From Pontiellaceae bacterium B12219 (GTDB taxonomy: Bacteria; Verrucomicrobiota; Kiritimatiellia; Kiritimatiellales; Pontiellaceae), in assembly GCA_029432795.1 (NCBI GenBank), contig JARNMJ010000004.1, forward strand, positions 62,001 to 126,000: 64,000 nucleotides of DNA. The letters are read 5' to 3'. Numbering within the stretch: position 1 is the first letter of the stretch; the number at the start of each line of letters is the position of its first letter. The notes beneath the pieces are model-generated. The model ran no database searches. It saw nothing but the letters and a program-made list of their open reading frames with translations, and was not told the DNA's origin. Shown here one piece after another: positions 1 through 64,000 of the stretch. The position numbers and the translations under genes are program-made.

Positions 1-831
1 GTCTGTTTTAAACGCACTGAAACTGAAGATGTCTATCTGGACTTTTATTTCCCGGATGTGGATGACAGCAAAAAGAAACCCGTCGTTCTTTATACGCATG
101 GCGGCGGTTGGGCGGCGGGAAGCCGGCACGGAGCCGGCAATGCATCGTTTGATGTTGTTCATGGTGCCTTGTTGAAGCAGGGATTCTGTGTTGTTTCTGT
201 GGGGTATCGCTTATGGAGTAAAGAAGGAATGACTGCCATGCGCGATTGTGTGATTGACTCAAAAGATGCGCTCCGTTTTGTCTCGGCCTATCGAAAGGAA
301 CTGGGAATTGATCCGAACCGGATCTATACCTTCGGCGATTCGGCCGGCGGCCATCTTGCACAAATGGTACTGCTGTCGCCGCCGGACAGCCTGCAGGGCG
401 ATCCTGAACTGGCGAAGTATTCGTATAAAACGGTGGCGGGCGTCTCGTGGTACGGGCCGTGCGATTTCGAAGATGAGCAGTTGTTTAATCACGACGACCG
501 CGAAAATTTCAGAGACCGGTTCGGGCCGCGTATTCTGGGGAAAGACGCTAAGCCTGAAGATAAGCTGAGGCTTTATCGGGAGATGAGCCCGATAAATTAT
601 CTGACCAAAGACAGTCCGCCACTACTGATGATTCAGGGGGACAAGGATACAACCATTCCGGTTAAGCAGGCCTATCACATGGAAAAGAAGGCCGACGCGA
701 TCGGGGCTCCGGTGGAAATCATGATTGTGAAAAATGCCGGGCACAACTGGCGGAAGGTGGATGCCGATATTGATCCTTCCAGAAACATTATTATAGATCG
801 AACCGTCGAGTTTTTCATCAACCACCAATAG
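1..831 (+). CDS. Alpha/beta-hydrolase, carbohydrate esterase-like (5' partial)
   Basis: The reading frame is open from base 1, so the start and signal peptide lie outside the window; the GTG at 58 is internal. It encodes a BD-FAE/lipase-like alpha/beta-hydrolase. The oxyanion-hole motif HGGGWAAGS lies near residue 35, the nucleophile elbow GDSAGG near residue 115, and an acid/histidine tail ([15 protein letters not shown]) near the end. Such enzymes remove acetyl or feruloyl-type esters from sugars. It is a clear paralogue of the esterase at 52169-53098, with the same [26 protein letters not shown] and AGHNWRK blocks. Deacylation of a polysaccharide is inferred from the neighbouring sulfatases and fucosidases. 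It converges on the minus-strand regulator genes. Confidence 0.9.
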
Positions 832-1098
832 TGTGGAACCGAAGCCTTCTTCCCCTCTCCGCTGTTGAACTGCGCATGAAGCATCGGCTCATTAAATCCA
901 TTGAGGCTGTAGGGGCAGGAAAACTGCTGGTTGAATGAGCCGGTGGCTTGAAATCACCGGGGTTGATGGCGACGCCTCGCCGGAGCCCTGAGCAGGGTAT
1001 GGCTCGGGCAGAGCCTCGCCCTTCACAAAGAACATGTGGCGCGCAGCACAAGCTGCGGGATATAAAACTCAAGGCTCCGCAATACATGTGTACATCGC
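832..1098. other. Intergenic region between convergent genes
   Basis: No convincing gene. A short open frame (876-941, product begins MKHRLIKSIEAVGAGK) may be a gene remnant or chance. Several small inverted repeats occur: ccctg-ag-caggg and ggctc-gggca-gagcc near 985-1015, and cgcagc-acaa-gctgcg near 1042-1057. None is followed by a clear T-run, so termination between the converging transcripts is plausible but not shown. Confidence 0.4.
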
Positions 1099-1764
1099 CT
1101 ATAAAAGGCCTTTTTTGTGAGCTTTCGAGATCGCGGCGGGTGCGTTTTGCACGCCGAGTTTTTCGTAGATATGCCGAATATGGGTGGCCACGGTGAAATG
1201 GCTGATGTTGAGCTCGCTGGCAATCTGTTTTTTAAGCAGACCCTCTCCGAGCAGTTTGAGCGTTTCCAGTTCCCGTTCAGAGAGCAGGATTTCCACCTCC
1301 TCTTTGGGCAGTCTGGTTCGCAGCGTATTCAGGATAAAGCGGGCCACGGAGGGGTCGAGCGATGATCCGCCATCCACAACCGTTTGAATGCCTTCTTTAA
1401 TCTGTTGAATTGTGGCTGATTTTAATAGGTATCCTTTGGCACCGTGTGAGATGGCCTGAAGGACATCCTCTTCTTTATCGGATTGGGTGAGTGCGATGAC
1501 GGGGCTGTCGGGAACCGCCTTTGAAAAATGGGGAAGGGCTTCAAGGCCGGACATGCCGGGCAGGTTGAGATCGAGCAGAATGATGTCGGGAACGATCCGG
1601 GTCGACATATCCTGAAAACTGCGCAATGCCCGTTCCGCTGTTCCAACCTGGCTGACCAGTTCCATGGTGGGCTCACGTTTGAGTGCAATATCGATGACCC
1701 GTCTGTATTCCGGGTTGTCTTCGACGAGCATGATTTTAATTTTCTGTTTCATAGCAGGTTTCAT
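1099..1764 (-). CDS. NarL/FixJ-type response regulator
   Basis: 221 aa. Residues 10-125 are a receiver domain: acidic pocket E15/D16, phospho-acceptor D65 in DIILLDLNLPG, T93 and K115. Residues 155-215 are a LuxR/GerE helix-turn-helix (LSERELETLKLLGEG...KQIASELNISHFTVATHIRHIYEKLG). It is a DNA-binding transcription regulator. Its ATG overlaps the TGA of the upstream sensor kinase (ATGA), so the two are co-transcribed and are almost certainly partners. It closely resembles the regulator at 26436-27101, which has the same gene order. Its target sites are unknown; the 18-bp palindrome found across this window is a candidate. Confidence 0.93.
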   Translation of the reverse strand: MKPAMKQKIKIMLVEDNPEYRRVIDIALKREPTMELVSQVGTAERALRSFQDMSTRIVPDIILLDLNLPGMSGLEALPHFSKAVPDSPVIALTQSDKEEDVLQAISHGAKGYLLKSATIQQIKEGIQTVVDGGSSLDPSVARFILNTLRTRLPKEEVEILLSERELETLKLLGEGLLKKQIASELNISHFTVATHIRHIYEKLGVQNAPAAISKAHKKGLL

Positions 1765-3713
1765 CTCCGAATTCTAAATTTGTGCGGTTTAAACTTCAGG
1801 GTGATGCAGGTTCCGCCGGATGCCGGGGTTGGACTGGAAACCTGTCCCCCGAGCAGGCGGGCTCGGCGTTTTAACGACGTTGGAACCTCTCCGATAAAGC
1901 CGTGGCCGTTATCGGTGATGGTTAAATAAATTTCGGTGCTGTCCGCAGTCAGGTTAATGCGTACTTCTGTGGCTTCGGAATGGCGGCTGATATTGACGAG
2001 ACTTTCTTTGTAGAAAAGAAAGAGGTCGGCCTTGGCACGCGGCTTAAGTTTGTCGAGCACCTGTTCGCCTTCGATTGAAATATGGTAGTCGAGATCGGCC
2101 ATAATACGGCGGGCGGTGCGCCGCATATCTTCGGGCAGGCTCCCGTAGATATCGGCCTGCTGCATGTCGGTGCAGTGGCGTGCCGCTTTGCCGCTGCGTT
2201 CGGTGAGCGCACGGATCTCATCAACGGTTTCGATCAGCTCGTCGGGCGAATGCACGGCGTCTTTTGCAAGATCGCCCAGCAATCCGATGGCGTGCAGATT
2301 GGCACCGAGCTCGTCGTGCAGGTCGGCGGCAAAACGTTCGCGGATGCGGGAAATCTGGCGTTGTCGGAGCATGCGGTCGATCAGGATGGTAAAGACAACC
2401 GCAGCAACGAGCAGGGCGGCCAGTCCTATCATACGATTCAGGTTGGTTTTCTGTCGCGCATAGCGCTGGTTGAGCTCGGCCACGACCAAGGGGCGCTCGC
2501 TTTCAAGATCGTGGCGCCGAGCCAGTTCCTTCAGCCAGGCCCGAATGGGCAGGATGGTGCCGTAAAGATTCCGGCCGTCCGTTAACGTTGCAAGTGAACG
2601 GTTGGTGTCGGGTGGTTTGGGGATGTCCTCGGCCTGAACCTGTTTTCCCAGGGCGACATTTTTACCTTTGGAAAAAAGTTCAATTTCCGCAAACCCGATG
2701 CGGAAGGGGGTGGATGTTGAAGCGTCCGACAGGCGTATGTAGCGACAGGTGGTTTCGGGAAAACGCCAAATCATAATGGGGCCTGTGTCGTTAAGTGAAT
2801 CCTGATGGGTTTCCAGGATTACCTTTGCGTCCGAGAAGTCGGCACGGTTGGCTCCTTCGATGCGCAGGTGACGGGGTATTCCCATGTTGCCGGCATAGGC
2901 CTGAGGAACCGTATCGCTTTGTTCGATGGTGTGCAGCTGGACGCGTGAGAGGGGGAATTCATTCCCGAGGTCCAGAGTCAGGACGGCTTTTTCATCGTGC
3001 CGGGGGCTCAGATAGGCAACGCTTGAATGCGCTTCAGCGGCATCCATTAAATAAGGCATGTGGCCATCGACCAGAAAATCCGGATTCCAGGAACTTTCAG
3101 GGCGTTCATTATGGGTTGAAGAGGCTTTAACGGGGCAGCGCAGCGCCACGTTTTCGGATCCGCTGAAGATGCAGATTTCCGAGAGCTGGAAGACGTAGCG
3201 TTTGTCGAATGCGCGCAGCGATAGGCGGGTCGCTTCGATCCGCACCCAGGTCGCCGGAATGCCATTGGCGGGAATCACAACCGGGGCGGTCCGTGGCAGA
3301 AGGCCGTCGTTGGAGCGGTATTCTCCCAGAACCGTTCCTTTGCGATCATCGGCTGTGCCGACGCTAATGCGGAATTCTTCAGGAAATCCATCCGCCTGAA
3401 AGCCCTTTTCCGCATCGCGCCACAGGGCCGGCACCAGCACAATTTCATCGATGGGCGTTTCCTGCTCCAGTTCAATTTCGACCCACTCCGCCTGTTCGTT
3501 GGTGGTTCGCCACATGGAACGGTGCCCGATGGAACCTATTCCACTGCGCAGGCTGGTGTGGGCGAGTTGCGTAAGCTCCCGATCAATGTCGGCAAGCCGC
3601 TGCTCGAGTTGAGAGAGCGGCAGATCGGCATGCGGACCATCCGCACAAGCGTTGATGGCCGGGAAGAGTCCGGTTAGCAGGATGGCAAGGTGAATTGTGA
3701 GAGGACGGTACAT
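1761..3713 (-). CDS. Discoidin-domain sensor histidine kinase (HisKA_3 type)
   Basis: 650 aa. Signal peptide (about 1-23), then a large extracytoplasmic part (30-425) with repeated discoidin/F5-8C-like beta-sandwich units, recognisable by blocks such as TWVRIEATRLSLRAF...FQLSEI, SENVALRCPVKAS and FRIGFAEIELFSKGKNVALG. One membrane helix follows at about 428-446. The cytoplasmic part has a HisKA_3 dimerisation domain with H466 in ADLHDELGANLH, N-box NISRH (574-578) and G-box DNGHGF (601-606), as in NarX/DegS-type kinases. Discoidin domains commonly bind glycans, so direct sensing of an extracellular polysaccharide is a reasonable inference. It is divergent from 3926, with the palindromic element at 3812 in between. 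Confidence 0.93.
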   Translation of the reverse strand: MYRPLTIHLAILLTGLFPAINACADGPHADLPLSQLEQRLADIDRELTQLAHTSLRSGIGSIGHRSMWRTTNEQAEWVEIELEQETPIDEIVLVPALWRDAEKGFQADGFPEEFRISVGTADDRKGTVLGEYRSNDGLLPRTAPVVIPANGIPATWVRIEATRLSLRAFDKRYVFQLSEICIFSGSENVALRCPVKASSTHNERPESSWNPDFLVDGHMPYLMDAAEAHSSVAYLSPRHDEKAVLTLDLGNEFPLSRVQLHTIEQSDTVPQAYAGNMGIPRHLRIEGANRADFSDAKVILETHQDSLNDTGPIMIWRFPETTCRYIRLSDASTSTPFRIGFAEIELFSKGKNVALGKQVQAEDIPKPPDTNRSLATLTDGRNLYGTILPIRAWLKELARRHDLESERPLVVAELNQRYARQKTNLNRMIGLAALLVAAVVFTILIDRMLRQRQISRIRERFAADLHDELGANLHAIGLLGDLAKDAVHSPDELIETVDEIRALTERSGKAARHCTDMQQADIYGSLPEDMRRTARRIMADLDYHISIEGEQVLDKLKPRAKADLFLFYKESLVNISRHSEATEVRINLTADSTEIYLTITDNGHGFIGEVPTSLKRRARLLGGQVSSPTPASGGTCITLKFKPHKFRIRR

Positions 3714-3811
3714 ATCTGTTTATATCATGAACTGTTTCAGCGCCAAAAGCAGAATTGAGAATCTGAATCTTCCAGCCATTGGAAATACTGCCGAATCTGT
3801 AGATATCCGGC

Positions 3812-3829
3812 ATCGCTCAAACGTGCGAT
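3812..3829 (+). promoter_or_regulatory. 18-bp palindromic element (copy 1)
   Basis: ATCGCtcaaacgtGCGAT: perfect 5-bp arms separated by 8 bp, followed by AGGCAaactttt. It lies 99 bp upstream of the sensor kinase (minus) and 97 bp upstream of 3926 (plus). The arms differ from the usual ATCCC/GGGAT but still pair, which suggests dyad recognition by a protein. Confidence 0.65.
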
Positions 3830-3925
3830 AGGCAAACTTTTTATGCGCTGTAAATTGGATGATGAATCGGGAAAGACAGAAGTCGGTCCCCGGGAAGTAA
3901 ATAAAAGGAAACAGGAGGAAACAGA

Positions 3926-5872
3926 ATGAAAAAGAGACTATGGGCATTAAGTGCTTGTCTGATGATCGCGGCGGGCGGTGTACAGGCCGGGACCATTCAG
4001 GAAAATCTGGGATTTCCGGATATGAATGCATTTGTCAGCCAGAAGGATAATGATTCTGCCAATTCGGTTTGGCGAACGGACGATTCGCTCGGGGGGGCGA
4101 TTGGCGGGCAAAGCTTCAAGCTGGATGCCGAGACCACTTTGCGGGCCATCACGTTTCAAAAACAAGGAACTAAAACATTTGCGGAGTCGCCTAGCGAAAT
4201 TCTGCTGTTCGTGGGGGAGTATACCAATGGTGTGATGGCTTCGACCAACCTGATAGAAACCTTTGATGTGAGCGGGTACACCATGACCAACCTGTATTAT
4301 TATTCGCTCAATCTGGATGATGATCTGGTGCTGGATGCCGGAACCTATGCGTATCAGATCTGGTTTAATCAGGCGAGTGAATCACATACGTTAACGATGA
4401 AAGTCGGTGCTTCTTCAACCTATACGAATGGAAACTGGTTCTGGAAAAGCTCCACGACAAATTTCCCGATTCCTTCCTATACAGAGAGTACGGCGGTGGG
4501 GAAGGACTATACCTTTGGACTGCATAATGAGGTCGTAGGCACTATTCCGACGGTGGTTACCCTGAGTTCTGACCAGATTGACATGTCCTTTACATTGGAT
4601 CTGGATGGAACGGCTGGAAATACATCGATCGGTTATTCCACGGTCAGCGGATCAAACGTGGTGGTCTCATCCATTTCGATTAGCGACGAAACGCATGCCG
4701 GTGCTTTCAGCAATCTGACGGTCCTTCCTTTAGTGATGAGCAATGCGCTTCCGGCGACGACTTCGCTGGCCTTTAATTTTGATAACACGGTTGCCGGTTT
4801 GACCAATGGTGAAACGGCCACCGCCACCGCCACCATTGATTGGATGGAAGAGGGCGGCACAAACGGGCAATTTCTGGTAGCACTCTCGGTGACCGCTCGT
4901 GAACCGTTGCCGGCCAGTTCGATCTCCAATACGGGTAGCACGTTCCCAACCAATGATGTTCTGGTTGGCCAGGAGGTATTCGGCGGTAACGGCCAGACGT
5001 ATCTCGCGGGAACCGCGAGCACGAAATTGGGCTCGGGGCAAACGTTTACCTTAGATGGGAATAAATACATCTCGGGGTTCTCGGTCTATGTTACGGCGGG
5101 GAAAACCTTTGATGACGGCACGCATCTGCTGAATGTGTGGCTGGGCGCAGAGGATGGAACAACGGCGGGGGAAACTCTTCACTTATCAAGTATTGACCTT
5201 TCCGGGTACAGTTTTACCCAGGGAAGTTACTACCGCATTGATTTTGCGGAAGAGATATACGCTGAAGCGGGGACTTATGCGTTTCAGATGGCCTGGGCAA
5301 ATGAAGATCCGAACCATGCTATACGGTTCGGTAACTCGACCACCAATGTGTATGACGGTGGTACAGGACTGCGTTTCGGATCGGACGGTGCACTCCCCAA
5401 GAACGGCGGCTCATTTGCCTGGGATCTCGCTTTTGCGATACACGGTGTTGATGGCCCCGAAGGCTACAATGCCTGGTTGCTGAATTATGATCTCGGCGCG
5501 TATACCAATGCGACTGATAATCCGGACGGCGATGCCTATGACAATCTTTATGAATATGCCATGGGCGGCGATCCGACCAACAGCGCAGACATTGGATATA
5601 TGACGCCGCTGAGCTATCAGCTGCTGGAAGACGGAACCACGAACTGGTTTGAGTATGTTTATGCCCGCCGGATTGCAGCTTCCAATGAGCTGGTCTATGC
5701 GCTGGAGATGAGCGACAATCTGGCGATCCCCAACTGGATGCTCGGAACTTATGTCGAACTTCCAACCACTGGAATAATGCCGGAGGATGCGGAGTTCGAA
5801 ACCGTGACCAATCTCGTGGATATGACCGGAAAGAACGTTGAGTTCATCCGGGTGAATGTTGACGAGCTGTAA
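3926..5872 (+). CDS. Secreted modular protein with duplicated domain and C-terminal cassette
   Basis: 648 aa, not assignable to an enzyme family. Signal peptide about 1-21. Two copies of the same module lie at about 28-200 and 330-515, sharing GQ(S/T)F.LD, KTF, (D/V)SGY and L.AGTYA(Y/F)Q..W. Between them (about 210-325) is a beta-sandwich-like segment with FDNTVAGLTNGETATA, also present in the protein at 14008. Near 531-550 is a Ca-binding-type linker, NPDGDAYDNLYEYAMGGDPT, followed by the C-terminal domain shared by many proteins here (LVYALEMSDNLAIPNW...FIRVNV). AGGAGG precedes the ATG. It is divergent from the sensor kinase, and a glycan-binding or surface role is inferred. Confidence 0.85.
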   Translation: MKKRLWALSACLMIAAGGVQAGTIQENLGFPDMNAFVSQKDNDSANSVWRTDDSLGGAIGGQSFKLDAETTLRAITFQKQGTKTFAESPSEILLFVGEYTNGVMASTNLIETFDVSGYTMTNLYYYSLNLDDDLVLDAGTYAYQIWFNQASESHTLTMKVGASSTYTNGNWFWKSSTTNFPIPSYTESTAVGKDYTFGLHNEVVGTIPTVVTLSSDQIDMSFTLDLDGTAGNTSIGYSTVSGSNVVVSSISISDETHAGAFSNLTVLPLVMSNALPATTSLAFNFDNTVAGLTNGETATATATIDWMEEGGTNGQFLVALSVTAREPLPASSISNTGSTFPTNDVLVGQEVFGGNGQTYLAGTASTKLGSGQTFTLDGNKYISGFSVYVTAGKTFDDGTHLLNVWLGAEDGTTAGETLHLSSIDLSGYSFTQGSYYRIDFAEEIYAEAGTYAFQMAWANEDPNHAIRFGNSTTNVYDGGTGLRFGSDGALPKNGGSFAWDLAFAIHGVDGPEGYNAWLLNYDLGAYTNATDNPDGDAYDNLYEYAMGGDPTNSADIGYMTPLSYQLLEDGTTNWFEYVYARRIAASNELVYALEMSDNLAIPNWMLGTYVELPTTGIMPEDAEFETVTNLVDMTGKNVEFIRVNVDEL

Positions 5873-5891
5873 AAAATATTCCGCCTGTTGA

Positions 5892-5946
5892 GGTGCCCGG
5901 AAACGGGCACCCGTTCGCGTAAAACAGGGGAGAGGTCCTTCCCCTG
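5892..5946 (+). other. Two intercistronic stem-loops
   Basis: ggtgcccg-gaaa-cgggcacc (5892-5911) is an 8-bp stem with a GNRA tetraloop. cagggga/tcccctg (5925-5931 and 5940-5946) is a second hairpin just before the ribosome-binding site of 5962. Neither has a T-run, so mRNA stabilisation or attenuation between the two genes is more likely than simple termination. Confidence 0.45.
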
Positions 5947-5961
5947 ATAAAAGGAGAAATA

Positions 5962-6819
5962 ATGAGGAAAATAAGTTATATACTGACGGCCGGTCTGCTG
6001 ATGACTGGCGCTGCGCAGGCTGCTAACATTAATTGGTCAGGCGGCGGCGCTACGGATGATTGGAATGATACGGCTAACTGGGGCGGAGCGGTGCTGGGTA
6101 CCAATACTGCAGACCAGGCCGTCTTTAACGGGGCAGGCGACAGCAATACGCCAACGACTGATTTTGCCTTTGCCGAGGCTTCCAATCTGACAACACGTAA
6201 TGAAGCTCACATCACGATTGGAACCGGTGTGAATATCAGTGGCTTTGGTGCTTGGCGACTTGGGGCGAACAACGCCAATGGCGGTGGCCATATAACAATG
6301 ACCGGAGGGTCGTTGGATGGCGTCAGTCTTCAGGTTGCCAGCAGCCCTACCGCTTCTTCCCGCTCAAGTTTCACGGTTTCGGGCGGCTCACTCACGACCT
6401 CTGGCACATTATCGCTGGGTAGTCTGGCGGATTTTAATTTGACCGGAAATGCCGCTTCTTTTGATGTGGCGTCTTTTACTGCCGGCAACGGAAGCATTTT
6501 CAATGCGACGTATTCTTCCGGTATGAGCACTATTGATGCAGGTTCTGTTAATATCAATGCAGAGGGTGCTCTCTTGAATGTTGATCTCGGTACCTATACA
6601 GGAACCGGGGATTTCGACTTAATCACATTCGATTCTCTGACGAGTGGTTATGCCAGTGGAAACGTAGTGTTCTCCGGTCTTGACGGAGGCCGGACCGCAA
6701 CGCTTGAAAGTGATGCCGACAGTCTGTATGTGCACGTCATCCCGGAACCGGCCACGCTTGGATTGGTTGTCGCTTTGGGCAGCGGTCTGATTGTGGTTCG
6801 CCGTTTTTTCCGGATTTAG
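5962..6819 (+). CDS. PEP-CTERM protein with autotransporter-like beta module
   Basis: 285 aa. Signal peptide about 1-20. The mature start NINWSGGGATDDWNDTANW belongs to an N-terminal module reused at 6926, 7776, 14008 and 17532. The body is rich in G, S, T and N with short beta-strand repeats, as in autotransporter-associated beta-helices. The last 27 residues are a PEP-CTERM sorting signal: VIPEPAT, a hydrophobic helix, then RRFFRI. This predicts processing by an exosortase, which is not in the window. AAGGAG lies 6 nt before the ATG. A strong terminator follows. It is probably an extracellular matrix or surface-layer component. Confidence 0.9.
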   Translation: MRKISYILTAGLLMTGAAQAANINWSGGGATDDWNDTANWGGAVLGTNTADQAVFNGAGDSNTPTTDFAFAEASNLTTRNEAHITIGTGVNISGFGAWRLGANNANGGGHITMTGGSLDGVSLQVASSPTASSRSSFTVSGGSLTTSGTLSLGSLADFNLTGNAASFDVASFTAGNGSIFNATYSSGMSTIDAGSVNINAEGALLNVDLGTYTGTGDFDLITFDSLTSGYASGNVVFSGLDGGRTATLESDADSLYVHVIPEPATLGLVVALGSGLIVVRRFFRI

Positions 6820-6836
6820 AGCAACAAAGGATTGTG

Positions 6837-6867
6837 CTCCCGGATCATGATGTCCGGGAGTTTTTTT
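6837..6867 (+). terminator. Rho-independent terminator after the PEP-CTERM gene
   Basis: Perfect 8-bp stem ctcccgga / tccgggag (6837-6844 and 6853-6860) with an 8-nt loop, followed by seven T's (6861-6867). Confidence 0.92.
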
Positions 6868-6925
6868 GATCAGCTTGGCAGATTATCCAACCTGATTAGA
6901 TATTTTGCAAATTAAGAGGGGCAAA

Positions 6926-7750
6926 ATGAGGGCCGTCCACAACGCAGGAGTTCTATTCAGTCTAGTGTTCTTCATGATCGGGACGTTGCAGGCCGCGACG
7001 GTTCATTGGACGGGCGGGTCGGCTTCCAATGATTGGAACGATGCGGCGAATTGGAGTTCAGCGACCGTTCCGGGGTTCTCGGAAGCGGATGACGTATTAT
7101 TTGTGGATGCCGGCGACAGCACCACGTTAGTGACTGCTTTTTCCTTTAAAAATGCATCTTCGATTAAGCTGCGGGGAGATCCTTCCGTAACATTGAGTGC
7201 CGACCTGGCTGGCGTAAGTGAGCTTTATCTGGGAGGAAATGCGAACCTGAATGGCGGTTTCATTCATCAGACCGCCGGGAAACTGTCTTTGGTTTCATTG
7301 CGGATTGGAAGTCTGGAAACAGCCACATCGGAATCGGTTTACACCCTTACCGGCGGCCGAATTCTGAATTCCGGAAATCTATATGTGAATAAGGGCATGT
7401 TTCTGCTGAAGGGTAATTCGGCCATGGTTTCTACCGTTTCGTTATCCGTTACCGATATCGGAACCCTGGCATTTACACTGGATTCAAACGGGGTTCAGGC
7501 CATTGAGGTGAAGAATCGATTCGATATTTCTGAAAAGGCCCGGCTTATAGTTGATGCCTCAGCGCTGGAAACCGGAGAAGGCGTTTTTGAATTAGTGAAA
7601 TTCAGTAATCTTTTTCAGGAGTTTAATCCCGAAAATATAACGATTACCGGTCTGAAATCCGGCTTGATCGGAACCATTGCCTATGAAAAGAACCGCATGA
7701 TGCTGATGATTGAACAGGGGCAGAGCGGGCTGGGTCTACTGACGTATTAA
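6926..7750 (+). CDS. Secreted protein with autotransporter-like N-terminal module
   Basis: About 274 aa. I chose the ATG at 6926, preceded by AAGAGGGG, over an in-frame TTG at 6905; it gives a clean signal peptide (MRAVHNAGVLFSLVFFMIGTLQA). The mature protein begins ATVHWTGGSASNDWNDAANW and continues as a beta-rich, Asn/Ser/Thr-rich module to the end (about 24-265). It has neither PEP-CTERM nor the shared C-terminal domain, so it is essentially the bare N-terminal module also found in 7776, 14008 and 17532. It could be a structural subunit or a truncated relative of those enzymes. Its DNA at 7019-7056 is identical to 14092-14129. Confidence 0.85.
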   Translation: MRAVHNAGVLFSLVFFMIGTLQAATVHWTGGSASNDWNDAANWSSATVPGFSEADDVLFVDAGDSTTLVTAFSFKNASSIKLRGDPSVTLSADLAGVSELYLGGNANLNGGFIHQTAGKLSLVSLRIGSLETATSESVYTLTGGRILNSGNLYVNKGMFLLKGNSAMVSTVSLSVTDIGTLAFTLDSNGVQAIEVKNRFDISEKARLIVDASALETGEGVFELVKFSNLFQEFNPENITITGLKSGLIGTIAYEKNRMMLMIEQGQSGLGLLTY

Positions 7751-7775
7751 GCAGAAAAAGAAAAAGAGGATCAGC

Positions 7776-10700
7776 ATGGGAATCGGAAGCGCATCAGGGA
7801 TTATATCAAGTCTGTCACTTTTAATGTCCGCGACCGTGCAGGCGGCCACCATTCATTGGACGGGCGGCGCTGCTTCCAATGATTGGAATGCAGCCGCGAA
7901 TTGGAGTACGGCCGAGGTGCCGGGCGCCACGACGGACGATTCTGCGATCTTTGCCGGTTCTGCCGACAGCACAACCCTGGCAATGCCTTTTTCATTTGCA
8001 AATGCGTCGTCGATTACGGTGCGGGACGATGCGGTTGTTACACTCAACGCGAATCTTTCAGGAATTAATCAGTTCTATCTGGCTCCGAATGCGAATGTTG
8101 CCGGCGGGACGGTGGTTCAACAATCCGGAACCGTATCGGCTCAGACGGTCAAGGTGGGCAATTCCAATACAGCGCTCTCGGAATCGTGGTATACGGCAGC
8201 CGGCGGGACGCTGAGCGTTTCCGGCGAATTGTATGTGAACAAAGGGACCTTTTCTCTCGTGGGTTCATCCGCAACGGTAACCGCAGATGCTTTGAAACTG
8301 ACGAATACCGGCGGACTGGATTTCAAGCTGGGGGCTTCGGGGGTGATTCCGATTCAGGTCGCCAACCAATTGACGATTGGTGCGGAGTCCACGTTGACGA
8401 TCGATGGTTCCGCATATGCCGGAAACGGAGGAACCAATGTTCTGGTGCAGTTTGGATCGTTCAGCGGGATATTTGATCCCGCAAATATAGTTATTGATGG
8501 AATGGATGGCGCATCGATCAGTTATGAGGACGACAGCATGAATCTGGTGATTCCTGATCACGTTGCAACGAACGTCGTCTTTTCCTCCTCCACCAATTGG
8601 TCGTCGGCTGTGATTCATCCGAGCGATGATGTCGTCGTTGATTCGGGCGCGACCGTGACGGTGGGTACAGATGGAGCGGCCAATTCGCTGCTGCTCAACG
8701 GGACCTTGAAATTTGAACTGGATACGGTGGGGGATTCCTCGTTGACGCTGAACACACTGACATTCGGGGCAGGTTGGGCCATTGAGGTGGATGGCTCCGG
8801 ATACGAAGGCATGGATCTCTATTTTCCAATTATTCTGGCAACCGGATTGCCGACCAGTTTAACGAATACCGTGACATTTTATGGATTTGGCGAGCGCGAG
8901 CCCGCTTTGGTGGCTCAGGATGACGGGCTTTGGTTGCGTCTGATTGCACCGCCGTCGCTTTCAGTACGGCTTTGTTCGTTGGTGCCGGAAAGTACGGTGG
9001 CAACCGATTATTCGAATAGCGTGTTTGCGGCGACACGGGCACTCAAACCGACGGGATCGGCCTGGCAGCCCTCGTTCAACGAGGCGCATGTGATGGATAC
9101 GACGCTGTCGCAGGCCATGCTGGGCAGCGAAAACCACTCGTGGGATTTAACGGTGGGGCGTGCCGGGCAGATTGCTTCGTTCCGGGTTCCAACCATTGGA
9201 GAAATCATTCCGCCGCAGTGGCAGCATAAAAGCTGGCCCGGCGGCTCCGATCGTTCGCCCTGGATTGATGAAGTATGGCAAGGGGTGGCTGTGCGTACGC
9301 CGGCTGCAAATAGCTGGTACATCCATCAGGGCGGCACCTATCTGTTTGATCCGATTCAAACGGAGCCCTTTTATTCGCCGCAGCTTGCGGCTGAACTGGA
9401 TGCAGAGAATCACAGCTTTACGACCATCAACTGGGGGCAGCAGGCGCACACATCCATTTTTACCGATGACGATCCAACCAATGATTACCAATCGTATGTG
9501 CTCTACTTTACCCGGGTGCGGGACTTGGGGCAGGGGCTGATCGAAGTATCGTTGGGTTTTTACAATTACGGGCACGATCATGTTGATCATTTTAATATGC
9601 CATGGGGCGGGATCCGTTTGACCAACCTCCGGGAATATTTCCTGTCAAAGCCCGATGGAACCTGGGCGCTTGCGACTGATGGCTGGGATGGGGACGAAGA
9701 CCGGTATAAAGATTATGACGAGGCCGGCGGTTGGGTCGCTTTCTGCAATTCGACCAATGCCGCAACCCCTGCGCTGGGGTTAGTGTATGGCAATGATCCC
9801 GAACCGCTATTGTCCAAGCAGACCCGCAAAAGTTACATGTGGTGGAAGCAGACGGTGACGGACTATGAGGCCGATGAAACGGCGTCTCGAAACTACGGGG
9901 TGTTTGCCACGATTCGAAAATATACCCTGAATCAGGGCCATGGCATTTGGGGACGCTACTATTTTGTGCTGGGTGATGATGTCGCCGATGTGGAAACGCG
10001 CATTGAGGAACGCCAACTCCTGGCCGATGAATCCATCGTTCTGTTCAACTACACAGAGTCGAATTCCCCGTTGGTGGGATATCGGTTTTCGGGAAGCGGG
10101 TCCGGGTTCCGGATCGAAGAAAACGGCCTCTCGCCCGACTTTTTCCTGTATGCCCATCCAGTCACTGGAAGCTTTCCGATTTATGAGATTATCGAGGATG
10201 ATAAATCCCGTTACCTAACGTGGAACCCCTATGCGACCGGCGTGATTAAAACGTACGACGGAACTATCGCGGGCATGCGTCTGCTGGGATTTGCGCTTCC
10301 GTCGGGCGAGGTTGCGGGCAGTCCGTATGCCTATGAATCGCTGGATACTATCATGGCCGCCGCTCCCGGAAACTATCTTCCGTCCGGCGAAACCCTGTCG
10401 GTCCGAACAGCCACGGCTCAGGAAGCCTGGCGCATTGATCATTTCGGATTTGCGGACAATACCGGCGACTTTGCAGACACGGCGAACCCCGATGCCGATG
10501 CTCTCAACAATCTGGGCGAATATGCTTTCGGCGGTGACCCGACCAACGCCCTCGATATCGGCTATCTTCCAAAGGTTGGAAGCGGAACGAATGGATTTGA
10601 ATATGTGTATGCGCGGCGTACAACGCCCGGTCATGGGCTGACCTATACGGTGGAAAACAGTTCCAACCTGCTTTCCAATGATTGGAAAACGGCCGCCGTC

Positions 10701-10820
10701 GTTGAGCTTCCAAATCCTGGAACGCTGGATGCCGATTTTGAAGCCGTCACCAACCGGGTGGATACTGCCGTCAAGAGCAATGCGTTTTTCCGGGTAAAGG
10801 TTGATCGTGAAAATAAGTAA
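7776..10820 (+). CDS. Giant secreted mosaic protein with unrecognised central domain
   Basis: 1014 aa. Signal peptide 1-23; N-terminal beta module 24-265 (ATIHWTGGAASNDWNAAANW); a second beta-rich repeat at about 265-375. Residues about 390-880 form one large domain I do not recognise, rich in Trp, Tyr, His and Asp (for example SWPGGSDRSPWIDEVWQG, FYNYGHDHVDHFNMPWGG, RNYGVFATIRKY). Such size and aromatic content suit a carbohydrate-active enzyme. A linker (NPDADALNNLGEYAFGGDPT, about 900-920) and the shared C-terminal domain (LTYTVENSSNLLSNDWK...FFRVKV) follow. The ATG follows AAGAGGA, 25 bp after the preceding gene, so it is in the same operon. Confidence 0.85.
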   Translation: MGIGSASGIISSLSLLMSATVQAATIHWTGGAASNDWNAAANWSTAEVPGATTDDSAIFAGSADSTTLAMPFSFANASSITVRDDAVVTLNANLSGINQFYLAPNANVAGGTVVQQSGTVSAQTVKVGNSNTALSESWYTAAGGTLSVSGELYVNKGTFSLVGSSATVTADALKLTNTGGLDFKLGASGVIPIQVANQLTIGAESTLTIDGSAYAGNGGTNVLVQFGSFSGIFDPANIVIDGMDGASISYEDDSMNLVIPDHVATNVVFSSSTNWSSAVIHPSDDVVVDSGATVTVGTDGAANSLLLNGTLKFELDTVGDSSLTLNTLTFGAGWAIEVDGSGYEGMDLYFPIILATGLPTSLTNTVTFYGFGEREPALVAQDDGLWLRLIAPPSLSVRLCSLVPESTVATDYSNSVFAATRALKPTGSAWQPSFNEAHVMDTTLSQAMLGSENHSWDLTVGRAGQIASFRVPTIGEIIPPQWQHKSWPGGSDRSPWIDEVWQGVAVRTPAANSWYIHQGGTYLFDPIQTEPFYSPQLAAELDAENHSFTTINWGQQAHTSIFTDDDPTNDYQSYVLYFTRVRDLGQGLIEVSLGFYNYGHDHVDHFNMPWGGIRLTNLREYFLSKPDGTWALATDGWDGDEDRYKDYDEAGGWVAFCNSTNAATPALGLVYGNDPEPLLSKQTRKSYMWWKQTVTDYEADETASRNYGVFATIRKYTLNQGHGIWGRYYFVLGDDVADVETRIEERQLLADESIVLFNYTESNSPLVGYRFSGSGSGFRIEENGLSPDFFLYAHPVTGSFPIYEIIEDDKSRYLTWNPYATGVIKTYDGTIAGMRLLGFALPSGEVAGSPYAYESLDTIMAAAPGNYLPSGETLSVRTATAQEAWRIDHFGFADNTGDFADTANPDADALNNLGEYAFGGDPTNALDIGYLPKVGSGTNGFEYVYARRTTPGHGLTYTVENSSNLLSNDWKTAAVVELPNPGTLDADFEAVTNRVDTAVKSNAFFRVKVDRENK

Positions 10821-10845
10821 ATAGCCGTCATGCGCTGGGCCGAGC

Positions 10846-10863
10846 ATCATGTATTCGAGGGAT
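10846..10863 (+). promoter_or_regulatory. 18-bp palindromic element (copy 2, degenerate left arm)
   Basis: ATCATgtattcgaGGGAT followed by AGG, 57 bp upstream of the sulfatase ATG at 10920. The right arm and AGG flank match the consensus; the left arm keeps only ATC. A possible -10 (GATACC) lies about 18 bp downstream. Confidence 0.45.
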
Positions 10864-10919
10864 AGGAATGTTTCCGGGCGGTGATACCTTATTATTTGGT
10901 TTAGAAAAAGGAGCGGATC

Positions 10920-13900
10920 ATGGTGATAAGATGGGTGTGTTTGTTTATCGCAGTATGCAGCGGAATGCAGGGCGTTTGGGCCGCTGGTAATGAGGATCCG
11001 GCAAAACCCAATGTGGTGATGATTTATTATGACGACATGGGCTACGGTGATATGGGGATTAATGATCCTTCGCAACCTTCGTTTACTCCGAATCTGGATA
11101 CCTTTGCGGGGGAGGGCGTGCGCTTTACCGCCGGGCATTCCGCCGATGCCATTTGCACGCCGTCGCGTTATGCGTTGATGACGGGCCGCTATTGCTGGCG
11201 GACATCATTAAAAGGCGGGGTGAATCAGGGGTATAGTCCGTCGCTTATGGAGTCCGATCGCTTTACCTTTGCCAACATGTTTCGATCGATGGGCTACAGC
11301 ACGTCGATGATTGGTAAATGGCATATCGGCATGCAGTTCTGCGATCCCAATGGGGACCCCGTGGTTCTTAGCGATTGGAACGATACGGATGTTCTCGGCA
11401 CCAATACGAATTCGACCGCCGATGATAAAATCGATTTTTCTAAAACATTATCGAATACCCCTTATCACTGCGGATTTGACTACTATTTCGGCACAGCAGC
11501 TTCGCTGGATATGCCGCCCTATGTCTGGATTGAAAACGATACGGTGCTTTATAAAGGCGGGATTGTGACCAATGGGGCTGTTGATTTTTCCCAGGCCGTT
11601 CCGGCGACTAATGCGGATCTGGAAGAAGGAACGCCCTTTGGTGACTTCGATAAAAAGCGCGACGGCGTGTATGATCCTACCTTTGTGCTTGCCGATTACC
11701 TGCAGATTCAGGCTCAAAAAGTAAGCGATATTCTGGCAGAGCGTGCGGCGGATGAGACCCCGTTCTTCCTCTATATTCCGATGCCCGCCCCGCATACCCC
11801 CTGGGCGGTGCAGGATGCATTTAATACGAATACCAATTTCCCGTACGGCGATTATCTGACACAGACCGATTTTTATACCGGGCAGATTCTGGATGCGCTG
11901 GATGAATATGAATTGGATAGCAATACCGTTGTCTTCATTTCCAGTGACAATGGTCCTGAGTTTTATGCTTTCGAAAACAGTATTACGAATGGGCACGATG
12001 CCAATGGTCCATTTGCCGGGGTGAAACGCGATAACTGGGAGGGCGGAACCCGCGTTCCATTCATGATTCGCTGGCCGGGCGTGGTGGAGGCGGGAACGAC
12101 CAACGATCATGCCTGTTGGCAGGGCGACTTTTTTGCCTCGATGGCGGCTCATATTGGATATGATCTTGCCGAGGGTGAGGCGCCGGATGCGGAGAGTTTT
12201 CTGCCTGTGCTGCAGGGAAACCCGATGCCGGATGCTCGCCGGGCAGGGTTCTGTCAGCATTCCAGCGGGGGGCAAATTGCGATTGTGGATAAAGACGGTA
12301 TCTGGAAACTGCTCGATGGAACGGGGAGCGGAGGATATGGCGTGATCAGCTGGGATGCAGATAATAATCCGATTTCAGATCCTCGCGGAACAATTTTCGG
12401 AAACCCGAAGCAATTGTTCAACCTGGCGCTCGATCCGGGCGAACGCACCAATCTGCTGGCGGTGGCTTCTCCCTCTCAGGAATCGATCGACAAAGCGAAT
12501 GAGCTGTATGCATTGCTGAATGAGATTCGCGGTGATACGAGCTATGGAACCGATGGCGACAGTAATGTGCCGCCGGCTGATAATGATGCGGACCAGATGT
12601 CCAATGCATTTGAAAATACCTATGAAGGGTTGGATCGGAATGATCCGACCGATGGCGGCTATGACTTTGAGCCGGATGGCTTGAACAACGTCGAAGAATA
12701 TTTGAACGGCGCCAACCCCTGGAAATCGGATTCCGATGATGACCGATTATCTGATTATGAGGAGGTCCATACGTATGGAACCCAGGCGGGCAGCGCGCAC
12801 TCGGATGGAGATGATCTGGAAGATGGTGATGAAGTTTTGATTTGGAACACCGATCCGCTGAAGGCCGACTCCGATGGCGACGGCGTGGACGACGATGCGG
12901 AATTGTCAGCCTTGTCCAATCCACTCGATCCAACCTCGAAAGCCTATGCCGGTACACCTGGCGGAACCCTCGAGCTGGGACCGGTTGACGTTCTTTCGGT
13001 GGGTTACAATGGAACAACGACGACCCTGGATACCACCGGATCCTGGGGAAGCGCTGGAACGATATTTGTGCGGGAACATACCAGTTTAGCCCATAAAACG
13101 AGGGTGTTCCTCCGGTTTGACTTCAGCGGAATTGAGGCTGAAATTACCGGTGCACGGTTACGGATTCATCAGAAGCATCGTCTCAATACACAAGCCGGAA
13201 AAGATTTATCTCTGGCCGTAGTGGCCGACAGCTGGGATGTGGTGAGCGGATCCTATCCAACCTATTCTGGCATCGGTGTGACCGATTCCTTCGTTTTCGG
13301 AAATCATGGACAGTTCGGGAAGACGGCAACTTCCGGCGGATTTTTCAGTGGCACCGCCGGGATTCCTGCCAGTGATGACAGCGGATTCGATGTGACCTCG
13401 ATTGTTCAGGGGTGGCAGAACGGAACGCGTTACAACTATGGGTTCCGCATTTCATTTTCAGCGGAAGCCGGATATGTGGCGGCTTCGTTCTCGGATGCAG
13501 ATGACCCGTCGACGGAGAATCAGAATGAGGCGCTTCAATTAATTCTTACCACCGCGGCCATTCCTGAAGTGATTTATGACAGCGACGGAGATCGCTTACT
13601 CGATAGTTATGAAATGGACGTCTACGGTAATCTGGATATGAGCGGAGACGATGTGGTGAATGCGAATGGTGATTCGGCGTTGCTGATTCAGGCGATGGGA
13701 AGCAATGCGGTTGTTGAGGTGATCAGTACCAATGCTCCAGCGGTCAATGTGGCATTTCATCGAAATAATAAGGTCGGTCTCGGATATGAGGTATTAGTTT
13801 CGGAAAATTTAAGCACATGGGATCCATACACCAAATACTACCGCGTTGCGAGCCCGGCCCCTGCCAGTGAATTGGGAGAGGAGTTCGATAAAGTCTTCCT

Positions 13901-13961
13901 GGAACCGCATTCGGCCTTGCCGTCGAATCTATTCTATAGGGTGAATGTCCATACCTATTGA
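10920..13961 (+). CDS. Large modular sulfatase (CTPSR) with Ca-binding repeats and C-terminal domain
   Basis: 1013 aa, about twice a usual sulfatase. Signal peptide about 1-21. The S1-type sulfatase domain (30-535) has metal-binding DD near 38-39, formylglycine site C79-T-P-S-R with LMTGR, GKWHIG, and SSDNGPE. Residues about 545-665 carry thrombospondin type-3-like Asp-rich repeats (DSDGDGVDDDAE). A beta-sandwich at about 670-870 (RVFLRFDFSGIEAEITGARLRI) resembles DNRLRE-type modules. A further Asp-rich segment and the shared C-terminal domain (LGYEVLVSENLSTWDP...FYRVNV) complete it. AAAAAGGAG precedes the ATG. It hydrolyses sulfate esters, most likely on a polysaccharide held near the cell surface. 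Confidence 0.93.
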   Translation: MVIRWVCLFIAVCSGMQGVWAAGNEDPAKPNVVMIYYDDMGYGDMGINDPSQPSFTPNLDTFAGEGVRFTAGHSADAICTPSRYALMTGRYCWRTSLKGGVNQGYSPSLMESDRFTFANMFRSMGYSTSMIGKWHIGMQFCDPNGDPVVLSDWNDTDVLGTNTNSTADDKIDFSKTLSNTPYHCGFDYYFGTAASLDMPPYVWIENDTVLYKGGIVTNGAVDFSQAVPATNADLEEGTPFGDFDKKRDGVYDPTFVLADYLQIQAQKVSDILAERAADETPFFLYIPMPAPHTPWAVQDAFNTNTNFPYGDYLTQTDFYTGQILDALDEYELDSNTVVFISSDNGPEFYAFENSITNGHDANGPFAGVKRDNWEGGTRVPFMIRWPGVVEAGTTNDHACWQGDFFASMAAHIGYDLAEGEAPDAESFLPVLQGNPMPDARRAGFCQHSSGGQIAIVDKDGIWKLLDGTGSGGYGVISWDADNNPISDPRGTIFGNPKQLFNLALDPGERTNLLAVASPSQESIDKANELYALLNEIRGDTSYGTDGDSNVPPADNDADQMSNAFENTYEGLDRNDPTDGGYDFEPDGLNNVEEYLNGANPWKSDSDDDRLSDYEEVHTYGTQAGSAHSDGDDLEDGDEVLIWNTDPLKADSDGDGVDDDAELSALSNPLDPTSKAYAGTPGGTLELGPVDVLSVGYNGTTTTLDTTGSWGSAGTIFVREHTSLAHKTRVFLRFDFSGIEAEITGARLRIHQKHRLNTQAGKDLSLAVVADSWDVVSGSYPTYSGIGVTDSFVFGNHGQFGKTATSGGFFSGTAGIPASDDSGFDVTSIVQGWQNGTRYNYGFRISFSAEAGYVAASFSDADDPSTENQNEALQLILTTAAIPEVIYDSDGDRLLDSYEMDVYGNLDMSGDDVVNANGDSALLIQAMGSNAVVEVISTNAPAVNVAFHRNNKVGLGYEVLVSENLSTWDPYTKYYRVASPAPASELGEEFDKVFLEPHSALPSNLFYRVNVHTY

Positions 13962-14007
13962 GTCAGAGCATTTTAAGGGCAGTTAAAGAACGATATCAAA
14001 GGACCAT

Positions 14008-17000
14008 ATGAATATAAACCGATATACATTGAGTACGTGTTTGTTGATGACACTCGGAACGCAGGCGGCGACGATTAGCTGGGTCGGCGGATCGGCTTCC
14101 AATGATTGGAACGATGCGGCGAATTGGAGCTCGGCCTACCTGCCCGGCGCGACGGAAGCGGACACCGTTCTGTTTGTCGGAACGGACGATAACACAACAT
14201 TGGTGACGCCGTTCACTTTTACGAATGCTTCATCGATCAACCTGCGGAGTGATGGCGGACCAACGGTAACGCTTAATGCCGATTTGTCAGGCGTGAACAC
14301 GTTATATCTCGCGGGGAACAGCGGCCATGACGGCGGAACGATCAACCAGCTTGGCGGGACCCTTTCCACAGTCTCTGTGAGAGTCGGGAGCAGCAGCGGG
14401 GCGACGACGGAATCGTTTTATACGATGACGGGCGGTCGCCTTGCGAACTCCGGTGATCTGGTGGTGAATAAAGGATCCTTTACGCTGTCCGGCTCATCCG
14501 CTGCGGTGGAAACTGATGCGCTGACGGTGACGAGCATTGGAACCCTTTCTTTTGTATTGGGTTCAGACGGCGTGACGCCGATCAGTGTGACCAATGCATT
14601 TACCATTAATGATTCAACCTCCAGGCTGACGATTGACGCCTCGGCGTACACCGCAACCAATTCGACAATTGAATTGCTGCAGTTCGGTTCGTTGAACGGC
14701 AGTTTTGCGGCGAGTGAAATCACGGTTACCGGACTGCGTCCGGATCAGGAACCGGCCTCGATTTTTTATGACGACAACCGCATGACCCTGGAACTGGCCA
14801 AGCCGGACCCCAACTGGGCGGCGATGCTGGCGTTGGGCGATCTGACCAATGCGCCGGCGATCTATGATATTTACGGTACCTCGACCACGTGGAGTGCGGT
14901 GGCCGCGGCGGCAACAGGAGCGGTTCAGGCAATTTATTATGACGGGCTGGATTATCTGGGAAATCCGACGCGGGTCTTTGCGTATGTGAAACTGCCTGCG
15001 AATGCGAGCGCGGCCAATCCGGTGCCGGGCGTTGTGCTGGTGCACGGCGGCGGCGGTACGGCCTATCCGGATTGGGTCGAAAAATGGGCCGACCGCGGTT
15101 ATGCGGCGATCGCGATGGATAATGAAGGCGATGCGTTTGATCCCCAGGGCAATGAAATCGACAGTCCGTATCCGGGGCCGCACCGCACCGGAATTTATAA
15201 GGACTCGGAGCCGGAGAATTTAAAGCCGCTGGATGAGCAGTGGGAATATCATGCAACCGCTACGGTTATTCTGGCGAACTCCTTGCTGCGCGCCATGTCC
15301 GAAGTGGATGCGGATAAGGTCGGGGTGACCGGCGTGTCGTGGGGCGGCGTTTTAACCAGTACAGCCATTGGAATTGATGACCGCTTTGCTTTCGCCGTTC
15401 CGGTTTACGGCTGCGGCCGATTGTTCGATGTGGGCAATCAATATGGGGCCGCGCTGGGCGATAATGTTTTTTATCAGACGATTCTGGATCCGATTCTCCG
15501 GATGGATCGGGCAACGATGCCGCAGCTCTGGTGTTCCTGGCCGGGAGAGAATAATTTCTCGCTCGACTCTCAGGCGGCAACCTATCTGGCGGGCACGAAT
15601 GCCGAACATTCCGTCGCGCTGGTTCCGGGCATGGGACACGGACATGGAGCATCGTACAATCGACCGGAACCCTACGATTTTGCAGATCATGTTTTAGCGA
15701 CCGGAACCCTATGGGGGAAACAGGAAAGCCTGAGCCGGATTGGCGATGCCGTTGAAGTGGTCTTTGCGTCGACCAAGCCGCTCTATAACGCCACGCTGAT
15801 TTATACGACCGGAACGGGCTATACGGGCGATCTCGACTGGCCGGAAATGCCGGCGGATTCCCTCGTGGATAATGCGGATGGAACCTGGACGGTGCAGGCC
15901 ACGCTGCCGACGAACACCACGGCGTGGTTTGTGAATGTGAATGCATTGGGGTCGGATGTGGATGACCTTTATAACTATAAAGATGTAAACCTCTATATGA
16001 GTTCGGATTATCAGGAAGTGATTAACGTTACGTTGAGTCCTGATATCGGATTCGAGATGTCGCATCCGATTACGCTCAATCAGTCAACGGGAATGCTTCA
16101 GGTGGATTGTACGGTCCCCACAAATCTGGAGATTGTGGAAATACGCGCCGCCGACGAATCGCATCCCGGATCGCTGACCTATCCGGGGGCGTACCCGGTT
16201 GTGCTGGTTGATGGTGGTTTGCTGAGTTTGGAGTTCGACAATACGGTGGCCGGTCTGGCTTCCGGAGAAACGGCAACGGGAATGGTCCAGGTGGTGTGGG
16301 AAAATATGGATGGTTCCACCGACGTGGCGGAACTCCCGTTCACCGTAACGGCCCGGGCGGCGCAGACGGTTGTTTATGACGCCACCACAAACTGGACATC
16401 AAAAACCGTGTATGAAATCGATGATGTTTTTATTCAAAGCAATGCAACGGTGACATTGGATCAGGAAGCCGTCGCAGGGACTCTGAGGATCAGCGACGGG
16501 CATCTGCTGATGGATCAGAATTATACGCTCACGCTGGCGGACAGCCTGACCGTTGAAACCAATGGTTCTCTTTCTGTGCTGGATGGGGAGCTGGACTTTA
16601 ACGGCGGTTCCTTTGTGGTGGATGGTTCGGTCATCATTGATGGCGGAACCGCGAATGTGGAAACGCTGGCATTATCCGGAACCGGCAGCCTGCTGGTAAA
16701 ATCGGGTGCGCTGAATTTTAACAGCGGCAGCACGTTGGATATCAGCCTGCTGGAAATCAGCGGCGGCAGTGTTGATTTCGGCAGCGGTTCGGCTTATGTG
16801 GGAGACAATGGCTCCACGGAGCTTCGAGTCGTGGGGGACACGGCGTCCATTTCGATGAATATCCTGAATCTTCAGCCTTGGACGTCGACGGATCCGACTC
16901 TGCGCTTTGTACTGAACGAAACCGGAGTGTCCACGATTCAGGTTTCCAGCTTTATGAATCTGCCGCAGGCGGCAATCATTGTGGATGGCTCGGCTTATAC

Positions 17001-17496
17001 CGGCGGGGCTGGAAATTTTGTGCTGATCGATTCGGCGAATCTGGCCACGCTCGGCGATACGAATAAGTTTTCCGCAACCGGTTTCGAGGCTATGGGGTTA
17101 AATGCGGTCGTGGTGCAGGATCAGACGAATGGAAAGGACTGGGTGGAACTGGTTCTGACCGAAACGGCCTACGGAAGCTGGGTTCGTGGGTTTAATCTGA
17201 GCGGTGCCGACTTGAGGATGACGGCCAATCCGGACGGGGATGCCTACTCCAACGGAGAGGAATTCATCGCCGGTCTGAACCCCGGTGTATTTGACGCCTT
17301 TGAAATCCAATCCTTCTCGAACGGCGATACGCTGGAGTGGGACGCCGTCAGCGGACGACTTTACAACGTCTATTGGGCGAGCAACCTGGTCGATGGATTT
17401 ACGTTGATTGGGAGCAATGTGGTGGACGGCATATATACGGATTCCGAATCCAATGCGCAGGGCTTCTATAAAATCACCGTGGAATTGGCGCCTTAA
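14008..17496 (+). CDS. Giant secreted mosaic alpha/beta-hydrolase (putative esterase)
   Basis: 1162 aa. Signal peptide and N-terminal beta module (ATISWVGGSASNDWNDAANW) to about 260. The alpha/beta-hydrolase domain (about 285-575) has an oxyanion region PGVVLVHGGGGTAYPDW, nucleophile elbow GVSWGG (S444) and a late His in GMGHGHG, as in acetyl-xylan-esterase or dipeptidyl-peptidase-like hydrolases. Next is a module with LEFDNTVAGLASGETATG (about 745-800, shared with 3926), then a second long beta-helix-like region (about 800-1040). The linker NPDGDAYSNGEEFIAGLNP and the shared C-terminal domain (LYNVYWASNLVDGF...FYKITVE) end it. Deacylation of a glycan is inferred. AAAGGA lies upstream. Confidence 0.87.
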   Translation: MNINRYTLSTCLLMTLGTQAATISWVGGSASNDWNDAANWSSAYLPGATEADTVLFVGTDDNTTLVTPFTFTNASSINLRSDGGPTVTLNADLSGVNTLYLAGNSGHDGGTINQLGGTLSTVSVRVGSSSGATTESFYTMTGGRLANSGDLVVNKGSFTLSGSSAAVETDALTVTSIGTLSFVLGSDGVTPISVTNAFTINDSTSRLTIDASAYTATNSTIELLQFGSLNGSFAASEITVTGLRPDQEPASIFYDDNRMTLELAKPDPNWAAMLALGDLTNAPAIYDIYGTSTTWSAVAAAATGAVQAIYYDGLDYLGNPTRVFAYVKLPANASAANPVPGVVLVHGGGGTAYPDWVEKWADRGYAAIAMDNEGDAFDPQGNEIDSPYPGPHRTGIYKDSEPENLKPLDEQWEYHATATVILANSLLRAMSEVDADKVGVTGVSWGGVLTSTAIGIDDRFAFAVPVYGCGRLFDVGNQYGAALGDNVFYQTILDPILRMDRATMPQLWCSWPGENNFSLDSQAATYLAGTNAEHSVALVPGMGHGHGASYNRPEPYDFADHVLATGTLWGKQESLSRIGDAVEVVFASTKPLYNATLIYTTGTGYTGDLDWPEMPADSLVDNADGTWTVQATLPTNTTAWFVNVNALGSDVDDLYNYKDVNLYMSSDYQEVINVTLSPDIGFEMSHPITLNQSTGMLQVDCTVPTNLEIVEIRAADESHPGSLTYPGAYPVVLVDGGLLSLEFDNTVAGLASGETATGMVQVVWENMDGSTDVAELPFTVTARAAQTVVYDATTNWTSKTVYEIDDVFIQSNATVTLDQEAVAGTLRISDGHLLMDQNYTLTLADSLTVETNGSLSVLDGELDFNGGSFVVDGSVIIDGGTANVETLALSGTGSLLVKSGALNFNSGSTLDISLLEISGGSVDFGSGSAYVGDNGSTELRVVGDTASISMNILNLQPWTSTDPTLRFVLNETGVSTIQVSSFMNLPQAAIIVDGSAYTGGAGNFVLIDSANLATLGDTNKFSATGFEAMGLNAVVVQDQTNGKDWVELVLTETAYGSWVRGFNLSGADLRMTANPDGDAYSNGEEFIAGLNPGVFDAFEIQSFSNGDTLEWDAVSGRLYNVYWASNLVDGFTLIGSNVVDGIYTDSESNAQGFYKITVELAP

Positions 17497-17531
17497 CCCT
17501 TACCCGGTTGAACGAATTAAAGAGGAGCAGG

Positions 17532-20528
17532 ATGAAAACGAGCCTTATTTTACCCGGCGTCTTCCTGATGGTTGGTTCGCTGCAGGCGGCCAGTTTAGAT
17601 TGGGATAATGGAGCGGTGACCAATGTCGGTTGGCATACCGCAACGAACTGGGCGGGCGATATCCTGCCGGGGAGTACAACCAATCATAGTGTGATTCTGA
17701 ACGGACCGGCGGATGCGCCGTATGTGGTGCAGGACATCAGTCCCGCGAATTCCTTTGATATCACACTGCGCAATGAGGCCGAGCTGACGATTGAGGCGGA
17801 TCTGTTGAACGTGGATGCTTTTTATCTGGGGCCCAATGCCGGCAATGGCGGCGGCACAGTGGTTCACAACAACGGTACTGTTGCTGCAAAACAGATCAAC
17901 GTGGGCGCCAGCGCAACGGCCCTTTCGGATTCGGTTTACACCCTGAGCGGGGAGGGCGCGGTGTTCACGAGCGCGGATCTATCGGTGAGCCGGGGAACCT
18001 TCCGGGTGGATGGCGCTGAAGCGGTTGTTTCGGTTGGCAATAACCTGAATTTATCAGCCGGGGGAAAGCTGGTCTTCGAACTGGGAGAATATGCTCCGGC
18101 GCAGTTTGATGTCGCGGGCACCTTGAGCGTGAATGCGGCGGAATCGGTGCTGACGGTGGACGGCTCGTTTTATCGCGGGGGAAGCGGCCGGTTTGAATTG
18201 ATTCGGTTTAGCGGAATAAGCGGCTCTTTTGCGGCCACGAATGTGGTGATCAAGGGATTTAAAGCGAATCAGTCGGCGTCCATTGCGGTTGATACGGACA
18301 GTCTTGATTTAATTGTTACGACCGACGCGGTGGCCGATGTGGATGGGCAGCTGTGGTTTTCTGTGACGCCGAATGCCGGAACGCCTTCAGCAGTTTCTTC
18401 GGATCTGCAACTGAATAATGGGCATCATGCGTCCACCTTGGCATCGTCAGATCTGACCTGTGTTCAGACGCGTGACGGGAATGATTTGATTTATACCGTG
18501 GGATGGAGCGGCAACGATTTTGATGCGGATGGAACGGCGGATACGCTGACCTTTGATCTCCGTGTGACGGGGTATGCCGGAACCTCCTTTATCTACAGCA
18601 CGGATGCGGGCGGCTCATCAATTTCGGCTCTGGGCAGCGCGGGGTTGGCGACGGTCAGTGATGGCCGGTGGGGCGTGGGGGCTGATGCCGATCTGGATGA
18701 AGGAGAAAGCCTGCTGGTTCGCGTGGAGAATGTTCAGTTTTCAGTGCCGGGTTTTGCGGCGTCGGGCTATGGGTTTACGAAGTTTGGCTTGAATGAAATT
18801 TCGGGCTATAACCATGCGCATATTCGTGGAGAAGGCATTGGATCCAACCTGGATTCCGGCGTCATCAATTATCCGACGGACTATGAATTTTCATCCCTGA
18901 ATCCATTGATGGTTACGTGTGCAGGCAATGGGTCGGGTGCGGGATTTCAAGTGGATGCCATTGAATTTAATCTGACGTTTAATGATCCGGAACAGGAACC
19001 GGTTTGGGACGTTTCAGACTATTCGTATATGAAGGATGGAATCGGTTTCGTGGAGCCCTATCCCGAGCAGAAACCGGGTGTTGAGTTTCCGGAATTTTCC
19101 TGGGATCAAGTGCCGCTGTGGTTGGCAGTGCGTAATCTCAGCGCATACAGCGAAGAGCAGATCAGTACGATCGCGACCAACTATCAGTTGGTGATGCTGG
19201 AAAAGAGCAATAAAAACGGGCTCACTTACACCGAAGCGGGACAGCTCAAAATGGCGGCCGATCTCAAGGCGGTTTCGCCCGATATCAAAGTGATTACTTA
19301 TTGGAATTCGGGACTGCACTATACCGATTTTGAGGCCGACTTAACCTACGACCTTGAGAATTGGAGCCGGCAGGAGGTGGACAGCGATGGGGCTGTTACA
19401 TACGCACTGCAGCGGGGTACGCAGTATAAGTATGATTTTTCAATTGAGGCCATGCGGGACTGGTGGGTGAATGTTGCGCTGACGATGGCCTCCAATGAGA
19501 ATGTTGACGGCGTGTTTATTGATGTTCCTGCGGTGGAGAATACGCACTTTTATGATGAGAATGGCGTGCCGACAGAGGACCGCGCAATCATGCTGGATGC
19601 CCTTCGGTCTGCAATGCCTGCCAATAAAATGCTGGTTGGAAACAGTTTGCGGAGTGAACATCTTAATGGCGGACGGCAGTTGATGGAGTGTTTCGACGGC
19701 TCCTATCTGGAGCGCTGGGATATGTGGGATCGGGAGAGCCTGATCGATCAGACCGAAGGCGATGTGATTGTCAATTCCATCCAGCTGATGCGCGAAGCTC
19801 TCGCGCTTGGAAAAATGATTAATCTGCAGTCGGGGCCTGAGGGACCGGGTATTGACGAGGATCCCGCGCCGACGGGCTCTTCCAACATGGCGACGCGCCG
19901 GGCCTATGCCGAAAAATATGTCGATTTCCCATTGGCGGTCTTCCTCATCGTCGCAGAAACCAACGCGTATTTTGGCTACAACATGGGCGTGAACGCAATT
20001 GAAGAGAGTTATAACGATGATGTTTGGGATGCGAGTTACATCACTGCGTTAAACCGCCCGCTGGGTGCGCCGCTGGGCGACCCTGTCCGGAATGGATATA
20101 TCTATACCCGTTCCTATGAGCACGTCGATGTGTGGGTGGATGTGGATTCCAAGGAAACGGTGTTTGCATGGGACAGCGCCGATACCGATGCCGATGGTCT
20201 GAATGATTTGTGGGAATATCGTAATTTCGGGAATGTAACGAATGCCATTCCGTCGGATAATCCGGACTTTGATGCCTACAGCAATGAAGAAGAATATATC
20301 GCAGGGCTTAATCCCAACGTATTCGATACCTTTGAAATCCATTCCTTTACGAACGGTGATACGCTGGAGTGGGACGCCGTCAGCGGCCGCCTTTACACGG
20401 TGTATTGGGCGAGCAATCTGGTGGATGGATTCTCCTTGATCGAAAGTAATCTGATGAACGGTGTTTATGTGGTTCCTGAAACCGATGAGCAGGGCTTCTA
20501 TAAAATTACGGTCGAGTTAGAGCCGTAA
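17532..20528 (+). CDS. Giant secreted mosaic protein, putative TIM-barrel glycoside hydrolase
   Basis: About 998 aa from the ATG at 17532 (AGAGGAG just upstream; an in-frame TTG at 17508 is rejected). Signal peptide, then a divergent N-terminal beta module (SLDWDNGAVTNVGWHTATNW). Residues about 280-485 are a beta-sandwich shared with 37660 (FDADGTADTLTFDLRVTGY). Residues about 490-870 resemble putative barrel glycosidases of the GHL type: VPLWLAVRNLSAYSEEQI, DIKVITYWNSG, NVDGVFIDVPAVEN, GNSLRSEHLNG, and ECFDGSYLERW. D/E in VFIDVP and ECFDG are catalytic candidates. The linker and a C-terminal domain nearly identical to that of 14008 follow. Confidence 0.85.
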   Translation: MKTSLILPGVFLMVGSLQAASLDWDNGAVTNVGWHTATNWAGDILPGSTTNHSVILNGPADAPYVVQDISPANSFDITLRNEAELTIEADLLNVDAFYLGPNAGNGGGTVVHNNGTVAAKQINVGASATALSDSVYTLSGEGAVFTSADLSVSRGTFRVDGAEAVVSVGNNLNLSAGGKLVFELGEYAPAQFDVAGTLSVNAAESVLTVDGSFYRGGSGRFELIRFSGISGSFAATNVVIKGFKANQSASIAVDTDSLDLIVTTDAVADVDGQLWFSVTPNAGTPSAVSSDLQLNNGHHASTLASSDLTCVQTRDGNDLIYTVGWSGNDFDADGTADTLTFDLRVTGYAGTSFIYSTDAGGSSISALGSAGLATVSDGRWGVGADADLDEGESLLVRVENVQFSVPGFAASGYGFTKFGLNEISGYNHAHIRGEGIGSNLDSGVINYPTDYEFSSLNPLMVTCAGNGSGAGFQVDAIEFNLTFNDPEQEPVWDVSDYSYMKDGIGFVEPYPEQKPGVEFPEFSWDQVPLWLAVRNLSAYSEEQISTIATNYQLVMLEKSNKNGLTYTEAGQLKMAADLKAVSPDIKVITYWNSGLHYTDFEADLTYDLENWSRQEVDSDGAVTYALQRGTQYKYDFSIEAMRDWWVNVALTMASNENVDGVFIDVPAVENTHFYDENGVPTEDRAIMLDALRSAMPANKMLVGNSLRSEHLNGGRQLMECFDGSYLERWDMWDRESLIDQTEGDVIVNSIQLMREALALGKMINLQSGPEGPGIDEDPAPTGSSNMATRRAYAEKYVDFPLAVFLIVAETNAYFGYNMGVNAIEESYNDDVWDASYITALNRPLGAPLGDPVRNGYIYTRSYEHVDVWVDVDSKETVFAWDSADTDADGLNDLWEYRNFGNVTNAIPSDNPDFDAYSNEEEYIAGLNPNVFDTFEIHSFTNGDTLEWDAVSGRLYTVYWASNLVDGFSLIESNLMNGVYVVPETDEQGFYKITVELEP

Positions 20529-20533
20529 CCGCT

Positions 20534-20551
20534 ATGACTCAAACGTGCGAT
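20534..20551 (+). promoter_or_regulatory. 18-bp palindromic element (copy 3, degenerate left arm)
   Basis: ATGACtcaaacgtGCGAT, 98 bp before the GH29 gene at 20649. It shares ctcaaacgtgcgat exactly with copy 1 at 3812-3829, which supports common origin or function despite the imperfect left arm. GATACG follows about 19 bp downstream. Confidence 0.5.
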
Positions 20552-20648
20552 GGCGCGCTGGGAATTCAGTGATACGTTAGAGCGTATTGATGTGGGTGGA
20601 ATCGATTTTTAACTGAAGACAAACAGACAGGATGACAGGAACAGTTTT

Positions 20649-22127
20649 ATGAAGAAACGCAATTTTAGAATTGGAATGATCGGGTCGTTGGTTCTGACCT
20701 CAGCCGTTTTATCCGTGTCGGCGAAAGAAGATCAACTGGCGGAAGATCCATTTGAGCTGAATCGGGCAGAAAATCAGGCCCTGAATAATGAAAAACCCTG
20801 GGTGGGGCGTTCACCTGAAGCGTTGCGAAAGTGGGCAAAAAAGAACCTGCACCACAAAGTGACCGCAAGAAATGTCATTATTTCCGAGGAGCATCCCGAA
20901 TGGGCGTGGTTCAGGAAATCCGGGCTGGGTCTCTTCATTCACTGGGGCCTTCCGAGTGCCAATCCGGATACCGGCGATGCGTGGGCGATTCAGTGGAACG
21001 AAGCCAAGGCAAAGGCCGGACGCTATATGGAACCGGCCACTAAAATGTTCGGCGTGGCAGACACGTGGAATCCGGAACATTATGATCCGGATCAATGGAT
21101 GGCAGCCATCTCGAAAGCCGGTTTCGGGTATGCCGTGCTGACTACACGTCACCACGATGGTTATGCCCTGTGGCCCAGTGAATATGGAACCTGGGATACG
21201 GGTGACTATATGGGCGGGCGCGACCTGGTGAAGGATTATGTGGAAGCCTGCCGTAAAAACAATATTCGCGTAGGATTCTATTATTCCGGACCCAATTGGC
21301 ATTTTGCCCATGAACAGAAAAGCTTCGGCGGCCCGAAATCCGGTGAATATGTCTATAATTACAAAATGGAAAAGGTGGATCCATTACCCGACCTGCCTGC
21401 TGAAGTGGTCCGCGCAGAGAAAGAAGAATCGCAGGGGCAGGTGCGTGAACTGATGAATAATTATGGCCCGATTGATGTTATGTGGTGGGATGGAAGTGTG
21501 GCGATGACCGGCGAAGAACTTGCAAAAATGCAACCCGATATTCTGGTGGCACGCGGCAATATTGCCACGCCGGAAGGGGAACATCAGGCCGCCAGCGAAA
21601 ACCTGAAAGTCGCCAATGAATGCGGGTGGTGGTGGGAGCAATGCCGAAAATCGGAAAACCGGTTTACGCCGAACTGGCATTATGGAGTGGAGTGCGAAAA
21701 CAACCATTGGGATACCAATACCCTGCTGACTGAATTGATCCGCAGCCGCTCACTCGGCGGAAATCTGCTCGTGAATATTCCCCCGCGCGGCAACGGCGAA
21801 ATGATGGAGTGGTTCTATGACGTCTGCGATGAAATGGCCGGTTGGATGAAACATTCGCGCGAAGCCGTTTATGATGTCGATCTCGATGCGCCGCTGCCCA
21901 CGTTGGATAAAACGCAGAACTACACCACGAAACGCGGGAATATCTATTATTCGCTGCCGGATGATGAGGGCGTTGTTTTTATCACTGACGTGCCAAAACC
22001 GAAAAAGGTATCGCTGCTTCGAACCGGGAAAACACTGAAATACGAGTACCAGGACGGCGCATTATGCGTTGCCGTGCCGACGAAGGATCAGACCGAACTG
22101 CCGGACATGGTAAAGATTGTCCTGTAG
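20649..22127 (+). CDS. Alpha-L-fucosidase, GH29
   Basis: 492 aa. Signal peptide about 1-25. The GH29 catalytic barrel shows the family blocks in order: SGLGLFIHWGLPS, WMAAISKAGFGYAVLTTRHHDGYALW, RVGFYYSGPNWH, and GPIDVMWWDGS with predicted nucleophile D281, then GGNLLVNIPPRGNGEM. A beta-sandwich tail ends it. It releases alpha-L-fucose from fucosylated glycans by a retaining mechanism. An 18-bp element lies 98 bp upstream, and it probably starts a new transcription unit after the mosaic genes. It differs noticeably from the GH29 proteins at 40871 and 45797, so a different linkage preference is likely. Confidence 0.93.
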   Translation: MKKRNFRIGMIGSLVLTSAVLSVSAKEDQLAEDPFELNRAENQALNNEKPWVGRSPEALRKWAKKNLHHKVTARNVIISEEHPEWAWFRKSGLGLFIHWGLPSANPDTGDAWAIQWNEAKAKAGRYMEPATKMFGVADTWNPEHYDPDQWMAAISKAGFGYAVLTTRHHDGYALWPSEYGTWDTGDYMGGRDLVKDYVEACRKNNIRVGFYYSGPNWHFAHEQKSFGGPKSGEYVYNYKMEKVDPLPDLPAEVVRAEKEESQGQVRELMNNYGPIDVMWWDGSVAMTGEELAKMQPDILVARGNIATPEGEHQAASENLKVANECGWWWEQCRKSENRFTPNWHYGVECENNHWDTNTLLTELIRSRSLGGNLLVNIPPRGNGEMMEWFYDVCDEMAGWMKHSREAVYDVDLDAPLPTLDKTQNYTTKRGNIYYSLPDDEGVVFITDVPKPKKVSLLRTGKTLKYEYQDGALCVAVPTKDQTELPDMVKIVL

Positions 22128-22401
22128 GGGAAATGCAGCGGCCAGCAATTTCACGTAATGGAAGAAGTGAAGTATGTGAGATCTGATTTCATTTTAAGGT
22201 TCTACGTAGAATTTCATGGAAGCGGCAACGGATTATTAGAAAGCAACGGATGATATTTTGAAGGAACGCCCATGCACAGGGTTACTTTTTTGCTGTCCAA
22301 AAAAATGATTTCATGAGCTGTGTATGAATGTAACAGGTTTTTCAGTATAGACGTATACCGCTTATGGTAATCCGTTGGCACCTGGGAATATGCGCGCTGC
22401 G

Positions 22402-22426
22402 ATCCGTTGCAAATAAATTTTCGGAG
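22402..22426 (+). repeat. Intergenic repeat unit (second copy at 51672-51696)
   Basis: A 25-bp segment around TCCGTTGC..ATAAAT.TTC.GAG matches 51672-51696 with only about five differences; both are followed within 20 bp by a gaggct sequence. Both lie in long non-coding gaps upstream of glycan-degradation genes. Confidence 0.55.
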
Positions 22427-22442
22427 TATGAGATCGAGGCTC

Positions 22443-22460
22443 GTCCCCTATATGCAGGAT
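22443..22460 (+). promoter_or_regulatory. Possible 18-bp palindromic element (copy 4, weak)
   Basis: GTCCCctatatgcAGGAT, followed by AGAAAAG, 35 bp before the ATG at 22495. Spacing and arm pattern fit (TCC/GGA pair), but the centre is not A-rich and it is closer to the start codon than other copies. Confidence 0.3.
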
Positions 22461-22494
22461 AGAAAAGTATTTGTTGAGTGATAGGGTCTCGGTC

Positions 22495-24873
22495 ATGAAA
22501 CTAAAAATAATCTCTATATTGACGGTAGTATTGTGTGGAGTGGGGGGCGTTGTTGCCGGTGCGGAAACAAAACTCCCGGCCATTGATTATGAAGCTTTTC
22601 TCGGGCAGCACGATATGGTTTGGGATCGCGTCCCCAATCGGTGGGAGGTGGCGCCGTACACCGGAAACGGGAATGTGGGTTTCCTGTTTTATCAGGCCAA
22701 GGGCGAGGCGAAGAATATAATTTCGATCTATGCCGGGCGCCACGACTACTATGACCATCGTGAGCCGTTTGAGGGGAACGAATTCCTGTGGATCTATCGC
22801 AGCCGTCTGCCACTGGGGCATTTTAACCTGGAATCGAAGGGTGAAATTTTAGAAGCCGACCTGCGGCTCGATCTATGGAATGCGGAATTAGTCGGCACGA
22901 TTACGACGTCTGTTGGCTCTTACGCGGTGCGCGGCTTTTCGCACAGTCTGCATGATGTGATCTATTTCGAAACCGATGCGGCGAACGGCGAAGCCATTAA
23001 AATTTCGTGGCATCCGGATGTGCCGTTTGCACCCGTGCGGGCAACGCTCGAAGCGGGCGGCGGCCCGAAAGGCGGAAGCTGGGACCGGATGCGGAATGCG
23101 CCTTATGAACCGGCGCCGGAAGCGGTGCTGAGCGAAGAGGAGGGCATTCAGTTTTGTTACCAGGCCCTGTATGAAAACCGCGGCGAAACCACCACCGGTT
23201 GGGACGTGCTGGGAGAGGCCGGCGGAAAACAGGTTTTGCTGGCGAGCATTCATCACAGCTTTCCGGAACACGACAGTAAGGAAAAGGTCGTTAAAAATCT
23301 GATGGAGGCGCGTGAGCTGTTGGCGGCGGATACGTTTTTTTCCAGTCATCGGAACTGGTGGAACGACTATTATCCGCTGAGTTTTCTGACGATTAATGAT
23401 CCGGAGAAGGAAGCGTTCTACTGGATTCAAATGTATAAATTTGCTTCGGCCACGCGCGGCAACGGACCGGTGATGGATCTGATGGGGCCGTGGTATCACA
23501 AAACCTTCTGGCCGATGGTCTGGGGCGATCTGAATGTGGAACTTCAGTATTGGACGCATCTGACGGCCAATCGATTGGATGTGGGATCCTCGCTGCCGAA
23601 CTGGTTCGACAGGAATCAGGAGCAGCTTTTTAAAAATGTGCCGGAGCATTGGGCAGACAGTGCGGGGCTGGCGACGCTGTTCCCGCAGGATCTGGTGGCG
23701 CATCAGGGCGGAACGGTGCCGGATATGCTTTGCTGGATCCTTAATAACTATTGGCTGCACTGCGAGTTTGCCGGCGATCGGGAACGGATGTGCGTCGGTC
23801 TCTTCCCGAAGTTACGCGGCGTGGGAAACAGCTATTTGAACTATCTGAAAGATAATCCGGTCGTTTCCGATGATGGGAAAATTCATATCAAAAACAGCTG
23901 GTCGCCGGAATATCCGGGAGGCCGCGGACCGGATGTGAACTTTACCATCGGTCTGATGACCTGGTGTTTTCAGACGCTGCTCGATATTAATGAAGAGCAT
24001 AACCTGAACGACCCGTTGGCTCCGGAATGGCAGAACGTGCTGGATAATCTGGTGGAATTTCAGATCGATGAAAACGGTTTGCGGATCGGAGCAACCATTC
24101 CGTTTGAAAAACCGCATCGTCACTATTCCCACCTGCTGCCGTTCTATCCGCTGGCTGTGCTGACGCCGGACACACCGGAAAACGCAGCGCTCATGCGGAC
24201 CACGCTGGATCATTGGCTGGATGTGACCTTTAACCGCGAACAGAAAGATTCCGCCATGGCGGTGACCGGCTATACCGCTACCGGAGCGGCCTCGATGTAT
24301 GCCTGGCTGGGCGATTCAGATCAGGCCTATCACTATCTGGATTTCCTGATCCAGCACAACCGGGTTTCGCCGACGACGATGTATGCCGAAGGCAATCCGG
24401 TGATTGAAAGTCCGCTCTCTTTTGCGACCTGCATTCACGATATGCTGCTGCAGAGCTGGGGCGGAAAGATCCGGGTGTTTCCTGCTGCACCGAAACTGTG
24501 GGGCGATGTTGCCTTTAAGGATTTTCGAACGCAGGGCGCCTTTCTGGTCAGTGCCAAAAAGAGCGATGGAGTCACGCAGTTTGTGGAGGTGAAGAGCCTG
24601 ATGGGATCGCCGTGTTTTGTGCAGACGGATATTCCGAAACCAAAAATCTATATCAACGGGAAACCCGCCCGGAAGAGTGAGGTGCGGGTCGATGGCAGCA
24701 TGTATCAGATTGCCCTTAAAAAGGGCGGCACGGTTCTCTTTTCCGCAATGGCGTTGGAGGATACGGACTTAAGCATTCAGCCGATTCCGGTCAGCGAAGC
24801 CGATAGAAACCTGTTTGGCCTGAGTGAAAAAACGTCGCGCCTTCCCGGGCATAAACATTATTACAGGAAGTAG
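22495..24873 (+). CDS. GH95-like glycoside hydrolase
   Basis: About 792 aa from the ATG at 22495, which gives a clean signal peptide (MKLKIISILTVVLCGVGGVVA); an in-frame TTG at 22471 is less likely. The fold follows the GH95/GH65-type plan: N-terminal beta-sandwich with APYTGNGNVGFLFYQ (about 48-62), then an (alpha/alpha)6 barrel with TFWPMVWGDLNVELQYWTHL, and a C-terminal region with MLLQSWGGKIRVFPAAP. It is well diverged from the clear GH95 at 53370, so alpha-L-fucosidase or alpha-galactosidase activity are both possible. It ends 11 bp before the sulfatase at 24885, so they form an operon. Confidence 0.8.
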   Translation: MKLKIISILTVVLCGVGGVVAGAETKLPAIDYEAFLGQHDMVWDRVPNRWEVAPYTGNGNVGFLFYQAKGEAKNIISIYAGRHDYYDHREPFEGNEFLWIYRSRLPLGHFNLESKGEILEADLRLDLWNAELVGTITTSVGSYAVRGFSHSLHDVIYFETDAANGEAIKISWHPDVPFAPVRATLEAGGGPKGGSWDRMRNAPYEPAPEAVLSEEEGIQFCYQALYENRGETTTGWDVLGEAGGKQVLLASIHHSFPEHDSKEKVVKNLMEARELLAADTFFSSHRNWWNDYYPLSFLTINDPEKEAFYWIQMYKFASATRGNGPVMDLMGPWYHKTFWPMVWGDLNVELQYWTHLTANRLDVGSSLPNWFDRNQEQLFKNVPEHWADSAGLATLFPQDLVAHQGGTVPDMLCWILNNYWLHCEFAGDRERMCVGLFPKLRGVGNSYLNYLKDNPVVSDDGKIHIKNSWSPEYPGGRGPDVNFTIGLMTWCFQTLLDINEEHNLNDPLAPEWQNVLDNLVEFQIDENGLRIGATIPFEKPHRHYSHLLPFYPLAVLTPDTPENAALMRTTLDHWLDVTFNREQKDSAMAVTGYTATGAASMYAWLGDSDQAYHYLDFLIQHNRVSPTTMYAEGNPVIESPLSFATCIHDMLLQSWGGKIRVFPAAPKLWGDVAFKDFRTQGAFLVSAKKSDGVTQFVEVKSLMGSPCFVQTDIPKPKIYINGKPARKSEVRVDGSMYQIALKKGGTVLFSAMALEDTDLSIQPIPVSEADRNLFGLSEKTSRLPGHKHYYRK

Positions 24874-24884
24874 ATGGGGATAGT

Positions 24885-26399
24885 ATGAATATTAAAAAAA
24901 TGCAGATTCTGACTCTGGGGTTACTGGCCGTTCTTGGTGTTGTTCATGCGGCAGAAAAGCCGAACGTGATTTTTGTGTTCTCGGATGACCAGCGTTTTGA
25001 TTCGCTCGGTGTTACGGGTGAGCGGGTGGGGGAGACACCGCACCTGGATCAACTGGCCAAAGATGGCGTGTTGTTTCGACAGGCCTTTGTCACAAGCCCG
25101 ATCTGCGGGCCCAGCCGTGCCAATATTTTCACGGCGCAGTGGGAGCGCAAAAACCGGATCGGATTCAGCAGCGTTTCCCATAATATGATTTCAGAGGAAA
25201 CGTTCGGGAACAGTTTTTTAATGCAGTTCAAACAGGCGGGCTACTCGACGGCCTTCATCGGGAAACATCATACCAAAATCGCCGACCGTAAGAATACGCC
25301 TCTGCGGGAAAACATCGACTTTTGCTACTACGGCGAAGGTCATCTCGGATTTTATCCGGGGGACAAAGGCAAGACATTTACCAACCTGAAGAACAAGTCC
25401 CAGATCGAGGGATTGTTCGAGGCCTTCGAGGCGTACATTCAGCCGGGGAAAGCCTATGACTATTTCTATGAGGATGCGGACCCTTCGATCAAAGACATCC
25501 TGCAGCGGCGCGATCCGGACAAACCGTTCTGCGCGTGGATCAATTTTAATCTGCCGCATCAGGCCAGTCTGGGGGGAATGGGATCGCGGCCGGAAGACCC
25601 GCAGTTTTATTCAACGCTCTATGCCGATAAGGTCGATCAGTTTACATTGCCGGATGGGTATCCCGACAATCTGACACTGCCTGCCAATGTAATTACGTCG
25701 GAAGAGCAACCCGGATATTATCGTTTCTCCCCGAAAAGCCTGCAGAACAATCTGCTTCAAACCGCACGGGGCGTCTATGGAATTGATCAGTTTGTCGGAA
25801 ATCTCAGAACACTGCTGGCCGACCTGGGCGAGGATCAAAACACCATCATCGTGTACTGTTCCGACAACGGATTGCTTTACGGCGAGCACGGCCTGGGCGG
25901 CAAGACCATGCTCTATGAAGAATCGGTGCATGTGCCTCTGATCGTCTATTCGCCGTTTCTGCCGAAACGGGAACGTGGTAAAGAGCTTGATGAGCTGGTT
26001 ATTGCGCAGGATATTCCGGCCACCCTGCTGGATCTCTGCGGTCTGCCGATTCCGTCTACCTATCAGAGCCAAAGCATGAAACCGTTGCTGGAAGGAAAGA
26101 AGGTGGCGTGGAGGAAGGAGGTCTTTCTGGAAAATCTCTTCACGGATCAGGGATATCCGCGGCAGGAAGGCGTACGCAGCAGCGACTATAAATATATCCG
26201 CTATTATTCCAAAGAGAGCGACCGGAAACACTATCTGCCCGAAGGCGTTGAAGGCGAAGAACCGATCTATGAAGAGCTGTTCAATATTAAAAACGATCCG
26301 ACCGAACAGAACAATCTGGCCAACAACCCTGAGTATGCGGAAATTCTTAACGCACACCGTAAGCGCTGCCGGGAACTGGTGACCGAGCTTGCGAATTAG
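24885..26399 (+). CDS. Sulfatase (CGPSR)
   Basis: 504 aa, typical S1 sulfatase length. Signal peptide about 1-22. Metal-binding SDDQ at 33-36; formylglycine site C74-G-P-S-R in SPICGPSRANIFTAQ; FIGKHHTK replaces the common GKWH; the second metal site is CSDNGLLYGEHG. The C-terminal part (YIRYYSKESDRK, LFNIKNDPTEQNNLA) is standard for the family. It removes sulfate from a glycan, after maturation by a formylglycine-generating enzyme encoded elsewhere. It is co-transcribed with the GH95-like gene and converges on the regulator at 26436. Confidence 0.95.
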   Translation: MNIKKMQILTLGLLAVLGVVHAAEKPNVIFVFSDDQRFDSLGVTGERVGETPHLDQLAKDGVLFRQAFVTSPICGPSRANIFTAQWERKNRIGFSSVSHNMISEETFGNSFLMQFKQAGYSTAFIGKHHTKIADRKNTPLRENIDFCYYGEGHLGFYPGDKGKTFTNLKNKSQIEGLFEAFEAYIQPGKAYDYFYEDADPSIKDILQRRDPDKPFCAWINFNLPHQASLGGMGSRPEDPQFYSTLYADKVDQFTLPDGYPDNLTLPANVITSEEQPGYYRFSPKSLQNNLLQTARGVYGIDQFVGNLRTLLADLGEDQNTIIVYCSDNGLLYGEHGLGGKTMLYEESVHVPLIVYSPFLPKRERGKELDELVIAQDIPATLLDLCGLPIPSTYQSQSMKPLLEGKKVAWRKEVFLENLFTDQGYPRQEGVRSSDYKYIRYYSKESDRKHYLPEGVEGEEPIYEELFNIKNDPTEQNNLANNPEYAEILNAHRKRCRELVTELAN

Positions 26400-26435
26400 A
26401 ACGGAGACCTTTCTGCCGGAGTCTTCATTTACTGC

Positions 26436-27101
26436 TTAGTGCTTATGTTTAAAAAGACCGAGGGTATGGGCTTTGTCGATGGCGGACGGGGCATTGGCCA
26501 CATTGAGCTTCTGGTAGATGTGGCCGGTGTGAGTTACGACGGTATAGACGCTGATGCCCAGCATTTCTCCGATCTCTTTTTTTAAATGGCCCTTGGCAAC
26601 CAGGGTGAGGATCTCCATTTCGCGGTCGGAAAGGGCAGGGAGCGTTTCTTCTTTCTGAGGGGGAGCTTTCAGTGTGGCCAGAATATGTTTTGCCACACCG
26701 GCATCAATCGGTGCTCCGCCTTCCATTACGGTTTTGATGCCGTCAGTGATGGTTTTTACCGTTGAAGATTTTAAGAGGTAGCCCGTTGCTCCGAGTGTGA
26801 TGGCTTTCAGCACATCCCCTTCCTGGTTGGATTGAGAGAGGATGATGATTTTGGCGTCCGGGACGGTTGATGCAAAATAGGGGATTGCATCGAGTCCGGA
26901 CATGCCGGGGAGATTCAGGTCGAGCAGGATAATATCCGGCTCTATACGGGTAGACATATCCTGCAGGCTTCGCAGCGCGCGTTCCGCCGTGCCGAATTCA
27001 CTGACCAGTTCAATGCCGGACGCTTTTTGCAGGGCGATTTCGATGACCTCGCGGTACTCGGGATGGTCTTCAACCATCATGACTCGTATGTTTTTTTTCA
27101 T
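26436..27101 (-). CDS. NarL/FixJ-type response regulator (second copy)
   Basis: 221 aa. Receiver domain with acidic ED (about 11-12) and phospho-acceptor Asp in PDIILLDLNLPGMSGLDAIPYF, conserved S/T and K, then a LuxR-type helix-turn-helix (LSDREMEILTLVAKGHLKKEIGEMLGISVYTVVTHTGHIYQKL). It is a close paralogue of the regulator at 1099-1764; the recognition helices differ (ISVYTVVTHTG against ISHFTVATHIR), so DNA targets may overlap but need not be identical. Its ATG overlaps the stop of the sensor-kinase gene by 4 bp, as in the first copy. Confidence 0.93.
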   Translation of the reverse strand: MKKNIRVMMVEDHPEYREVIEIALQKASGIELVSEFGTAERALRSLQDMSTRIEPDIILLDLNLPGMSGLDAIPYFASTVPDAKIIILSQSNQEGDVLKAITLGATGYLLKSSTVKTITDGIKTVMEGGAPIDAGVAKHILATLKAPPQKEETLPALSDREMEILTLVAKGHLKKEIGEMLGISVYTVVTHTGHIYQKLNVANAPSAIDKAHTLGLFKHKH

Positions 27102-29107
27102 TTGAGGCCTCGATTTATATGTCTGTGTTTACGAATGCGAAGTTTCAGGTGAATGCTGGTTCCGCCCGTGGGCGGCGTTTCAACGGTAACCTTGGCGCCG
27201 AGGAGCCGAGCCCTGCGCTTTAGCGATTTCGGGATTCCGTTTCCGCTGGGCTCGGCCAGGCCGCGCCCGTTATCGGAAATGGTCAGCTGGAGTTCCCTCG
27301 GACGGACTTTCAGTTCCGTGCTGAACCGGGTGGCACCGGAGTGGCGACTGATGTTGACGAGCGATTCTTTGTAGAAGAGGAAAAGGTCGACGCAGTTTCG
27401 GCGATTGAGCTGGTCGAGATATTCCTCGCCTTCGATGGAAAGTTTGTGGTCGAGCTTGGCCAGACTTCGCTGGGCAGCGCGCTGCATATCCGCAACGAGT
27501 CCTTTGTAAAGATCTTCCGAGTTGAGCATGTCAGTGCATGTGCGTACGGCGATGCCCGAACGTTCGGTTACCGCCCGGATGCGTTGATGGAAGGTGGCCA
27601 GTTCATCGGGGTCATCTTTGCAGTCTTCAGCGAGATCGCTCAGCAAGCCGATGGTGTGCAGGTTGGCTCCCAGCTCGTCGTGCAGGTCGGCGGCGATGCG
27701 CTGTTCGATCTGCCGGATTTTCCGCATTCTGAAAATGCGTTCGATGAGAACGGTCAGGATAATTCCGGTTGCCAGCAGGGCCGAAAGCCATCCCATTCGT
27801 TGCAGGATGGCTTTTTGGCGGTCGTAACACAGGTTGAGTGCGCGTGCTACAAGAGGACGTTCTGTTTCCAGGTCGTGGCGTCGGGCCAGTTGTTTCATCC
27901 AGTCGCGAATGGACAGAATGCTCCCGTACATATTACGACCGTCCGTGAGCAGGGATATGGGCCTGTTCGGATTTTCAGTGACATCGATTCCCGTTATGGT
28001 TTTTCCGAGCGCAACATTGACGCCTCCGGAATATAATTCGATTTCAGCAAAACCGAATCGGGGGGCTTCCGGGCCATAGAGCGGATCTTCGGCCGGGGCG
28101 TTTATGCTCAGGCGGAAAAAGCGATTCGTGGTTTCGGGAAAGGTCCACATCATGATCGGAGCCATGTCGTAGATGGATTGGAGGTGCAGGTTGATTACAG
28201 TTTCCGCATCCAGGAAATCCGCTTGCGAGGCGGCTTCGAGAAGCATTTTATGAGGAATGGCAAAGTCGCTCGGCAGAGACTGGGGTAGGACATCGCTCGG
28301 GTCGACCGCATGGAGGTGCAGGCGAGAGACGGGATGGGGTTTGCCCAGGTCGACGGTCAGTGAAGGGGAAATATTGGTGGTGAAGCGGCTGATGAACGCA
28401 ACGCTTCCAGCTTCCGAGGCGGCATCCATCAGATAGGGAACGGACCCGTCCACGAGGAAGCGTGTGTCCCATGCGAGCCCGTCGCGCCGGTTCGATCTGG
28501 CGCTAACCGATTGGTGTAACGCCACATTTTCATGTCCGCTAAGTGCCAGGATTTCGGATAATTGAAATACGTATTGTTCGTCGAAAGCCCGAAGCGAAAG
28601 CTGATCGGCCTCAATTCGGATCCACGAGGCTGAGAAACCGTCGCAGGGAATAAAAAACGGGGCCGTGCGGGGCAGGATGTGCGCTGCTTCGGAATATTCG
28701 GAAAGAACCGTCCCTTCCTGATCGCCATCGGTTCCGGCAATCAGACGGAAGGCTTTAGGAAAACCGTCTGCCTGAAATCCCGTTTTGGCATCGCGCCGGA
28801 TGACCGGAACGAGAATAACTTCATCCAGCGGGTATTCGGCTCCGAAATCGATTTGGATCCATTCTGAATCATATTCACTTTCATGGACGATGGAGCGGTA
28901 TCCGATTGCGCCGGTTCCGCTTCGCAGACTGTAGTCGGCCAGCGTCGTCAGCTCGCCGTCGATTTCCGTCAGTCGGTGCTTGAGCCAGGCGAGCGACTGG
29001 TTCTGTAAACCGGCGGAGGGGGCCGGCTCTGTGGCCGCACAAAGGGCTGCGGGCAGCAGGACGGCAATGAACGGCAGGAGCCGCGATCTGTTTTTATTTT
29101 TTTTCAT
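27098..29107 (-). CDS. Discoidin-domain sensor histidine kinase (second copy)
   Basis: About 669 aa from the ATG at 29107, which starts a clean signal peptide (MKKNKNRSRLLPFIAVLLPAALCA); a longer frame to 29194 would add 29 residues that look non-coding. The extracytoplasmic discoidin-like units match the first copy block by block (SLRSGTGAIGYRS, GFQADGFPKAFR, WIRIEADQLSLRAF, RFGFAEIELYSGGVNVALG). One membrane helix (MGWLSALLATGIILTVLIERI) is followed by HisKA_3 with ADLHDELGANLH and HATPase with NISRH and ISDNGRGL. It is divergent from 29308, with an 18-bp element between them. Confidence 0.92.
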   Translation of the reverse strand: MKKNKNRSRLLPFIAVLLPAALCAATEPAPSAGLQNQSLAWLKHRLTEIDGELTTLADYSLRSGTGAIGYRSIVHESEYDSEWIQIDFGAEYPLDEVILVPVIRRDAKTGFQADGFPKAFRLIAGTDGDQEGTVLSEYSEAAHILPRTAPFFIPCDGFSASWIRIEADQLSLRAFDEQYVFQLSEILALSGHENVALHQSVSARSNRRDGLAWDTRFLVDGSVPYLMDAASEAGSVAFISRFTTNISPSLTVDLGKPHPVSRLHLHAVDPSDVLPQSLPSDFAIPHKMLLEAASQADFLDAETVINLHLQSIYDMAPIMMWTFPETTNRFFRLSINAPAEDPLYGPEAPRFGFAEIELYSGGVNVALGKTITGIDVTENPNRPISLLTDGRNMYGSILSIRDWMKQLARRHDLETERPLVARALNLCYDRQKAILQRMGWLSALLATGIILTVLIERIFRMRKIRQIEQRIAADLHDELGANLHTIGLLSDLAEDCKDDPDELATFHQRIRAVTERSGIAVRTCTDMLNSEDLYKGLVADMQRAAQRSLAKLDHKLSIEGEEYLDQLNRRNCVDLFLFYKESLVNISRHSGATRFSTELKVRPRELQLTISDNGRGLAEPSGNGIPKSLKRRARLLGAKVTVETPPTGGTSIHLKLRIRKHRHINRGLK

Positions 29108-29192
29108 GGATATTCTATGCGCATGGGCGGTGAAATTTATGCCGTTGCGTATTCTGATGGTCGGACTGTATCGGTTATCAGGCATTAAGGTC

Positions 29193-29210
29193 ATCCCAAA
29201 AAATGAGGAT
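29193..29210 (+). promoter_or_regulatory. 18-bp palindromic element (copy 5)
   Basis: ATCCCaaaaaatgAGGAT followed by AGGCAGG; one mismatch between the arms. It lies 86 bp upstream of the sensor kinase (minus) and 98 bp upstream of 29308 (plus), mirroring the arrangement at 3812. GATACG follows about 19 bp downstream. Confidence 0.7.
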
Positions 29211-29307
29211 AGGCAGGGGCTAGGAAGAAGATACGCTGAAAGCAGAAATGGGAGAAGGCACGCATCTGATTACTTTCCTTCCTATTGGTACTAAAGAGGA
29301 TGAAACC

Positions 29308-32300
29308 ATGAAGATTTTACGAAATGCCGTAAGCATGATCCTGTTCGGAACAGGTGTCGCCGCAATCTGTGCGGTGGCGGATGTGATGAATGTGCAGATT
29401 CAAGCTGTTGCAAATACAAACTATGGAACCGACACGGTTGCGATCCTGTATTCACCGGTTCAGAGCTATGGACCGGCAACCTTTCGGGTCGCGATCAGGG
29501 TGGACCCCATGGCGGGAACGTCGATCACGAGCGGGTCTTCCGGTGAGTGGGGCATTAATTCAGGTGAAGCTAACAACGGATGGTGGCCCTCTTTTGATGG
29601 AAGTTTGACGCAGTCAGTGGACTCCGTTTCAAATATAGAGATTGTTGATTTCAATGCGAATGGAAGCGGTCTGACCGTCACAGATATTACAAATCGATCC
29701 TTCAAATCCGTCATGATCGTTAATGGGCAGCATGCCGCAGACAGAGTCAGGATTACAGCAGGCGGCGTGACGAACGACGCAGTCGGGATCAAAATGCTTA
29801 GCAGTCCCGCAACAAATGATCTTCAAACGCTTTCGGGGTCGGCTTCGGTAAGCAGTTTCACCATCGCGAACGGTACCACAGCCGCTAATAATCGATGGTC
29901 GGTCAGCGGTATTGAGGTAGAGTTAGACATATCCGGAGCCATAACCAACCCGGTGGTCACGCGCGCCGACTGGATGCGGGGGACATGGGGGCTCAGCTGG
30001 GCTCCCGAAGATATGTATAACGGTCGCAGTGAAACGCTGGTTGATGACTATGACGCGTTTCTCGATCAGATCAGCGGACTGAAAACAATCGACTATATTC
30101 AGCTGAACCTGGGGATGTCCTACATTTATTCCCCGGTGCATCTGGGGCCGCACGCGTTGCTGGAAAGTTTTTGGCAGGGCGACACGGACGAGGAAGGAAA
30201 GCCCATTAACCTGGTGGTGCCCCGCGCTTCGTCCGGAATTGATCCGCTCGGCGAGTGGGCGTTGGCAACGAAAGCGGCCGGTCTGAAGGTTCAAGTGTAT
30301 GTAAATAGCTCCCAGATGCTGCAGCGGGGCGACATTCCCAATCCAGCCGTCATTCCGAATATTACGGAGCGTTGGAAAACCTGGTGCGACACCAATACAG
30401 CCGCGCAGGCGTTTATTGCGAGTCAGCCCTATCACACCAATGGCATCGATGAAAACCGCCCCTATATGTTCTGCTATGCGGAGTTCATCCTGAAGGACTA
30501 TTCCCTGCGCTATGGGGAGCTGATTGATTCATACATTTTTGATTCGGGCAGTTTTATGAGTTCCAACGGCGATAATGCAACGAATGGCGTGGCGGAGGAT
30601 CAGCGGATTTATCAGGCGTTTGCGGATGCCGCGCGCGCGGGTAATCCCAATGCAACGGTTTCGTTTAACAACGGCCCCGAGCGGGATACAGAAGAGCTGA
30701 ATCCGTTTTCGGAAGCGGTGCACGCCGAAGACTATATGTTTGGTCATCCCTACAACGGCGGGAATAATATAGGAAGCCATACCATCGGGAATCCGCCGCT
30801 TTACGACCGAAATTATGCGCACATTCAAAAAATGACCGAAACCGGCGGCAATGTGCATGCGGGCGAACTGACGCACGATTGGACGTGGGATGACCGTATT
30901 GTGGGCCATTTTTATCCGCCGATGAGTACCACCGCCTGGAATGCGGGCAGCACGCCGGCGCTGACCGATGAAGAGTTCCTGCTCTGGAATCTGGAAGCGA
31001 TGCAGGCCGGCGGTGCGATCTCCTGGGGCGCTCCGCTGAACTGGCCGAATGGAAGCGGTGCGAATCTGCTGATCAATGATTGGGGGATTACGCAGCTGAT
31101 GCTGATGGATGCGCATTTAAGCACCAACGAAGAGCCCGGAGCTCCGCAATGGGTGCGGCAGCATACCCCGCTGCCGGAGGCGGCCATCGGGCAGGCGTAT
31201 TACCGTGTGCTGACCGAAGGCGTCGATTTCTGGGATCCCGAAGGCAATGCCATAACCAACGTGGCATTTACTTCCGTTGCAGATGGAGTGCCGTCCTGGC
31301 TGACGTTGGAGAAAGAGCCGGGAAATCCAGAAAGCTGGCGGTTGGTCGGCATTCCGGTAGAGACCGCCGCCACAAATTATACCTTCAGGCTGCGGGTTGA
31401 AGATTCGTCCGGTGGCACGGATCGGTGGGTTCAACTGGCGGTAAACGATGCGCTTCCATTCCCGGCGGGGCCAGCAGGGTTCCCCGTCTGGGCCGCAGAT
31501 CCGTTGGTCATTCCGGATGCAGCGGTTAATGAAGCCTACACGAATACATTGATCCAGGGGTTGAATTTCCAGGATCTGGAAGAAAGCAATCTGGTTGTAT
31601 CCAAAACAGGCGGAGCCGCCTGGCTTTCGCTGACCGAAACTGTTCCGGGATGGTGGCAGTTGACGGGGGTTCCTGCGCCGACGGATGCCGGAGTGAATTC
31701 GGTGGTGTTGAGCGTGAGTGACGGAACGCATGCAACAGCGTGCACGCTCGTATTAACCGTTGAACCGGCGGTTGCCCATGCATCGGTTCTGGCTTCCGCC
31801 AATACCGATTACGGAACCAATGCCGTCGCCACTATGGTTTCCGAAGTTCAAACGGCTTACGACGGACTGGCTGCATTTCAGTTTTCCGTCGACGTGCTTC
31901 CTGGGACTGGAACCGCCATCCGGAGCGGCGATGGCGGCGGGGCGACGACCTCCCGCAGCTGGGGGATCGAATCTTCCGGCGAGACGAGTAATGCGCGATA
32001 CATTTTCAATGGGGATGCCGGGGAATTTGTAGAACACATCGGAAATATACAGATCATCAATTTTAATGATGGCGGCGGCAGTCTGTCCGTTGGCGATATT
32101 CGGGATGTATCCTTCTCATCCATAACGATTGCCGATGCCCAATCCGGCGGCAAGGATTCGCTGTATGTCACAGTAGGTTCGGTCACCAATGATCTGGGTG
32201 ATCTGGGCAGCAATGATCAGTCGATCAACCTTGAGACGTTATCGAATATTGTTGCTCCGGTAACCGAATTTTCACTTGGAACCAGCACAACCAATGCATT

Positions 32301-32754
32301 GAATAAATGGTCGGTCAACAGCATCGAAGTGAAGTATTCCATTGTGGGGCCGGAGACCTATTCAACCTGGGCATACGATTACGGGCTGGACAGGGCTGAT
32401 GGAGCTCCCTTGGCTGATAGCAGCGATCTCGATGGTTACGCCAATCTGGCGGAATTTGCGCTCGGCATGGACCCGACGCAACCGGATGCCGGTTCCAAGG
32501 ATTGGAACAGGATGGAGTCCGACGGCGGAACGAACTATTTTAATTACGTCCATAACCGCCGGACGGATTATGCGCAGCAGGGTTTGTCTTATCTGCTGAT
32601 CGATACCACGAATTTAGTGGAGTCGGTTGCCAACACAAATGCACCGGTTCAGGTGTTTGTCGGTCCATCCGTTGATGGATACGAGCCGGTCACGAATCGT
32701 TATGTAACCGATGAATCGGCGCAATTTATTCAATTAAATATTCAACAGGAATAA
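29308..32754 (+). CDS. Giant secreted mosaic protein, putative glycoside hydrolase
   Basis: About 1148 aa; the ATG at 29308 follows AAAGAGGA and gives a good signal peptide. Residues about 25-215 are a module with FNANGSGL and NNRWSVSGIEV, repeated near 820-1010. Residues about 215-600 look like a barrel-type enzyme: RGTWGLSWAPEDMYNG, TIDYIQLNLGMSYIYSP, GLKVQVYVNSSQM, ELIDSYIFDSGSFM, and SEAVHAEDYMFGHP, with Asp/Glu candidates in YIFDSG and HAED. I cannot name its family. Two putative-Ig (cadherin-like) repeats follow at about 625-815, then a DLDGYANLAEFALGMDPT linker and a divergent shared C-terminal domain. Glycan hydrolysis is inferred from architecture and context. Confidence 0.85.
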   Translation: MKILRNAVSMILFGTGVAAICAVADVMNVQIQAVANTNYGTDTVAILYSPVQSYGPATFRVAIRVDPMAGTSITSGSSGEWGINSGEANNGWWPSFDGSLTQSVDSVSNIEIVDFNANGSGLTVTDITNRSFKSVMIVNGQHAADRVRITAGGVTNDAVGIKMLSSPATNDLQTLSGSASVSSFTIANGTTAANNRWSVSGIEVELDISGAITNPVVTRADWMRGTWGLSWAPEDMYNGRSETLVDDYDAFLDQISGLKTIDYIQLNLGMSYIYSPVHLGPHALLESFWQGDTDEEGKPINLVVPRASSGIDPLGEWALATKAAGLKVQVYVNSSQMLQRGDIPNPAVIPNITERWKTWCDTNTAAQAFIASQPYHTNGIDENRPYMFCYAEFILKDYSLRYGELIDSYIFDSGSFMSSNGDNATNGVAEDQRIYQAFADAARAGNPNATVSFNNGPERDTEELNPFSEAVHAEDYMFGHPYNGGNNIGSHTIGNPPLYDRNYAHIQKMTETGGNVHAGELTHDWTWDDRIVGHFYPPMSTTAWNAGSTPALTDEEFLLWNLEAMQAGGAISWGAPLNWPNGSGANLLINDWGITQLMLMDAHLSTNEEPGAPQWVRQHTPLPEAAIGQAYYRVLTEGVDFWDPEGNAITNVAFTSVADGVPSWLTLEKEPGNPESWRLVGIPVETAATNYTFRLRVEDSSGGTDRWVQLAVNDALPFPAGPAGFPVWAADPLVIPDAAVNEAYTNTLIQGLNFQDLEESNLVVSKTGGAAWLSLTETVPGWWQLTGVPAPTDAGVNSVVLSVSDGTHATACTLVLTVEPAVAHASVLASANTDYGTNAVATMVSEVQTAYDGLAAFQFSVDVLPGTGTAIRSGDGGGATTSRSWGIESSGETSNARYIFNGDAGEFVEHIGNIQIINFNDGGGSLSVGDIRDVSFSSITIADAQSGGKDSLYVTVGSVTNDLGDLGSNDQSINLETLSNIVAPVTEFSLGTSTTNALNKWSVNSIEVKYSIVGPETYSTWAYDYGLDRADGAPLADSSDLDGYANLAEFALGMDPTQPDAGSKDWNRMESDGGTNYFNYVHNRRTDYAQQGLSYLLIDTTNLVESVANTNAPVQVFVGPSVDGYEPVTNRYVTDESAQFIQLNIQQE

Positions 32755-32787
32755 AAGCTACTTCGCAGCTGATCAGGAGAGGAAGTT

Positions 32788-35775
32788 ATGACACAAAGTG
32801 CACTCATTTTAGTGGCGGCAGGTTTGCTGTTGCCCGGGCTTGCGAACGCGACAACATACACATGGACTGGCGGGGGTACGAAAACCTGGATCTCCCAGGC
32901 GGACAACTGGAATGTTGCTCCTGCCTTTGATAATTTCTCTGATTTGATTTTCACCGTTACAGAGGGCAAGGAGCCGGGGAATACCTATAATGATATAACC
33001 GCCAGGAGCATTACGTTTGACGAGACGATTGATGCAACGTATGGACTTAATATCTGGCGCAGTAATAATCATACTCCGAGTCTTACGTTGGCTTCCAGTA
33101 CGGGCACTTCAAGCATTACCGTTCATTCCAACGCAACGGGTGCTATTGAAATTTCAGCAGGTACGCCGGATTCAACCGGGGTTCAGAATGATATCGTTCT
33201 TAATAATGCATTGGACGTTGTGCATGATGGAAGCAGCACGCTGAGCTTAACGGCGCGGATCACGGGGGCGCAGGCCATCACTAAATCGGGATCGGGTGAA
33301 CTGATTATTGGCAGCCCGAATAATACCTATTCGGGAAATATTACCGTCAACGAGGGAACCTTCACGCTGTCGGACAGCGGTCGGCTTATTTTTGATATTA
33401 ATGCGGGATCTAATAATAAGATTACCGGATCAGGAACGGTTAATATTGACGGTGTTTTTTCCTTCGACCTGGCGGGAGCTACTTCAGTTGTGGATGATGC
33501 GTGGCTGATCGTCGATGTGGCAGCACTTAACGAAACCTTTGGAATAACCTTTTCGGTTGTGAATTTTACAGACATTGGAGACGACACCTGGGTGAAGGCG
33601 ATTTCCGGGACGTCATATTATTATGCGTTTTATGAAGCGAACGGGATGTTAAAAGTGATTGATGGATTGCCCGTTCCGGACAGTCCGGACATTCCGACCA
33701 ACTTTAACGCACGTGCGGGCACAGAGCTGATTACGGTAAGCTGGGACGAAAATTTCCAGGGCGGTTTTTCTCATTTTATTCTCAGTCGTTCTGAAGCCAT
33801 GGGTGGACCCTATTCCGCCATTACAACAAATGCAGTGAACAGTTATGTGGACACGAATGTAAACAGCAGCACGACCTACTATTATGTCGTACAGGCGGAA
33901 AATACCGCCGAAGAAGTTTCAGGAATCTCCAGCGAAGTTTCAGCCCGGCCACTGCCGGTCATTGATCTTGCGGGCGATTCCGACGGGGACGGATCGCGCG
34001 ATACCCTGGAGTTGATGCTGGGAACAGATCCGTACGATTCCGACAGTGTGTTCGGGGTCGCGGTTGATTTAACCGGCACCAATGCCACGCTGACCTGGTC
34101 CTCGGTGGTTGATGTAACCTACAACGTTCAGTATGCTTCACAACTGAGTTCCAATGATTGGATAACGGTTGCCGGTCCGTTCGACGGAACGGGCGATGAG
34201 ATGAATTATGTGGATGGGGACCGTGCCGGCGGTACGAACGGATTTTACCGGGTCGTCGCCTCGCTTCCTCCGCCCAATCTGGTATTCATCATGTCCGACG
34301 ACCATGTTGGAATGGCGATGGGCAATATGAACCATCCCGACCATCCGGAAATTCTGACACCCAACATGGATCTGCTGGCATCTCGGGGCGTTCGTTTCGA
34401 CCGCGCCTATGCGAATACGTCCATCTGCCGACCGTCCCGCGCAACGACAATTTCCGGGTTGTATGAATATAAACACGTGACTAATTTCACGAGCGACTCA
34501 CCGAACAGTTTTGCGACATCCCTTTGGAACGAGTCCTACCCGCTGTTGTTGAAAAACAGCGGTTACCGTATTGGATTTGCCGGGAAGTTGGGCTTTGGTA
34601 TGGAGCTCAGTGAACCCGTATATTCCGCGCAGTTCGATAAATGGGGCGGCTTCGACGGCGATGAGCAGGGGAGTTATGTCACGTCCGAAAATTCCGCGCT
34701 CAGTTCGTATGCCGCTGAATATCCGCATGTCAGCAGGGCGTTAGGTGCTTTCGGGCAGGATTTTATCGAGGAATCGGTGACGGCCGGCGAACCGTTCTGT
34801 CTGACGCTGTTTCCCAAAGCGCCGCATCTTCCGAATGACAATATCGATCCGCTCGATCAGCATAAATATGATCACGTAACGTCTTTTGTTCGCCCGACCA
34901 CCTGGGACTATGGCACCTATGCGCCGGAAATGCCGAATCAGCCGAAACTGGCCCGGGCGCATCAGCGACGCTATACAAGCGATGCGGAGTATCAGGGTTT
35001 TGCGTTGGGGTACTATCGGTTGGTTTCCGGCCTGGATGCGGCCATTGGTATGGTTCTCCAATCATTGGAAGAACGGGGCCTTGCTCATAATACGGTGGTC
35101 ATCTATACCTCGGACAATGGCTATTTCCTTGGAGCGCACGGCGGTCTTCACGATAAAGTGCTTCCACATGAAGAAGGCTCCAGAATTCCGTTGATTATCT
35201 ATGACCCGCGCGCGCCGCTAGACTCCGTAGGGCAGACCTCCGATGCCATTGTCGGCAGCATTGATTTTGCGCCGACGCTGCTGGCCTATGCCGGCACAGC
35301 GATTCCGTCCAATATGGACGGAGTACCTCTGCAACCCCTTGTTAAGTCCCCGGGGTCCCGCGTTCGTGATGCCATGCTGCTGATTCAGAACTGGGCGGCC
35401 GCGAATGATGATTTGAGCCGGGGGCTTTCTGTGGTTACCGATCGGTATAAATACACCTACTGGCCCTATGGAGATACCAATATGGTCCCGTCCGAAGAGG
35501 TCTATGACATTCCGGTCGATCCGTTCGAGACGAATAATGTGGCCGCTGTCGTGGATGGAACAACCCTGGATTTGCTCAGGGCCTATCACGATGGGTATGT
35601 GCTGGAATGGAGAGCTAACGTTCCTTCCGGCGTTTCCGGATTCGAACGCATGGGTGATATTTTTGACCGCGCCATTCCCTATACGGAAAAGGCGTTTCAG
35701 GGGCTGCCGGAGAGCGATACCGTTTACCGGGCTAATTATCAGGATGTGGTCGGCGCGGCATATCCCGAGGAATAG
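32788..35775 (+). CDS. Cassette protein fused to a C-terminal sulfatase (CRPSR)
   Basis: 995 aa. Signal peptide about 1-22; autotransporter-like module (TTYTWTGGGTKTWISQADNW...NTYSGNITVNEGTF) to about 290; fibronectin type III at about 295-385; Ca-binding DSDGDGSRDTLELMLGTDP at about 392-412; then the domain that is C-terminal in neighbouring proteins (VTYNVQYASQLSSNDW...FYRVVAS) ending near 490. A complete sulfatase follows directly: MSDDH, formylglycine site C547-R-P-S-R, GKLGF, and YTSDNGYFLGAHGG. The sulfatase part most resembles the protein at 50041. The internal position of the usual C-terminal domain suggests a gene fusion. GGAGAGGAAG precedes the ATG, 33 bp after 29308-32754. Confidence 0.9.
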   Translation: MTQSALILVAAGLLLPGLANATTYTWTGGGTKTWISQADNWNVAPAFDNFSDLIFTVTEGKEPGNTYNDITARSITFDETIDATYGLNIWRSNNHTPSLTLASSTGTSSITVHSNATGAIEISAGTPDSTGVQNDIVLNNALDVVHDGSSTLSLTARITGAQAITKSGSGELIIGSPNNTYSGNITVNEGTFTLSDSGRLIFDINAGSNNKITGSGTVNIDGVFSFDLAGATSVVDDAWLIVDVAALNETFGITFSVVNFTDIGDDTWVKAISGTSYYYAFYEANGMLKVIDGLPVPDSPDIPTNFNARAGTELITVSWDENFQGGFSHFILSRSEAMGGPYSAITTNAVNSYVDTNVNSSTTYYYVVQAENTAEEVSGISSEVSARPLPVIDLAGDSDGDGSRDTLELMLGTDPYDSDSVFGVAVDLTGTNATLTWSSVVDVTYNVQYASQLSSNDWITVAGPFDGTGDEMNYVDGDRAGGTNGFYRVVASLPPPNLVFIMSDDHVGMAMGNMNHPDHPEILTPNMDLLASRGVRFDRAYANTSICRPSRATTISGLYEYKHVTNFTSDSPNSFATSLWNESYPLLLKNSGYRIGFAGKLGFGMELSEPVYSAQFDKWGGFDGDEQGSYVTSENSALSSYAAEYPHVSRALGAFGQDFIEESVTAGEPFCLTLFPKAPHLPNDNIDPLDQHKYDHVTSFVRPTTWDYGTYAPEMPNQPKLARAHQRRYTSDAEYQGFALGYYRLVSGLDAAIGMVLQSLEERGLAHNTVVIYTSDNGYFLGAHGGLHDKVLPHEEGSRIPLIIYDPRAPLDSVGQTSDAIVGSIDFAPTLLAYAGTAIPSNMDGVPLQPLVKSPGSRVRDAMLLIQNWAAANDDLSRGLSVVTDRYKYTYWPYGDTNMVPSEEVYDIPVDPFETNNVAAVVDGTTLDLLRAYHDGYVLEWRANVPSGVSGFERMGDIFDRAIPYTEKAFQGLPESDTVYRANYQDVVGAAYPEE

Positions 35776-35923
35776 CTCAGATTAAAATATATTCACGCCG
35801 GAAGAGATCTTTAGTTTTAACCATGGAAAACTCTGAATATACGGACCTTTTCCGTCGGTTTATTCCGAGTATTCCATGTATTCCGTGGTTTTACCGTGCA
35901 AGGTGTAGAATCCATTTTCCTGC
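35776..35923. repeat. Intergenic repeat-like sequence
   Basis: No gene. The segment 35819-35893 starts aaccatggaa and ends ttccgtggtt (near-inverted ends) and is built from short variants of tattccgtgg/tattccgag. It looks like a dispersed non-coding repeat; I see no second full copy in this window. Confidence 0.35.
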
Positions 35924-35941
35924 ATCCCAATTAATGGGGAT
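35924..35941 (+). promoter_or_regulatory. 18-bp palindromic element (copy 6)
   Basis: ATCCCaattaatgGGGAT, perfect 5-bp arms and 8-bp AT-rich centre, followed by AGTCGG, 55 bp upstream of the sulfatase start at 35996. Confidence 0.75.
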
Positions 35942-35995
35942 AGTCGGATGCTCGTGATCTCGGGTAGGTTACGTTTTTCATAACGAGAGAAGGAC

Positions 35996-37351
35996 ATGAT
36001 GAATATTAAACAGATTATATGGGCGGGCATAATACTCGCAATCGGATCCGTAGCATGGGGTGCGGATCAGCCGAATATCATTTTTATCTTTGCGGATGAC
36101 TGGGGCTACGGCGATATGGGTAAACACGGAAGCACCTTCTGCGAAACGCCGAATCTGGATCGGATGGCGGAAGAGGGGATCGACTTTGCGAATTTTACCG
36201 TGAACAGTCCCGTCTGTTCGCCCAGCCGGGTGGCGGTCATGACCGGGCAGTTTCCCGCGCGGCAATGCATACATCAGCATTTTCAAGGGATTAAAGCCCA
36301 TATCAAACGCGGGATGCCTGACTGGCTCGATCCGCAGGCACCCATGCTTCCGCGCATGTTGCAGGAAGCCGGCTATACCACCGGGCACTTCGGGAAATGG
36401 CATCTCGGCAGTTCAGGGGATTCGCCGAGCGAAGACCAATACGGCTACGACCGTTTCGCAACCTTCAACGGATCGGGGCAACATGAAATTCCTAAGGGTG
36501 GATCCATTGGGGTGGATCGTGCGGAAGCATTTATCCGCGAATTTAAGGATCAGCCGTTTTTCATCAACCTGTGGCTGCATGAAGCGCATACGCCCCATTT
36601 GCCGCAGGAGCGGTTTATGAAAAAGTTCAAGGATCTCAGCGAAGCCGAACAGGTATATGCATCGATCATCGCCGAAGGTGACGAGGCGGTCGGGCGCATT
36701 CTCGCTTTGTTGAAGGAACTGGGACTTGATGAAAAAACGCTTGTCGTCTTTTCCACGGATAATGGACCGGAACACTCGACAGACGACAAAGGACACAAAG
36801 GGCAGGGCTTGGGCAAATTTTATTCGGTGGGGGAAACGGGCGGCTTGAAGGGTGAAAAACGATCGCTGTTTTCCGGCGGTATCCGCGTGCCCTTTGTGGT
36901 GCGTTGGCCCGGTGTGGTTCCGCAGGGACGGACCGATACCACTTCAGTGATCACCGCTGTTGATCTGTTGCCGACCTTTTTGGACGCGGCTGGTATTGCT
37001 TTGCCGGAGGGGTATGCGCCGGATGGTCAAAGTGCTTTTTCCGCCTTCAAGGGAGAAGCGTTTACGAGAAACAAACCGATCTTCTGGGAGTGGCGGGGCG
37101 GGGATAATCACGAATATACCTGGCCTTCGCTTGGGGTTCGCGACGGCAGATGGAAGCTGCTGGTTAATCCGGAAACGCAGAAGGTGGAGCTGTACGATTT
37201 GGAAAACGACTGGGCCGAAAAAAACGATGTGGCGGCTGACCATCCCGAAGTGGTGCAAAAACTGTCCGAACAGCTTCGGGTGTGGAAGCAGAGCCTGCCG
37301 ACCGAACCGCCGGCAAGCAGCCTTTCCAAGGCTCGGAATAAAAAGAAGTAG
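35996..37351 (+). CDS. Sulfatase (CSPSR)
   Basis: 451 aa. Signal peptide about 1-22 (two adjacent ATGs at 35996 and 35999 after GAGAAGGA). S1 sulfatase with FADDWGYGD metal site (32-40), formylglycine site C74-S-P-S-R in SPVCSPSRVAVMTGQF, GKWHLG, HEAHTPH, and STDNGPE. It is compact, with no accessory domains, and ends in a Lys-rich tail (KARNKKK). The WGYGD signature and size resemble arylsulfatase/N-acetylgalactosamine-sulfatase subfamilies, but substrate cannot be assigned from sequence. It sits alone between an 18-bp element and a terminator, so it is a single-gene unit. Confidence 0.95.
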   Translation: MMNIKQIIWAGIILAIGSVAWGADQPNIIFIFADDWGYGDMGKHGSTFCETPNLDRMAEEGIDFANFTVNSPVCSPSRVAVMTGQFPARQCIHQHFQGIKAHIKRGMPDWLDPQAPMLPRMLQEAGYTTGHFGKWHLGSSGDSPSEDQYGYDRFATFNGSGQHEIPKGGSIGVDRAEAFIREFKDQPFFINLWLHEAHTPHLPQERFMKKFKDLSEAEQVYASIIAEGDEAVGRILALLKELGLDEKTLVVFSTDNGPEHSTDDKGHKGQGLGKFYSVGETGGLKGEKRSLFSGGIRVPFVVRWPGVVPQGRTDTTSVITAVDLLPTFLDAAGIALPEGYAPDGQSAFSAFKGEAFTRNKPIFWEWRGGDNHEYTWPSLGVRDGRWKLLVNPETQKVELYDLENDWAEKNDVAADHPEVVQKLSEQLRVWKQSLPTEPPASSLSKARNKKK

Positions 37352-37384
37352 AAACCGGGAAGGTGGTCTGCTCCCCTCCCCATT

Positions 37385-37414
37385 AAGGCTCGATCGATTT
37401 GATCGAGCCTTTTT
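37385..37414 (+). terminator. Rho-independent terminator
   Basis: Stem aaggctcgatc / gatcgagcctt (37385-37395 and 37401-37411) with loop gattt and a run of T's. It ends the single-gene sulfatase unit. Confidence 0.93.
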
Positions 37415-37659
37415 GCATTATGGTTCTCTGCAGTCCTGAACGGCCGGCTGAAAACAGGGAAACACCGGAACCGGCACGTATTTAATTTCCAGAGTTTGGA
37501 ACTTCCCGGGGCTATCAGGCAGGCGCCTGCTGCATCCCAAAAAATGGGGATAGGCAGCTTTTCAGGATAAGGCATTGTTTATCGACAATTGGTATTAGGC
37601 GAAGGCCTGACCAACGAGTTCGTACAGATGAAGAATCAACCCTAATGGAGGCATGGAAG
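37415..37659. other. Intergenic region carrying a promoter element
   Basis: No gene. A 12-bp perfect palindrome gcaggcgcctgc (37519-37530) abuts the 18-bp element at 37534-37551. The ribosome-binding site GGAGG for the next gene is at 37647-37651. Confidence 0.45.
37534..37551 (+). promoter_or_regulatory. 18-bp palindromic element (copy 7)
   Basis: ATCCCaaaaaatgGGGAT, perfect arms, followed by AGGCAGCTTTTC, a flank that recurs almost exactly after the copy at 53280. It is 109 bp upstream of the ATG at 37660. Confidence 0.78.
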
Positions 37660-39957
37660 ATGAAAAAAAGATGGGTAGGAATGATGATTGCGCTTACTGG
37701 AGGACTGCTGGCCGGAACGGCCCAGGCGGTGGTGATTGAGGGAAATCTCAACCTTGCGCCTGAGGGGAATTATACGAATGCCACTGTGGTTTCGACACCG
37801 TTCACGTATAACGGCGCAACATTTGATGTTAATTATACGCTCGGTTCAATAGCAACCGGCTCGAATTCATTCGTCAATTCCAGTGGTGCTGTGATGGGAG
37901 TCGGGTTCGCGGATGATCTCCCCACGCATTACTCGACGTTGGAAGGGAACGATGGTGAAGGCATGTCTTTTGCCGCTCTCTCAATTTCCAATTTCAATGC
38001 AAATGGAAGCGGACTCGCGCTCGAAGATTTTTCCGATCTTCAATTTGTAAACTTTTCGGTAGGAGCTTCCGGCCACAACCCGGATGGGGTAACGATGTCT
38101 TTTACCAGTTTTACAGACGACACATTCAGTATGTCTCTCACGGGTCTCGGGCTGAGCTATACGGTCGATCTAACCGATAAACCGAATTATCCCGTTTTCC
38201 CCAATCTGGCAACAAACTTATTTATTAAGCCGAGCTCGGCTGGTGCTTCCAACCGTTGGAATGTTGAAGGCATTGGGGTGAGCTATCGGTTGGATACCGG
38301 GAATGAGATCCCTGTTGCGGATGCACAAAGTATACAGATTCTGCCGGATACCGCTGTGGAAATCACACTGACAGGGAGCGATTTCGAAGGAAGCAACCTG
38401 ACGTATACCGTGGTTGATTTTCCGCTCCACGGCGACCTCGTCGGAGCAACCAATGTTTGGACCTACACGCCGACGAGCGGGTATGAAGGGACAGACCTTT
38501 TTACTTTCACAGTAAACGATGGGGCGGAGGTCAGCGATCTGGCTGAGGTTTCCATTATGATTACCAATGACCTGCCGGTGGCCACTGAACAAAGTGTAAA
38601 CACATTCCGTGACGCATCAGTGGATATCACACTTTCCGGTACGGATACCGATGGTCCCAGTAATCTGACGTATTCCGTTGTTTCAGGTCCGGGTTACGGC
38701 GTATTGAGCGGTGTTGAACCGAACCTGGTCTACACGCCGACGAGTGGTTTTGTCGGTGAGGACTTTTTTACGTTTAACGCTTTCGACGGACTGGCTTCGG
38801 GGTCTGCGGCAACCGTTACCGTGACTGTGGTTAATAACCCTCCGGTTGCTGATCCTAAAATCGTATTAACCCAGCCTGATACGCCTGTTGCGATTACATT
38901 ATCCGGTTCGGATGCCGAGGGTAACTTCCTGACCTACAGCGTGGTTACGCAACCGGCCAACGGCTCGCTGACCGGTACCGAACCGAATCTGATATATACG
39001 CCGACAAACGGGTTCTCCGGTGTGGACAGTTTTACCTACACCGTAAATGATGCCCAGGACGACAGTGCTCCGGCAACCGTAACGATTTCAGTGTCGACGG
39101 ACGGCATTAATTTGTCCTTCTCCGATCTGAATCCGTCAACGACAGACAACACATTGAATGTCGGGGGTGTTCCAGCCACGGTTACAGGTGTTTTCACGAA
39201 TCTCGATTATGTCTATTCGGTATCCTTTGAAGGATTGGATCTTGACGGCGACCTCGTCAACGATGAACTGACCTTCGATGTGCGGGTCAAAGCCTGGACC
39301 AATGGTGTGACCGATTTGGGCATGGATGTTCTGGGAAGTTCCAATATTGCGAGCGCAACGATTGGCACGTCCAATGTTGCTGTTAATGTTGCCAACAACC
39401 TCTTTACAGTGGAAGGGAATACGATGCCCGACGGTTCAAGTCTGGAATTCAGTATTGAAAATATGGCGGTAACCCTGACCGATGCAAATAAAACCGGCGA
39501 TGCTGAGTTCGGCGGCTTCACGGGGGTACTGCTGGAGGAAATCAATAACGGAAATTCCCATCATACAATTTTTGGTGAAGGCACAGATTTGCTGGGGTAT
39601 ATGTGGAGTATTCCCGACCAATTTCCTGTTTCGGACATCGATGTCGGTACGGGCGCCCTCTATGTATCTTCGAGTGCAACGACCAACTCACCCGTGACAA
39701 GACCGTTTAACTGGGGAGTGAATAATGTCGACTTCGGCATCACGATCACGCTGGGTTCGTCGGCTATTCCGCCGGTCGCTATCGACGTTTCCGGCAGCGA
39801 TCTGGTCTTCAGCTGGGAAGGCGGCGCGACCTACGACGTGCTGACCAATGCCAACCTCGTGTACCCGAGCTGGGGCGTAGCCATTCCGGGGGCCGTTTCT
39901 CCGGTAACCAATGCGGTTACCGATGATCCGGTATTGTTCTTTAAATTGAGTGAATAA
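37660..39957 (+). CDS. Secreted Ig-repeat protein with shared N- and C-terminal modules
   Basis: About 765 aa from the ATG at 37660 (GGAGG 8 nt upstream; the ATG at 37645 overlaps that site). Signal peptide MKKRWVGMMIALTGGLLAGTAQA. Residues about 24-210 are the NFNANGSGL...NRWNVEGIGVSY module. Three cadherin/Ig-like repeats follow (about 215-305, 310-395, 400-485), each with ITL(T/S)G.D..G, LTY(T/S)VV, YTPT.G and G.D.FT(Y/F). Residues about 490-690 match a beta-sandwich in 17532 (DLDGDLVNDELTFDVRV). The shared C-terminal domain (ATYDVLTNANLVYPSW...FFKLSE) ends it. No catalytic domain is evident; adhesion or glycan binding is inferred. Confidence 0.85.
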   Translation: MKKRWVGMMIALTGGLLAGTAQAVVIEGNLNLAPEGNYTNATVVSTPFTYNGATFDVNYTLGSIATGSNSFVNSSGAVMGVGFADDLPTHYSTLEGNDGEGMSFAALSISNFNANGSGLALEDFSDLQFVNFSVGASGHNPDGVTMSFTSFTDDTFSMSLTGLGLSYTVDLTDKPNYPVFPNLATNLFIKPSSAGASNRWNVEGIGVSYRLDTGNEIPVADAQSIQILPDTAVEITLTGSDFEGSNLTYTVVDFPLHGDLVGATNVWTYTPTSGYEGTDLFTFTVNDGAEVSDLAEVSIMITNDLPVATEQSVNTFRDASVDITLSGTDTDGPSNLTYSVVSGPGYGVLSGVEPNLVYTPTSGFVGEDFFTFNAFDGLASGSAATVTVTVVNNPPVADPKIVLTQPDTPVAITLSGSDAEGNFLTYSVVTQPANGSLTGTEPNLIYTPTNGFSGVDSFTYTVNDAQDDSAPATVTISVSTDGINLSFSDLNPSTTDNTLNVGGVPATVTGVFTNLDYVYSVSFEGLDLDGDLVNDELTFDVRVKAWTNGVTDLGMDVLGSSNIASATIGTSNVAVNVANNLFTVEGNTMPDGSSLEFSIENMAVTLTDANKTGDAEFGGFTGVLLEEINNGNSHHTIFGEGTDLLGYMWSIPDQFPVSDIDVGTGALYVSSSATTNSPVTRPFNWGVNNVDFGITITLGSSAIPPVAIDVSGSDLVFSWEGGATYDVLTNANLVYPSWGVAIPGAVSPVTNAVTDDPVLFFKLSE

Positions 39958-39985
39958 TTATTCGGATAATACGAAGCACTAACAC

Positions 39986-40011
39986 AGACACCCCGATTAA
40001 TCGGGGTGTCT
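39986..40011 (+). other. Intercistronic stem-loop
   Basis: Perfect 11-bp stem agacaccccga / tcggggtgtct with loop ttaa, between the stop at 39957 and the ATG at 40033. No T-run follows, so it may act as an mRNA-end stabiliser or partial terminator. Confidence 0.55.
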
Positions 40012-40032
40012 GATTACAAAAAAGGAAAAGAA

Positions 40033-40713
40033 ATGAGAAAACTAGCGAATATATTTACGGTTGCCCTGCTGGCAACGGGAGTCGTGCAGGCGGCAGTGAT
40101 CGACCTCGCCTTGCCGACGGCAGGAAATCACAGCTCCGGTTCAACTTTTTCGACATCCGCATCTCTGGATGGTGCGACATTCGATATTGTGTATACGTTA
40201 AATGCCTTCGCAACGAGTAACACGCCTGCTCCGGTGATTAACTCAAGTGATGGGACTTATTTTGGAGTAGGTTCCGCCAATGATGGCTCTACTTCCGGCC
40301 AGCTGGAATCGATTGATGCCAACGATGGTGAGAAACTGTCTATTACGGGTCTTTCGATCGTGAATTTCAGTGCGAACGGCTCCGGGCTTGTGGATGGTGA
40401 TCTTAGTCTGTCTTTTGAGTCTCTTTCTATTACTAACGGAACTGCGGGAAATGACGGAATAACGATCTCCTTTACAGATTTTGGTGATACCGCTGCAGGT
40501 GTAGACCATCCAACCATCATTGATCTGACATCGCTTGCAAATTTCAGTTCTTCATCTACCTCTTTATTTATAGAGCCTGACGGTGCTCAGAGTAACAACC
40601 GTTGGTCCGTCAATGGAATCTCCGTAACGGTGATTCCTGAACCGGCGACCTTTGGGCTGGTTGCGATGTCCGGCCTCGGCGTTCTGTTGATTCGCCGTCA
40701 GTTTATGATCTAA
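40033..40713 (+). CDS. Small PEP-CTERM protein made of one NGSGL/NRWSV module
   Basis: 226 aa from the ATG at 40033 (AAAGGAAAAG upstream; a GTG at 40006 lies inside the stem-loop and is rejected). Signal peptide MRKLANIFTVALLATGVVQA. The whole mature part is one copy of the module seen at the N-terminus of 37660 and twice in 29308: FSANGSGLVDGDLSLSFESL, then NNRWSVNGISV. It ends with a PEP-CTERM signal (VIPEPATFGL, hydrophobic helix, RRQF). Exosortase-dependent surface delivery is predicted. Its pairing with 37660 suggests the two form or decorate one extracellular structure. Confidence 0.88.
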   Translation: MRKLANIFTVALLATGVVQAAVIDLALPTAGNHSSGSTFSTSASLDGATFDIVYTLNAFATSNTPAPVINSSDGTYFGVGSANDGSTSGQLESIDANDGEKLSITGLSIVNFSANGSGLVDGDLSLSFESLSITNGTAGNDGITISFTDFGDTAAGVDHPTIIDLTSLANFSSSSTSLFIEPDGAQSNNRWSVNGISVTVIPEPATFGLVAMSGLGVLLIRRQFMI

Positions 40714-40771
40714 GCAAAAATGATCTCAGGCAGTGTTGTTTCAGTGTTTGAGTCCTGATTCAACCGGTAAT

Positions 40772-40805
40772 GCTCCCGGATGAAACAAGCCGGGGGCGTT
40801 GGTTT
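40772..40805 (+). terminator. Possible terminator
   Basis: gctcccgg / ccgggggc (40772-40779 and 40790-40797, one G-T pair) followed by gttggttt. It resembles the strong terminator after the other PEP-CTERM gene at 6837 but has a poorer T-run. Confidence 0.45.
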
Positions 40806-40870
40806 AATAATGGGAATCGTGCATCCGTGATGGTTGCTTTGCGTAACCGCAGACGGGGTGAAATAAAGAA

Positions 40871-42643
40871 ATGAGAGATGGAATGAAAACGGTATTGATG
40901 GGATTGGTTGGCTTGCTGCTGGCAGGGCGTATGCAGGCCGAACAGATGGATGAAATGTGGGGAGAAACCACTGTTAAACTACGGGCCGAAAATGCCGAAC
41001 GCGGTGAATTGTTCGATGAAGGAAATTACGCCATGTTCATTCACTGGGGACTTTATTCCCAGATCGCAAATCGGGTGGATGGAAAAACCTATTACGGTAT
41101 CGGCGAGTGGATCATGGATCCGAAAATGGCCGGGATTCCTGTGGAGGAGTACAAACAATTAGCTGAAACCTTCAATCCAACCGAATTTGATGCCGAAGCG
41201 ATTGTGCAGCTCGCGAAAGACGCGGGCATGAAATACATTGTCATCACAGCGAAGCACCACGATGGATTTGCGATGTACGATTCCAAGGCCTGTGATTTCA
41301 ATATTGTGGATTCCACCCCTTGGAAAACCGATCCGGTGCAGGAACTTTCTGCCGCCTGCCGCGAAGCCGGTCTGGGATTCGGGTTTTATTATTCGCACAG
41401 CCAGGACTGGACATTTCCCGGCGGGCGTAAAGGGCCCGAGGTGGATGCAAACGGAAACCCCGCGACATTCGATGATTACTTTTACAAAAAGTGCCTGCCG
41501 CAGGTTACGGAACTCTGCACCGAATACGGCCCCATTGAACTGATTTGGTTCGATACGCCCGGAGGCATGAAAAAAGAATATGTGCAGCAGTTGGTGGATA
41601 TTGTACGCACGTACCAGCCGAAGGCCCTCATCTCGGGGCGCGCAGGGCATAATCTGGGTGATTATCAGACGCTGGGTGATATGGAAGTGCCACATAAAAA
41701 TGTGAAGGGCATGTGGGAAAGTGTGGACACCACCAATGATTCGTGGGCATATGCCTGGTATGATGAAAACTGGAAAACTCCCCGGAAAATCCTGCACCGT
41801 CTGATCGCCTGTGTCGGCCGCGGAGGAACCTATATGCTGAATATCGGCCCGGATGGAAAAGGAGCCGTTCCTGAACGTGCCGCCCGTTCGCTGCGAGAGG
41901 CCGGAGAATGGATTCAACGTTATCCCGAGGTGGTTTACGGAACCGATCCTTCTCCCTGGGAGCATGCCATGCCGTGGGGTGATGTCACTGTAAAGGGCAA
42001 CCGTCTTTTTCTGTCGGTTTTTGAGTGGCCGGAATCGGGACAGCTCTTTCTTCCCGGTCTGAAAACCGGAATCGAGTCCGCGCACTTGTTAAAAGGTGAT
42101 GAAGCGGAATCGATTGAATACCGGGTTTCCAGGGGTTGGAATATTTTTGAGCTTCCGTCCCGTGCTCCGGAAAAACTGGTTTCCGTTATTGAGGTTGAGT
42201 TAAGCGGAGCGCCGGAAGTGGATTCAACCTTTGGAATCGATCCCAACGAGGGTACCGAAATACTGGCCGAGTTTGCGGAGGTTGAAGGCGCGAAAATCAT
42301 CAAAGACCGCTGGATGGAAAAGTTTGGCGAGTGGGTATGTGCGTATCCGGCCACCAAATGGACGCCCGGAGGCAAAGCGATATGGGAAATTGATGTGCTG
42401 GTGCCGGGCGACTATGATGTGGCGCTCACCTATACCGGCGAAGGTCGTCTGGTTTGGGGGGTCGGTGTGGTTGGCGGCGAGCATATTCAAAATCAGCAGA
42501 ACGCTTCGCATAACTATCAGGAGTTCCCGATGGGCTGGCTCAACTTCCCCTGTCCTGGAAAATACAAGGTGGCAGTGTCCTGTCTTGAAGGAAATATCGA
42601 ATCCGCCAAGCTCAAGTCTATCCGACTCTCTCCGGTTCAGTAG
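40871..42643 (+). CDS. Alpha-L-fucosidase, GH29, with C-terminal beta-sandwich
   Basis: 590 aa; the start could also be the in-frame ATG at 40883, which begins the signal peptide proper (MKTVLMGLVGLLLAGRMQA). The GH29 barrel has YAMFIHWGLYS, VITAKHHDGFAMYDS, FYYSHSQDW, and GPIELIWFDTPGG with predicted nucleophile D228, then GGTYMLNIGPDGKG. Beyond the usual C-terminal sandwich there is an extra domain (about 455-590: EFAEVEGAKIIKDRWMEKFGEW...YDVALTYTGEGRLVWGV) resembling a small carbohydrate-binding or discoidin-like unit. It removes alpha-L-fucosyl residues. It is most like the GH29 at 45797. No 18-bp element is visible upstream. Confidence 0.94.
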   Translation: MRDGMKTVLMGLVGLLLAGRMQAEQMDEMWGETTVKLRAENAERGELFDEGNYAMFIHWGLYSQIANRVDGKTYYGIGEWIMDPKMAGIPVEEYKQLAETFNPTEFDAEAIVQLAKDAGMKYIVITAKHHDGFAMYDSKACDFNIVDSTPWKTDPVQELSAACREAGLGFGFYYSHSQDWTFPGGRKGPEVDANGNPATFDDYFYKKCLPQVTELCTEYGPIELIWFDTPGGMKKEYVQQLVDIVRTYQPKALISGRAGHNLGDYQTLGDMEVPHKNVKGMWESVDTTNDSWAYAWYDENWKTPRKILHRLIACVGRGGTYMLNIGPDGKGAVPERAARSLREAGEWIQRYPEVVYGTDPSPWEHAMPWGDVTVKGNRLFLSVFEWPESGQLFLPGLKTGIESAHLLKGDEAESIEYRVSRGWNIFELPSRAPEKLVSVIEVELSGAPEVDSTFGIDPNEGTEILAEFAEVEGAKIIKDRWMEKFGEWVCAYPATKWTPGGKAIWEIDVLVPGDYDVALTYTGEGRLVWGVGVVGGEHIQNQQNASHNYQEFPMGWLNFPCPGKYKVAVSCLEGNIESAKLKSIRLSPVQ

Positions 42644-42794
42644 ACGCGATTACAGACCATCCCCAAAAATAGGGATACCGCAGGATACCCGACCATATAC
42701 GATGTTTTACTGAGAGAGGTTTTTGAGCCTGAGGGAAGGCAAATATGAAAGCAATGTTGATGTGCTTAAGTTGGAGCGGACAGGTCGTGACGGT
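42644..42794. other. Intergenic promoter region
   Basis: Holds the 18-bp element at 42659 and a possible -10 (TATACGATG) about 20 bp downstream of it. No gene seen; a 17-codon open frame at 42745 looks like chance. Confidence 0.4.
42659..42676 (+). promoter_or_regulatory. 18-bp palindromic element (copy 8)
   Basis: ATCCCcaaaaataGGGAT, perfect arms. It is 119 bp ahead of the decayed gene at 42795 and thus drives, if anything, the downstream esterase at 43131. Confidence 0.72.
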
Positions 42795-43130
42795 ATGAAA
42801 AAAGCAGTTGTTGCAGAGGGAAGCAGCCTTTTGCTGGGTGCGGGCGGGTTATGGCGATAGAGGTCTCCGCATTTTGCAAAGTGCAGGTTCCGGGAGAGTA
42901 CGTTCTGGAGGCTCGGGACTGATTTATAAATCGATGGATGGGATTCGCTGGGACGAGCCGGAGGTCGGTTATCAGACGAATGAGATTTATTTCGGGCATG
43001 AATTAGCCGCAGCGAACGTCCCTGTATATTGTGGAAGGACGACAAACCGGAAGGCCTCTTCCGGGCCTGCCACGACGATAAACCGTCAACGGGCTATTTT
43101 GTGAGAATCAAAGATTGGAATGGAGAATAG
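42795..43130 (+). pseudogene. Decayed glycosidase gene (signal peptide and C-terminal fragments, frameshifted)
   Basis: Pieces of one gene occur in different frames. A signal-peptide-like start (MKKAVVAEGSSLLLGAGG, 42795) stops at 42860. A fragment at 42851-42922 reads MAIEVSAFCKVQVPGEYVLE. Another frame reads LIYKSMDGIRWDEPEVGYQT and NEIYFGHEL (about 42920-43000), and a frameshift continues as ERPCILWKDDKPEGLFRACH and STGYFVRIKDWNGE up to the TAG at 43128. The last two blocks look like the C-terminus of a beta-propeller glycosidase (GH43/GH117-like, from memory). Most of the catalytic middle is missing, so this is a deletion remnant. The TAG touches the next ATG, which shows it was once upstream in the same operon. 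Confidence 0.7.
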
Positions 43131-44183
43131 ATGAAAAGTCGACTGGCATTAATGATCTCCGTGATCTGTTTGTTGCTTTCGTCGCCTGGAGCGGAGGCTT
43201 CAGATACATGGCCAGGGACGCTTACTGATTTTAATTCATATGACAGGTACACGTTTGAAACCAACGGCTTGAATTGCATTGTGACCGTTCCGAATGTGGT
43301 GGCCGAGGGTAAACCCTGGGTTTGGCGGGCTCGCTTTCCGGGTCAGGTTCCTGACCTGGATATCGCGCTCTTGAGCAATGGATTTCACGTGGCCTATGTC
43401 AGTGTTGTTGGTTTGTTCGGTTCTCCGGAGGCTGTTGCGCGTTTTGATGCATTCTACGAATTCCTGACCCAAACCTACGGATTTGATCGGCGGGCCGCAC
43501 TGGTGGGCATGTCGCGCGGTGGACTGGCCGTTTTTAACTGGGCACGGGACAATACCGATAAAGTCCATTGTATCTACGCCGATGCGCCGGTCTGCGACTT
43601 CAAGAGCTGGCCCGGTGGGTTCGGCACGAGTGACGGGAATGCAACCCAATGGGCGAAATGTTTGACGGCCTATGGGTTCACGGAAGCAGAGGCCTTTGCC
43701 TACGAAGGAAACCCTGTGGACAATATGGAGTCTTTGGCTACCGCTGGAATCCCGTTGCTGCATGTGGTCGGGGATCTCGATACCACGGTGCCTTTCTCTG
43801 AAAATACGAGTGTAATTGAAACGAACTACGCCTCGCTGGGTGGAGATATGAAGGTTATTCACAAGCCGGGAGTTGCACATAAGCATGAGATCGATAATCC
43901 CACATCCACGATTGTTAATTTTATATTAAATGCCGTATCCGCCGATGACCATGTGCCGACATTAATATTCGGAACATTGGCGTCTAACGGGAACTTTAAT
44001 GTGCAGTTTTCCGGCACAACGGGGCAGCACTACCGCGTCGAATATGCAAACGAGTTAACCGCCAGTAATTCATGGTTGGTAACGACCGATGTTGTTTCGC
44101 TGGTCGAATCACCCCTGGATGTTTCCGTTGCTCCGACGAATACGGTAGGCTTCTACCGCATTGGCTGGCTGCCCTGGGAATAA
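43131..44183 (+). CDS. Secreted alpha/beta-hydrolase with shared C-terminal domain
   Basis: 350 aa. Signal peptide about 1-23 (MKSRLALMISVICLLLSSPGAEA). The hydrolase domain (about 35-265) has nucleophile elbow VGMSRGG (S128), Asp in VVGDLDTTVPF and His in GVAHKHEI. The family level is alpha/beta-hydrolase; a sugar esterase role is inferred from context. Residues about 275-350 are the shared C-terminal domain (HYRVEYANELTASNSWL...GFYRIGW). This is the smallest enzyme here bearing that domain, which helps define its boundaries. Its ATG directly follows the stop of the decayed gene, with GGAGAAT as ribosome-binding site. Confidence 0.88.
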   Translation: MKSRLALMISVICLLLSSPGAEASDTWPGTLTDFNSYDRYTFETNGLNCIVTVPNVVAEGKPWVWRARFPGQVPDLDIALLSNGFHVAYVSVVGLFGSPEAVARFDAFYEFLTQTYGFDRRAALVGMSRGGLAVFNWARDNTDKVHCIYADAPVCDFKSWPGGFGTSDGNATQWAKCLTAYGFTEAEAFAYEGNPVDNMESLATAGIPLLHVVGDLDTTVPFSENTSVIETNYASLGGDMKVIHKPGVAHKHEIDNPTSTIVNFILNAVSADDHVPTLIFGTLASNGNFNVQFSGTTGQHYRVEYANELTASNSWLVTTDVVSLVESPLDVSVAPTNTVGFYRIGWLPWE

Positions 44184-44220
44184 AGTGTGACGGAATCAGA
44201 TTGAAATTATGAATGATGAA

Positions 44221-44275
44221 AGCCGGTTTTCATCCTCCGTCGCCAAAGGCTATGGCGGGACAAGAGGGTTGGAAA
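44221..44275. repeat. Short intergenic repeat-like hairpin
   Basis: cgcca-aaggcta-tggcg (44241-44257) sits within a segment of the type catcctccgtcgcc...ggcgggac. It resembles dispersed non-coding repeats known from related bacteria (from memory). A frame through it could extend the next gene upstream, but this is rejected. Confidence 0.35.
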
Positions 44276-44293
44276 TATTTGAAAGGAGATAGG

Positions 44294-45772
44294 ATGGATC
44301 AGAAAATTAAATGTTGGGTTTACGTACTTGCAGGTGTTCTGCTCGCGGGAGGTGCTGATGCAAAGCCGCTGGCGGGTAGCCGGCCAAACATTATTCTGGT
44401 GATGACCGACGATCAGGGCATGGGCGATTTCTCCTGTATGGGCAACGAAGTGGTTAAAACACCAAAAATTGATCAGTTCCATGATCAGGCGGTCCGCTTT
44501 ACTGATTTTCAGGTGAGTCCAACATGTGCGCCGACTCGCGCCGCGATCATGAGCGGGCGCGCGCCGTTTAAAAACGGTGTGACGCATACCATCTTTCAGC
44601 GCGAGCGAATGGCGTTGGATACCTTCACTCTGCCGCAGGCCTTGCAGAGTGCGGGGTACACCACCGGTATTTTCGGCAAGTGGCACCTCGGCGACGAAGA
44701 AGAATATCTGCCGGGGAACCGTGGGTTTGACGAGGTGCTCATTCATGGGGCCGGCGGGATCGGGCAGACGCGCTATGGCGATTTCCCGGTTAATGAGGAA
44801 AACCTCTATTTCGATAATGTCCTGCTGCATAACGATACCATTGTGCAGACCAAAGGCTTTTGTACGGATTTGTTCTTCGATGCGGGGCTGGCCTGGATCA
44901 AACAGCAGCAGAAGACCAAGCAGCCTTACTTTGCTTATATTTCCCTCAACGCCCCGCATGCCCCGCTGGTTGCTCCCGAGAAATACAAGTCGCGCTTTCT
45001 GGAACTCGGCTATGATGCCGGCACCGCCGGCCGCTACGGCATGATTGAAAACATCGATTATAATTTCGGCCGGTTGATGGAAAAGCTCGCGGAGTGGAAG
45101 GCGCTGGATAATACGTTGGTGATCTTTATGACGGATAATGGAGGAACGCACCTCAAGGGTAAGCTGAACGGGAAGTCGGTGTCGCATTTTAATGCCAATC
45201 AAAAAGGCTCAAAAAACTCTCCGTATGAAGGGGGTACCCATGTTCCGGCGTTCTGGTACTGGAAGGGCATGTTCGGCGAAGACATGGATGTCGACTCGTT
45301 GACGGCCCATATTGATCTCTACAAAACCTTCTGTGAGCTGGCTGGCGTCAAATTGCCGCAGAACATGCAGGAGCTGGACGGACGTTCGCTGTTGCCGTTG
45401 CTGACCGATCCAAAAGCCGACTGGCCGGACCGGGAACTGTTTATTCACTGTGGGCGCTGGAATCCCGGACAGCGGGATGACTTTAAATATAAAAAATGCG
45501 CTGTTCGTACCGATCGCTGGCGTTTTGTGAATAACGAGGCGCTGTATGATATTACGAATGATCCGTCCGAGACAACCGATGTGGCGGACGCGCACCCCGA
45601 AGTGGTTTCCGAACTTCGGAAGTCCTATGAGATCTGGTGGGCATCGGTGTTGCCGCTGATGGTTAATGAAGACCTGCCGAAGGTGGCTCCCGAGGATCAG
45701 CCCTTGGCCATTCGGTATATGAAACAACTGGAAGAAACAGGCATTCCCGAGTGGGCGCCTGAAGAACTTTAA
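44294..45772 (+). CDS. Sulfatase (CAPTR)
   Basis: About 492 aa from the ATG at 44294 (AAAGGAG upstream, signal peptide MDQKIKCWVYVLAGVLLAGGADA). S1 sulfatase with MTDDQGMGDF metal site, formylglycine site C78-A-P-T-R in SPTCAPTRAAIMSGRA, GKWHLGDEEEYLPGNRGFDE, LNAPHAPL and MTDNGGTH. The CAPTR site and the NRGFDE..IHGAGGIGQ block are shared with 48197, marking one subfamily. It starts a tight operon with the GH29 at 45797 and the SGNH esterase at 47241, consistent with desulfation, fucose release and deacylation of the same glycan. Confidence 0.94.
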   Translation: MDQKIKCWVYVLAGVLLAGGADAKPLAGSRPNIILVMTDDQGMGDFSCMGNEVVKTPKIDQFHDQAVRFTDFQVSPTCAPTRAAIMSGRAPFKNGVTHTIFQRERMALDTFTLPQALQSAGYTTGIFGKWHLGDEEEYLPGNRGFDEVLIHGAGGIGQTRYGDFPVNEENLYFDNVLLHNDTIVQTKGFCTDLFFDAGLAWIKQQQKTKQPYFAYISLNAPHAPLVAPEKYKSRFLELGYDAGTAGRYGMIENIDYNFGRLMEKLAEWKALDNTLVIFMTDNGGTHLKGKLNGKSVSHFNANQKGSKNSPYEGGTHVPAFWYWKGMFGEDMDVDSLTAHIDLYKTFCELAGVKLPQNMQELDGRSLLPLLTDPKADWPDRELFIHCGRWNPGQRDDFKYKKCAVRTDRWRFVNNEALYDITNDPSETTDVADAHPEVVSELRKSYEIWWASVLPLMVNEDLPKVAPEDQPLAIRYMKQLEETGIPEWAPEEL

Positions 45773-45796
45773 CGCCCATAGAAATTGGAGATAAAT

Positions 45797-47239
45797 ATGA
45801 AGAAACTAAATTTAATCCTGATCATCCTTGTCGCAGGAACCCTGCACCTGCAGGCCAAGCCGGCCGAGGAGGAAGCTCCTGACTTTATGCCGAAAAAAGG
45901 TACGAGTTTTGAAGAGCGCTTTGATGACCGTCTGCAACAGACGCCCGATTCGCTGGCGCGTCAGGAGCTGTGGTTCCGCGATGCCAAGTTCGGTGCCTTC
46001 ATTCACTTCGGCGTCTATTCAACGCTGGAAGGGGAGTACAAAGGCCGGGGTAACGGCTTCCGCTATTCCGAGTGGATTCAGATTTCCGCCCAGATGTCTG
46101 CCAATGAATACCACGAAGTGGCCGCCACATTTAACCCCGTTGATTTCGACGCCGATGCGTGGGCAAAAACGTTTAAGGATTGCGGCATTCAGTATGTCGT
46201 GATCACCTCCAAGCATCATGACGGCTTTGCGCTCTTTGATTCAGCGGTCAGCGACTACAACATTGTCGACTACACGCCGTTTAAACGGGATATCATCAAG
46301 GAACTCAGCGAAGCGTGCCACAAGCAGGGTCTCATGTTCGGTGTCTACTATTCACATGCACAGGATTGGGATGAACCCGATGCCCCATACCTGAACAAAC
46401 GCTGTAAACGTGAAGTGATCCATCCTGATCTGCCAGACGACTTCGAACCTGATATGGATCGTTACATCATGAATAAGAGCCTGCCCCAGGTGGAGGAGCT
46501 GGTGAAGAATTATGATCTGGATCTGATCTGGTTTGATACGCCGGTTGATATGAACATGGAACGGGCGCAGCTCTTCAGCGATATGGTTCGGAAATATCGT
46601 CCGAACTGCCTGATTAATTCCCGTTTGATCCACCGTGGTAAAGGGGTCATTGTTCCGGAATATCTCCCGCTCTATGACTATGTCTCGATCGGCGATAAGG
46701 AAGTCCCCACCAGAAAGCTCCCGCTCTATGTCGAGTCGCCCGACAGCGTCAGCTCCTCCTTTGGCTACAAAACCAAAGGAAAACACTACTATCACACGCC
46801 CAAAGAAATGATCGAGCGTTTTGTACATACGGTTTGTGCCGGTGGTAATGCGCTGATCAATAACGGTCCGATGGGTAATGGACAGCTCGATCCCGAAGCG
46901 GTCCGCATCTATGGCATCATGGGCGAGTGGCTCAACGTCAACGGCGAATCCATCTACGGCACGGTCCGCAATCCGCTGGATGAACGCCCGGAGTGGGGCG
47001 ATCTCTCCGCCAGCAAAGACGGGAAAACCGTCTACCTGCACATTCTGGAATGGCCGGAATCCGGAAACGTAGTGTTGGAGGGCCTGCCGACGGTCACAGC
47101 CGCAACGTATCTGGTTAACGGCGAAGTTGCCGAGTTTGTTCAGGCGGGCGATGTGCTGGAAATTAATCTGCCCGCTGAGCCGCTGAATGAATACGACACG
47201 GTCGTTAAAGTCAACGTTGCGAACAGCATTGGAGAATAG
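45797..47239 (+). CDS. Alpha-L-fucosidase, GH29
   Basis: About 480 aa; the ATG at 45797 follows TTGGAGAT and starts the signal peptide MKKLNLILIILVAGTLHLQA (an in-frame TTG at 45785 is less likely). GH29 blocks: AKFGAFIHFGVYSTLEGEYKG, QYVVITSKHHDGFALFDS, GVYYSHAQDW, and YDLDLIWFDTPVD with predicted nucleophile D247, then GGNALINNGPMGNGQ. The C-terminal sandwich contains HILEWPESGNVVLEGLP. It starts 24 bp after the sulfatase and ends 1 bp before the SGNH gene. It is closer to 40871 than to 20649. Confidence 0.94.
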   Translation: MKKLNLILIILVAGTLHLQAKPAEEEAPDFMPKKGTSFEERFDDRLQQTPDSLARQELWFRDAKFGAFIHFGVYSTLEGEYKGRGNGFRYSEWIQISAQMSANEYHEVAATFNPVDFDADAWAKTFKDCGIQYVVITSKHHDGFALFDSAVSDYNIVDYTPFKRDIIKELSEACHKQGLMFGVYYSHAQDWDEPDAPYLNKRCKREVIHPDLPDDFEPDMDRYIMNKSLPQVEELVKNYDLDLIWFDTPVDMNMERAQLFSDMVRKYRPNCLINSRLIHRGKGVIVPEYLPLYDYVSIGDKEVPTRKLPLYVESPDSVSSSFGYKTKGKHYYHTPKEMIERFVHTVCAGGNALINNGPMGNGQLDPEAVRIYGIMGEWLNVNGESIYGTVRNPLDERPEWGDLSASKDGKTVYLHILEWPESGNVVLEGLPTVTAATYLVNGEVAEFVQAGDVLEINLPAEPLNEYDTVVKVNVANSIGE

Positions 47240-47240
47240 G

Positions 47241-48023
47241 ATGATGGAACGAATGAATCGCCTGCTTTTGGCGGCACTCTTTTGTGGAGCGTCCGCGTTT
47301 GGTGCGGCAAGCACGAACAGCGCAGAGGATGCATGGTATAAGCTCGTGGGAAATAAGTTTTCGACGCGCCCGGAGTTCAAGTTTGTGAAGAACAACCCGG
47401 CGTTGCCCAATGTATTGATCTATGGCGATTCAATCTCCATTCACTATACGGAGCGCGTGCGCAAACAGCTGAAAGACCGGGCGAATGTGTATCGTCTTTA
47501 TTGTAATGGCGGTGACTCCGGCTCGTTCATCGGAAAAATGACCAAAATGCAAACGGCCATGTGCGACGAAAAGCTCAAAGATCCGTGGACGTTTAAGTGG
47601 GATGTAATCCAGTTCAACGTCGGGCTGCACGACCTGAAATACCTCGATGGCAAGAAACTCGACAAGGTGAACGGCAAACAGGTTTCCTCGATTGAGATGT
47701 ACCAAAAGAACCTCGGGGATATCATTGTGTATCTGAAGCAACTCGCTCCGAATGCGACGCTCATCTTCGCGACAACCACGCCGGTTGCACCGGAAGAAGC
47801 AGGCCGAAAGGCGGGCGATTCGGAAAAGTATAATGCGGCAGCGCTTGAGGTGTTGGCGAATGATCCGGAAATTAAAATTAACGATCTATACAGCTTCACC
47901 CTGCCTCACCATTCCGAGTGGGGGATCGCTGCGGACAATGTTCATTATAATGAAACCGGATGGAGTGCGCAGGGTGATGAAGTCGCACGTGTCATTCTCG
48001 AGATACTTCCTGAGAAGAAATAA
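47241..48023 (+). CDS. SGNH/GDSL-family hydrolase (putative carbohydrate esterase)
   Basis: 260 aa. The ATG at 47241, after GGAGAATAGG, gives a signal peptide (to about residue 22). SGNH blocks: I, NVLIYGDSISIHY (nucleophile S64); II, a Gly in YCNGGDSGSF; III, NVGLHDLKYLDGK, where the usual GxND is GLHD; V, AADNVHYNETG with the catalytic Asp/His. Such enzymes remove acetyl or acyl groups from sugars. It is the last gene of the operon 44294-48023, one base after the GH29 stop. The Asn-to-His change in block III may alter the oxyanion hole. Confidence 0.88.
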   Translation: MMERMNRLLLAALFCGASAFGAASTNSAEDAWYKLVGNKFSTRPEFKFVKNNPALPNVLIYGDSISIHYTERVRKQLKDRANVYRLYCNGGDSGSFIGKMTKMQTAMCDEKLKDPWTFKWDVIQFNVGLHDLKYLDGKKLDKVNGKQVSSIEMYQKNLGDIIVYLKQLAPNATLIFATTTPVAPEEAGRKAGDSEKYNAAALEVLANDPEIKINDLYSFTLPHHSEWGIAADNVHYNETGWSAQGDEVARVILEILPEKK

Positions 48024-48196
48024 TAACATTGTTTTGAAAGGAAGAGGCTCCCGGGAATATTATTCAGTATGGCTGGTTTAAGGCGGTTTCGTCCTGATTG
48101 CCGGATTCCGGCTATCCCTAAAATGAGGGATATACAGGATGCTGAAGTTGAGTAAAGTATACGGTTAAACATACTTTCAACTAACAGGAGAAGTTA
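48024..48196. other. Intergenic promoter region
   Basis: No gene. Contains the 18-bp element at 48114-48131 and a TATACGGTTAAA stretch about 25 bp further on. CAGGAG precedes the next ATG. Confidence 0.4.
48114..48131 (+). promoter_or_regulatory. 18-bp palindromic element (copy 9)
   Basis: ATCCCtaaaatgaGGGAT, perfect arms, 66 bp upstream of the sulfatase at 48197. Confidence 0.75.
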
Positions 48197-50032
48197 ATGC
48201 TTCAACGACGTATTATACTAGCTGCGATTGCGGTGGGTGCTCTTGTGGGCTCAGCCGTTTCCAAGGATTGGAATAAACCGAATGTGGTCATTGTGATAAC
48301 CGACGACCAGGGCTACGGGGATATGGCCTTCACCGGAAACCCGGCCATCAAAACCCCGACGATCGACAAGCTGCGCAACCAGTCGACGCTGCTCAACAAC
48401 TTTCACGTCGACCCCACCTGTGCGCCGACCCGCTCCGCATTGATGACCGGCCGCTATTCCAACCGCGTCGGTGTCTGGCACACAGTGCAGGGGCGCAGCA
48501 TGCTGCGCCGCCGCGAAGTTACCATGGCCGATATTTTCAGCGCCAACGGCTATGCCACGGGTATGTTCGGTAAATGGCATCTGGGCGATTGCTATCCCTA
48601 TCGCCCGGAGGACCGTGGTTTTCAGCATTGCATCTATCATAAGGCCGGCGGCGTCGGCCAGGCTCCCGACTATTGGGGCAACGACTATTTTGACGATACC
48701 TACGTTGTTAACGGAAAGCTCCAGCGCTTTGAAGGGTTCTGCACCGATATCTGGTTCGATGAAGGGATGAAATTTATCGAGGCGAATAAAAATAAACCGT
48801 TCTTCGCCTATATCGCGCTCAACGCCCCGCATAAACCGCTCTATTGTCCGGAGGAATACAGCAACCCCTACGAAAATAACCCGCAGGTATCCCACGCCGA
48901 GTTCTATGGCATGATTGCCAATATCGATGAAAATCTCGATAAGCTGATGAAGCTGCTGGACGACGAAGGCCTGGCGGACAATACGATTCTGATTTTCATG
49001 ACCGATAACGGCACCGCCGGCGGTCTTGAAGACGGCCGCGGCTATGATGGCGGAATGCGCGGTATGAAAAACTCGGAATATGAAGGGGGACATCGTGTTC
49101 CTTTCATGATCCGTTGGCCGAATGGAAAAATTGAAGCAGGAAAGTCCATCGAGCAGCTCACGGCCCATATCGATATTCTACCCACTTTTATCGATCTCTG
49201 CGGACTGACCGCTCCCGAGACCGAATACGATGGCAGCAGTCTGCGTGAACTCTTGTACGGTGATGGAAAATCGTGGCCGGACCGGGCGCTTGTCGTGGAA
49301 ACCCAACGGGTGGTGACGCCGGAAAAGTGGCGCCATTGTGCCGTGATGACCGATCAGTGGCGCCTGGTGAACGGCGTGGAACTTTACGAACTGAAGAGCG
49401 ATCCCAAACAGGAACATGATGTTGCCGCACAGCATCCTGAAGTGGTTGAGCGCCTGCGCGGAAAATACGACACCTTCTGGAACGATGTCTCGCAGGAGCA
49501 TGATCTGACCAGTTACATGGTCATCGGCTCCGACCGTGCGCCCATCGTAAAACTCTCTTCGCACGACTGGCTGATCGATAAACTTCCGCCGTGGAATCAG
49601 AATCATATCAAAAACGGTGATGTGGCAGAAGAATCGTTCTGGGCAATCGAGGTTGAGCGCGACGGGGACTATGAAATTTCGCTGCGCCGCTGGCCGGTCG
49701 AAGCCGATAAAGGTATCAACGACGGCACCTATGGAAAGGCTTACAACTATAAGCAGGCGCGGATGCGTATCGGGGATATTGATGAAACCATCGACATTCC
49801 GGAAGGTGCAAAAGAAGTCACGTTTAAGGTTTCACTGAAAAAAGGGATCACCCATCTTTCTCCGGTTTTCATCAGCCCCGAGCTGACGGCAACGCCGTAC
49901 TATGCGTATGTAACGCATAAACCGAAACCCGGCTGGCAGACTCCGGAGGGCATGGGCATTCCGGTTTACGATCCGGCGTATGGCCGCGTTCCGCCGCAGA
50001 TTAATAAGGCGAGAGCCAAAGTTATTGAATAA
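48197..50032 (+). CDS. Sulfatase (CAPTR) with C-terminal beta-sandwich
   Basis: 611 aa. Signal peptide about 1-22. S1 sulfatase with [12 protein letters not shown] metal site, formylglycine site C75-A-P-T-R in [48 protein letters not shown] and MTDNGTAGG. The sulfatase domain ends near 435; the remaining ~175 residues ([28 protein letters not shown]...[10 protein letters not shown]) form an extra beta-sandwich that may bind carbohydrate. Same subfamily as 44294 by active site and flanks. It is 8 bp upstream of 50041 and shares its operon. Confidence 0.95.
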
Positions 50033-50040
50033 AGGAAGTT

Positions 50041-51528
50041 ATGAAAAAAATAATTCTGATCCTGCTTTGGGCGGGTGTTGCATGCGCGAAACAGCCGAAT
50101 ATCATCTACCTGATGTCAGACGATCAGAGTGCCTACACCATGGGTTGCTACGGCAATTCGGATGTGCAGACGCCCAACCTTGACCGCCTTGCGGCCGATG
50201 GTATGGCGTTTGACAATCACTACGACACCACCGCCATCTGCATGGCCTCGCGCGCCACCGTCATGACCGGGATGTATGAATACAAGACCGGCTGTAATTT
50301 TGACCACGGCGATATGAAACCCGGGGTTTGGCGGAAGTCGTATCCGGTGCTGCTGCGCGAGGCGGGCTATTTGACCGCCTTCGCCGGCAAGTTCGGTTTT
50401 GAAGTGGAAGGCATTGGACTGTGCGCCGAAGACTTTGACCGATGGGGAGGGGGACCGGGCCAGACCAGCTATGAAACCGCGAAAAACAAGTCGATGGCGG
50501 CCTATGCCGAGGAGTACCCGCACTCTACGCTTTCCTACGGAGCTTTCGGTCGCGACTTCATCCGGGATGCCGCGAAGTCGGATCAGCCCTTCTGCCTGTC
50601 GATCAGTTTCAAAGCCCCGCATAAACCGGCAACGCCGGACCCGAAGTTTGATGATATCTATGCCGGAAAGGTTTTTAAGAAACCCGAAAACTATGGCCGG
50701 GAAAACGGGGCGCATTTTGCTGAACAGACCCGGCAGGATCGTCAGTATGAGCGCTTTAATTCATGGCATTATGCGGATCGGTACGACGAGGTGATGGCGA
50801 CCTACCATCAGCAGATCTATGCCATCGACGTGGCGGTCGGCATGATCCGCGAAGCCTTGGTGGAGCAGGGCGTTGCCGACAATACGGTAATCATTTACAC
50901 CTCCGACAACGGGTTCTTCTGCGGATCGCACGGTTATGGCTCGAAGGTGCTGCCCTACGAAGAGGCCACGCGCGTTCCCATGATTATTTATGATCCGCGC
51001 AATCCAAACTCCGGCAAACAGCTGCGCTCTGACGCATTGACCGGAAACATCGATTTTGCACCTACGATTCTTCGTTTGGCCGATCTTCCAATCCCGGAAA
51101 ATATGGATGGTGCTGATTTGATGAAACTCTACACAAACCCGCAGGCATCGATTCATGAATCGCTCGCACTGATTAATGTCTGGGGCAAGGCCCCGACCCA
51201 CGCGCTGGGCGTTGTGACCAAGGATTTGAAATATATTCACTGGGGCTATGCCGCGGATGGATTCGAGGTGACCGAAGAACTTTATAACCTGAGCAATGAT
51301 CCGCTTGAAATGGTCAATCAGGCCGGGAACCCGGAATACAGTGCCGCCATGCAGCGGATGCAAAAAGCATACGATCAGCATCTCAGCAAGTGGAAGGCTG
51401 AAGCCGTGCCGTACAACAACTACCAGCCCTACGGAACGCTCTTCGATAGAAATGTGGAATGGTCTGAAAAAGAGCTCCTGCTGACTAAAGCCAAAAAAGC
51501 CAAAGCGGCAGCGAAGAAGAAAAGGTAG
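50041..51528 (+). CDS. Sulfatase with CxAxR active site (CMASR)
   Basis: 495 aa. Signal peptide about 1-16 ([16 protein letters not shown]), start after AAAGGAAG. The S1 sulfatase has MSDDQ metal site (25-29), [23 protein letters not shown], and formylglycine site C67-M-A-S-R in [20 protein letters not shown]. All other sulfatases here have Pro at that position; CxAxR is known mainly from sulfatases matured by the radical-SAM enzyme anSME, though the motif alone does not prove the route. Its closest relative in the window is the sulfatase part of 32788 (MYEYK/LYEYK, WGG, AAEYPH, GAFG.DFI). Lys/Ala-rich C-terminus. Confidence 0.94.
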
Positions 51529-51823
51529 GGCTGGCTCTTCGAACCGGCCGCATCCCGCATGGTAATCATGTCGGGAAATTGGCGGCGAAAGTGACCTGAT
51601 CCCATAAACCTGTACAGGTTTAAATGAAAGTTTTCCGTGGTCAAAAGCTAAAGATATCATCTGCAATTGCATTCCGTTGCGGATAAATCTTCCGAGAGGG
51701 AGGCTGAGCTACCAAATGATTCTTCGCAGATGCGCGGAGCCGTCGGGGTTTAATTTTTCTGCGTCCTCTGCGGCTCTGCGAGGGGGAATCTAAATATTTC
51801 TGTCACCCATTTTTCTGTCAAAT

Positions 51824-52094
51824 ATTCGGACCGGACTGGCGGGTGGGGGCAAGGTCAGGTTCCGGTGCGGGTTCGGCGGGCAGGTCTCGTTCCTCAACCA
51901 TGTCCCGCCCTACAATCTAAAGTGCTTTAACTTCATGCCATTGCCCGTCCTGAATGTCATTTCCTCAAGCGCAATTTGCTCTGTGCAGAGCAGGCGAGTC
52001 GCCTGCCCCGTTACCTGGCCTTCCCCACGAAAAATACCCTTAAGGACGTGATATTCTTCCCTGTCAAATATTCAGGCCGGTCAGGAGGGCGGGG
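51824..52094 (+). repeat. Pair of imperfect direct repeats
   Basis: About 35 bp starting ctgtcaaatattc (near 51823 and again near 52060), each followed by a G-rich gcggg/ggcgggg sequence. The second copy runs straight into the 18-bp element at 52096, so the first may be a duplication of the promoter-proximal segment without the palindrome. Confidence 0.45.
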
Positions 52095-52095
52095 C

Positions 52096-52113
52096 ATCCT
52101 AAAAAATGGGGAT
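52096..52113 (+). promoter_or_regulatory. 18-bp palindromic element (copy 10)
   Basis: ATCCTaaaaaatgGGGAT followed by GGGTAGATTTTTC; one arm mismatch. It is 56 bp upstream of the esterase ATG at 52169. Confidence 0.7.
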
Positions 52114-52168
52114 GGGTAGATTTTTCCACGGCTGGTAGTATGCGGTGTTTATAGTCGGGAGAAAATGG

Positions 52169-53098
52169 ATGAAGAGTTTGGTATTGGTTCTGTTGTGTGC
52201 GGTGATGGCATCGGATGCAAAGGTTGAATGGTCCGGGGAGACGGTGCTGGATGTCACCTATAAGCAGGTGGGCAACCGGCAACTCAAAATGGACATCTAC
52301 ATGCCGCCGGCTGGAAAAACTTCAGCCGCGCCCGTGCTGTATTATGTGCACGGCGGCGGATGGGCGGCCGGCAGTAAGGACAAAGGTGGCCTTCCGCTGA
52401 TGCGCCCGGTATTTGAGCAGGTGGCTGAAAAGGGATTTGTTTGTGTATCCATCGACTATCGCCTCTGCAAAAAGAACAGCGGGATTATCATGCGCGACTG
52501 CGTGGTGGATGCGATGGACGGGCTGCGTTTTCTGAAGCAGCATGCAGCGCAGTTTGGCATTGATCCAGACCGTATTGTGGTTTGGGGCGATTCGGCCGGT
52601 GGGCAGTTGGCGCAGATGCTTACGCTGGCCGATCCGAAAACCTTCATCGGCGATGCATCCCTTTCTGAATTCGATGTTTTTCCAAGGGCTGGAATTTCCT
52701 GGTACGGCCCGACCGACTTTACGGATGTGAATCTTTTCATAACGGATCTATCGGATAAGAATCCGGATCGTTTCGGTTTCAGGATCACGGGTGAGGAGGG
52801 CGGGTTCGCGAAGTTTCCTGAAGCCTACCAGGAAATGAGCCCGATTAACTGGATCAAAAAAGACAGTTCGCCGTTGCTGTTGATGCAGGGCGACACGGAT
52901 TCAACCATTCCCTATGCGCATGCGCCGCACCTGAAGAAGAAAGCGGATGCAATTGGAGCCGATGTCGAAATGGTGATTGTTAAACATGCCGGACATAACT
53001 GGCGGAAGGCCGGTGGTGATCCTGACCCCGGCGTGGCGGAGATTCAGCGCATGACGGCGGAATACGCAATACGCCAAGCAGCGCCGAATGCTGAATAA
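52169..53098 (+). CDS. Alpha/beta-hydrolase, carbohydrate esterase-like
   Basis: About 309 aa from the ATG at 52169 (GGGAGAAAA upstream; GTG at 52145 rejected). Signal peptide MKSLVLVLLCAVMASDA. BD-FAE/lipase-type hydrolase: [16 protein letters not shown] (oxyanion hole, about 54-69), GDSAGGQLAQ (nucleophile S142), QGDTDSTIPYAH (Asp) and KHAGHNWRKAG (His). It is a full-length paralogue of the partial gene at 1-831, and the two bracket most of the island. It likely deacylates the glycan that the sulfatases and fucosidases attack. It is a single-gene unit behind its own 18-bp element. Confidence 0.92.
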   Translation: MKSLVLVLLCAVMASDAKVEWSGETVLDVTYKQVGNRQLKMDIYMPPAGKTSAAPVLYYVHGGGWAAGSKDKGGLPLMRPVFEQVAEKGFVCVSIDYRLCKKNSGIIMRDCVVDAMDGLRFLKQHAAQFGIDPDRIVVWGDSAGGQLAQMLTLADPKTFIGDASLSEFDVFPRAGISWYGPTDFTDVNLFITDLSDKNPDRFGFRITGEEGGFAKFPEAYQEMSPINWIKKDSSPLLLMQGDTDSTIPYAHAPHLKKKADAIGADVEMVIVKHAGHNWRKAGGDPDPGVAEIQRMTAEYAIRQAAPNAE

Positions 53099-53125
53099 TA
53101 CTCTTCAGAAAAACGGATCCGTATA

Positions 53126-53251
53126 ATGAAAAACTCAACGCAGAGTCGCAGTGTCGCAGAGTTGGCTCGACTGTTACTATTTGAAACCGCGTTGGATGAG
53201 CAACAGCTGAACGCGGTTTATGATTATTTGAGGACGGTCTATTTTGAATAG
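53126..53251 (+). CDS. Possible small protein (41 aa)
   Basis: An open frame beginning MKNSTQSRSVAELARLLLFE and ending DEQQLNAVYDYLRTVYFE, composition like a small helical protein. No clear ribosome-binding site precedes the ATG, and its 5' part overlaps a cgcagagtcgcag..cgcagag repeat-like segment, so it may be chance or the tail of a lost gene. No family recognised. Confidence 0.25.
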   Translation: MKNSTQSRSVAELARLLLFETALDEQQLNAVYDYLRTVYFE

Positions 53252-53279
53252 CTTTCATGCGTGGAGCGCGTATTTCAGG

Positions 53280-53297
53280 ATAGCTCAAAATAGGGAT
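53280..53297 (+). promoter_or_regulatory. 18-bp palindromic element (copy 11)
   Basis: ATAGCtcaaaataGGGAT, left arm partly degenerate, followed by AGGCAGCTTTTCC as in copy 7. It is 73 bp upstream of the GH95 gene; GATAAC lies about 19 bp downstream. Confidence 0.65.
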
Positions 53298-53369
53298 AGG
53301 CAGCTTTTCCAGAGCTGATAACATCTTCTATTTATCACGGATAATTTGGGTGCGTTTAATGGAGAAAGT

Positions 53370-56036
53370 ATGTTTGTACGAAAATTAATGACCATGGTTT
53401 TAACCCTGTCCTCGCTGACGGGGATGTATTTCGCGTTGGAGGCTTCGGCGGCAGAGCAAGGCTTTGGATTGATTACAGATCAACCGGGCAAGGCGATGCG
53501 GCTGTGGTACGACGCGCCGGCGCCGGATAGCGATCTCGGGTGGGCCAACGCATCTATCCCGATGGGTAACGGCTACATGGGGATCAACGTGTTTGGCGGT
53601 ACGGAACGGGAACGTATTCAGATCACCGAAAACAGCCTGTACGACTGGGCGGATAAAAACAGTGGATTAAAACGCCGCGGCCTGAACAACTTTGCCGAGG
53701 TTTATATTGATTTCGACCATAGCAAGACGAGCAACTACAAGCGGGGCCTGAACCTGAACGAAGGCGTCTCGTATGTGAGCTATGAGCAGGGCGGGGTGCA
53801 GTACGCTCGGGAATATTTTACCAGTTATCCGGACAAGGTGATGGTAATCCGTCTTAGTGCATCGAAAGCCGGGAACCTGTCGTTCACGTTGCGTCCGACC
53901 ATTCCCTTTCTGGGCGATGGTAAATCCGGATCCGTCTCGGCGAAAGGCGATACAGTCACGCTCTCCGGCGTCATGACCTACTTTAATATTCAATTTGAAG
54001 GGCTGTTTAAGGTGATCCCTCGGGGGGGCACGATGAAGGCCGCCGAGAGCGCAATCACCGTTTCGGATGCCGACAGCGTCGTGATACTGATCGCGGTCGG
54101 AACCAACTATGAATTTGATCCTCAGGTTTTCCTGACTCCGGAGCCCAGCGAAAAACTCAAGGGTTTTCCTGATCCCCATGCCAAGGTGAGCGGCTATCTG
54201 GCTGAGGCATCGGCGAAATCCTATGAAGAATTGCTGGCCAATCACCAGGCCGATTACACGGAACTCTACGACCGGGTGAGCCTCGATCTCGGAGCTGCAG
54301 AGCCGGTCATCACGACCGATGAGCTGGTTGATGCCTATCCGGATGGACCCTCAAGCCGTTATCTGGAGGAACTCGCATTTCAGTACGGTCGCTATATGCT
54401 GATCTGTTCTTCAAGAAAGGGTACTCTTCCACCCAATCTTCAGGGAATCTGGAACGTCTATGCACGGCCGCCGTGGTCATCTCAGTACCTGCACGACACC
54501 AACGTGCAGATGGCCTACGCGCCGGCCTTCTGCGCCAATCTGCCGGAGCTGTTCGAGTCCTATGCCGACTTCTTCAACGTCTTCGTGCATCAGCAGCGGC
54601 AGTACGCCACGGAGTATGTCGGGAAGTACAATCCTTCTCAGCTCGACCCGGACGGAAACAACGGTTGGTCCGGCCCGTTCTGGACCAATCCGTACAATGT
54701 AACCGGAAAATCACCCGTTGCCGGCTTCGGCACGGGTTCATGGATTGCCCAGATGTTCTGGGACTACTACGACTATACGCGGGATGAAGCGTTGCTGGAA
54801 GATACGGTGTATCCCGTGATGTATGAGCAGGCCAACTTTGTGTCCCGGTTTGTTCAGGAGATCGATGGTGCGCTGTTGGCCAAACCCTCCTCGTCGCCCG
54901 AGCAGAAGCTCCGTGATACCGTCGGAACCACCTTCGACCAGCAGATGTTCTACGAAAACCATCACAACACCTTGACGGCGGCCAAAATTCTAGGACGCTC
55001 CGACAATCGTTTAAAGCTCTATGAGAAGCAACTCCCGCTGCTGGACCCGATCCAGATTGGCAAGTCGGGGCAAATTAAAGAATTTCGTCAGGAAGAATTC
55101 TACTGTGATGCCCACAAGTCCCTCGATCCCCACCATCGGCATACCTCCATGCTGCTCGGGGAGTATCCGGGCCAATTGATCAACGACACGACACCGGCCT
55201 GGCTCGATGCCGTGCAGACAACGCTGACCCTGCGCACCCGCAAATCCCATATAGGCTGGGCGCGGGCCGAGCGCATTGCCTTCTGGGCGCGCGTACATGA
55301 CGGCAATGAGGCGTATCTCTTCTTTCAGGATTTGCTGGCTGGAAACCTGTTGCACAATCTGTTCAACGACCACCGGGGCGGCCCGCTGTTTCAGGCCGAT
55401 GCCAATTACGGCGTCACAGCCGGCGTTGTAGAGCTGCTTATGCAGAGCCAGGATTATGTTGTGAGCCCGCTCCCCGCATTGCCTTCCGCCTGGCCGGACG
55501 GCAGCTACCGCGGTTTGCTGGCGCGCGGCAACTTCGAAGTTGCCGCACAGTGGTCGAACGGTCAGGCCCGTCAGCTGGAAGTGGTCTCCAAGGTCGGAGG
55601 GCCGTTGGCGTTACGCTATCCCAACGTTGCCAAAGCAGTCATCAAAACTGCCGAAGGTCAGACGGTCAACTTCGTTGCCCAAGGCACCGATCAGGTCCGC
55701 ATCGAAACGGCCAAAGGGCAGACCTATGTCGTGACCGATATTCCGGCCTGCACGCCGGTGGCCGCTCCGACGGAGCTGGAGATTGCCAAGGATCTGAAAA
55801 CGCAGCTCGGGCTGACCTGGACCGGCAGCGCGGATGCCGCGTCGTATAATCTGTATCGCGCTGTGGGCAATGCTCCGGACTATGAACAGATTGCTTCCGG
55901 TGTAACCGATACCCGGTTTGCCTATAAAGCCTCCGATCTGAAACAGCTCGAGCAGATCACGTTCAAGGTGACGGCCGTGCGGGCCGATGGCCGCGAAAGC
56001 GACTCGGGGCCCACGGTGGTCCGGCTGCTGCCCTGA
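53370..56036 (+). CDS. Alpha-L-fucosidase-type glycoside hydrolase, GH95, with C-terminal FN3
   Basis: About 888 aa from the ATG at 53370 (GGAGAAAG upstream). Signal peptide to about residue 27. Typical GH95 order: N-terminal beta-sandwich starting LWYDAPAPDSDLGWANASIPMGNG and GYMGINVFGG, linker, (alpha/alpha)6 barrel with RKGTLPPNLQGIWNVYARPP, DTNVQMAYAPAFCANLPEL, GFGTGSWIAQMFWDYYDYTRDE and AFWARVHDGNEAY, then a beta-sandwich with LPALPSAWPDGS.RGLLARGNFEV. GH95 enzymes invert alpha-1,2-fucosyl or alpha-galactosyl linkages. Residues about 795-888 are a fibronectin type III domain (KTQLGLTWTGSADAASYNLY). Behind its own 18-bp element. Confidence 0.93.
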   Translation: MFVRKLMTMVLTLSSLTGMYFALEASAAEQGFGLITDQPGKAMRLWYDAPAPDSDLGWANASIPMGNGYMGINVFGGTERERIQITENSLYDWADKNSGLKRRGLNNFAEVYIDFDHSKTSNYKRGLNLNEGVSYVSYEQGGVQYAREYFTSYPDKVMVIRLSASKAGNLSFTLRPTIPFLGDGKSGSVSAKGDTVTLSGVMTYFNIQFEGLFKVIPRGGTMKAAESAITVSDADSVVILIAVGTNYEFDPQVFLTPEPSEKLKGFPDPHAKVSGYLAEASAKSYEELLANHQADYTELYDRVSLDLGAAEPVITTDELVDAYPDGPSSRYLEELAFQYGRYMLICSSRKGTLPPNLQGIWNVYARPPWSSQYLHDTNVQMAYAPAFCANLPELFESYADFFNVFVHQQRQYATEYVGKYNPSQLDPDGNNGWSGPFWTNPYNVTGKSPVAGFGTGSWIAQMFWDYYDYTRDEALLEDTVYPVMYEQANFVSRFVQEIDGALLAKPSSSPEQKLRDTVGTTFDQQMFYENHHNTLTAAKILGRSDNRLKLYEKQLPLLDPIQIGKSGQIKEFRQEEFYCDAHKSLDPHHRHTSMLLGEYPGQLINDTTPAWLDAVQTTLTLRTRKSHIGWARAERIAFWARVHDGNEAYLFFQDLLAGNLLHNLFNDHRGGPLFQADANYGVTAGVVELLMQSQDYVVSPLPALPSAWPDGSYRGLLARGNFEVAAQWSNGQARQLEVVSKVGGPLALRYPNVAKAVIKTAEGQTVNFVAQGTDQVRIETAKGQTYVVTDIPACTPVAAPTELEIAKDLKTQLGLTWTGSADAASYNLYRAVGNAPDYEQIASGVTDTRFAYKASDLKQLEQITFKVTAVRADGRESDSGPTVVRLLP

Positions 56037-56097
56037 AACGTGGCGACACATTAGCACAGCATTTTTCCAATGATTGGAAGTGTTCTGACTTGAATCA

Positions 56098-56115
56098 GTC
56101 ATAAATAATAGGGAT
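56098..56115 (+). promoter_or_regulatory. 18-bp palindromic element (copy 12, degenerate left arm)
   Basis: GTCATaaataataGGGAT; right arm and AT-rich centre fit, left arm does not. It is 47 bp upstream of 56162. The 50 bp that follow parallel copy 10: GGGAT, 33 bp, then tttta(t)a, then gtcggga. Confidence 0.45.
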
Positions 56116-56161
56116 GGACGGGTTCCGGAGATTGGATACGATTCCATTTTTTACAGTCGGG

Positions 56162-58342
56162 ATGGTCATGATGAAAATGTTGAGTTTAATACTGCTCGGT
56201 ATGCTGCTGCTTGCCGGAAACAGAAGTTTTGCCGAAGCGCCGACCGCGGATTTTTATCTGTCACCGCAGGGCTCCGACAGCTGGTCCGGTACGCTGGCCG
56301 AGCCTAATGTTCAAGGAACCGATGGCCCGTTTGCATCATTGCAACGGGCGCGCGATGCCGTCCGGGTGCTGAAGAAAAAGAAAGCCGGAGACCTCGTTGT
56401 TCTGGTTCGCGAAGGAACCTATCTGTTGAATGAAACCGTGGTGTTTGGGTTGGAAGATTCCGGCGATGCGAATCAGACGATTACCTATGCCGCCTATCCC
56501 GGTGAGACGCCGGAGTTCAGTTCCGGGAGGGAAATCAGAGGCTGGAAAAAAGTGAAAGGGCTGCTGCCCGGGTTGCCGTCGGCGGCTCAGGGCAAGGTGT
56601 GGGAGGCACCGGTTTCGGGACACTTCCGTACACTGTATAATGACGAAGGGCTGCTTCCGCGCGCTCAATCCGCCGGATTCATTCCATTGGAGGGGGGCGG
56701 GCGCAACCGGCTTCATTTTCCCGGGGGAACCTTGAAGGACGGGCCGAATGTGGCGGATGCGGAAATTATCGTGCGTCCGCATCATGCCTGGATTGTGAAT
56801 ATTCTGCCGGTGGTATCGGTTGATGAAAATAAACAGATGGCTTACACCTCGGTTGAATCGACCTATGCCATGAATCCGCTCAAATTTCTGGCATCCGAAA
56901 AAATTCCTTCCTGCTGGGTGGAAAATGTGTTGGCCGAGCTCGACGAGCCGGGCGAGTGGGTGTTCCATTCAAAAGAAGGCAAGGTCTATCTCTGGCCGCG
57001 CGGTAAATCGCCGGTTGTTGCGCCGCAGCTGCTGGAGCTCATCCGGGTGGAAGGGAACGTTGATCTCGACGGCCCTGAGGATATTCCGGTTCGGAATCTT
57101 TGTTTCCGGGGGCTTACGTTCAAACATGGCGAGCGTTATCAAGTTGATCCCGACGATGCCGGACTGCAGCACGACTGGGATTTTCTGGATAAGGCCAACG
57201 CGTTGGTTCGTCTGCGCGGAACCGAAAACTGCACGATTGAGCAATGTCATTTTCTGCACAGCGGCAGCGGCGCGATCCGGGTGGATCTGCATGGGCAGAA
57301 AAATACTCTCTCCGGCAATCATATCGAGCACATGGGCGGCGCGGGAATTGTACTTTGCGGCTATGGGCCGGGAACCAAAGACGTGAACAAAAACAATCTC
57401 GTCTCTAATAACCACATTCATCACGTCGGTGAAATCTACTGGCATTCCGCCGGAATCCTCGTTTGGCAGAGCGGCGAAAACCGGGTGGCGAATAATCTGA
57501 TTCATCATACCGATTACACGGCACTCATTATCAGCGGTTGTATGACCGAGTTTTTCAGCAAAGGCGGCCGGGAGCTGACCCGTACCATCCGCTGGAATGA
57601 AATCGGAGGCGATCCTCAGCGTTTTAAGGGAAAAACACTGGAGGATGTACGCCCCTATTTACATACACATGACAACCTGATCGAATATAACGAGATTCAC
57701 GATGCCATGCAGCGACTCGGCGATGGGAATGCGATTTATATCCGCGGTGCCGGTGCCAATAATATTATCCGGCGCAACTATATTCACCACCTCATTACGC
57801 CGATGATTATGCAGTGCGCGATCCGCACGGACGGCGGGCAGATGGATACGCTGATTGCTGAAAATCTGATCTGGAAATGTACCTCGCAGGGCATCATGGC
57901 CAAACTGAATACGCGCGTTGAAAATAACATTGTCGCGGACGTCATTGCTCCGCCGCGCGGGTACTACCTGTCCGTGCGGGAAGGGCCGCTGACCGGGGGG
58001 ACGGTTAAACGGAATATATTCTATTCGCATCAGGCAGACTCCGAATTCATCAATGAATTGGCGGCGAAAAATGAAAATTCCACCGAGGACCGCAGAGGTC
58101 GGAAAGTTGCTCGGCTCAAAGACGCCGACGCGGATTACAATATTTACTATTCAACAGTTGCCCCTGCATTGGGCGAAGAGCAATTGAAGAAAAATCAACG
58201 CGATGGAGTGGATCTGCACAGCCGGGCCGTTGATCCGTTATTTGTTGATCCGGAAAACGGCGACTTCCGTTTCAGGCCGGATTCTCCTGCGCTCGAAATG
58301 GGCATTGTTCCTTTTGATCGGTCCAAAGCCGGTTTGTTATAA
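56162..58342 (+). CDS. GH141-like right-handed beta-helix protein
   Basis: About 726 aa; start taken at 56162, with 56171 equally possible and 56114 unlikely because it touches the 18-bp element. Signal peptide to about residue 24. The mature start DFYLSPQGSDSWSGTLAEPN, the GPFASLQRARDAVR block and LVREGTYLLNETVVFG are typical of GH141-type beta-helix glycosidases, followed by FSSGREIRGW and parallel beta-helix coils full of N and H (NHIEHMGGAGIVLCG, NNHIHHVGEIYWHS, NEIHDAMQRLGDGNAI). Known GH141 members include an alpha-L-fucosidase and xylanases (family knowledge). With GH29 and GH95 nearby, fucosidase action is the favoured inference. Confidence 0.87.
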   Translation: MVMMKMLSLILLGMLLLAGNRSFAEAPTADFYLSPQGSDSWSGTLAEPNVQGTDGPFASLQRARDAVRVLKKKKAGDLVVLVREGTYLLNETVVFGLEDSGDANQTITYAAYPGETPEFSSGREIRGWKKVKGLLPGLPSAAQGKVWEAPVSGHFRTLYNDEGLLPRAQSAGFIPLEGGGRNRLHFPGGTLKDGPNVADAEIIVRPHHAWIVNILPVVSVDENKQMAYTSVESTYAMNPLKFLASEKIPSCWVENVLAELDEPGEWVFHSKEGKVYLWPRGKSPVVAPQLLELIRVEGNVDLDGPEDIPVRNLCFRGLTFKHGERYQVDPDDAGLQHDWDFLDKANALVRLRGTENCTIEQCHFLHSGSGAIRVDLHGQKNTLSGNHIEHMGGAGIVLCGYGPGTKDVNKNNLVSNNHIHHVGEIYWHSAGILVWQSGENRVANNLIHHTDYTALIISGCMTEFFSKGGRELTRTIRWNEIGGDPQRFKGKTLEDVRPYLHTHDNLIEYNEIHDAMQRLGDGNAIYIRGAGANNIIRRNYIHHLITPMIMQCAIRTDGGQMDTLIAENLIWKCTSQGIMAKLNTRVENNIVADVIAPPRGYYLSVREGPLTGGTVKRNIFYSHQADSEFINELAAKNENSTEDRRGRKVARLKDADADYNIYYSTVAPALGEEQLKKNQRDGVDLHSRAVDPLFVDPENGDFRFRPDSPALEMGIVPFDRSKAGLL

Positions 58343-58642
58343 GATCTGCTTCTCCGCAAATCCGATACACGTTCGATCGGGACAAATACCGTCTATACAG
58401 CCTTTTATCCCGTAAGTGCCGTGTTCTGTGATGATGGCTTTGGTGTTGTTGCAATATTAAGTGCTGCAGGTTTTTACGTCCTGTTGTTCTGTCGAATAAG
58501 GGGGAGGGTAAACATGGTAACCTGAAGAGGCGTTGTGCGCCGGATCATTGCCGATATATTAATTGAAGTCGTACCATAGCGATCAGTCTGACTGGGCGGC
58601 GCCGCCCGGGACAAAAAGCGAAATTCAAAGCAGGAGGAAGCA
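58343..58642. other. Intergenic region, 300 bp
   Basis: No convincing gene; one frame stays open for about 60 codons without a start or ribosome-binding site. It contains a 14-bp perfect GC palindrome gggcggcgccgccc (58594-58607) 36 bp before the next ATG, and CAGGAGGAAG as ribosome-binding site. Confidence 0.4.
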
Positions 58643-60424
58643 ATGAAAAAAATATTCCTAAGCATCTTACTGTGTGGAGCTGTTTCAGTTTCACATGGGG
58701 CATTAGTGGGAGAATGGACCTTTGATGAAGGAGCCGGGACTACTGTTGCCAATAGTGCATTAACCGGTAGTCAGTATGATGGAACAATTGAAGGATCTAC
58801 GGCCTGGGTGCCTGGGCATGACGGGGGGTATGCCTTGGATTTTTCGGCGGTAACCAATACCGGAAATTATGTTTTGATTAATTCTCCAGACTTTCTTGAT
58901 ACGGTGAGTAATCAGATTTCGATTGCGTTCTGGTCATACTCCACAACGACTTCCGGGCAGCAAACGGCTGCATTTCAGGGATCGGTTGGAGGAGCCGCAA
59001 ATAATCGTGAGATACAGTCACACCTTCCCTACGGGACTACCGTCTATTGGGATTGCGGATATAATCGTCTGAGTAGCGGCGGAGTGGACTCATCCCTTTA
59101 TCTGGAAAGTGGAAACTGGGTTTATTGGGTTTTTACCAAAAACTCGGATACCGGGGACCAGAAGGTGTACGCGAATGGTCAGGTGGTGATGTCGACTACG
59201 AATGGCACAGAGCCCATTGACGGAGTTGGCGTGAGCACGTTTACCATTGGCTCAAAGGTTGATGGAACACTTTCCTGGCCGGGCTACTTTGATGATTTTC
59301 AAGTTTATGACCATGAGCTGACTCTTTCGGAAATCGCAATAGGGTATGATCCGAATATTATTGCTCCGGTGATTGTGAAGAACGGATCTGTTGGTCAAAG
59401 TCCTTTTGAAGTGATCTTTGATGCGTCGGAAAGTGTTGCCGGGAACGGCGTCGCTGAGTATCTGTGGGATTTTGGTGAAGACACGAACATGACTGTAGAT
59501 GCTACCGGTGTGGTCGTCACGAATAGCTTTGTGACTGAAGGAAGCCATACTATCACTCTGTATGTTGTAGATAACATTGGTGCCACCAACTCGGTAGCGA
59601 CATCCATCACGGTTGATAATCCTTTCTGGTCCACCAACCTTCCTCCTATGGTTTATGTGCGGGAAAACTGGGCGACGACCAATTATCCGAGTGCCAGTTC
59701 AAACGACCTGGCAGAGACCACTGCACTCAATTACATCACGGGCGGAGTGCTCTCCAACCAGACCAACTATCTGGAACTTTTTGATGGATTGGTGGGTACA
59801 GCCGATGATGTTACTCCTACGGGATTTGTCCGCATGTATGTAGACGACAGCATAACGGTGGAGTTTGACACATCGTCTGCGCCGTATGGTTTCGATCTTA
59901 CTCAGGTCCGGACGATTATGGGTTGGGGGACTGCTGCAGGGGGGCGCTCGAATCAAGGCTATGATCTGATCGTCACCTATGTGGATGACACAACGGAAAC
60001 CATTGCGGGGTGGAAAAGCTGGAATCCAAACGTCCCGACAACCTATTGGACCGGTGTGATGCTGGAAGCCGAAGAAAGCGGTTCGTTTGTTTCCGGTGTG
60101 AAAGCGGTCACGATCAAGATTACGCAACCGGCCGTGCCGGGAGGCTGGGTGCTTGCCCGCGAGTTTGATATTTTCGGTACGCCTACCGTCATTGTTGAAG
60201 GTCCGACCATCACTGGTGCTTTGGTTTCCGGAGGTACTGAAATGGCATTGAGCTGGGGCAGTGTTGCCGGGGCGAGCTATACCGTTCAACGTTCGGAAAA
60301 TCTTGTGACCGGACCGTGGGTTGATACGGCCTATAAGGCGGTTCCTGCCATGCCGCCAAGCAATGTCTACACCGCGGCGGTGGATAGTGCATCTGCTGAA
60401 TTCTTCCAGGTCATTATAGAGTAA
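58643..60424 (+). CDS. Secreted LamG / PKD / discoidin-like protein with shared C-terminal domain
   Basis: 593 aa. Signal peptide about 1-19. LamG/concanavalin-like domain at about 22-240 (LVGEWTFDEGAGTTVANSAL, SIAFWSYST, GNWVYWVFTKNSDTGDQKVY, GYFDDFQVYDHELT). PKD domain at about 250-325 (FEVIFDASESVAGNG.AEYLWDFGED, SHTITLYVVDN). A beta-sandwich at about 335-505 (VRMYVDDSITVEFDTS, LAREFDIFG) looks discoidin-like. The shared C-terminal domain (ASYTVQRSENLVTGPW...FFQVIIE) ends it. No catalytic residues are evident; glycan binding is the likely role. Strong ribosome-binding site and a strong terminator make it a single-gene unit. Confidence 0.88.
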   Translation: MKKIFLSILLCGAVSVSHGALVGEWTFDEGAGTTVANSALTGSQYDGTIEGSTAWVPGHDGGYALDFSAVTNTGNYVLINSPDFLDTVSNQISIAFWSYSTTTSGQQTAAFQGSVGGAANNREIQSHLPYGTTVYWDCGYNRLSSGGVDSSLYLESGNWVYWVFTKNSDTGDQKVYANGQVVMSTTNGTEPIDGVGVSTFTIGSKVDGTLSWPGYFDDFQVYDHELTLSEIAIGYDPNIIAPVIVKNGSVGQSPFEVIFDASESVAGNGVAEYLWDFGEDTNMTVDATGVVVTNSFVTEGSHTITLYVVDNIGATNSVATSITVDNPFWSTNLPPMVYVRENWATTNYPSASSNDLAETTALNYITGGVLSNQTNYLELFDGLVGTADDVTPTGFVRMYVDDSITVEFDTSSAPYGFDLTQVRTIMGWGTAAGGRSNQGYDLIVTYVDDTTETIAGWKSWNPNVPTTYWTGVMLEAEESGSFVSGVKAVTIKITQPAVPGGWVLAREFDIFGTPTVIVEGPTITGALVSGGTEMALSWGSVAGASYTVQRSENLVTGPWVDTAYKAVPAMPPSNVYTAAVDSASAEFFQVIIE

Positions 60425-60472
60425 TTCAACCGCTGACGACGAGTAAGGGACGGCTTTAGAGCCGTCTCCGTT

Positions 60473-60496
60473 GCCCCGATTTTTCGGGGCTTTTTT
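60473..60496 (+). terminator. Rho-independent terminator
   Basis: gccccga / tcggggc (60473-60479 and 60484-60490), loop tttt, then six T's. A second hairpin gacggct-ttag-agccgtc (60449-60466) lies just upstream. Confidence 0.93.
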
Positions 60497-60934
60497 CGTA
60501 AAGTTGAAGTGGTTCTGTGGGGTTTTCCATTGGTCGAAAGGAATAACGCTCTGTTGATCATCCGTAAATATGCAGGTGCTGCGATTCAATGTTCTTCTTT
60601 TTAGAAGAGGTTAATTGGGTAATCTAAAAGAAGATCGCGGAAGAGCTGCCGGCTGGGATATCACTGCTGAGTTAATACGAGGAAGGCTCCATGCTCTACG
60701 AGAATGCACTGTCGCGGTTTGACTGCAGTGTGTCGGTGAGCGGGGATGCATTAACGCGGGGCATTGAAACCCTGGTCGGGCGTGGGTACTATCTCACCTG
60801 TGAGGGTTCTCTATGGGATACGTATGGGCTTCCGACAGGGCTGTGCCGGTTTGGTAGACGGTACGCTGGAGTGAGCCGTTTCCACCACCAATGCATCGTC
60901 TCGGTATTATCGCTTGAATGTTGAATAGAAAGGA
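60497..60934. other. Intergenic region with possible gene remnant
   Basis: A frame running KKIAEELPAGISLLS, a TAA at 60673, then YEEGSMLYENALSRF and DCSVSVSGDALTRG (to 60924) faintly recalls a helix-turn-helix N-terminus broken by a stop, and the ATG at 60691 does have GAGGAAGG before it. The Cys-rich continuation is not convincing. I regard it as a remnant or chance. Confidence 0.2.
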
Positions 60935-60940
60935 ATGGAT

Positions 60941-62878
60941 ATGAAATTTAGTGGATTTATCAAACATGCGGTGGTTGCCCTGTCGGTATGCTCCGTGGCG
61001 ACGGTTTTTGCGGATCAAACAAAACTGAATATCAGCGATTATCTCAGCCTGGCGGATGAGGGGAAAATCTATCCGTCAGAACGGCAGAAGGAGATGCTTC
61101 GGCCTTTCATGCCGGAAAAAGCCTATCAGCCGGCTCCGCCTATCAGCGATCGGGCCTTCTGGAAGCAGATTGCAACCAAAGAATCGGCGCAGAAAATTTA
61201 TGAGCAGGCCGTTGCCGATATTAATAAAAACCCCGCGGTTCCGATTTCCGATGAGATTTATCGCCGGGCGAATAAGGAAGGGAATCGCGGGATGTACAAG
61301 CCGCGGTATTACCGAACGATGGAAGTGCTCGAGCGGACCGTGATTGCGGAGTGCATCGAAAATGAAGGTCGTTTTATTCCTCAAATTAATGAGCATCTGA
61401 ATGCGATTATGGAAATGAAGTCCTGGCTGCACCCCAACCACGATGACCGCGAAAACAGTGTGCTTGAAGGTAAGCGGGTGGCCATCGATCTGGGCGCGCG
61501 TAAATTCGGTTCGGTCATTATGCTGGCGGATGTACTGCTGGAAGACCGGCTTGCAGAGGAGATGCGGACTGAGATTCGCAGCCAGGTGGAGTGGCGGATC
61601 ACCGATTCCTATCTGAAGAGCTGCCGGGGCGAAGACATGAAGGGCAATACCTGGATTTGGGGAACCAGCAACTGGAATGCAGTGTGTACCGGCGGAACGT
61701 TGTTTTCCTCTTTAACTGCATCAGAAGATCCGGAAGTCCGTCTTGCCATTGTGGGATGCGCGCTCAACAGCATGAAGTTTTATCTGGCCGGCTTCGGTGC
61801 CGATGGTTATTGCTCGGAAGGGATCGGTTATTGGAACTATGGTTTCGGAAACTATCTGTATCTTGCGCAGACCATTTTTGATTACACGCACGGCGGAATT
61901 GATTTATTCCGTTTTGATAATCCGGAGAAAATGCAGCGGGTCGGAAATTTTCCGGTTAACTTCGAAATTCAGCAGGGTGTTTATCCGTGTTTTGCAGATG
62001 GCGGGGCAAAACTGAGTGAGGGGAACGATAATTATGCTTACATTCTTTCCGCCAAAAACTATGGTGCCCGGAAACCGGCCTACAGCCGTCCGGCCGATAT
62101 CACGATGCAGTTGCAGGAATGGGCGGATCCGGTTTCGTATGTCGACCCGAACGTTGCGGACGTCGTGCTGCCGAGCCATACCTTTTTCGATGATTTCGGT
62201 ATCGTAATTTCGCGAGGTAAACAGGAGGTGCCTTTTTCCATTGCGATCAAAGCGGGGCATAATAACGAAAACCACAACCACATGGATGTCGGCAGCTATG
62301 TCATGGTGCTGGGTGATGATCACGTCATGTGCGGCGATCTTGGCGCACCTCCGTATCAGGCCGGTTCTTTTTCGCCGAAACATCCGATGCGTTCGTCCTG
62401 GGGGCATCCGGTTCCGCGGGTGGATGGAACGCTGCAGTCCGAGGGCGAGGAATTCAGAGGAGAGGTATTGGAAACAGAATTCTCCGAAACCCGCGATCGG
62501 GTTGTGCTCGATATCAAGCCCGCCTATGAAGTTCCAACCCTTGGAACGCTGATCCGGACCATGGAAAATGATAAGACCGGGAAGGGAAGCATCACGATTA
62601 CTGATGCGTTTTTCGCATCCAAGCCGATTGAATTCGGAACGGCTGTTATGACGCACGGCGACTACAAAATCGTGAACTCCAAAACGGTGATGCTGACTCG
62701 CGACGGGCGGAAAATTAAGGTGGAAATCAGTTCGGAAGGCGGAGCCTTTAGAATCGAAGATGAAGAGGTCAAAGCGAAGGCGATCCGGTATGCCGACGAA
62801 GCGTTCAGAATTGGAATTGATTTTAAGAAGAAGCTGGCTTCCGGAAGCATCACCATGGTTTTCACACCGCAGGATTAG
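60941..62878 (+). CDS. Heparinase II/III-like polysaccharide lyase family protein
   Basis: About 645 aa from the ATG at 60941 (AAAGGA 6 nt upstream; the ATG at 60935 is too close to it). Signal peptide to about residue 23. Residues about 60-395 form an alpha-helical toroid of the type in heparinase II/III and alginate lyases (TWIWGTSNWNAVCTGG, YCSEGIGYWNYGFGNYLYLAQ). Residues about 400-645 are beta-sandwich with the Heparinase II/III block GHNNENHNHMDVGSYVMVLGD (His/Asn-rich, likely metal or catalytic site). These enzymes usually cleave uronic-acid glycosidic bonds by beta-elimination, so the target glycan may contain uronate. A non-lyase hydrolase role is also possible. It is 15 bp upstream of the sulfatase at 62894. 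Confidence 0.87.
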   Translation: MKFSGFIKHAVVALSVCSVATVFADQTKLNISDYLSLADEGKIYPSERQKEMLRPFMPEKAYQPAPPISDRAFWKQIATKESAQKIYEQAVADINKNPAVPISDEIYRRANKEGNRGMYKPRYYRTMEVLERTVIAECIENEGRFIPQINEHLNAIMEMKSWLHPNHDDRENSVLEGKRVAIDLGARKFGSVIMLADVLLEDRLAEEMRTEIRSQVEWRITDSYLKSCRGEDMKGNTWIWGTSNWNAVCTGGTLFSSLTASEDPEVRLAIVGCALNSMKFYLAGFGADGYCSEGIGYWNYGFGNYLYLAQTIFDYTHGGIDLFRFDNPEKMQRVGNFPVNFEIQQGVYPCFADGGAKLSEGNDNYAYILSAKNYGARKPAYSRPADITMQLQEWADPVSYVDPNVADVVLPSHTFFDDFGIVISRGKQEVPFSIAIKAGHNNENHNHMDVGSYVMVLGDDHVMCGDLGAPPYQAGSFSPKHPMRSSWGHPVPRVDGTLQSEGEEFRGEVLETEFSETRDRVVLDIKPAYEVPTLGTLIRTMENDKTGKGSITITDAFFASKPIEFGTAVMTHGDYKIVNSKTVMLTRDGRKIKVEISSEGGAFRIEDEEVKAKAIRYADEAFRIGIDFKKKLASGSITMVFTPQD

Positions 62879-62893
62879 AGAGGGGCGCTTAAT

Positions 62894-64000
62894 ATGGCAC
62901 GATTTGGGGTGAATCGAGAACGTTGGCGTGGCTGCTCGGGATGGCATCCTGTGGCCGCTGTGGCTTTTTGTTTTGTCGCGTTTACTTTTCGAACCCATGC
63001 CGAAAGGTCGAAACCCAATATCGTGTTCATTCTGGCCGATGACCTTGGGATGCAGGATGTCGGGTTTATGGGCAGTACGTATTTTGAGACACCGCACCTG
63101 GATACCCTGGCTGAACAGAGTCTGGTTTTTAATACGGCCTATATGTATCCGACCTGCTCGCCATCGCGCGCGGCGATCCTTACCGGTCAGCAATCGTTCC
63201 GCACCGGCTGTTACACGGTTCCCGTGCTGGAGAAGGGCAATAGCATCGATAATATTTTTTCGAGATGGACGGTCGGCGCAGAGCATCCCGTTTATGCGAA
63301 GTCGTTGAATGAGGCGGGATATCAACTGATCCATCTCGGCAAGTGGCATATCGTCGGGCCGAACCCCGCGATGGAAACTGCACCTCCTTTTAAGAAAAAG
63401 CTGAGTCAGCCGAAGAATGGCGACCTGAGCTGGCTGGCAGCCCACCGGACGCCTGAGATTCAGCAGTATTATCCGGAGGGCCGCGGCTTTCATGAAAACG
63501 TTGGCGGCACCTGGTGGGGCGATCCGGCGCGAGGCTATGATCAAGGCTATAACGCGCCGGGCGGCGGCTATGCAGCCCCGTTTAAAAATCCCTTCATTAC
63601 GGAACAGGAAAATGACGAGTGGCTGACCGATCGGCTCACATCGGACGCGATTCATTTTATGGAGCGGCATCAGAACGAGCCCTTTTTTGTTAACCTGCAT
63701 TATTATGCGCCGCACAGACCCTCCATTCCGCGTAACGAAGAGTGGCTGGCGCACTTCATGGATAAGCCGGGCGATCCGGCAACCGGGCAGGGACTGGGCT
63801 CGGGGAAACAGAAACAAGAGATCGCGGCCTACGCCACGATGGTGAAATCGATCGATGAAAATATCAAACGGATCACGGACTATCTTGATCAGACCGGACT
63901 GCGTGAAAATACGGTGATCATTTTCACTTCCGATAACGGGTTTAACGGGCTTCAGAGCTCTAATGAAAACCTGCGGGGCGCCAAGGGGCATGTTTATGAG
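62894..64000 (+). CDS. Sulfatase (CSPSR), 3' end cut by the window
   Basis: The frame is open from the ATG at 62894 (AGAGGGGCG upstream) to the last base. The N-terminus MARFGVNRERWRGCSGWHP is followed by a hydrophobic VAAVAFCFVAFTF, giving a signal peptide with a long n-region. S1 sulfatase: FILADDLGMQDVGFMGS metal site, formylglycine site C88-S-P-S-R in YPTCSPSRAAILTGQQ, HLGKWHIVGP, NLHYYAPHRPS and FTSDNGFNGLQSSNENLRG. It is co-transcribed with the heparinase-like gene, suggesting paired desulfation and cleavage of a sulfated, uronate-containing glycan. Confidence 0.93.
   Translation, partial: MARFGVNRERWRGCSGWHPVAAVAFCFVAFTFRTHAERSKPNIVFILADDLGMQDVGFMGSTYFETPHLDTLAEQSLVFNTAYMYPTCSPSRAAILTGQQSFRTGCYTVPVLEKGNSIDNIFSRWTVGAEHPVYAKSLNEAGYQLIHLGKWHIVGPNPAMETAPPFKKKLSQPKNGDLSWLAAHRTPEIQQYYPEGRGFHENVGGTWWGDPARGYDQGYNAPGGGYAAPFKNPFITEQENDEWLTDRLTSDAIHFMERHQNEPFFVNLHYYAPHRPSIPRNEEWLAHFMDKPGDPATGQGLGSGKQKQEIAAYATMVKSIDENIKRITDYLDQTGLRENTVIIFTSDNGFNGLQSSNENLRGAKGHVYE

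Follow-up and report, generated by a model that had tools for sequence, protein, structure and literature searches.

The stretch of DNA analyzed here (hereafter, the window) comprises 64,000 nucleotides of Pontiellaceae bacterium B12219 (contig JARNMJ010000004.1), and its list of open reading frames contains an ORF at 7776..10820 of the forward strand that encodes a protein of 1014 amino acids, called 7776 after its start. From the ORF list and domain homologies, 7776 is a GH174 protein, predicted to be secreted, with five parts on the plus strand: namely, a putative Sec signal peptide (residues 1–24, ending in SATVQA/AT; 7776..7847), proposed by reading the sequence itself rather than by a predictor; an N-terminal beta-solenoid module (residues 25–280, the end being approximate; 7848..8615), recognized by homology and an AlphaFold2 model and common to the proteins 5962, 6905, 14008, and 17508; a second beta-rich linker module (residues ~281–388; 8616..8939); the GH174 catalytic domain (residues 389–881; 8940..10420), assigned by sequence, profile, Foldseek, and structural alignment; and a C-terminal module (residues 883–1014; 10422..10817), homologous to parts of 3926 and 29248 and of the module proteins in relatives. 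The linker module precedes GH174 in relatives too, as judged from alignment, blast, and the model; it aligns with L002, L006, and L012, and the blast alignments to L019 and L021 start at residue ~286. A preliminary description of this DNA had proposed a separate central domain at about residues 390–880, and a folded domain with homology bounds of 389–881 indeed lies there: window position 8940 corresponds to residue 389 and position 10420 to residues 881–882, and homology starts and stops at the same points (389–859 in the GH174 profile alignment and 389–881 in the blast alignments). Also, the domain had been described as rich in Trp, Tyr, His, and Asp; these residues make up 18.0% of it versus 11.8% of the N-terminal part, a value reached by 14 of 2000 residue shuffles, and the enrichment is thus mild but real, with similar values (16–19%) in the neighboring sister enzyme domains.

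The surroundings of 7776 are a large island for the degradation of fucoidan or sulfated fucan. Immediately upstream on the plus strand, two stand-alone proteins of the N-terminal module are encoded at 5962..6819, with a PEP-CTERM-like tail (IPEPATLGLVVALGSGLIVVRRFF), and at 6905..7750, both recognized by homology. Downstream on the same strand, 14008 (14008..17496) has an acetyl-xylan-esterase-like domain at residues ~275–670 by Pfam and homology, behind the N-terminal module (14071–14799), and 17508 (17508..20528) has a GH168 endo-1,3-fucanase homologue at residues 526–888, again behind the N-terminal module (17595–18332); the latter domain matches the PDB sequences 9joc (E=3.1e-38) and 8ya6 (E=2e-20). 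Pfam labels this domain as GHL15, "hypothetical," and it is the solved relatives that identify it as a GH168 endo-fucanase homologue; at least seven GHL15/GH168 domains are present in the source genome. Furthermore, 29248 (29248..32754, plus strand) has a GH107 endo-fucoidanase domain at residues 238–840 (6dlh, E=1.6e-165). The placement of the 7776 domain had been likened to that of the enzymes in sister proteins, which holds for 14008 and 17508 with their N-terminal module of the same kind; 29248, in contrast, carries an enzyme but lacks the N-terminal module and has just the C-terminal module in common with 7776. The island also encodes three GH29 proteins (20649, 40871, and 45785), two GH95 proteins (22471 and 53346), a GH141-like beta-helix protein (56114), seven sulfatases (10920, 24885, 32788, 35996, 44213, 48197, and 50041), and esterases (14008, 43131, 47187, and 52145).

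Two histidine-kinase/response-regulator pairs (1761/1099, with 1099 assigned by homology, and 27098/26436) occupy 1099–3713 and 26436–29194 and flank the GH174–GH168 stretch; the kinases have weak F5/8-type-C-like sensor regions, and homologues of them, at 63% and 52%, respectively, occur close to GH174 in L018 and in the Akkermansiaceae locus L019. We also noticed a 648-aa protein at 3926–5872, which has no Pfam family and shares the C-terminal module with 7776; its homologue with 66% identity adjoins the kinase in L018.

The preliminary description had found no familiar family motif in the central domain, which was fair: no Pfam-A or NCBIfam family matched the whole protein at E<=1, and no Pfam family matched the 389–881 domain alone at E<=10. 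GH174 joined the CAZy families in 2023 and has no Pfam or NCBIfam model; the silence of those libraries is ascribed to a gap in them and not to novelty. When the PDB sequences were searched with phmmer, only two chains, both of them endo-1,3-fucanases, matched the domain well: 8jd7 at E=1.8e-42 along ~395 residues and 9k1g at E=2.3e-39. A profile made from 17 homologues taken from related genomes (alignment A1) hit the same chains at E=5.5e-112 and 1.8e-80, respectively, and no other chain scored better than E=0.6. The AlphaFold2 model of the domain built from A1 (pLDDT 85.3, pTM 0.90) led Foldseek again to 8jd7 ("endo-1,3-fucanase GH174A," 1.0e-36) and 9k1g ("FUN174Sb from GH174 family with fucotetraose," 1.1e-32), the third-best match being a mutarotase at 3.2e-07, and a second structural aligner gave Z scores of 41.3 for 8jd7 (450 residues), 39.5 for 9k1g (411 residues), and 18.7 for the next chain. 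The HMM search and the AlphaFold/Foldseek comparison, both of which had been proposed as checks, returned GH174 enzymes, and the clear match to a known non-enzymatic domain that had been named as the refuting outcome did not appear.

The fold of the domain model is an all-beta, mutarotase-like beta-supersandwich. Mutarotases reach Z of 15–17.5 with 4–10% identity and gave no sequence match in the PDB search; as judged from the predicted model, the likeness to mutarotase/aldose 1-epimerase appears to be one of common architecture rather than of membership. An identity as lyase or mutarotase was rejected, such folds reaching just Z of 15–18 with 4–12% identity. Nor does the domain belong with the other endo-fucanases of the island: no GH168 chain was found in the PDB sequence matches to E=10, and the confident model is all-beta rather than the (beta/alpha)8 barrel of GH168, an unrelated and distinct family with the same reported reaction type (Fun168A 8ya6; 9joc). 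No GH107 chain was found to E=10 either, while the neighbor 29248 matched one at 1.6e-165; GH107 endo-fucoidanases (MfFcnA 6dlh) share the island and the overall role with 7776 but have an unrelated fold and mostly another linkage preference. Sequence similarity of this sort is what defines CAZy families. In sequence, fold, and active-site residues, residues 389–881 of 7776 are a clear homologue of GH174 endo-1,3-fucanases, and the expectation of an enzyme that acts on glycans, with accessory modules on either side, is borne out, while that of a new or unrecognized kind of enzyme is not. We accordingly give almost no credence to a genuinely new family of glycan-active enzymes, for which the empty Pfam and NCBIfam searches would speak, against the clear homology to two GH174 enzymes of solved structure, in sequence as well as in fold.

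We take 8jd7 to be Fun174A, the founding GH174 endo-1,3-fucanase, from Wenyingzhuangia aestuarii OF219, given its label "GH174A" and a constant residue offset. The active site of Fun174A is listed as D119, E120, and E218 in a 2025 review (PMC11943901, Table 3). In 8jd7, the same three residues have the positions 121, 122, and 220, an offset of 2 throughout, and align with D498, E499, and E590 of 7776; all three acidic residues are hence intact. D498–E499 lie in an SPWIDEVWQ motif (9267..9272, plus strand) and E590 at 9543..9545 (plus strand), and both are kept in 9k1g. Many other aromatic and acidic positions are also kept in the alignment with GH174. The D/E pair is almost invariant and is kept in 15 of the 17 A1 rows, which were found without the motif pattern; its conservation in 61 loci of the genome contigs is partly circular, the scan pattern having contained D/E, and is not counted as independent evidence. 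The count for E590 is unbiased by the scan pattern: of the 82 aligned rows, some of which are duplicates, 78 have Glu here. Three Bacteroidota rows (L023 at 1456–4494, L024, and L036) have Gln at the position of Fun174A E218, for which an altered mechanism or lost catalysis is possible. Pseudo-enzymes occur in many families of glycoside hydrolases, and the 7776 domain is accompanied by further modules, as might be expected of a GH174-derived binding domain that is catalytically dead; such a domain is nonetheless very improbable here, given that D498, E499, and E590 are intact, that the domain is full-length with a confident fold, and that the source genome keeps five GH174 copies, none of which has internal stops.

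Relatives of the domain were collected from genome contigs by an alignment-based scan, which gave the 61 loci; a single-sequence scan gave none, because its peptide patterns fell mostly in unconserved stretches. GH174 is present in 10 of 240 genomes of the class of the source genome, and a literature search, which most GH174 papers lay beyond, found no report of GH174 in its lineage. The source genome shares its genus with Pontiella sulfatireligans F21 (L041, the G021 copy) and Pontiellaceae bacterium B12227 (L018, the G016 copy). In a maximum-likelihood tree of 71 domains, the 7776 domain falls in a clade of nine with support of 100/100, together with two further copies from the source genome and sequences from two Pontiellaceae relatives and from one bin each of Akkermansiaceae, Lentisphaeria, and Verrucomicrobia. 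Both 8jd7 and 9k1g are placed outside this clade, the latter grouping with the Spartobacteria/Terrimicrobiaceae sequences L055, L056, and L063. The clade is marked by a loop after H558 (residues ~558–573; 9447..9494, plus strand), which is partly of low pLDDT in the model; it is 21 residues long in all nine members but 13 in 57 of the 69 others outside the sister group, and exceeds the loop of either solved structure by 8 residues. Conversely, the C-terminal loop has 11 residues in the clade versus 34 in most others. While similar to 7776 over the entire domain, Fun174A differs in possessing a C-terminal insertion of ~25 residues and lacking the 8-residue insertion, and Fun174Sb (9k1g) also lacks the latter. 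Identity of the 7776 domain to the solved GH174 enzymes is ~25–29% (~25–27% for Fun174Sb). Taken together, the low identity, the separate clade, its own insertion, and the missing C-terminal insertion indicate that the substrate and the linkage may differ.

Relatives provide functional links to other activities that are independent of the island. In the Lentisphaeria bin (L020, 2401–10110), a single ORF of 2570 aa joins a GH174 domain of the same clade to an esterase of the 14008 type (45% identity to the 14008 domain), a fusion that suggests, as far as gene architecture can tell, an acetylated substrate. In L023 (1456–4494), one ORF of 1013 aa joins GH174 and a GH29 fucosidase; L022 and L064 have GH174 near GH29 and sulfatases, and L064 additionally near a 14008-type esterase. 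Among 58 related genomes, with shared ancestry and genome size uncontrolled, GH168 is present in 5/7 genomes with GH174 versus 3/51 others (Fisher p 2e-4), and GH107 in 4/7 versus 1/51 (Fisher p 4e-4).

A true GH174 homologue might belong to a clade that has shifted to another bond or substrate, such as alpha-1,4 bonds, brown-algal fucoidan with other sulfation or with acetylation, or a different sulfated glycan that contains fucose. The well-supported separate clade, the insertion in 9/9 members combined with the absence of the C-terminal one, the Gln replacing E218 in sister Bacteroidota rows, and the neighboring esterase and the esterase fusion with their hint at acetylation would all be consistent with such a shift, and linkage switching has been reported inside GH168 (PMC10778895). 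Retention of the three reported active-site residues and of many aromatic and acidic positions argues the other way, and we consider the shift possible but on the unlikely side.

The N-terminal module of 7776 is predicted to be an all-beta solenoid (AlphaFold2 pLDDT 88.6). Foldseek with this module gave nothing at E<=0.001, and its best match, the autotransporter Ssp at E=0.023, supports the beta-solenoid alone. In a genome search (window ORFs and L120–L129), the full-length module was found in 20 ORFs across three Pontiellaceae genomes; its partners are GH168 in 11, GH174 in one (7776), an esterase in two, and repeated beta-type units in three, while three are stand-alone proteins, two of which have PEP-CTERM-like tails. 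One of the 11 GH168 domains is weak and was confirmed through Pfam GHL15. The flanking modules had been called targeting modules, which stands as a lead, endo-fucanase domains being present in 12 of the 20 ORFs, with binding itself putative; the N-terminal module is a candidate fucan-targeting or surface module. Both the N- and C-terminal modules of 7776 come from families other than the beta-sandwich CBM reported with Fun174A (PMC11943901). Three ORFs considered as unknown enzymes (L121:157–2706, L124:921–3524, and L123:4824–6698) were rejected as such, since they consist of one or two repeated beta-type units of ~210 residues that are not obviously catalytic; these units have no Pfam match, nor in L124 a match among PDB sequences, and from their sequences are possible carbohydrate-binding units. 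A bolder proposal would combine both themes: that the clade of nine sequences (Pontiellaceae, Akkermansiaceae, Lentisphaeria, and other Verrucomicrobia) owes a new specificity to the 8-residue insertion, for instance one for brown-algal fucoidan that is acetylated or carries another sulfation pattern, and that the N-terminal module is a new fucan-specific module for binding or surface display in GH174, GH168, and esterase proteins. As a whole, we regard this proposal as doubtful.

We are confident, then, in reading residues 389–881 as an endo-acting GH174 domain of an exported, module-tethered protein working beside the other island enzymes, which most likely hydrolyzes alpha-1,3 bonds between (sulfated) L-fucose residues through D498, E499, and E590; we infer the endo-mode and the linkage by analogy with Fun174A and Fun174Sb, and the sulfation pattern accepted would likewise be a matter of analogy. 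In this scheme, 7776 would be exported via the putative signal peptide, and the N-terminal beta-solenoid and the C-terminal module would probably keep it at the substrate or the cell surface. The GH174 domain would cleave sulfated fucan or fucoidan at alpha-1,3 bonds within the chain, giving oligosaccharides that would be passed on to the sulfatases, esterases, and GH29/GH95 fucosidases, with the GH168 and GH107 endo-fucanases of the island acting alongside. Fucoidan had rightly been named among substrates to be tried. The substrate may be of brown-algal or echinoderm origin: Fun174A did not act significantly on fucoidans from brown algae (PMC10778895), and characterized GH174 enzymes act on the fucans of sea cucumbers, on which those named in the review were assayed (PMC11943901).

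In conclusion, a false "new enzyme family" is replaced by a testable assignment to GH174. One N-terminal module is paired repeatedly with two unrelated families of endo-fucanase, which makes it a concrete candidate for fucan targeting. Brown-algal fucoidan is a slowly degraded carbon store, and a divergent clade within a fucoidan island could reveal whether GH174 also attacks it.
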